IMG/VR virus record: IMGVR_UViG_3300025133_000510
Location: 1 to 27,196 of that record
Reading direction: 5' to 3' (one strand)
DNA length: 27,196 nt
Origin: a virus
The notes beneath the pieces were generated by a model that worked only from the letters and a program-made list of their open reading frames with translations, had not been told where the DNA came from and made no database searches. This document shows, piece after piece, positions 1-27,196 of this stretch. Every line of letters begins with the position of its first letter. The first letter of the stretch is position 1. Both the position numbers and the translations under genes were made by a program.

Positions 1-268
1 ACTTGCTTACAGCCTCATCTAAACATGTCTTTATCTGGAAGGGAGATAACTCAACCCTAACTACGGGATGTCCTAATCTAGCAAATATGAAGTCTCTGAG
101 TGTCTCTTCAAAGTGCGAGAACTCAACTCCATCTTGCATGGTAGTAGCATTTAGTTTATCTCTATCTATCTGTCCTTTTGGAACTCCGCTCTCTAGAGTG
201 TTCCCACCCCAAGACGCAAAAGAGTTACCAAACGTACTGACATTAGGTACTGCTGGGCGGGTTGCCAT
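1..268 (-). CDS. Virion/neck-like protein, N-terminal part (runs off window)
   Basis: The frame is open from an ATG at 268-266 to the window edge, giving the first 89 residues of a longer protein; it lacks its 3' end. The start lies inside the end of the small upstream gene (26-base overlap), so the two are probably translationally coupled. The N-terminal half is Gly/Ser/Asn-rich and looks flexible. From about residue 60 a more structured stretch begins with RLGHPVVRVEL followed by a conserved-looking DEA. A 'RLG-P-V-x-VEL ... I ... DEA' pattern near the N-terminus reminds me of neck (gp13-like) proteins of marine T4-like phages, and a position just after the capsid gene suits a head-completion role. 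The product assignment is weak; that it is a real coding start is better supported. Confidence 0.55.
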   Translation of the reverse strand, partial: MATRPAVPNVSTFGNSFASWGGNTLESGVPKGQIDRDKLNATTMQDGVEFSHFEETLRDFIFARLGHPVVRVELSPFQIKTCLDEAVSK

Positions 269-494
269 CTGAATCTTCCTTTATGGGTAGAGTTGCTTTC
301 TTCGTTGCTTTCTTCGTTGCTTTCTTCACTGTCTTCTTTTTAACAGGTTTAGATTCGGGAATTACTTTAACTCCTGTAAAACTACCAAGGGGTGAGGAGC
401 TTGTAAAATCAGCCCCAGGCATAATCCTAGTCAGCTTTCCATCTATGGATATCAGTAAGGGTACAGACCCCGTATAGTTATATTTATATGTCAT
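243..494 (-). CDS. Small Lys-rich hypothetical protein
   Basis: This is an 83-residue protein I do not recognise. The start is well supported: an AGGAGG Shine-Dalgarno at 505-500 lies five bases before the ATG. The N-terminal half (about residues 1-45) has alternating hydrophobic and polar residues with Gly and Pro turns and looks like a small beta domain. The C-terminal half is a basic tail containing a run of KKAT units encoded by a perfect 12-bp tandem repeat, then an acidic end. It is the first gene after the terminator that follows the capsid gene, and its end overlaps the next start by 26 bases. A small protein with a globular head and Lys-rich tail next to gp23 could be a capsid-associated or DNA-contacting virion protein, but that is inference. 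Confidence 0.7.
   Translation of the reverse strand: MTYKYNYTGSVPLLISIDGKLTRIMPGADFTSSSPLGSFTGVKVIPESKPVKKKTVKKATKKATKKATLPIKEDSDGNPPSST
292..327 (-). repeat. 12-bp tandem repeat, three perfect copies (KKAT units)
   Basis: Three identical consecutive copies of GTTGCTTTCTTC (plus strand) lie in frame inside the small Lys-rich gene and encode KKAT repeats. The copies are identical at DNA level, so the array is recent or prone to slippage; length may vary between relatives without shifting frame. Confidence 0.85.
481..488 (-). promoter_or_regulatory. T4-type late promoter box TATAAATA (inside a gene start)
   Basis: The minus strand reads TATAAATA, a perfect match to the T4 late promoter consensus. 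It falls within codons 3-5 of the small Lys-rich gene, about 40 bases past the terminator stem after the capsid gene. If used, transcription would begin near 474 and serve the gene starting at 268 rather than the complete small gene. The same octamer occurs once deep inside another gene (16121-16128), so chance is possible. Confidence 0.35.
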
Positions 495-518
495 GCAATC
501 CTCCTAAGTTATATAGAC

Positions 519-558
519 AAAAAGAGAGGAGGTCAGAGAGTTTATTTCTCTGACCTCC
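519..558 (-). terminator. Intrinsic terminator after the major capsid gene
   Basis: A perfect 12-bp inverted repeat pairs 528-539 with 547-558 (GGAGGTCAGAGA and its complement) around a 7-base loop at 540-546. Read on the minus strand the stem is followed after four bases by TTTTT (plus-strand A run at 519-523). It begins 30 bases past the capsid stop codon and fits a rho-independent terminator insulating the highly expressed capsid gene from those downstream. Confidence 0.8.
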
Positions 559-587
559 CCAAAGCATTCAAACTTATTCTTCAGCTA

Positions 588-2195
588 TTATGATACTCCA
601 GCCGATCTAATGAACGGGCTATAGAGGAAGTTAGCTGTCGGTCCAACCAGACGAATAATCCGATAGAATCTCTCAGCAGGTGCAACAGCAGCTTTGCCGT
701 AGCGAGTGAGGATTCCCTTCCGTGGTTGGAAGGTCTCGGGATCGGTGATTGTTGGCAACTGTTGCAGCGGAATATATGGAGCGTAAACGTATCCAGCATC
801 CATAGCATTACTGCCCTTATAACCAATCATCATCTCATCATCAGGATAAAGAGGATCAACATACAGATCATAGCGACCCATAAACTTACCCTTGAACTGG
901 ATGGCGTTCTTACCAATATTGGTAGGAGCGTCATCACGAACGATGCCACCCTCTAACTTGGATGCTGATTCCAGCATCGAAGCCACGAGAGGTGAAGTAA
1001 GAATCCAACTACCAGGACCACGCAGAGTAGTCTTGTAGATGTCCTGAGCAGCGTAGTTAATCGTTGCCAACAGGTTGGCATAGATATGACCCACATGCTG
1101 CGGAGCATAAGCCGTGCCACCAAATGCTGACGAAGTAAGATCAACAGCGAAGACATTACTAAAGGCACCAGCGGTATCACCTGGAGCATTTGCAAACTGA
1201 TACTGGTATGCTGCTGGGGTGAAGATACCAAGATCACCGCCAGCTGTGCCTGTCTGGCTAGCATCGGGATGCAAACTGCCAGTCCCTTGGAAGTTGTTGG
1301 AGTTGCCCATGTCTAATGAAGCCTTCTCCCAACCAGTAACACTATCAGGATCATAAGCAATCATACGCAAATCTTCGATAAGCTCACGATCAATCTCAAG
1401 TGAAAGCTCCTTGCTCAACAGCGAAGTAAGCTCACCTTCAAGATTGAGGTTGTGATATGCACGAAGATCCTGTGCTGCTTCTAACGTCCACAATGCTCTC
1501 ATCTTACGAGTACGAGAGACAACGGCTTGCTGCTCGATGTGGAAATTAATCTCAGGAATTTGATTACCAGCAAGGACTTCACCTGCGGAAACCGAGTATC
1601 CGAGGATAGTCGAACTCACGGGGAATGCCGCAATCTGACCACCGAAAGTAGTACTAACACCACCCTCATTCCCAGAAAGTACATGTCCCTGATTTACATT
1701 AGCCAGAGTACCATCAAGGTTGAACATGGCACTTGTGTTAGTACTGTTTGAAGTGGTTCCGACACGAGCACCACCAGAAGCATCAGTCGTTCCAGCCATA
1801 ATGGGAGAAGATGTCTGTCCACGGTAGGTCAGGTTGTACTTGCTGTAAACTGTCTGTGAAACGCCACTATCTCCGTGCGCTCTTGTATGACCCAGATAGA
1901 AAATCTGGCTCACAGGACCCTTCATCGGCTGAACACCAACAATACTGTTGGCAATCAGGTCGGGATAGACTCTACGAACGAGAGGAAATGCAAACTTCTG
2001 AAATGTACCAAGCTTACCTACAGTAGTGCTGTTCTCATCCATTCTATCTGATTGCTCGGACAGAATGCACTTTGCTTGATTTTCCAAAAGGGTTGCAGTA
2101 ACCTTACGAGTGTAGTCACTGTCTATACCTTCAAGGACGGGTCCCCACTTCTGCTCTAATGCAGAATCATATTGTGAAATGGGTGTAACTTCCAT
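588..2195 (-). CDS. 23: Major capsid protein (T4 gp23-like)
   Basis: This 535-residue protein is the major shell subunit, close in length to T4 gp23 (521). The diagnostic stretch is residues 71-91, where FPLVRRVYPDLIANSIVGVQ is followed by PM; it parallels the mature N-terminal region of gp23-family capsid proteins. Upstream is a propeptide-like segment of about 47 residues ending in ILSE at 44-47, a good match to the (L/I)xE cleavage rule of T4 prohead protease gp21, placed as in T4 just before the conserved core. The ATG is preceded by AAAGG about 12 bases upstream, a modest ribosome site. Scaffold and protease genes lie directly upstream and a strong terminator follows. The insertion and C-terminal regions have clearly diverged from T4. 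Confidence 0.93.
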   Translation of the reverse strand: MEVTPISQYDSALEQKWGPVLEGIDSDYTRKVTATLLENQAKCILSEQSDRMDENSTTVGKLGTFQKFAFPLVRRVYPDLIANSIVGVQPMKGPVSQIFYLGHTRAHGDSGVSQTVYSKYNLTYRGQTSSPIMAGTTDASGGARVGTTSNSTNTSAMFNLDGTLANVNQGHVLSGNEGGVSTTFGGQIAAFPVSSTILGYSVSAGEVLAGNQIPEINFHIEQQAVVSRTRKMRALWTLEAAQDLRAYHNLNLEGELTSLLSKELSLEIDRELIEDLRMIAYDPDSVTGWEKASLDMGNSNNFQGTGSLHPDASQTGTAGGDLGIFTPAAYQYQFANAPGDTAGAFSNVFAVDLTSSAFGGTAYAPQHVGHIYANLLATINYAAQDIYKTTLRGPGSWILTSPLVASMLESASKLEGGIVRDDAPTNIGKNAIQFKGKFMGRYDLYVDPLYPDDEMMIGYKGSNAMDAGYVYAPYIPLQQLPTITDPETFQPRKGILTRYGKAAVAPAERFYRIIRLVGPTANFLYSPFIRSAGVS

Positions 2196-2204
2196 AATAG
2201 TATA

Positions 2205-2849
2205 TTACCTTTCTTTGGCCTTCGATGTGAACGGCATAAACTTCATGATATCATCCGTTAAGAATGCATTATCAACAAAAGGGGTCTCTATCGAAGGCTC
2301 ATCGACGTTTTCAGAGATCATTACCGCTTGCTCAGAAGACTTAAATGGCTTTTCTCTAGACTCTTCAAGAACCTCAACAGATTCATGAAGAGTACCATTC
2401 TCCTCTTCCAAAATTTCTAATTTAGATGCAAGTGCATTAATAGCAGCTTCCAACTTATTGTTTTCAGTAAAAGACTTCTCAAGCTCTTCAGTAAGAACCG
2501 AGATATCTTCTTTATAGTTGTCATTCTGATCCACAACAGATGCCATTGCACTGTCCGAATCATTTCTGTTCATTTCCAAGGCCATTAAGGACTTCATTGA
2601 TTCAAAGAGGTGAGCATTCTTAAAAGTCTCATTCTCTGCTTCAAGCTCCATTAAGGCATAGCTCTTAACCTCATCAACTCGGGTCCTAAGGAAAGCTTTA
2701 ACCTTAGCTTCTATAAGGCTAACCTTCTCCTGTACCTGCTCCGTGATAACCTCGTCAACCAATTCAGCAATTTCAGTAATTGCCGAATCACTTAGGTTCT
2801 CAGGAAGCAATTCCGAGATTGAATCCATCTTTTCGTTTGAATTTTCCAT
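2205..2849 (-). CDS. 22: Prohead core scaffold protein (T4 gp22-like)
   Basis: I call 214 residues starting at the ATG at 2849-2847. An AAGGAG ribosome site at 2860-2855 lies five bases before it; the in-frame ATG seven codons upstream overlaps the expected transcription start of the late promoter and has no ribosome site. The protein is Glu/Asp-rich, almost without Gly or Pro, and predicted mostly helical with coiled-coil heptads over much of residues 25-165, ending in a short hydrophobic-basic tail (DDIMKFMPF...KAKER). That is the make-up of a gp22 scaffold: an acidic helical core with a tail that can contact the shell. Many LxE tripeptides would allow its digestion during maturation. Position between protease and capsid genes matches T4 (21-22-23). 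Sequence identity with T4 gp22 is not obvious by eye. Confidence 0.82.
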   Translation of the reverse strand: MENSNEKMDSISELLPENLSDSAITEIAELVDEVITEQVQEKVSLIEAKVKAFLRTRVDEVKSYALMELEAENETFKNAHLFESMKSLMALEMNRNDSDSAMASVVDQNDNYKEDISVLTEELEKSFTENNKLEAAINALASKLEILEEENGTLHESVEVLEESREKPFKSSEQAVMISENVDEPSIETPFVDNAFLTDDIMKFMPFTSKAKER

Positions 2850-2873
2850 TAAATCTCCTTGTCTGTACATTAC

Positions 2874-2881
2874 TATTTATA
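2874..2881 (-). promoter_or_regulatory. T4-type late promoter box TATAAATA before the scaffold gene
   Basis: The minus strand carries a perfect TATAAATA preceded by a very AT-rich stretch (2882-2909). In T4 this octamer is the whole late promoter, read by RNA polymerase with gp55 and gp33. Initiation would be expected near 2867, giving an 18-base leader holding AAGGAG and the scaffold ATG at 2849. It is the only such box I found lying in an intergenic gap upstream of a gene, and would drive scaffold plus capsid protein. Confidence 0.8.
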
Positions 2882-2909
2882 CAGTTTAATTAAAAATATT
2901 AAAAATTTA

Positions 2910-3515
2910 TTAATATTTGCGTAGTTTATTCTTTAAAAGGGTTATAAACACCTTCTCTGACGTTGCTTTATTCATTGTAGACTCAACAGTCTCATTAATA
3001 TACTTAGAATTAAGGCTTTCTTCTAGTGATGGGTATGCGCCCTTCGTGGATGGATCAGCAACTAAATCGAAGGTAATTAACTTAAAATCCTCATTAACAT
3101 GCTTAGTTCCATCAGGACAATCAGTTAAAGTACCCATTCCTCTTGAAGATATACCTAACTTAACTCCACCTTTAATTAAAGCTTGGGCTGTGAGACCAGC
3201 TGGAGTATTAAGAAGCTCTGCTTCACCAATCATCTCACTGCCTTTGAATTTAAGCCCTGTAATAAGGTGCGAGACATTCTGAAGCTTAACTTGGTCATGC
3301 TTGGGATGATCTAATTCACCCATTAAGCGTCTCTCATTAAGGGACTCAGTGAGGCGTGTCATTTCTCTTTCGAGAAGCTTTTGCTCATAAACTCTCTTAT
3401 TGTTATTAGGCTCTCCTGCTCTTTGAAAGCAGCCTGAAATTTTCATTGTGCCCTTAGAGGAGGACTCCTCTATGATCTGAATATTATCTAATATTTGTGT
3501 GTCTGTTAATAGCAT
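2910..3515 (-). CDS. 21: Prohead core protease (T4 gp21-like)
   Basis: This 201-residue protein is the maturation protease that trims capsid and core proteins in the prohead; T4 gp21 is 212 residues. The serine-protease signature of this herpes-like/prohead family is visible: GELDHP with candidate catalytic His70, GISSRG with the nucleophile at Ser123 or Ser124, and FDLVADPS (149-156) holding a conserved Asp. The N-terminus has NNNKRVYE (37-44), typical of the family's first strand-helix region. A ribosome site AAGGA precedes the ATG by about seven bases. IIEE at 14-17 could be a self-cleavage site by the (L/I)xE rule. It follows the low-complexity cluster and precedes scaffold and capsid genes, the T4 order. 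Confidence 0.93.
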   Translation of the reverse strand: MLLTDTQILDNIQIIEESSSKGTMKISGCFQRAGEPNNNKRVYEQKLLEREMTRLTESLNERRLMGELDHPKHDQVKLQNVSHLITGLKFKGSEMIGEAELLNTPAGLTAQALIKGGVKLGISSRGMGTLTDCPDGTKHVNEDFKLITFDLVADPSTKGAYPSLEESLNSKYINETVESTMNKATSEKVFITLLKNKLRKY

Positions 3516-3528
3516 TATTTATTTCCTT

Positions 3529-3909
3529 TTATCTTTGAGCCAAGGGCGCACTGTCTAGATCCGCACCAGTTTGCTTTCCGTCCTTTGCTCGCTGCCTCTT
3601 CGCCGCAGCCTCAGCCTTCCTCTTTAGTATCGCATCGTTCTTCTTCGAGAGTTCCGCCCCCCTGTCATCAACCCACGCTGCGACCTTATCTGGCTTGTCT
3701 TGCTGACCATGCCCAACTGTTGGTCCACGGTGCTGCGGCATGTCCTCCATCTTTTTCGTCTGCGGATTGTATCTCTTGGCTGGCCTAGACATCTTGTCAC
3801 GACCACCCCTTGCCTTGTCGGCTGCAATAGCCCTATCAATACGCTCCTGAGTAATCTCATCAAGCTTACTTCTAACTAACTCAAAAATGTTTTCTAATCT
3901 TTTATTCAT
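3529..3909 (-). CDS. Basic low-complexity protein, putative prohead-core/internal protein A
   Basis: A 126-residue protein I do not recognise. Its ATG overlaps the stop of the upstream gene (ATGA) and has an AGGAG site, so translation is well supported. Residues 5-18 (LENIFELVRSKLDE) form a predicted helix nearly identical to residues 44-57 of the neighbouring 120-aa protein, and the duplication is visible in the DNA. The rest is rich in Lys, Arg, Asp, Gln and Ala, lacks a hydrophobic core and is probably disordered. The helix ends in LDE, which fits the (L/I)xE rule for gp21 cleavage. Immediately upstream of the protease gene, T4 has small core genes (67, 68), so a core or internal head role is plausible but inferred. 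Confidence 0.75.
   Translation of the reverse strand: MNKRLENIFELVRSKLDEITQERIDRAIAADKARGGRDKMSRPAKRYNPQTKKMEDMPQHRGPTVGHGQQDKPDKVAAWVDDRGAELSKKNDAILKRKAEAAAKRQRAKDGKQTGADLDSAPLAQR
3863..3900 (-). repeat. Copy 1 of duplicated helix-coding segment
   Basis: This 38-bp stretch matches 4105-4142 at 30 of 38 positions by hand alignment and encodes the shared helix of two neighbouring genes. It points to a partial duplication of one small gene into the other. Confidence 0.75.
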
Positions 3910-4268
3910 TTACTTGCTCCTGGCTTGGGGGTTACTTTTTCTGGGTTCTTATACCAGCTATCGTCTACTGTACTGGGCTTCTTGCCCTTACCTCGGGTCC
4001 ATGTGAATGTAGGTTGCTTTTTGGCCTTCTCTAATGCCTCGTCATGTTGTTTATCCCACGGCTTTCTTGGATCGTTCGACCTGTCCCTCTGAGCCGTCTC
4101 TGAGAGCTTACTTCTAACTATTCTAAAAATACGTTCTACTCTAGACTCGCTTGTATCTTCTGCCGCCTTCTTCTCCTCTTCCTCCCTCTTCCTCTTTGCC
4201 TCCTCCGCTCTCGCCTTGATCGCAGCATCTCGCAGAATATCTTTTGCTCTCGGTCCTTTATATGCCAT
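3906..4268 (-). CDS. Charged low-complexity protein, putative prohead-core/internal protein B
   Basis: A 120-residue unrecognised protein. Residues 8-37 are an almost continuous run of Lys, Arg, Glu and Ala, likely one long charged helix. Residues 43-57 (SRVERIFRIVRSKLSE with its flank) repeat the helix found at the start of the next gene's product and end in LSE, a candidate gp21 cleavage site that would release the basic C-terminal 63 residues. The C-terminal part is Lys/Pro/Trp-containing and basic. An AGGG ribosome site lies about nine bases before the ATG. It starts two bases after the preceding stop and ends in an ATGA overlap with the next gene. Role by context only: virion core or packaged protein. 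Confidence 0.72.
   Translation of the reverse strand: MAYKGPRAKDILRDAAIKARAEEAKRKREEEEKKAAEDTSESRVERIFRIVRSKLSETAQRDRSNDPRKPWDKQHDEALEKAKKQPTFTWTRGKGKKPSTVDDSWYKNPEKVTPKPGASK
4105..4142 (-). repeat. Copy 2 of duplicated helix-coding segment
   Basis: Partner of the segment at 3863-3900, 30 of 38 bases identical. Here it encodes residues 43-55 of the 120-aa protein, whereas in the other gene it encodes the N-terminus, so the 120-aa protein carries an extra charged helix in front. Confidence 0.75.
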
Positions 4269-4270
4269 GA

Positions 4271-4660
4271 TTAAGCCCTTCTTCCCATTCTTCTTCTATT
4301 CTTAGTGGTGTCACTAATTTTTCTTCCAGCCCCGTACAGACCTTCGATTCGTTTATCTCTCTTACCCGCATGTTTAATCTTAGTTCTTTGTGCGTAGCCA
4401 ACTATGCTTCTCCAAGATGATGATGGGGTTGAACTTCCAGGTGTGAAACCTTTAGCTACTAACCCCTTACTCTTCTTACCCCAACCTGCTTCAGTAGAAA
4501 CATACAATCTTCCAGCTCGTTTCGTAGAAAACTTAGTACCAGGACCCATACCGCTTGTTAGAGCATCCTTTATTGTATTAAAGATTTGAACCTTACTCTT
4601 ACGAGCCTTGACACGTTCACTAGACTTACCATTTTCTGTTATAATATCTGTAAGTTTCAT
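4271..4660 (-). CDS. Strongly basic small protein, putative packaged DNA-binding protein
   Basis: A 129-residue unrecognised protein, strikingly rich in Lys, Arg, Gly and Ser with very few acidic residues after residue 15. It begins MKLTDIITENG; IITE at 6-9 matches the (L/I)xE cleavage rule and would leave a short targeting peptide of nine residues, the arrangement seen in T4 internal proteins. Single aromatic residues (W59, W83, Y88 region) spaced by Gly/Ser suggest a small fold or DNA contacts, and the C-terminus is an Arg cluster (NRRRMGRRA). The ATG overlaps the stop of the upstream gene (ATGA); no strong ribosome site is seen, so translation is probably coupled. Function is inferred from charge and position. 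Confidence 0.72.
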   Translation of the reverse strand: MKLTDIITENGKSSERVKARKSKVQIFNTIKDALTSGMGPGTKFSTKRAGRLYVSTEAGWGKKSKGLVAKGFTPGSSTPSSSWRSIVGYAQRTKIKHAGKRDKRIEGLYGAGRKISDTTKNRRRMGRRA

Positions 4661-5073
4661 CTTGCTATTTTCTTAAAGGCTTTCGATAGTCTCATTTTTC
4701 TATCCTGCTCTGCTTTAAAAGGGTCGGCACACTCACCTGCCACACTGACACCCAACCCCCCGACACCCGTCTGCTCAGTAATAAGAGTTTTCATCTCACT
4801 TACCATACCCTTAAGTTCCTGAATCTCTTCATAGAGTATAGATAAGATATCATTCTCTACGCTTTGAGGCTCTTCCTGAACCTCTGTTTTAGCAGGAGAA
4901 GAATCTTCTCCTAATAATTTTTGCATAAAAGAGTCTGGTACTTCTACATTAGATATATCCATTTGGTCTCCAAAAGCATCTACAGGAGCATTAACAGGTT
5001 GTGAGTACTCCGTGGCTACAGGGGTACGCCCACCTTGATTCATTATTGATTCAGCCATGTCACCTATATTCAT
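4657..5073 (-). CDS. Putative prohead-core protein with central coiled coil
   Basis: A 138-residue unrecognised protein. Residues 1-75 are polar and acidic with Pro and Gln, probably disordered. Residues about 75-103 form a strong amphipathic helix or coiled coil (VENDILSILYEEIQELKGMV and on), followed by a Gly/Val-rich turn (TGVGGLGVSVAG) and a basic amphipathic C-terminus (RKMRLSKAFKKIAR). The acidic-coil-basic order resembles small head-core proteins more than enzymes. GGGAG lies about ten bases upstream of the ATG. It is sandwiched between the acidic 136-aa gene (18-base gap) and the basic 129-aa gene (ATGA overlap). LITE at 97-100 and LLGE at 53-56 could be protease sites. Confidence 0.72.
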   Translation of the reverse strand: MNIGDMAESIMNQGGRTPVATEYSQPVNAPVDAFGDQMDISNVEVPDSFMQKLLGEDSSPAKTEVQEEPQSVENDILSILYEEIQELKGMVSEMKTLITEQTGVGGLGVSVAGECADPFKAEQDRKMRLSKAFKKIAR

Positions 5074-5091
5074 TTTTTAAAACTCCCTGGG

Positions 5092-5502
5092 TTATTCACC
5101 TAAGTTATCAAGAATAGCTTGAGCAAGCTCTTCGTCGGTGAACTCCTCGATATCATAGCTCTCATTTAATACATTAAGTGAGTCACGAACGAAGTTATAA
5201 AGATCTTCTTCATTAATGGGAAAGCCACCCTCCTCATCATTCTCGATATCTTCGTAATCCTTTTCATCCTCACTTAAGAGATCTTTACAAAAGTTATCGA
5301 ACAGCTCACTGATATCGTTCTCAGTCAGACTATTAACTTCAGCCTCATTTAAAGATTCAAGCAAAGTCTGAAAAAACATCTCATGAAGAGCCTTGTCTTC
5401 TATAGCCTCGTTAATATCTTTCTGGGACTCTCCCCATGTACCCTGTGTTACATTCTCATTTATAACTGAATTTACAAACTCTTCACTTACTTCATTAATC
5501 AT
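5092..5502 (-). CDS. Highly acidic small protein, putative prohead-core component
   Basis: A 136-residue, very acidic, predicted all-helical protein with almost no basic residues in the second half. AAGGAG lies about eight bases before the ATG. It contains many LxE/IxE tripeptides (for example LLESL, SLTEN, LLSED, VLNES), so a gp21-type protease could cut it into small peptides, which is the fate of T4 gp67, also a small acidic core protein encoded just upstream of gene 21. I see no sequence match to gp67, so the parallel rests on composition, size and position. Its charge is opposite to the neighbouring basic proteins, which would allow complex formation or charge balancing in the prohead. 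Confidence 0.72.
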   Translation of the reverse strand: MINEVSEEFVNSVINENVTQGTWGESQKDINEAIEDKALHEMFFQTLLESLNEAEVNSLTENDISELFDNFCKDLLSEDEKDYEDIENDEEGGFPINEEDLYNFVRDSLNVLNESYDIEEFTDEELAQAILDNLGE

Positions 5503-5523
5503 TACTAATTCTCCTTATATGAA

Positions 5524-6507
5524 TTATCTAGGTCTAGCAGTACCACCTGAGCTACCTGAACCAATCACCTTCGTAACTGCACGTTTAGCTCTGTTAAGTA
5601 TTCCCCCGTGTCTGATCCCTGAGGACCATCCAGTTTTTTTCGTATCATCAGGGGCAGTATTTTTTTCTGTATCATCAGGGGCAGTATCTTTTTCTGTATC
5701 ATTTCCTTTGGACCTACCCGCTATTTCTGGGGTTGTACTAGGTCTGTCTTTGGACTTCGGATTGGGAGTTGTATCTGTGGATCCCGTGGCATCAACATGA
5801 TCGGGGCGATCTGTACCACCACTACCAGGTCTACCTGTTTCTGCATACTTAGTTTCCCCATGGGGATAAGCAGTTTGACCTGGGGCTGTAAAACCCGAAT
5901 ATTTTCCTCCCAAAAATCTTTTTAGAACACTAAAATCGCCTGGCTTTTTTGTATCCCCATCCTCTGGAGCTTCCGTAGCCTTTTGCTTTGGAAGCGGTGG
6001 AGGTGTTTCCTTTTGCTTTGGAAGCGGTGGAGGTGTTTCCTTAGTAGGCTTCTCTTGAGGCTCACTTTGAGACCCATGACCAAAGGCATGAGCTTGCTTT
6101 TCCTTTTGTCCTGGTACTTCTACCCCACCTTCTGGGTGTCCCCCTCCTGTTGCAGCCGTCACTGCGGCTTTGTGAGCTTCAGGATTCTTTTTCTCCCACT
6201 CATGCCTAGGCATACCTTTAGGACGACCTTGTGCTGTTGCAACTCGCTCTACAAGCCTACTAAACATATCAGTAACAGACTCTCTCGGCCCATCAGGAAC
6301 ATCCTTTGTCATGCCACTCTTAACCTTCTTAACCTTATCAGGTGTATGGGTAGAATCTTTCTGTGCCGTGTCATTTCTATGCTTAAGTAATTTAGCCAAG
6401 TTTCTAATCTTACAAGCTCTACCCTCAGAGGACCTTGATGGGTGCGGAACCTTCTCTAATTTCAGCTCCACACTCATTTCAGTTAATAGTCTAGTAAAGT
6501 CTTTCAT
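5524..6507 (-). CDS. Disordered Pro/Lys/Thr-rich protein, putative internal head protein
   Basis: A 327-residue unrecognised protein. It begins MKDFTRLLTEMS; LLTE at 7-10 fits the (L/I)xE cleavage rule and would give a ten-residue leader. Residues 10-100 are basic with a helix around VTDMFSRLVERVATA, followed by a segment PKGMPRHEWEKKNPEAHKAA. The middle and C-terminal parts are Pro, Gly, Lys, Asp and Thr repeats, including two perfect KETPPPLPKQ units and two DTEKNTAPD-like units, certainly disordered. AAAGG precedes the ATG by seven bases; the start immediately follows the stop of the 598-aa gene. Alternatives are a flexible virion linker or a packaged host-interaction protein; nothing enzymatic is visible. 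Confidence 0.72.
   Translation of the reverse strand: MKDFTRLLTEMSVELKLEKVPHPSRSSEGRACKIRNLAKLLKHRNDTAQKDSTHTPDKVKKVKSGMTKDVPDGPRESVTDMFSRLVERVATAQGRPKGMPRHEWEKKNPEAHKAAVTAATGGGHPEGGVEVPGQKEKQAHAFGHGSQSEPQEKPTKETPPPLPKQKETPPPLPKQKATEAPEDGDTKKPGDFSVLKRFLGGKYSGFTAPGQTAYPHGETKYAETGRPGSGGTDRPDHVDATGSTDTTPNPKSKDRPSTTPEIAGRSKGNDTEKDTAPDDTEKNTAPDDTKKTGWSSGIRHGGILNRAKRAVTKVIGSGSSGGTARPR
5642..5695 (-). repeat. 27-bp tandem repeat, two copies plus partial third
   Basis: Bases 5642-5668 and 5669-5695 differ at a single position and a seven-base partial third copy follows. In frame they encode acidic-basic DTEKNTAPD-like units. The first copy holds a run of seven T (A on the coding strand), a possible slippage site. 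Confidence 0.8.
5981..6040 (-). repeat. 30-bp perfect tandem repeat encoding KETPPPLPKQ
   Basis: Bases 5981-6010 and 6011-6040 are identical. In frame they give two copies of a ten-residue unit containing PPPLP, a polyproline-II type motif. Perfect identity implies recent duplication or homogenisation. Confidence 0.9.
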
Positions 6508-8304
6508 TTACCAGCCTTTAGCTTCCCTAATTCTATCTAAAGCTTTTCCTAAGTTAAGGTTGCGACTAGCATTCACTGCGCTAGCCTTGGGCTCATCACT
6601 CATGGGTGCTGCTGGTCTGGCAGTTGCGCCAGCTGGCTTTCCTTTGGCTGCTGCTCTCCTCGCCCTCTTTCTTGTAACGTCAGCGGCTCTAGATCTTTCT
6701 CTTCGTCCGACCTGCTCTCCAGACACTTTCCCCACTCTCTGCTTTTGCAGAGAATCATGTTTACCAACTTCTACGTCAGTCTTAGCTTGGGCACCCTCTG
6801 CTTTCTTTCTAGCAGCAGCAGCAGTATCCATTTCTTGTGAAGTTCCTCCTGCTCTAGCTGCAATATCAGTCGCAGCAGCTTTTCTGGAGACCTGACCTCG
6901 TGCTTTTTGAACATCCTTGATGTCATGATCTCCTGGAGCCCTTAAAGTCTTCTTAGCGGCACTAGTATCAGTCTTGTCCGCTAACTCTGAAGCTCGTGCA
7001 TGTTTTTGCTGCGCTCTTTCTATAGCATTCTTACCTTTTTCAGAGAAACCGCCAGCCTCTCGACTCGCAAGACTATCACCACCTGATGCAGCCTCCTTCG
7101 CTCTTGCATCTCTCTTACCTTGACCCGCAGCTTTCAACGCCGCAATTTCCTCTGGGGTCTTTCGGCCCTTCTTCTTTGGTTCTGCTGAAGCCTCTGGTTT
7201 TGCTGGAGCCTCTGGTTTTGCTGGAGCCTCAGACTCAGGACTTGCCATGGTTTGGGTTGTCTGAATGGTATTGGCTTTTCTTGCAGCCTCTCTCTTCTTG
7301 ACATCGCCCCTCTTATACTCCTCATCCTTATCTCTACCCTTATGACCCATTCTCGATGCAAGATCACCAGTCAGCCTGTCAGTTTTTAATCCACTACCAA
7401 CATCGGTATCTCTTTGTGCTTGTGCCCTCCTCAGATCGCCTCGTCTATATCCTGAAGTTCCACTTACAGCCTTTTTGATTCTCCGACCTATTCTACCGAG
7501 TAAGCCCTCAATAACGAATTCTAAGTCGTCTAATTCTTTTTCTTCTAGAATCTCACTTATATTACTCTCATCAATGAAATCAGCAAGACCCTCTAAGTAG
7601 TCTCCAAGATAAAGATAATTATCGTCCTCTAAAGCACCTGGAACTTCTGCTTCTTCTATCTTATCACTCTGGGCTAAAAGTCCGTCAACCCAAATCAGAG
7701 CTTCATAAATATCATCAACCTCAATACCCTCTGCAATGATCTCCTCATGAAGCTGCATTCTGTTATCTTGATAGCTTTCAACTAAATTAAGGGTGTCTTC
7801 ATCTAGTTCAGACTCCATTAATAGGCCACCATCAATATCTTTTGAGAGCTTAATAAGGTCTTGAACATCCCTATGCTCATCTAACTTCTGCTTAAGAACA
7901 TCACTAAGGGTTTCTGAATCCTGTCTGGGAACAGGATCCGTTCCACCTCCCGCTCTCCGCTCCTTCCGAATCTGCTCATTACGTTTCGCCATCTCCTCTT
8001 GAGCCTTCTTATTAGCCGCTGGTTTTGCTGCCTTTGCAGCAGCCAGAATATCTGCTATTTTCTTACGAGCAGCTACATTCTCAGGCTTGTTTCGATCTTC
8101 CATCCGTCTCTGATGGCGTTGACCCGCAGGGGTCTCTGGTCGTGAGGCGTCCCCTCTCCTCGTCCTTTCTGATTCGTACCCACCAGCTTGTCCTTCAGTA
8201 AGACCTGTAGCCTTAGGGTTTTTAACCTCGTTAAGACCTGCTTGCTTCCAAGCACCTTTATCAACAACATTAGCTATAAAGCTTTCATCAATTCTGAATT
8301 CCAT
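6508..8304 (-). CDS. Large charged low-complexity protein, putative packaged/core protein
   Basis: A 598-residue unrecognised protein with three zones. Residues 1-140 are basic and polar, rich in Ala, Arg, Lys and Glu. Residues about 140-270 are acidic, helical and Leu/Ile-containing (for example ADFIDESNISEILEEKEL), the only part likely to fold. Residues 270-598 are basic Ala/Lys/Arg/Thr low complexity with short EAPAKP repeats, similar in composition to histone H1 tails. It begins MEFRIDES; RIDE at 4-7 fits the (L/I)xE cleavage rule. AAGGA lies seven bases before the ATG. It opens the low-complexity cluster after a 96-base gap and abuts the next gene with no spacing. A DNA-compacting internal head protein is my preferred reading; a scaffold-like structural protein is also possible. 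Confidence 0.72.
   Translation of the reverse strand: MEFRIDESFIANVVDKGAWKQAGLNEVKNPKATGLTEGQAGGYESERTRRGDASRPETPAGQRHQRRMEDRNKPENVAARKKIADILAAAKAAKPAANKKAQEEMAKRNEQIRKERRAGGGTDPVPRQDSETLSDVLKQKLDEHRDVQDLIKLSKDIDGGLLMESELDEDTLNLVESYQDNRMQLHEEIIAEGIEVDDIYEALIWVDGLLAQSDKIEEAEVPGALEDDNYLYLGDYLEGLADFIDESNISEILEEKELDDLEFVIEGLLGRIGRRIKKAVSGTSGYRRGDLRRAQAQRDTDVGSGLKTDRLTGDLASRMGHKGRDKDEEYKRGDVKKREAARKANTIQTTQTMASPESEAPAKPEAPAKPEASAEPKKKGRKTPEEIAALKAAGQGKRDARAKEAASGGDSLASREAGGFSEKGKNAIERAQQKHARASELADKTDTSAAKKTLRAPGDHDIKDVQKARGQVSRKAAATDIAARAGGTSQEMDTAAAARKKAEGAQAKTDVEVGKHDSLQKQRVGKVSGEQVGRRERSRAADVTRKRARRAAAKGKPAGATARPAAPMSDEPKASAVNASRNLNLGKALDRIREAKGW
7190..7230 (-). repeat. 18-bp tandem repeat encoding PAKPEA units
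   Basis: Two perfect 18-bp copies (7190-7207, 7208-7225) plus the start of a third lie in the basic C-terminal zone of the 598-aa gene and encode alternating Ala-Pro-Lys-Glu units, typical of extended linkers. Confidence 0.75.
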
Positions 8305-8400
8305 AATTTATTCCTTATTTGCAAACAGGGTAGTATCCCTGTAGTATTTAGCTTGTATCCTCATTTTATCCATAATTTTTATTATTTTTGTTAAAAGCTC
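8305..8400 (-). other. 96-base intergenic gap with hairpin, promoter-like box and small ORF
   Basis: The longest gap in the window. It holds a perfect 6-bp inverted repeat with a 6-base loop (ACAGGG at 8325-8330, CCCTGT at 8337-8342) followed on the minus strand by only three T, so a weak terminator at best. Just upstream is GCTAAATA (minus strand of 8345-8352), one or two changes from the late box. The same bases can be read as a 21-codon ORF from ATG 8373 to TAA 8308, in frame with the stop of the preceding gene but without a ribosome site. Which of these is functional cannot be decided from the sequence alone. Confidence 0.4.
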
Positions 8401-10761
8401 TTACGGGGTGTAGTAAGGTAAAGCAAACCTAGTATTGAAGGGTGCTTCACCTAAGTGTGTCACATGTCCCCCATCAGGGTCTTTTAGTAAGCTATCATCC
8501 TTAAATAGCGAATTATTTGTATTGAAAGTTCTATCCAAGAGACTTAGCAAATTAGTTCCCGTAAAAGGAGTACCATCTGCATCTAAGTATTTACCACTAC
8601 AAAACTCTTGGAACCAACTTCTATTGTTATTCATTAAGTTACTAGTACTTGTAAGCAACTTCATAGCGTCATGGAAACCCCCATAGGCTCTCCAGAAGTC
8701 GTCTTTAGCTATGACAGAACCCCCAGCACCTGAAGGCAAGTTATAGTTGCTTATAAGAGACTGTACGGTGTGTAGAGCCTTTGATACTGGTGATTCCTCT
8801 TGAACTAAACTAGTAGTGTCCGAAACAGTGGATCTTAACCCCCCATCTGATAAAGAGGTGGTAAAGAAAACTGCATTAGGGTTACTATTAGAAGGTCCCC
8901 CTCCCGAATCCGACTCTAGTGTTAGAAGATTAACATTTGAATTTCCTGGATGAGCAGCGGCGAAGATTGATCTCGTGTTAGTCGTGGTCTCCCCAGACGA
9001 ATCATAAGACCTGAGGAACGACCCACCAGAGAATAAGTTATAATCTACCTTATTCGTAGGAACTATTAGTAACAGTCTGGGCATCGACCTACTTACGATC
9101 TCCTCCCTTATTAAATCAGTTCGGAGATTACTTACAATAGCATCAACATTGGTCCCCGTCCGTAAGTAGTTCCAAATAGGGTCTGCATAGTGTATAAAAA
9201 AACAAGTGAGGGGCCAACGATTATATTTAGAACCCTGTAGTACGTCAGCTCTTGCGTCTAAAGTATTAAAAACTGTTTTAATATCCCCACTAGTAACCTT
9301 AGTAAAGGCAGCTCTAGTACTATGTTGGAATGGTGTATCGTGCTGTGATAGCAGAGTGTCAGGGTAATTATCACTATCCCTTACATAGGCGTATACTTCA
9401 TTCATATCTGAGGGTGCATCATCATCACCTACAATCGGTGTAGTTTCGGTTGCTGCATTAGCTAAAGCTGTTACTTCTAATTCAAGTACATGATCCTGAT
9501 TTGCATCTGGAAGTAAAGAATTTAAAGTTCCTAAAACATGTGATATGTCATCTCTGTTAATTATGTAACTACTGACCCACTCATTGTATAAACGCTTGCT
9601 ATCTCCCTCTACAGTTACTATATCCGTAAAAGATCCTACTTGTCTTTTAGATTTAACAAAAGAATCTCCAAGAGCGTTTATAGTAGATCCCTCAGACTTG
9701 TAGATTTTCTGTCCTTCCCAGTCATATGTTTTCCATCTAACAACTGACCCATCTAGTTTAAACACGGGAAGGTTTACTGATATATCGGAATTAACAGGGG
9801 GGTTCATGGTCTGTACAATATTAGCACTACCCACACTATTGTTGGTCCCGTAACTCCTAGCCGAAAGAGGGTTCAGAAATTGTCTTACATAGGATGGAAT
9901 ATCTCCAAATCCTATAGGTGCAGGTTCTCCTCGTGTAGCAGAATAAAGTTGTGATGCTATCTGTGTTGATTGCCTTGGGTCCCCCGTCAGCTGACTAAGA
10001 TTAACAGCCCTATTAAAAAGTGCATTAAAATTATAATTATGTGTGTGCCTTCCTCCAGGACTCTGTTGAGGTAATAACTCCTTAGCACTAATAGCGTGGG
10101 GCATAGAGCCTACCTGATAAGGAGTTGAGGAACCCGCACTGTTTAACCCTGCTATACTCTCATCATCAAAATCATCAGAGTACCTATTAAATATCTGATG
10201 TGGAAAAATCTCAGATATGCCAGGAGGATACGCATTAAGATCTATAGGAGACGTAAGTAATTGTGAAGATGGCGGTTCTTGAGGAAGTAAAACTTCTGCA
10301 TCTGTGACCCCAAGAGTACCACCTCTGGAAGGACCTCTTGTTGGTCCTCCTGTAAAAGGCCATCCAGGCCATGGGGGCACCCATGTTCCTGCGGGCTTTG
10401 GTGTCGAAGTTATTGGAGGTGTTGTACCACCTCTACCTGTTGCTCCTCCAGGTCCTGGGGTCGGGGTTCCTGCCCCAGTTCCTGTGCCCCCAGGAGCAAA
10501 ACCTCCTCCAGGTCCTGGTCCTGGTCCTGGTCCTGGTCCTGGTCCTACGGGTCCAGGACCTGGCGGTTGATGCGCACCTGGATGCATGCCCCCCCCTCCT
10601 CCCGTTAAAAAATCCATTTCCCTAGGTCGTCTCGGCCTACCGATACCCGTGGGGACGGTAGTAGTTGTAGTAGGAATAGGCACACTTACAACTATGGGTT
10701 TTACACAATGCCCCAACTCCTCCTCGGGAGTAGGGAGCGTATGATTGACAAAGTTAGCCAT
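8401..10761 (-). CDS. Virion structural protein with Gly/Pro-repeat linker
   Basis: A 786-residue protein I do not recognise as a named family. Residues 1-50 contain a Thr run and basic patch; residues about 50-155 are a Gly/Pro low-complexity segment, including a (GP)n stretch and a GGGGG run, probably an extended linker rather than a true collagen helix because the G-x-y triplet phase is not kept. Residues about 155-786 look like ordinary folded virion protein with many Asn, Ser, Thr and aromatic residues and no enzyme motif. The C-terminus (RFALPYYTP) is well ordered in composition. AGGAC precedes the ATG; the start is ten bases after the 954-aa stop. Position after two fibre/baseplate-type proteins suggests a tail fibre, baseplate or whisker component. 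Confidence 0.75.
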   Translation of the reverse strand: MANFVNHTLPTPEEELGHCVKPIVVSVPIPTTTTTVPTGIGRPRRPREMDFLTGGGGGMHPGAHQPPGPGPVGPGPGPGPGPGPGGGFAPGGTGTGAGTPTPGPGGATGRGGTTPPITSTPKPAGTWVPPWPGWPFTGGPTRGPSRGGTLGVTDAEVLLPQEPPSSQLLTSPIDLNAYPPGISEIFPHQIFNRYSDDFDDESIAGLNSAGSSTPYQVGSMPHAISAKELLPQQSPGGRHTHNYNFNALFNRAVNLSQLTGDPRQSTQIASQLYSATRGEPAPIGFGDIPSYVRQFLNPLSARSYGTNNSVGSANIVQTMNPPVNSDISVNLPVFKLDGSVVRWKTYDWEGQKIYKSEGSTINALGDSFVKSKRQVGSFTDIVTVEGDSKRLYNEWVSSYIINRDDISHVLGTLNSLLPDANQDHVLELEVTALANAATETTPIVGDDDAPSDMNEVYAYVRDSDNYPDTLLSQHDTPFQHSTRAAFTKVTSGDIKTVFNTLDARADVLQGSKYNRWPLTCFFIHYADPIWNYLRTGTNVDAIVSNLRTDLIREEIVSRSMPRLLLIVPTNKVDYNLFSGGSFLRSYDSSGETTTNTRSIFAAAHPGNSNVNLLTLESDSGGGPSNSNPNAVFFTTSLSDGGLRSTVSDTTSLVQEESPVSKALHTVQSLISNYNLPSGAGGSVIAKDDFWRAYGGFHDAMKLLTSTSNLMNNNRSWFQEFCSGKYLDADGTPFTGTNLLSLLDRTFNTNNSLFKDDSLLKDPDGGHVTHLGEAPFNTRFALPYYTP
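10511..10546 (-). repeat. 6-bp tandem repeat, six perfect copies (Gly-Pro)
   Basis: Six identical GGTCCT units in a row (AGGACC on the coding strand) encode the alternating Gly-Pro stretch of the 786-aa protein. Unit gain or loss would keep frame and lengthen or shorten the linker. Confidence 0.9.
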
Positions 10762-10771
10762 TTTTTAAGTC

Positions 10772-13636
10772 CTAGGAAAGTAAAGTCTCATCCCTTAAAT
10801 CTAAGAAACCTTCATAAGACACAGGAGGAACATCACCATCAGTTATTACCGAATGCGACGGCGTTCCGAATGAACCTGGGACGCCCTGCTGTGTTGCTAT
10901 TCCTTCTGGGAATACGGTCTTTCGTTGTGGATATCCAACTATATTAAACTTAACTGTAGGATAATGGCATAGACCGAATCTAGCCATCTTCCTCTTAGTA
11001 TGATCACTGTCGGCATGCATTGTAGGCAGATTTCCATTTGTCATACCAACTTGCTGCCTATACATAGTATAGAAGGGTTGTTGCCATTCGGGCTGTATAA
11101 CTTTATAGCCTAAGAAATTAGCCTCCTGTTGGTAGATGTTATTAGTGCCATACCTATCAATATACAAGAGCCCGTTATCGTCGTCGGTAGCATCGAAGGC
11201 GATCCCCCCACCTGCGGATACGATAGTAAAGTAAGCAACCTTCATATCGCCTAATGGAATCAGTCCACCTTTTTGAATTCTTAACCCCATAGAGTTAGGC
11301 ATCCGCCATTGTCCAGGAGCCGTAGGTAGGGAGTTAACGTAATCCACATTAACATCAAAATCCTCTACCCACGAAGGAAGAAGAAGGTTAATAGTCTTCT
11401 TACAAAAGACTAAAGAATCAAGGTCCTTGGGCATAGCATTCAAATAGTTTCCTCCGTATCCGAAACCTCCTATCTCATTAGACACAGGATTAGTGGAGAT
11501 GCTCATTCCTGCGGAAAAATATTTCGGAGTTCTCTCCGCATGATCCTCTTTATGAGTCCCTCCAACATAATCAAAGAAGTTCCAAGTATTACACGGGAGT
11601 CCATGATTCCCCTTACCATCTACGGTATATTGATTGACGAAATCGGCTAGATCAGAGGATTCTGTAGCTCCGTAGAGACCTGCATCCCATTCGGGCCATA
11701 AAGAAATCTTTCTGTCAGTAGGGAGATTTAAATATTCTCCTACTCCTCCACCGTGAGTGCTCCAATCGTGACCCCCATACTTGGTATAGGCTCCCCCCTC
11801 TGCGTTACCTAACCAAGACTTTAAATCTGCTTGATGATTATTATACAGGTATTCAATAGCAGCTTTTCTAATCGACTGGGGTGCTTGAGTAAATGTCCAC
11901 GGATTAGTTAGTATCGAAAGGTCTATGCCCGTAGTCCCAGCACCATTCGTATAGTTTGTTACATTTTTTAAAATTCCCCACGGTCCATCGGTAGCCTGTG
12001 TATAGTTTTCATACATCATAAGCAAGCACCCCTCTGGGCCATAAGATAAACCACCTTGAATAACATCGGAATACATATTGACACCGTAGGAAGCCGATCT
12101 AGGAGTTATGGGGGCGGGTATTCTGTCTATAGCATCCTGAAGTTGCATAGTACCAACAGCAGGGTTAGCAAATGAGAGTGGTGGGTACGCCGCAGCTACA
12201 CCAGCTCGTTCATTATATGATAACTCGGCTGTTCTTAAGAAGGGTCTAATATCAATTATGTCAGTTGTAGTTATATTACTACAATTTTTAACAACTACAT
12301 ATGCAACAGGGATAGCAGTCTGTCCTATATGTTGTAGATTAGTATTACCTCCTACCCCGTTACTATCTTCTGTTATAAGGAAGTTAGGAGTTATATTAAC
12401 CAAATCATCAGGGGACGGGAAACTACCATGAATAACCGTTCCGTCTCTATCCATCAGACCATAATTAGCATCTACGTTAGCATCATGAATATTGGCTAGA
12501 ATCTTTGGCATATCGGGGTCTGGGGTATTGGGTCCAAACTCTTTTGTTTTTATATGGGGTCCTTTAGCTGGATCGGGATCAATAATACCAACACCCGCTC
12601 CCTTAATTAAGCCTAATGTAGGTTGGGTAATTACTTTAGGAGTAACGCCCCCCGCAGTACCAGCTGAGTCATACTGCGCCAGTGCAGCAGAGGTGTCATC
12701 AATTGGCATGGAATAAACCACTAATAGATCTATTCTCTGTGTTGCATACGCAGACAAGCTTACATCGTTGCCGAATGCATCCTCATAGTAAAAATCATAA
12801 GGATCAAACGCAGGAATCTCAATAGTTCCTCCACGAAAGTCCACAACAGAGGTCCTTACAACCGACCGCCAGAACTGAACAAACTCCGTATGTAGAAGAG
12901 TTAGGTTTTCAAAGGTTCTTACAAAAGGTACATCATAATCCAGCTCTGCTATACTAGCGTGGTTAACTAAGGGCCAACGATGTAGCTGGCTGTTTCCTGG
13001 AACTATTTGCTCGGGTACACCGCTCTCTGTACCAGTAGATTTTGTTCCCGCCTCTCCAAATATAGGTCCTGGACTAACAGCCGCACCTCCAATATGGTGG
13101 GTAAACAAAGTCTCTAAACCCGTAAGTCTCATAGGCTCTGCTGTACGACCCAATACTGTGTTAAGATCTTGCTGTACGAAGTTCATAAAAAAGTCTGTGT
13201 ACTCTTGACCATCAGCTCCAGGGTCATACGGACCAGGGGACGTTGTTGTTGGATCCCCCAGAGTTTCCATGATCTTAGGATAGGCTACCGTACCCGTGGT
13301 GTTAGATTTAATTAGATAAGAAAGATAGTCACCCCTACCATACATACTACTATTAATTCTAGCAGTAAACTTGCCAGGATTAACTGATATTGTTCTAGCA
13401 CCTTCAGACTTTGCTCTTAATGGCTTAAGATTTTCGATGTCAATATCATCACCTGGTCTAAGAGGTCCACCTAATCCTTGTGAATCTAAAAAGAGTTGGT
13501 CCTTCATCCAAAGGACATTCTCTTCTAATTGACGTAATGGAAGGTTATCAACCTCGTAGTAATAAGGATCATTAGCCTTATAGTAACGAATGGGCTGAGT
13601 AAATTTATAATCCGAAGGAAAAGCTTGTAATGGCAT
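10772..13636 (-). CDS. Large virion structural protein, baseplate/fibre-associated
   Basis: A 954-residue protein. The N-terminus (residues 12-40) contains YYKANDPYYYEVDNLPLRQL followed by EEN, a module also present in degenerate form in the adjacent beta-helix protein. Around residues 300-480 it has a segment typical of T4-like marine phage structural proteins: QRIDLLVVYSMPID, then IPVAYVVVKN, then DIIDIRPFLRTAELSYNERA. The C-terminal half is Gly/Asn/Trp/Tyr-rich with no catalytic motif and could hold a beta-rich or lectin-like fold. It starts one base after the stop of the beta-helix gene. Role by family resemblance and context: a baseplate-attached fibre, or a connector carrying one. The exact T4 counterpart is unclear; no good match to gp8, gp9 or gp10 by eye. 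Confidence 0.8.
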   Translation of the reverse strand: MPLQAFPSDYKFTQPIRYYKANDPYYYEVDNLPLRQLEENVLWMKDQLFLDSQGLGGPLRPGDDIDIENLKPLRAKSEGARTISVNPGKFTARINSSMYGRGDYLSYLIKSNTTGTVAYPKIMETLGDPTTTSPGPYDPGADGQEYTDFFMNFVQQDLNTVLGRTAEPMRLTGLETLFTHHIGGAAVSPGPIFGEAGTKSTGTESGVPEQIVPGNSQLHRWPLVNHASIAELDYDVPFVRTFENLTLLHTEFVQFWRSVVRTSVVDFRGGTIEIPAFDPYDFYYEDAFGNDVSLSAYATQRIDLLVVYSMPIDDTSAALAQYDSAGTAGGVTPKVITQPTLGLIKGAGVGIIDPDPAKGPHIKTKEFGPNTPDPDMPKILANIHDANVDANYGLMDRDGTVIHGSFPSPDDLVNITPNFLITEDSNGVGGNTNLQHIGQTAIPVAYVVVKNCSNITTTDIIDIRPFLRTAELSYNERAGVAAAYPPLSFANPAVGTMQLQDAIDRIPAPITPRSASYGVNMYSDVIQGGLSYGPEGCLLMMYENYTQATDGPWGILKNVTNYTNGAGTTGIDLSILTNPWTFTQAPQSIRKAAIEYLYNNHQADLKSWLGNAEGGAYTKYGGHDWSTHGGGVGEYLNLPTDRKISLWPEWDAGLYGATESSDLADFVNQYTVDGKGNHGLPCNTWNFFDYVGGTHKEDHAERTPKYFSAGMSISTNPVSNEIGGFGYGGNYLNAMPKDLDSLVFCKKTINLLLPSWVEDFDVNVDYVNSLPTAPGQWRMPNSMGLRIQKGGLIPLGDMKVAYFTIVSAGGGIAFDATDDDNGLLYIDRYGTNNIYQQEANFLGYKVIQPEWQQPFYTMYRQQVGMTNGNLPTMHADSDHTKRKMARFGLCHYPTVKFNIVGYPQRKTVFPEGIATQQGVPGSFGTPSHSVITDGDVPPVSYEGFLDLRDETLLS

Positions 13637-13637
13637 C

Positions 13638-16600
13638 TTAATTATCTCTATCTAAATCAAATATGTTAGCGGACTTGAATCCTAACCCGTGTCCGTTTCT
13701 TTGGCCGCTTGTAAGTCCGAAGTCTCCTGCGTGACCCTCCCCGACTTCATCAGTAGCGTTCTTAATAATAGCTCTGTAGTAATTAACTAATTTCAACCTA
13801 CCTGAAGTTCCTAGAGTTGCATTTTTAGCATTAGCAAAAGTATTCATAGCAGAGTCGTCCAACCACACCCTATTTCTATATGAAGGATCTAGCACAGATG
13901 AAACATAATAGAAAGCGGAAGCATCAACCCAGCTATTACTAGCTAAGGCACCTGAGAAAAGTGTCTCCACTTCGGAGTATATACCACTCAGCACAGTGGG
14001 GTCCACACAACTAACATCATACGGAGGATTATACCCCTGAGCTAGCAGCTGATAGGGCTCCCCTAATATTAAAGCAGAGGGAGTGTGGTCAATAGGTCTC
14101 CCAGAACTTCCTTGGAAGACCTCAGTGTCACCCCCGCCTCGTGTAAATCCTAGCCACTTAGCAGGACCCATTGGTGAGAAGTAGAGTCTAAAGGGTCCTC
14201 TGTTCTCGGAAGTAGCTTTACCATAGAATCCAGTAGGAGCACCGTGAGTATGCCCTATTCCAAAGGAATCTAGAACACTTAAGGTGCTAGTATCAGGTGT
14301 ACTGCTTGGAGCCCCCGATACGGGAGTTCCAGTTGAAGAAGCCCACACCGCACTTGGTCCCCAATATTCCGCATCCGCAGGGAATGAAGTACTTACTGAT
14401 AAATAGGAAGCATGTAATTCAGAATCATCAGCTATATTCCATATATATAGTCGGTTACAGTTCTCCCCAGCGGAGAGGTCGTAAACAGCACCTGAGGTTT
14501 GTTGGTTGTTCCAGCCTGTGGGGAAGTAAACATTTTTAGCATTAACCTTGCTTCCCCCAACAGCTTTAACACACGTTCCTCCCATAGTATACTTAGCCAC
14601 AGTAGCAAAAGCGTTGTTGCCAGTTATTAGGGTCGAAGAAGGAACTAATCCTACATAAGAATCATCATCACTATAATCATATAAGTATGAAGCACTCTCT
14701 CCTGTTACATTGTATGTAGATGATAGAGAACCAGTCCCATCAGTAACCTCGTAGCTTACAGGTGGGTTTGGATAAAACTGAAGGTGACCTGCAAACTTTA
14801 AGCTCGAAGTCTCATCGTTATCATTAGGATTGTAATCCGCTATTTCTAGTGCACCACTAAGAACTAAGTAATCGTAATAGGAACCACCCTGCGGAGAGGG
14901 CGATGAGGTATCTAGGAGATTACCATCAGTGGCCCAATGCTCATGATAATCTCCAAGATCCTTCATATTAATAATAGAGTTCTTATTAGCTACCAAGCAA
15001 GCCCTTGTTGAATGAAGATCCACCATAGTGTGGTTTACACTAGAGCTTAAATCAAACCCACTAGCATCTAAGATACCATCTTTATTATGAGGAAGAAAGT
15101 TCATAACAGAGTTATTCTCTGCTAGTACATCTACTCCAAACTGGGATATTACAGTGGGACCATTAAACTCAACAGTAGAGTTATTACCAGCGTAAACTCC
15201 AGCATTTTTTCTTTGTTGTGTATAACTAGCAGGACCGATTATCAAAGTCTGCCCCGCATTCGACCCTACAACCTTCACGGAACTATCATTAGTTACTCTA
15301 AGCGCAGATCCCTTGATAGACGAACTAGCCTCATACAGGGATCCCTTGCCTGAGTCTCCACCATCAACACTCGCATTTGACCACCCATGCAACTCTATAC
15401 GAGGATGAATAAGCTCTAACTCTGACCCTTCCGTCACAACCACAGCAGGGAGAGTACTCTTAGCAGTAGTACCATCCATATCCCAAGATTTTACTTTATG
15501 ATTTCTAAGAAGGTGGAATCTACCATACTTAATTGGCATATGATCACTGTAAGTGGGGATCATCTTAGATGAGTTTAGTACAATATGTTGCCCGTTATCA
15601 ACGAACCTAAATTGGGATCCAAAAGGGCTGTTCCTACATGCTCCTAAAGTGGTGTTTTCCGCATCTACCAAGTTTGGATTGTATTGAATAACAGAGTTAT
15701 GTGCTAGCAGTCCCTCGTCCGCATTATGGTCAGAAGAGAACTCAGCTAGTATTGCTTCAGAGTTATCTAATGATATACCTACCCCATTTTGGAATGTTGC
15801 TATGCGTTGATTAAAATCAATTACGGAGTTTCTTGCTAAAATACCATCTTTAACATTAGTAAAGGATTGGAGAACTAAGTTAAGAACTCCTGATTTTGAA
15901 TTACTAGCTACAGCCCACGCAAGGTCAGCTCCCCCCTCCGTAGAGGGTATAGTAACTTCTCTACCAGGAAACGGGGTAGTTAATCTTGAATTTATAAGCT
16001 CTATACCTCTAACATTATGGGCGAAGATGAATGGGCAATCTACTGGAAGCCCCCTATTCTCCTCAGTAGTAGCTCTCATAGTTATTTCAGAATTAATAGC
16101 TCGTAATCCAGGAGTATCATTATTTATATTTCTAACGTCTGTTGCGGTCTTTTCATAGTTTCTATAAGCAGTAAACCCCCTACTAAGAACAACTCGTGAG
16201 TTAGTAGCCTGTAACCCCGCATCTTTACATCTAGTCACCACACAATTTTCTACAGTAACATCCGACTCTTTAATATCAAAACCTATTGATATATCATGTG
16301 TGTTAGGAGTATTATTGGTAGCATCAGCACCATCAACACAGAAGCCTCTAATGTACACAGGTCCATTACAGTTTGTAACACAGATGCTAGAGACGGAGTT
16401 TCCGTAAACACCTCCAACAACTCTGACATTAACACCACCATCACCCATAGGGGCTCTACTAACAATACTATCGTCTGATCCATGTCGTACTACCCTATCC
16501 AAAGCAGCATCAGTAGTATATGTTTTAGCAAGGGGAGCAGTGAATTCATACGGAGTTGCAGTGGTAAAAGTATTTTGAATATCATTGGTTAGAACAGCGG

Positions 16601-17279
16601 TTATCCCATTAGTCGCACTAAGAGATCCAACCGCATCAGCCGCCTTCCACCACTCAGGAACTGACATAAACAAACGATGATGTTGTGCCCAAAAAGTAGT
16701 ATCCCGCCCAGTATTAATATTAGTACTTACACTAAGTGAAGAGGTAGAGCTACATGTTCCACTCAAGTCCATAGAGCTTATAGTTAGAATACTAGACGCA
16801 TCAGAAAAGTTTTCTACACTAGCACTAGCTGTTCCTGATCCATTAAATATTTTAGCAAAGCCTCTATTGATAATCTCCAACCCGCCGTTCTCTTCAAACT
16901 GAATATCTTTAATATCAATACTACCCAAATGACCGCTTGCTGCAACTTCAATAATTACAGGAAATCTTAGGGTCTGGGGAAGGGCTTGTATAGCCTCATT
17001 AACGGTGGGAAAGGTTAATTTATAATCCGCACCAGAGTCTGACACATTTAACATCATACCAGTGACACTAGATGTGGGATACCCATGTTGCTCCCAATTA
17101 AAGTCCGTGCGCTCTTCAAGATCGTAAAGAGGGAGATTATCCTGCTCCCAATTATAAAAGGAACTTGAATCATACTTATAAACTGTAGGAGTCCAAGCAG
17201 GATCATTCCAAGGTCTCAAGAGCTGTGTAGTTCCTGAGGCTAAATAAAGGTCGGTATCTGTATCATTATGTAAAGGCAT
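13638..17279 (-). CDS. Beta-helix tail spike/fibre-like virion protein
   Basis: A 1213-residue protein. Residues 33-56 repeat the anchor motif of the downstream 954-aa protein (FYNWEQDNLPLYDLEE). Residues 68-130 resemble the entry of a right-handed beta-helix (TVNEAIQALPQTLRFPVIIE followed by VA). From about 280 to 800 there is a long series of short strands with recurring N-S-x-V/I turns and Gly/Asn ladders (VTVENCVVTRCKDAGLQATN, LLAHNSVIQYN, LAENNSVMNF), as in pectate-lyase-like spike proteins. The last 400 residues are non-repetitive and may form a trimerisation or receptor-binding end. No clear catalytic acid cluster is identifiable, so polysaccharide lyase or hydrolase activity is possible but unproven. 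The ribosome site is weak; translation may be coupled to the gene ending four bases before. Confidence 0.85.
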   Translation of the reverse strand: MPLHNDTDTDLYLASGTTQLLRPWNDPAWTPTVYKYDSSSFYNWEQDNLPLYDLEERTDFNWEQHGYPTSSVTGMMLNVSDSGADYKLTFPTVNEAIQALPQTLRFPVIIEVAASGHLGSIDIKDIQFEENGGLEIINRGFAKIFNGSGTASASVENFSDASSILTISSMDLSGTCSSTSSLSVSTNINTGRDTTFWAQHHRLFMSVPEWWKAADAVGSLSATNGITAVLTNDIQNTFTTATPYEFTAPLAKTYTTDAALDRVVRHGSDDSIVSRAPMGDGGVNVRVVGGVYGNSVSSICVTNCNGPVYIRGFCVDGADATNNTPNTHDISIGFDIKESDVTVENCVVTRCKDAGLQATNSRVVLSRGFTAYRNYEKTATDVRNINNDTPGLRAINSEITMRATTEENRGLPVDCPFIFAHNVRGIELINSRLTTPFPGREVTIPSTEGGADLAWAVASNSKSGVLNLVLQSFTNVKDGILARNSVIDFNQRIATFQNGVGISLDNSEAILAEFSSDHNADEGLLAHNSVIQYNPNLVDAENTTLGACRNSPFGSQFRFVDNGQHIVLNSSKMIPTYSDHMPIKYGRFHLLRNHKVKSWDMDGTTAKSTLPAVVVTEGSELELIHPRIELHGWSNASVDGGDSGKGSLYEASSSIKGSALRVTNDSSVKVVGSNAGQTLIIGPASYTQQRKNAGVYAGNNSTVEFNGPTVISQFGVDVLAENNSVMNFLPHNKDGILDASGFDLSSSVNHTMVDLHSTRACLVANKNSIINMKDLGDYHEHWATDGNLLDTSSPSPQGGSYYDYLVLSGALEIADYNPNDNDETSSLKFAGHLQFYPNPPVSYEVTDGTGSLSSTYNVTGESASYLYDYSDDDSYVGLVPSSTLITGNNAFATVAKYTMGGTCVKAVGGSKVNAKNVYFPTGWNNQQTSGAVYDLSAGENCNRLYIWNIADDSELHASYLSVSTSFPADAEYWGPSAVWASSTGTPVSGAPSSTPDTSTLSVLDSFGIGHTHGAPTGFYGKATSENRGPFRLYFSPMGPAKWLGFTRGGGDTEVFQGSSGRPIDHTPSALILGEPYQLLAQGYNPPYDVSCVDPTVLSGIYSEVETLFSGALASNSWVDASAFYYVSSVLDPSYRNRVWLDDSAMNTFANAKNATLGTSGRLKLVNYYRAIIKNATDEVGEGHAGDFGLTSGQRNGHGLGFKSANIFDLDRDN

Positions 17280-17282
17280 ATT

Positions 17283-17918
17283 TTAAAAGCTTATCGTCCA
17301 ACGGAAAACTAATGCAAACTCACTAGTTTTTGCTATATCAACAAAAGGTCTATATGCCACTAAGGGCGACCTAACATTAACCCCAGTTAATGGATGTTCA
17401 GATACCCCCGCTAAAGGGTTGTGCATGAATAAACCTATCTCATTTACAAGATGTCCATTACAAGCACCCTCAGGAATAAACATAGAATAAGTTACTGAAG
17501 TAGGTGATGATTTTCTTATACTATTCTGAGGTATATAGAGGAACCATTGCCCTCCTGCTCCTGGAGTTTGAATTCCTCCGTCTGGGGCCATAAGGTCATG
17601 GGTGTCTAGAACAACATCAATTGATGTGCCGTATTCGGCAGCCCCTCCCGCATGACCTAGTGCCGATACAAGGGAGTATTGGGATGAATCATAACTATCT
17701 ATTACCGTATTACCACTTACCCCAATCTGAGCCCACCTAACCTGATAATCAGTTATGGAGTCTGCCCCTGAGCCAGCGAATAATAAAGCTAACCCTACCC
17801 CCATGCCCGAAGTAATTACATTATGATCGTCAAAAATCTTCTCCTCGTCACCACTTGGGAAGATCTTCCATATCTCTAAATTACCAGAGACTTCTAATTT
17901 TTCTATATCATTACTCAT
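17283..17918 (-). CDS. Baseplate/fibre-associated paralogue 3 (211 aa)
   Basis: One of three adjacent related proteins. Near residues 13-36 it has EIWKIFPSGDEEKIFDDHNV followed by IT, matching the HNIL/HNVI strand of the 244-aa neighbour. The C-terminal signature is CNGHLVNEIGLFMHNP (about 155-170), then LVAYRPF and FALVFRWTISF. The fold is probably an all-beta domain of about 200 residues. It is the shortest and perhaps most minimal copy. A weak AAAGGG site lies 14 bases before the ATG within a TATATATA-rich 31-base gap. Position between the gp7/gpI-like wedge protein and the beta-helix spike suggests an adaptor linking spike or fibre to baseplate; no named T4 counterpart is evident. Confidence 0.75.
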   Translation of the reverse strand: MSNDIEKLEVSGNLEIWKIFPSGDEEKIFDDHNVITSGMGVGLALLFAGSGADSITDYQVRWAQIGVSGNTVIDSYDSSQYSLVSALGHAGGAAEYGTSIDVVLDTHDLMAPDGGIQTPGAGGQWFLYIPQNSIRKSSPTSVTYSMFIPEGACNGHLVNEIGLFMHNPLAGVSEHPLTGVNVRSPLVAYRPFVDIAKTSEFALVFRWTISF

Positions 17919-17949
17919 ATCTTATATATATACCCTTTATATTATAGGA

Positions 17950-18684
17950 CTACGGAATAAACCATTTTGAACTGATGCGGGAGTCTTCGGATAGTATATT
18001 AACATGCCTATCAAACGCTGTAAAGGCTCCTAACCACCCTATAGCCCAATCAAAGGTTAATGTGTAGTTTTTTGTTTTAGTAAACGCTGTATCAAATTTT
18101 TTATAAGCTAACATTAAAGGGTGATCTTCTGTCAATCCTAAGGGGTTCTTACAAAATAACCCAACCTCAGTTATCGACTGCCCATTACAGGTATGCTCAT
18201 CCAAATTGATTCTATACTGAACTGAGTCTATAAAATACTTAGTAGTATACTCTGGTTCTATTTCTATAAACCACTCTTTACCTGGAGTAGATGAAACAAT
18301 CGAAGAGGCGGTTCCAGCTGCCGAGGTCATAAAACACTCGCCCCAGTTAGTACCATCCGTAGACGCCTGAAACCCTCTATGCCCTTCAAATAACCGTAAA
18401 TCGGTCCTATCTCCATAATCCCCAGACTCCATAGAGGCACACACTTGGAAGAAGTGAGAGGATGTTGCAAGGAGCGCATTTTCTGCATCATCGAACCCAA
18501 CAGTGGATGTTCCTATCTGAAAGTAAGAGGGAACAAAATCTACACTTTTCTGTGAACCTGTATCTGTTAGCATTTCTACAACATTAACAGCAAGACCTTT
18601 TGTTAAAATATTGTGATCATCTAATAGAATTTCAGATGATCCGTTTTTATTATGTTTAGTTACTACTAAATGTCCTGCTAACAT
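17950..18684 (-). CDS. Baseplate/fibre-associated paralogue 2 (244 aa)
   Basis: I start it at the ATG 18684-18682, which overlaps the previous stop (TAATG) and has AAGGGG at 18698-18693, eight bases away; a GTG three codons upstream would sit on the ribosome site. The N-terminus (GHLVVTKHNKNGSSEILLDD followed by HNIL) and the C-terminus (CNGQSITEVGLFCKNPLG, LMLAYKKF, YTLTFDWAIGW) align with the 211-aa protein. A 25-residue tail extends past the shared core. Likely an all-beta virion adaptor protein. The paralogy is seen in the sequence; the adaptor role is inferred from position. Confidence 0.77.
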   Translation of the reverse strand: MLAGHLVVTKHNKNGSSEILLDDHNILTKGLAVNVVEMLTDTGSQKSVDFVPSYFQIGTSTVGFDDAENALLATSSHFFQVCASMESGDYGDRTDLRLFEGHRGFQASTDGTNWGECFMTSAAGTASSIVSSTPGKEWFIEIEPEYTTKYFIDSVQYRINLDEHTCNGQSITEVGLFCKNPLGLTEDHPLMLAYKKFDTAFTKTKNYTLTFDWAIGWLGAFTAFDRHVNILSEDSRISSKWFIP

Positions 18685-19787
18685 TATACCCACCCCTTAG
18701 TATCGAAGCATATCTTCCACGTTATATATAGGTCAACATGATTTTGAAATCCTGCTGCCGCTGCTTTGTCTATTATATCAGATAAACTTTCAACAAAAGT
18801 TTTCTTTGAAAAGAGTTTATATATCCTCTTTGAATCACCATTAGAGTCTACAAAAGAAAAAGGATTAGTACCCCCATTCTTTAAAGTTTCTTCTAAATCA
18901 ATAGTCCACAACCCCAGCGTCTTAATACCCCCATACAGATTAAGAAAACTTACGTCAGGAGCACTTAACGTAAAGGTGTGAGCGACAGCTGGGGAGCCTA
19001 TAAAAGCCCCAGATGTTGTAACAGCAGTGTCAGCACTAGCATTACATCCAGAAACAACCATTCCTATTGTATGATCTTGGTTTTCTGTGTGAAGGTAGCC
19101 TCTAATAAAGCCCCTCTTATCAACGGCATGTACTGCGTTATAATGCCCAGACAACCCCGTCGAGGAAGTGTAAGCTTCGGAATATGGGGTAGCATTAGAT
19201 GATACGAGATAAACATCAATACCGTCACTAGGAGCATAACATCCCATAAAAACAGTAGAGGCATCGTGGATTGAACTTGGTCCAAAAAACATGTTCATAT
19301 TATGTCCCATCTGCCCGTTACTCGTTGCTGAAGTAGGATTCAAAATACCAGTATCTATCTCATACTGCGTAGTTGTTGATGCTTCTAGGCTAATGTCTAA
19401 CGGATCTGGGTAGGAGGGGAGGTGGTGAAGCCTAAGAACTGAACTTGCAGGGTAATCACCGATCACTTTTATTTGGGGTATAAGCACAGAGTCTGAGTAA
19501 GCCGTAGCATATTCATCACTTAAAGAAGAACTATAGTAATGCCCTGCTCGTCCTGGCCCGTAATACGTCTGTGCTGCCTTTCCTATGGATACAGCCTGTA
19601 CTATGTAATTGGAAGTATCAAGAACGGAGGAAGAATCGGTTAGCCCCCTGATACTGGAGGGGGTTACCATAATATTGGCAATTATCTCCGAAGCACCGTC
19701 AACTATTAAATTGTTTTCTTTAGCTACTAATTGAGACTCGCCTGTTGATAATATAGAAAATACCTCTATTTCTCCCCTAATTCTCAT
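18684..19787 (-). CDS. Baseplate/fibre-associated paralogue 1 (367 aa)
   Basis: I start it at the ATG 19787-19785, one base after the previous stop and with AAGGA at 19800-19796; the longer TTG-start reading lacks a ribosome site and would overlap the upstream gene. The N-terminus (RGEIEVFSILSTGESQLVAK followed by ENNLIV) aligns with the start of the two following genes' products, and the end (VDLYITWKICF) with their final strand. LGLWTIDLEETL...GTNPFSF at about 287-310 corresponds to the EVGLF...NP motif of the others. A central insertion of roughly 120 residues, rich in Ser, Tyr and His, is unique to this copy. Probably the largest member of a triplicated baseplate-adaptor family. Confidence 0.75.
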   Translation of the reverse strand: MRIRGEIEVFSILSTGESQLVAKENNLIVDGASEIIANIMVTPSSIRGLTDSSSVLDTSNYIVQAVSIGKAAQTYYGPGRAGHYYSSSLSDEYATAYSDSVLIPQIKVIGDYPASSVLRLHHLPSYPDPLDISLEASTTTQYEIDTGILNPTSATSNGQMGHNMNMFFGPSSIHDASTVFMGCYAPSDGIDVYLVSSNATPYSEAYTSSTGLSGHYNAVHAVDKRGFIRGYLHTENQDHTIGMVVSGCNASADTAVTTSGAFIGSPAVAHTFTLSAPDVSFLNLYGGIKTLGLWTIDLEETLKNGGTNPFSFVDSNGDSKRIYKLFSKKTFVESLSDIIDKAAAAGFQNHVDLYITWKICFDTKGWV

Positions 19788-19788
19788 A

Positions 19789-22700
19789 CTATGATTCCTT
19801 AATCTCAATTGACGTTAGCTGATTATGGCCTGAAGATATAGCACTTACATACATAGCTGGGTCAGATCTATAATTTATTCTAGACCCACCACTAGCTTCA
19901 AAGACACTTGAAGTAGAAAATGCATCTCTACTGGCTACGCCATCTCTTAAGTAATTATAGAACTCAAAAGCTGTTCTGAGATCTTTTGCTTGTAAAGAAT
20001 ACTCAGTAAGCTCACGCTCTACGCTAGCTGCGTCCTTCCAAGTGAGATCCTCCATCTCTATCTTATTAAAAAGAATAAACTTACTCTCATCAGGAGTAAA
20101 GGCAAATATCTCAATAAAGTACTCTTGAGAAGTAGTATGCAAGTTACTTTGTCCTTGAGTACTCATTTTTCTTTTATCAAATGTTGAGCATCCACAAAAC
20201 TCATCACTTAAAACCCAGTTGTTAGTATTAAATGGGATATTAATAGAATTAAACATTAGGGTATTCACTTTAGAAATAGGACCCTTTTTCTCTGGAGCAC
20301 AACCAAGCCTAGGATCAGGAGAAACAGGAGGAGGACCCGCACCAGTAGCCACAGGAGTAGGTGGGCTTTGATTACGACACGACTCGGGGGTCACGACTGT
20401 AACTGCGGTTGGGGGCTCCTTTTGAGAATCAAGAACACTCATAGACGGAAATTGGTAGGTATGACTCAAACTTTTAACAGTATTTACACCATTCGCACCA
20501 ATACCCTCTATTACCATAGGGGAATCATCTACAAAGGGTGTCGGTGTATTACGAGTAGTAGATTCCCCAGAGATCATGGATACTTTAGTTTTTTCCCACG
20601 CACCCTTAGGAGTATATGACCACACATACTTTGATGAAGTGTATGATCCATCTTTATTTCTATCTAAAAGAGTTTGAGTTTTTGTATGAATCCATACACC
20701 CAGCTTCTGACCTCCCAGACGCATCCCAGTTAAATCCATGTTTAAGGCATCAATCTTCAAATTATAGTCATGATCTGGTATCAAGAAGTTTCTCGTATTA
20801 TCAGTACTAGCGGGGTTTATTTTTACTTTAAGTCTTGGAAGTCTATTCTGGTTTGCGGGGCGAATATGCTTAATTAACAAATTATCAACAAGGAACCTAT
20901 TAGATCCCCAATCAGGAGTACCCTTACTTTGAGACTCATCATTACTCCTATCTAATCTAATCAAAGAGAATGTAGGATTTTGAAAAAGATCTGATTCAGA
21001 ACCCGAAGTGTCTATAAATTCTATGGAGCTTACTAAATGCTCATTGCGCCACTCGTAATCTTGTACATAGATGTCATCTGTAGCATCAGCAGAAACGGAC
21101 CCAAGACTACTCCCATGTACACCTCCAGAGGGACTAAGGACCCCACTACCTCCACCCCAGCAAATATCCACCTCAGAAGCGAAATCAAGAGAGGAAGCTA
21201 CTAAGCGTTTACCAATACCATCTGTCCCTATAGCAGATCCGTCTACAGAGAAGTTATAGTTATAAATATAAGGACCATAGGTATGTGTTAGGATATCGGG
21301 TCCTGTATTCGTTTTGTAATTTAAATTTAATCCGTCACCATTATAAAAATCTAACCACTCATTATAAAATTTATTCAGCTTTTTACCAAACTTAAAATGG
21401 ATAAGATTGTTTAAGCTATTATTACTAATTTCCGATTCTTCTAATTGATTAGCAATAGATCCAACAATATCAAGATAAGTGTACTTATGCCATGAGCTTA
21501 AGTCTACAGGACTTATCTTAGGCGAAGATACATCCCAATTCACGTTAACTGATCCGTCTGTATTGTAGTATCCTGAAACTATAGAGGAAGCCTCTGTTAA
21601 CTTATCAAATCTTAAAACTTTATGCATTAACCCAATCATAGGATTTAGATTGTCTCTAAGTAGGAAGTTGAAACAAGCAGACGGGGCGGGGGATGTTTTT
21701 CCTCTAGACGGAAAGGTGTTGGATGTATCAACTTCAAAATAAGTATTTGAAGAATGCAAGTTCTCACAAATACCCCAAACCTCAGATATTGCAGAGGTAT
21801 CCAATAAATTACCAAACCCGAAAGCGGGATCACTCTTTAAAGGCACACTTTCAAATGACATAGCAGACGGCACAAATCCTAAAGGCATACATCCAATACT
21901 ACTAGTAAATCCAACCGCTGATAAGGAGACATTACCTGGAGTCCCCTTACCATCCCGCAGTGTAACCCCTTGAAGGGGTAAAGAGCTTTTAAAACTACGC
22001 CTTCTTATAGCATTTCTGGGGAGGCTAAGAAAGTTATTACGAGTAAATCTAGATTCATATGAACTATCAACTTCGGATCTCTTAAAAGTGGTTCTATCGG
22101 CTCCTACATCAGTTGCACAAGCACCAAACCCGTGTAAGCTCGTAGAAGCATCATAGTACCCATCACTAACAGAAGTATAAGGGGACATCCTAGTACAGGT
22201 TTTACTTGCTATTTCAGGAGCAGGACCATCAGCAACAGAGGATACATCGAGTATAGCCTCTGGGATGGAGTGGGCGGGTATAACCTGATCAAGGGTTCGG
22301 AGAACTTGCTGTACACCTCTACCCGTATTATGCTTTGCTAACCTATTTGTAAAATCAAAAGAACTAGCATTAAAAACTATTTTAAAGTGGGACGATTTAC
22401 CATTCCACAAAGACAAATAGTTTATAGGATTAGGAGTTCTATCCTGAATATTTGCTACTACAGAAGAGAAATTTAAAGGGGTGGTGGCAGAGGGTGTAAA
22501 CATCAACCACCCATTACTAATAGTTGTAAGCTCAGTAGTTTCTGTTACATGTTCCTTAATATAATCCAACACATGTTGGGCAAACACCTCAGTCACTCCA
22601 AAGCAAATTAGCTTTCTTTTTACAGCCTTAAGAAAGTTAGAGGTTATGGTACAATTTCTATAGTACTTTTCCATCTCCCAAGGGGGATTAGAATGTATTT

Positions 22701-24498
22701 GTCCTCTGTATTCAAAGGTCCAACCTGGATTATCTCTAAGTAGCAGATACTCTGACTCACCCTCAATATGAACAGTTCCAGTCATATAGGTGTCGTCTTC
22801 CATTCTATGCCACGGTCCCTCATATACTACATCAGTGGGAACCAAGTTATGAACAGCACCGTCTATCAAAATCTGCTTACCTGGATAGTATAAGGTGGCC
22901 CCCAGACCCCCAGGAGGAGTCCCACCAACAGGAGTCCCTATACCTCCTGGACCCGCATAAACAGCCGAGGCTTCTACGAACTGGGGACCTGGGTGCTTAT
23001 CTCCTGCAAAGATAAAGTTCTCAGGAAACTCATACAGAAGTTCCTCTATGATTCTGTCTACTGACAGCCTCAGATTTTCATCCATATCGTCGGAGCTATG
23101 CCTCGATAACCCTAAATCAGTAGCTTTCTGGGGTGTAAACTCAGTAAATCCTCCGTCAAAGAAGCTAGAGTCCGTAGCCAAAGCGTAATAAAGCATATTG
23201 GGAAGATATGATTCCCAAAGCTCACTAATAGCAGTGCCGCTTACGTTAAAAACGTCAGCACCAAATAAGGCATCCACAAACATTTGTATGGATTTCTTAG
23301 TACCCTTTGCCTTATAGATATCAACGGCATTTCTTAGTTGAAGTCTCCAACGTGAGGGGTCGTCTCCTAGAAGCTTCCACCCAATAAGCTCTCCCAGAAG
23401 TTCTAGAAAAGAATCAGGGCAGTTCTCAATATCAATAAGAGTTGATAACTCCTCCGACTCGCTCTCCCTATCTGCTAAGGAGAAAGAGATGGCCTTTAGA
23501 AATCTGTAGAGAGGACCCTTACTCTCCTCATCTGTAATCAAAGACCCCTTGTCACTTGAATTACTTGATGTGTCCATGTAGTTTTGTAAGCTAGTCTTAA
23601 CATGGTCATCTTGTAAATCATAAAAAGAAGGAGAATATAAAATATCAACAAGGGTGTGCAGTCTACTCTCTAACTGAGTACCACTTACATGCGGTCCTGC
23701 TGAAGTAGCTAAAGAAGAGACATAATTATCAGGAACCAGATTAGCATCAATGGATGATAAGCTACTGTAGTTTCTCCACAAATAGGATTCGAGAATTCTA
23801 ATACAATCAGACAAACTTATGGACTTACCAAAATATAAATTACTTGCTATAAGTTTAGCTACTTCAGCAGATGTGGAGTATGAATCATGAGTAACAGGGT
23901 CTTTTCTATTAAGAAAGTATAACCATGATAACTTTTGAATTAAAAACTTGTGAGTACCTGATGAATCAGCGGAAAACGCAGCATTAGTTAGATCAGGAAT
24001 TCCGCTATCAGGCTCAGGACAAGATACAGACGGAAGGAAAGTTCCACTAATGTAAGTTAGGAACTCTGCACTGGTAGCATATTGACTATAAGCTTTTCCT
24101 AAAGGATACAAAATATCTCTTTGAAAAACATTTGGGGTAATATTAGTGAGTTGGTTTTGTGATATAAAGAATCGTGATAACCCATTTATAGCATCAATAC
24201 CACTAAGGGATAGGTCGTTAGGGATAGAGGACACTGGGAGAGCGGCAGCAGCGTTCTCACATAATACTATGTGAGAATTTAAAAGTTGATCTATCTGAGA
24301 AACTCCTGCTCCACTTAAGTCTAGATCGTCTTGAATGTAGAAGATAGGAGTTATTAACTCTACGGCTTTTATAAAGTTTCTTTTAAAGTAAGCTCTGGGA
24401 TTATCCCTATCTTTTACAGTATTACCCGTACTAGTACTATTGATTGTTACATTAGTCTTGGTGAAGGGATCTTTTTTTATTATCCTGCGTGTTGACAT
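19789..24498 (-). CDS. Very large baseplate wedge protein, gp7 / P2 gpI-like
   Basis: A 1569-residue protein. Around residues 345-430 it carries the hallmark of P2 gpI-type tail proteins: a Cys-Pro followed by FLELLGELIGWKLLGDD, an Arg-Leu stretch, then AVDIYKAKGTKKSIQ. Together with the J/gp6-like gene just upstream (TAATG overlap) this is the J-I pair of contractile tails, corresponding to gp6-gp7 in T4. It is much longer than T4 gp7 (1032) and P2 gpI (176). A Gly/Pro loop lies at about 515-545, and a Pro-rich linker with paired Cys near 1370-1410 precedes a C-terminal domain of about 170 residues. It would form the wedge arm joining gp6 to peripheral fibres. No convincing ribosome site; translation is likely coupled to gp6. 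Confidence 0.82.
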   Translation of the reverse strand: MSTRRIIKKDPFTKTNVTINSTSTGNTVKDRDNPRAYFKRNFIKAVELITPIFYIQDDLDLSGAGVSQIDQLLNSHIVLCENAAAALPVSSIPNDLSLSGIDAINGLSRFFISQNQLTNITPNVFQRDILYPLGKAYSQYATSAEFLTYISGTFLPSVSCPEPDSGIPDLTNAAFSADSSGTHKFLIQKLSWLYFLNRKDPVTHDSYSTSAEVAKLIASNLYFGKSISLSDCIRILESYLWRNYSSLSSIDANLVPDNYVSSLATSAGPHVSGTQLESRLHTLVDILYSPSFYDLQDDHVKTSLQNYMDTSSNSSDKGSLITDEESKGPLYRFLKAISFSLADRESESEELSTLIDIENCPDSFLELLGELIGWKLLGDDPSRWRLQLRNAVDIYKAKGTKKSIQMFVDALFGADVFNVSGTAISELWESYLPNMLYYALATDSSFFDGGFTEFTPQKATDLGLSRHSSDDMDENLRLSVDRIIEELLYEFPENFIFAGDKHPGPQFVEASAVYAGPGGIGTPVGGTPPGGLGATLYYPGKQILIDGAVHNLVPTDVVYEGPWHRMEDDTYMTGTVHIEGESEYLLLRDNPGWTFEYRGQIHSNPPWEMEKYYRNCTITSNFLKAVKRKLICFGVTEVFAQHVLDYIKEHVTETTELTTISNGWLMFTPSATTPLNFSSVVANIQDRTPNPINYLSLWNGKSSHFKIVFNASSFDFTNRLAKHNTGRGVQQVLRTLDQVIPAHSIPEAILDVSSVADGPAPEIASKTCTRMSPYTSVSDGYYDASTSLHGFGACATDVGADRTTFKRSEVDSSYESRFTRNNFLSLPRNAIRRRSFKSSLPLQGVTLRDGKGTPGNVSLSAVGFTSSIGCMPLGFVPSAMSFESVPLKSDPAFGFGNLLDTSAISEVWGICENLHSSNTYFEVDTSNTFPSRGKTSPAPSACFNFLLRDNLNPMIGLMHKVLRFDKLTEASSIVSGYYNTDGSVNVNWDVSSPKISPVDLSSWHKYTYLDIVGSIANQLEESEISNNSLNNLIHFKFGKKLNKFYNEWLDFYNGDGLNLNYKTNTGPDILTHTYGPYIYNYNFSVDGSAIGTDGIGKRLVASSLDFASEVDICWGGGSGVLSPSGGVHGSSLGSVSADATDDIYVQDYEWRNEHLVSSIEFIDTSGSESDLFQNPTFSLIRLDRSNDESQSKGTPDWGSNRFLVDNLLIKHIRPANQNRLPRLKVKINPASTDNTRNFLIPDHDYNLKIDALNMDLTGMRLGGQKLGVWIHTKTQTLLDRNKDGSYTSSKYVWSYTPKGAWEKTKVSMISGESTTRNTPTPFVDDSPMVIEGIGANGVNTVKSLSHTYQFPSMSVLDSQKEPPTAVTVVTPESCRNQSPPTPVATGAGPPPVSPDPRLGCAPEKKGPISKVNTLMFNSINIPFNTNNWVLSDEFCGCSTFDKRKMSTQGQSNLHTTSQEYFIEIFAFTPDESKFILFNKIEMEDLTWKDAASVERELTEYSLQAKDLRTAFEFYNYLRDGVASRDAFSTSSVFEASGGSRINYRSDPAMYVSAISSGHNQLTSIEIKES

Positions 24499-26123
24499 TA
24501 AACTTCTACTACATTAATTGAAAAGTTATTGAGTTGTATTATCTCATTGAAATCTACTTTAATAGATTCTCCTATATTATCTATAGTGGCATATCTTACA
24601 TCTGGTAACTGAAAAATTCGTCTCGCCAAGTCAGCAGAGATAAATTCCTTTCCAAAATCTGTGTTATCAACATGGAAGAAATCTAATATCTCAAAAGCAA
24701 CTTGAGCCTTAATATCTTCTTCCTTAGCTGTTAATTCTTTATCTATCCTCACTGTCATAACCAAATCAAGGGTTCTAATGACACCATCAGCGATTACAAC
24801 GTGATCAGTTAGCATTTTCTTAACCTCTATCTCAGTTAATAGATCCTTCTTAAACTGAGGAGTGGCTCGTGATAATTGAAGATCATTAGCTTTCTCTAGG
24901 ACATAAACGTCAATTATATTAGCAGAACTATAAGCGTCTCTGGTTACTGCTGTTGCTTTCCCGATAGTTCCTTGGTTACTTTGAAAAGTATTAGCAAAAG
25001 TAATGTAATCTTCTAAGGTTACTACTCTGTCCTGCCTCTTGAATGTGTAGGGAGCCCACTTCTTAGCATGTTCAACAGTTTCTGCTTCTTGACCTCCAAT
25101 ACCTGGTGTAGTGTTCTCTAAAGTCCACTCTAAAGTTTTAGAAGTTGTCCCCTCAAACCCAGTTATCTGAACATTCATAGCTTCCTTAGAAAGGTTGCCT
25201 CTTGACCCGCCACCAACCCTATAGATAATTGTGAACTCAGAGTTTTCTGAGGGACTTATTCCTAAAATGCCATCCCCAAATATAACAGTAGCCCCATAAG
25301 ACTCATCATACACAGTTTGAAATACTTTGTCTCCTTCGCCAGAAGCAGAGAACATTTTAGGAACTTCTCTGTACCTTCCAGTGGCCTCTGCATTGTAGAC
25401 ATCAGTGACAAAGACCTCAACACTACCATCTACTATGGGAGCGTCCGTCAGCGTTATGGTCTTTACACCCTCCGTAGTGTTGAATATGCCCCTCTGAACA
25501 GTCAAGGCACCCTCTACTAATGCTATATTGGAAAAGAGCGAACTCGTGTCATTGGCTGCATCAGAGACGGGGATGGTAAGAGTTGCTAACTCATCAGTTA
25601 AACCCTCTAAAGTACCGTCTGCTGCGACTCTGTACATAGTATAACTTACAGGAGCCGCATCCTGCTCAGAGATAATGGAGTATACCCTGTTGGCGGGGGG
25701 GAATGTTAGAGTAGTTACATCTCCATCAGTAAAAGGATTAGTAGAAGTACCTTTAGTACTTGTTATTTGAGCACCCATAGCTGCTGCTTTGGGTCCTAAC
25801 AGTCTAACTCCAATAAGCTCTAATAGTTTTCTAAGATTTCTTCTATTCTTTACTGTTCTTATAAAGTGCTCATTAGCAATCATATCCGTCTTTAATGAGT
25901 TAACAGCCCCCATATAAGAAACAAGTTCAATAAGCATCATTCCTAAATCAGATTCAGAAAAGTTTTGGTAATCTAAGGGGTATACTGATTTTATATAAGA
26001 TATCAGCCCGTCCCGTATATCCAAAAAATCATTAGCAGCAAAGTTAATGAAGTCTATTTTTTTTCTATCTGGTATCGTAACCAGTTTTAAGAAATCAGAG
26101 TCTACAGTTCCCGAAAATGTCAT
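24498..26123 (-). CDS. 6: Baseplate wedge protein (T4 gp6 / baseplate J-like)
   Basis: A 541-residue protein forming the wedge ring around the tail hub. Residues 54-105 hold the N-terminal family signature (ESDLGMMLIELVSYMGAVNS, then ANEHFIRTVKNRRNLRKLLE). Around 278-315 is the baseplate-J core: FGDGILGISPSENSEFTIIY followed by RVGGGSRGNL. The C-terminal part (about 440-541) has the RTLDLVMTVRIDKELTAKEE stretch and a final strand pair usual for gp6. T4 gp6 is 660 residues, so this is a shorter version. The ATG overlaps the gp25 stop (ATGA), and GGGAG lies about ten bases upstream. The gp25-gp6 pairing is conserved across contractile injection systems. Confidence 0.92.
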   Translation of the reverse strand: MTFSGTVDSDFLKLVTIPDRKKIDFINFAANDFLDIRDGLISYIKSVYPLDYQNFSESDLGMMLIELVSYMGAVNSLKTDMIANEHFIRTVKNRRNLRKLLELIGVRLLGPKAAAMGAQITSTKGTSTNPFTDGDVTTLTFPPANRVYSIISEQDAAPVSYTMYRVAADGTLEGLTDELATLTIPVSDAANDTSSLFSNIALVEGALTVQRGIFNTTEGVKTITLTDAPIVDGSVEVFVTDVYNAEATGRYREVPKMFSASGEGDKVFQTVYDESYGATVIFGDGILGISPSENSEFTIIYRVGGGSRGNLSKEAMNVQITGFEGTTSKTLEWTLENTTPGIGGQEAETVEHAKKWAPYTFKRQDRVVTLEDYITFANTFQSNQGTIGKATAVTRDAYSSANIIDVYVLEKANDLQLSRATPQFKKDLLTEIEVKKMLTDHVVIADGVIRTLDLVMTVRIDKELTAKEEDIKAQVAFEILDFFHVDNTDFGKEFISADLARRIFQLPDVRYATIDNIGESIKVDFNEIIQLNNFSINVVEV

Positions 26124-26611
26124 TTTAATACAACTCCCACATCAAATATCTCACGAGTCTCGTCCTTTAGCTGTACCGTTAGCACAATATCCAGCTGACC
26201 TAATGCTGACTCGTTCTCTCTTACAATAAGGTTTAGTATTTTTACGTTCTTAGCGTACTTTACAATTCCTTCTATAATAAAATCTCTAATAATTCTAACC
26301 AAAATTTCATCAAGAGGCTCAAATAAGAATCTACGAATAGCTAACCCAAAATCAGGAAGCATCACTCTTTCGCCCTTTTCCGTAAGTAAAAGCTGTCTTA
26401 AATTATTACGAACTAAATTAACCCCGCTGTGAGCATTGTAATAATTAGATTTATTATTCTTATTAATATTAGTTCCTACTATAGAATTAGCAGGATTTTG
26501 CCCAATAGGGTAATTCAACCCAAGCACTTTTTCTGTTCTTGATCTTACTAAACTCTTAGTAGGGACTGTGGGAGTAACCCCATATCTGTTATTTTCTGTT
26601 GTTACAGCCAC
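26120..26611 (-). CDS. 25: Baseplate wedge protein (T4 gp25-like)
   Basis: A 163-residue protein of the gp25/GPW sheath-initiator family, which sits at the wedge core beside gp6. Residues 69-102 carry the core signature: NLRQLLLTEKGERVMLPDFG followed by LAIRRFLFEPLDE, including the strictly recognisable EKGER...PDFG and FEP motifs. About 35 residues are added at the N-terminus relative to T4 gp25 (132). The start is GTG at 26611-26609, with GGAGGT at 26622-26617 five bases away, and shares its first base with the TAG of the previous gene; the next in-frame ATG falls inside the core motif, so GTG is the only sensible start. Confidence 0.94.
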   Translation of the reverse strand: MAVTTENNRYGVTPTVPTKSLVRSRTEKVLGLNYPIGQNPANSIVGTNINKNNKSNYYNAHSGVNLVRNNLRQLLLTEKGERVMLPDFGLAIRRFLFEPLDEILVRIIRDFIIEGIVKYAKNVKILNLIVRENESALGQLDIVLTVQLKDETREIFDVGVVLK

Positions 26612-27196
26612 TACCCACCTCCCAGTACAATATTATTAAAGAATCCTTTTTGAGCGTTAAAATTCTTGAGAATCTCAGAAGAAACTAACGCCTTATTATA
26701 TAGCTTAACACTACCAACAAAGCCCTTAAGACCACTTGTTATTCCACCATACTCCGTACCAAGGAAATTCATACCCTCAAAGGAATCCGTCTTACCTAAT
26801 TCTATAGTCGTCATACCGTCAGTATAACCCCCTCCAATTATCCAAGGAGTAAACATAGACCCCTGAGGACCATTCCAATACCAGAAATCAGCCCAACCTA
26901 ACTGCGTAGGATCATGGTAACTAATAGGAGAAGCAGGAAGTGTTGTTGCATATATCTTTCTATAATGAAAACTATTACCAGCTACAGGGCTGGGGATCTG
27001 AAGCCCAGGTTTTCTTCCAAATGTAGAAAGATAATTTTGAGATTTCAGTAAAACTCCATCTAAGTATATAGAGACCTCCCCATGCCCCTCGTCTGCTAAA
27101 GGATCACCAGTTATAGTAACAAGCTTAAAGGATGAAGAAACGTCACCTATTCCATCTGAGGCATCAACGGACATGTGGTAATAACCAGGAGTTCCC
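26611..27196 (-). CDS. LamG/concanavalin A-like domain protein, C-terminal part (runs off window)
   Basis: The frame stays open to the window edge (residues GTPGYYH precede the first in-frame ATG at 27174), so this is the 3' end of a larger gene and 27174 is probably not its start. The visible 195 residues look like most of a LamG or concanavalin A-like jelly roll: YYHMSVDA at the beginning, GEVSIYLDGVLL in the middle, and the typical ending FVGSVKLYNKALVSSEIL followed by NF. Such domains bind glycans or serve as decorations on virion proteins. The gene ends in a one-base overlap with gp25, so it belongs to the same transcript; a tail or fibre-surface role is likely. Which virion protein it caps is not visible here. 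Confidence 0.8.
   Translation of the reverse strand, partial: GTPGYYHMSVDASDGIGDVSSSFKLVTITGDPLADEGHGEVSIYLDGVLLKSQNYLSTFGRKPGLQIPSPVAGNSFHYRKIYATTLPASPISYHDPTQLGWADFWYWNGPQGSMFTPWIIGGGYTDGMTTIELGKTDSFEGMNFLGTEYGGITSGLKGFVGSVKLYNKALVSSEILKNFNAQKGFFNNIVLGGG

Follow-up and report, generated by a model that had tools for sequence, protein, structure and literature searches.

Within the window, the 27,196-nucleotide stretch of viral DNA analysed here, seven open reading frames (A598 to G126; Table 1) were found by the window ORF calls at the places and lengths that an earlier note on this DNA had claimed, all on the minus strand. They run in the orientation of gp21, gp22 and gp23, and the pairs D/E and F/G overlap by four bases. 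Two contigs of other metagenomes, L003 (98.5 kb) and L002 (16.5 kb), contain these genes with 99-100% identity; the cluster is thus no assembly artefact. The proteins are highly charged, as had been noticed, with charged residues making up 27-46% of each of A-G compared with 15-24% in ten upstream window genes, and net charges of -36 (C), -11 (D), +6 (A), +10 (G), +11 (F), +14 (B) and +24 (E). They also proved unrecognised, each lacking a convincing PHROGs or Pfam match. The description of the set as mostly disordered holds for A, B, F and G. E129 departs from it, having a predicted alpha/beta core (residues 21-100 at a pLDDT of about 84) and 23 invariant columns in an alignment of 28 relatives. 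Additionally, A598 is not basic throughout, its residues 151-250 being strongly acidic (-25) and residues 256-598 basic (+29), and the upstream tail context is supported only through baseplate-wedge PHROG matches of genes at 24498-26611. A scan for late promoters with TATAAATA gave 4 matches against 2.5 expected, which is not significant; an Rfam scan of the window and a tRNA scan of the 98.5-kb contig returned nothing.

Table 1. Genes and shorter features of the putative head region of the window (roles are predictions)
Feature	Coordinates	Strand	Description
A598	6508-8304	-	598 aa; apparent first core gene; acidic LxE-rich N-terminal third, basic C-terminal chain
A598 residues 2-24, EFRIDESFIANVVDKGAWKQAGL	8233..8301	-	N-terminal module common to relatives' acidic first core gene
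A598 residues 143-255	7540..7878	-	Acidic stretch; 12 of the 16 [LI]xE sites of A598
A598 residues 256-598	6511..7539	-	Basic chain (+29); single [LI]xE at residue 594; predicted retained fragment
B327	5524-6507	-	327 aa; basic disordered orphan
B327 residues 1-10, MKDFTRLLTE	6478..6507	-	Targeting-peptide-like start, by form only; profile tests not significant
C136	5092-5502	-	136 aa; strongly acidic; putative gp67-like core protein by charge, place and sites
D138	4657-5073	-	138 aa; conserved putative core protein
E129	4271-4660	-	129 aa; conserved basic protein; gp68's position; internal-protein-like layout
E129 residues 1-9, MKLTDIITE	4634..4660	-	Predicted cleaved N-terminal targeting peptide
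F120	3906-4268	-	120 aa; basic; between E and gp21
F120 residues 43-60, RVERIFRIVRSKLSETAQ	4089..4142	-	Helix ending in LxE; common to G126
G126	3529-3909	-	126 aa; basic; between E and gp21
G126 residues 4-21, RLENIFELVRSKLDEITQ	3847..3900	-	Helix ending in LxE; common to F120
gp21-like prohead protease (Peptidase_S77)	2910-3515	-	PF03420 E 6e-23, phrog_207 E 2e-51; without basic tail
gp22-like scaffold	2205-2870	-	Position, charge (-29), 15 [LI]xE; no family match of its own
gp23-like major capsid protein	588-2195	-	PHROG/Pfam matches

The gp23 and gp21 of the window are clear T4-type proteins, gp21 sharing 31% identity with its T4 counterpart and matching the S77 and PHROG head maturation protease profiles. 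Among 50,697 phage records the best gp23 match reaches only 30% identity; T4 gp23 reaches 26% and that of Rhodothermus phage RM378 about 29%, with KWxPxLEG...ATLLENQ common to RM378 and the window. A quick gp23 tree, in which long branches meet and which holds none of the Far-T4 contigs of the 2015 paper, separates the window from T4 and cyanophages and places it with RM378 and an uncultured phage of 595 kb. The window phage is thus probably Far-T4-like by sequence, a placement made unsure by these long branches. The 2015 description of Far-T4 (PMC4360716) makes no mention of gp21, gp22, gp67 or gp68. More than 100 related loci are present in IMG/VR, and one lies in a 130.6-kb contig of the Prochlorococcus single-cell genome AG-409-P03, which may stem from infection or from a co-sorted virion.

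The usual gene order in these relatives is tail genes, a PAAR-like gene (assigned by inspection; a second clade has in its place a small gene for a membrane protein or lipoprotein), a gene of mostly 107-197 aa with a strongly acidic product, D, E, gp21, gp22 and gp23. Counting only loci fetched by E, which is the less biased test and covers 60 distinct viral loci, gp21 lies downstream of E in 59 of 59 testable loci, directly (<60 bp) in 56, and D lies upstream of E in 57 of 60. The three loci with a gap between E and gp21 are the window phage, where F and G are inserted (756 bp), and two of the L084-086 group (523-541 bp), which carries another basic gene there and neighbours the window phage in the gp23 tree. 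The earlier comparison with the place of T4 genes 67 and 68 is therefore sound: the cluster stands directly before gp21-gp22-gp23, and D-E-gp21 synteny recurs in about 60 distinct loci. Because loci fetched by E keep gp21 downstream and D upstream, D and E are, on the strength of synteny, conserved head-core genes, and B, F, G and the greater part of A were added in the lineage. Conservation across relatives, which had been proposed as a check on the whole cluster, accordingly extends to D138 and E129 but not to B, C, F and G, which are lineage-specific; B, F and G were found only in this virus, relatives having different proteins in the same places. The D138 family is marked by the signatures DISxVxVPDxF and EMTxVGxLGV, and its stretch DISxVxVPDxFxxxLL resembles the N-terminal module of the acidic family and A598 (29 columns, E 3.5e-4, probability 37%). 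Fold searches with E129 against PDB and BFVD gave no match at E <= 0.001, and no E129 relative was found in cultured phages. None of the libraries used recognises the D, E or acidic family.

T4 gp21 cuts after L/I-X-E (PMC9026906). Pooled, A-G contain 39 [LI]xE sites where 15.4 are expected (z 6.6; 0 of 500 shuffles), while at six control spacings the excess is small or nil (largest z 1.9). Window gp22 is likewise rich in the motif (15 against 5.4 expected); in the window tail genes the count (47 against 38.7) is not significant. Most sites of the cluster are held by A (16 against 6.3) and C (13 against 4.6, distributed throughout the protein), those of D138 lie at residues 56-100, and B, E, F and G taken singly have counts too low for significance. 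Relatives show the same enrichment in the acidic family (160 against 88, 1.8x), D (128 against 51, 2.5x), E (37 against 9.6, 3.8x) and gp22 (762 against 328, 2.3x), although these are statistical tests on pooled, related sequences that are not independent, so that z-values are inflated and the comparison among spacings is the informative part. Other spacings in relatives are near or below expectation, save that LxxE in D and LxD in E, among others, are raised to a smaller degree; in gp23 and one tail family the excesses are unspecific, covering several spacings. Enrichment is neither necessary nor sufficient as a test, since it is lacking in T4 gp67 (3 against 2.5) and in the acidic protein of the Prochlorococcus-linked contig. 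Read in this way, the strong [LI]xE enrichment makes A, C and the D family candidate prohead-protease substrates.

The N-terminus of A598 connects it to the relatives. Residues 2-24 score 23.0 with a position-specific scoring matrix (PSSM) of the N-terminal module of the relatives' acidic gene, a score reached by 0 of 2000 shuffles, and among 3,536 ORFs no other exceeds 13.0, barring members of the acidic family and one gene of L032/L033, a basic gene that adjoins the acidic gene and carries the same module (24.6). hhalign also aligns residues 2-28 with the acidic family (E 0.0034). Because both comparisons link its N-terminus to the relatives' acidic gene, A598 appears to be the first core gene, hugely enlarged by a basic part. 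Its body was found only in the same virus and the N-terminus alone is shared more widely; its [LI]xE sites fall at residues 7-37 and 143-255, then none until 594. The 23-column N-terminal PSSM was used in place of a whole-length acidic-family HMM run against the window, which was dropped as composition-dominated when a shuffled sequence scored best. C136 is a putative acidic core protein by position and charge; we rejected it as a sequence homologue of the relatives' acidic family, the link being not significant.

E129 has a different organization of sites. An early [LI]xE, at most 16 residues from the start, occurs in 53 of 60 E129 relatives, and the family has 38 sites within its first 16 residues (10 expected) and 0 beyond (4.8 expected, P 0.015). 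This layout of a short N-terminal helix, [LI]xE and a basic chain almost free of sites is that of T4 internal proteins (PMC9026906, PMC9958956). In F120 the motif occurs at residue 57, in G126 at 10 and 18, and in B327 at 10 and 87 only. F and G share a helix (Table 1) that scored 54, against shuffled maxima of 35-38, in an all-against-all comparison of 18-mers from the first 60 residues of the 98 ORFs of the 98.5-kb contig, ranking second to a pair of upstream structural paralogues. The strict pattern F..[LVI]..KL.E is present in F, G and two remote genes of that contig, where 0.18 are expected; we set this count aside because the pattern was chosen after seeing its members, and used the unbiased F/G score instead. 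Derivation of the helix from the gp21 C-terminal helix was rejected, the scores of G126 and F120 being reached by 25 and 533 of 2000 shuffles, respectively.

Basic proteins of similar form are encoded elsewhere. Two basic genes about 50 kb off (G001 94582-95043 and 95099-95350) start with MKTELINKVFVRLLEKLNE and MKTEIVDRVFKLVSMKLAE, and their similarity to F and C is no stronger than the shuffled maximum. In relatives G002 and G005, many small basic proteins are encoded together at a second locus, about 50-65 kb away from gp23, and start with MNSYDRIYNLLTE followed by A, MNWKQRIYESLTE followed by A, and similar. In a set of 19 such second-locus proteins, to which G001 contributes two, 18 possess an early [LI]xE (24 sites against 7.1 expected) and with it the T4 internal-protein layout of short N-terminal helix, [LI]xE and a basic chain nearly free of sites; past the early region the chains show no enrichment (7 against 11). 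A peptide profile of the E family ranks several gp21 and gp22 N-termini high among 785 ORFs. The idea of one targeting-peptide profile for all lineages was abandoned: trained on the G002/G005 second locus, it gave no significant result for window genes, only C136 reaching p 0.015, uncorrected, and other lineages' profiles had no matches among window genes. Because profiles fail to transfer between lineages, each lineage seems to have its own targeting peptide. B, F and G fit the layout of targeting peptide plus basic chain by inspection only.

The window gp21 has no basic tail, and in about 22 distinct relatives gp21 extends by roughly 75-400 mostly basic, low-complexity residues. Tailed proteases mostly have LxE at the end of the core and tail-less forms KLxK; LxE occurs there in 18 of 23 tailed rows (one of them, L046 with 227 aa, doubtful) versus 2 of 34 tail-less ones, for which the Fisher value of 1.6e-8 is an overstatement and the pattern suggestive only, because no more than 3 changes of tail state may be needed on the gp23 tree. 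T4 gp21 and SPN3US gp245 have cleavable C-terminal propeptides (PMC9026906, PMC7411985), and the 64-residue propeptide that SPN3US gp245 removes was proposed to target the protease to the core (PMC7411985). [LI]xE is also found in the removable N-terminal region of gp23.

Taken together, we suggest, with a probability of roughly three in four, that these genes specify the prohead core of a distant, probably Far-T4-like, T4-type head together with some of its internal-protein cargo. The computed basis of this reading is the position of the cluster, the conservation of D and E, the motif enrichment, the F/G helix and the A N-terminus. Guided by short amphipathic peptides, the cluster proteins would co-assemble with gp22 inside the forming capsid, where active gp21 would cut after [LI]xE. 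The products that look like core proteins cut to pieces, namely C136, the greater part of D138 and A598 up to residue 255, would be chopped up and exit the head; in T4, such proteins mostly leave it. E129, G126 and B327 would lose their short N-terminal peptides and F120 its first half, making E, F, G, B and the A C-terminus candidates for staying in the head, as the basic chains E 10-129, G 19-126, F 58-120, B 88-327 and A 256-598. Their predicted charges are +25 (E), +10 (G), +7 (F), +8 (B) and +29 (A), and the absence of sites from these leftovers is partly circular because their borders were set at the last site. Retained chains would offset the charge of the packaged DNA and may pass into the host along with it. 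T4 offers precedent for each of these steps but general DNA neutralisation (PMC9958956, PMC9026906). Cleavage, retention and DNA binding are what we infer for these proteins, and their injection into the host is speculative; DNA compaction or injection, both raised in the earlier note, would be compatible with the T4 precedent. That note's proposal is supported in part: synteny and [LI]xE enrichment speak for the head-core position, but the seven genes are not one class.

Several other explanations bear on the same data. All seven proteins could be core or scaffold material only, which gives the head its shape and is then completely degraded and expelled, so that no basic chain is kept. The position and [LI]xE density of A, C and D fit this, and T4 gp68, which too has a basic C-terminal half, is cut into small peptides together with gp22 and gp67 (PMC9958956). 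However, E-family chains have no [LI]xE after residue 16, B, F, G and A 256-590 are free of sites past their last N-terminal [LI]xE, and relatives have a separate locus filled with basic proteins of this kind that bear one N-terminal site each, which makes complete degradation improbable. It is somewhat easier to imagine, if still unlikely, that the conserved D and E are core genes and that B, F, G and the expanded part of A are unrelated cargo, which evolves fast and only travels in the head, such as anti-defence or host-takeover proteins destined for injection. The restriction of B, F, G and the A body to this virus, and the different proteins at the same places in relatives, would be expected of such cargo, and in T4 an internal protein, IPI, is injected and inhibits a restriction enzyme (PMC9958956). 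Yet IPI is folded, whereas the extra proteins are low-complexity, charged and mostly without predicted fold, and nothing links them to a host target.

The remaining alternatives question the motif and the position. An [LI]xE excess could reflect L/I and E spacing in amphipathic helices or coiled coils, unrelated to the protease, and ExL is indeed slightly raised in several sets, as is LxxE in D and gp22. Helical periodicity should, however, raise LxxxE most, and LxxxE is at or below expectation; the motif also lies at the core/tail junction of tailed gp21 and in the removable part of gp23, so we consider this explanation very improbable. Least credible of all is that the ORFs are tail or baseplate proteins continuing the genes upstream. 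Baseplate and structural genes do precede the cluster, and a PAAR-like gene stands before it in relatives, but the conserved linkage of D and E is to gp21, and composition and motif content match gp22 rather than tail genes.

More tentatively, and at somewhat less than even odds, these viruses may be a large, uncultured group of marine phages with modular internal cargo, in which lineage-specific capsid-targeting peptides are distributed among many unrelated basic proteins at two loci, and cargo comes as free genes, E extensions or cleavable protease tails. The analysis predicts exact cleavage sites for families without PHROG or Pfam match beside the capsid genes of widespread uncultured marine phages. 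It also offers a new angle on how core and internal proteins are targeted into the T4 prohead and on the reason for a C-terminal propeptide on the protease. Should the basic chains stay in the head, they would form an unusually large and changeable internal-protein set, with bearing on DNA packing and delivery into host cells.

Our best reading is that the cluster works like T4 gp67/gp68 plus internal proteins, to which homology was not detected. The remote-homology check proposed earlier detected no relation to gp67, gp68 or T4 internal proteins; hhalign comparisons of E with gp68, D with gp67 and gp68, and the acidic family with gp67 gave probabilities of <=3%, and because single sequences were used on the T4 side, a distant relation may have escaped them. 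As with T4 gp67 (PIP) and gp68, small genes stand directly before gp21-gp22-gp23 in the window and in the E loci, and the acidic gp67 and the half-basic gp68 parallel the window core genes in charge. Unlike in T4, there are three conserved families and up to four extra genes rather than two, the portal is not adjacent, and E looks trimmed rather than degraded. The protease tails of relatives, which extend beyond the core behind an LxE, resemble the C-terminal propeptides of T4 gp21, SPN3US gp245 and phiKZ gp175, but they are long and mostly basic, and the window phage has none. The phiKZ/SPN3US ejection or inner-body proteins occur abundantly in the head and have long propeptides, which a protease of the gp21 type cuts (PMC9026906, PMC10052503). 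Their cleavage motif (S/A-X-E, A-X-E) differs from [LI]xE, and a vRNAP context is lacking here. We know of no sequence relation between them and the window proteins. The kind of system is known; its families, the distribution of cargo between two loci and the size of the protease tails look like a variation on it that is new. In layout there is a likeness to T4 IPI, IPII and IPIII, with a short N-terminal peptide, [LI]xE and a basic remainder in the E family and second-locus proteins, and several different proteins under one shared peptide; the targeting peptide differs in being of another, lineage-specific sequence, and the internal-protein genes of T4 are at a distance from gp21, while E and the additional window genes belong to the head cluster. 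When 785 N-termini are ranked by the E-family profile, T4 IPII/III fall in the top 7.9% and IPI in the top 15%.

Small basic proteins are also encoded outside the core cluster. A second locus, distant from the major capsid gene gp23, carries numerous such proteins, which have in common a short peptide at the N-terminus whose last three residues form [LI]xE, the T4-type prohead-protease cleavage motif (table). Another basic protein (187 aa, charge +18) lies two genes downstream of gp23 at 40822-41385 of G001, the 98.5-kb contig bearing the window's genes at 99-100% identity, and contains ERIDRIYQLVLEGE, which is similar to the LxE-ending helix common to F120 and G126. In a second clade, basic proteins resembling E129, as judged by eye, are encoded apart from the head cluster.

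Basic proteins encoded away from the core cluster
Feature	Contig	Coordinates	Basis
Second-locus basic proteins	G002 (contig of L048)	103763-110620 and 3661-5267	
Second-locus basic proteins	G005 (contig of L090)	66900-72389	
Second-locus basic proteins	G001 (contig of L003)	94582-95350	
E129-like basic protein, second clade	G004	36138-36557	by eye
E129-like basic protein, second clade	G007	66463-66849	by eye

Among related loci, the gp21 protease often bears a long C-terminal tail, mostly basic and of low complexity (L022, L032, L035, L041, L087, L089-L095 and others), and in several loci the tail interior holds more helix-plus-LxE stretches. The acidic core gene of many relatives (L005, L007, L022, L032, L038, L044 and others) encodes HxCPLCES, a zinc-ribbon-like CxxC motif that is absent from A598 and C136.

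Immediately before the core cluster, relatives encode a PAAR-like protein of ~100 aa, which the window phage lacks at that position (around 8304-8401). Elsewhere in the window, three consecutive genes (17283-19808; 211, 247 and 374 aa) share an N-terminal motif of the DDHNxxTxG type; two of the three match phrog_5417 (function unknown), and similar paralogue sets occur in relatives. The T4 late-promoter sequence TATAAATA lies just upstream of gp22 (2874-2881, minus strand) and downstream of gp23 (481-488, minus strand), with a total count across the window not above chance.

One related locus, L233, is a 130.6-kb contig (QCKN01000003.1) in the single-cell assembly of Prochlorococcus sp. AG-409-P03, where its presence possibly reflects either a host link or a co-sorted virus. 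Its head genes follow the same order: acidic core gene, D, E, tailed gp21, gp22 and gp23.
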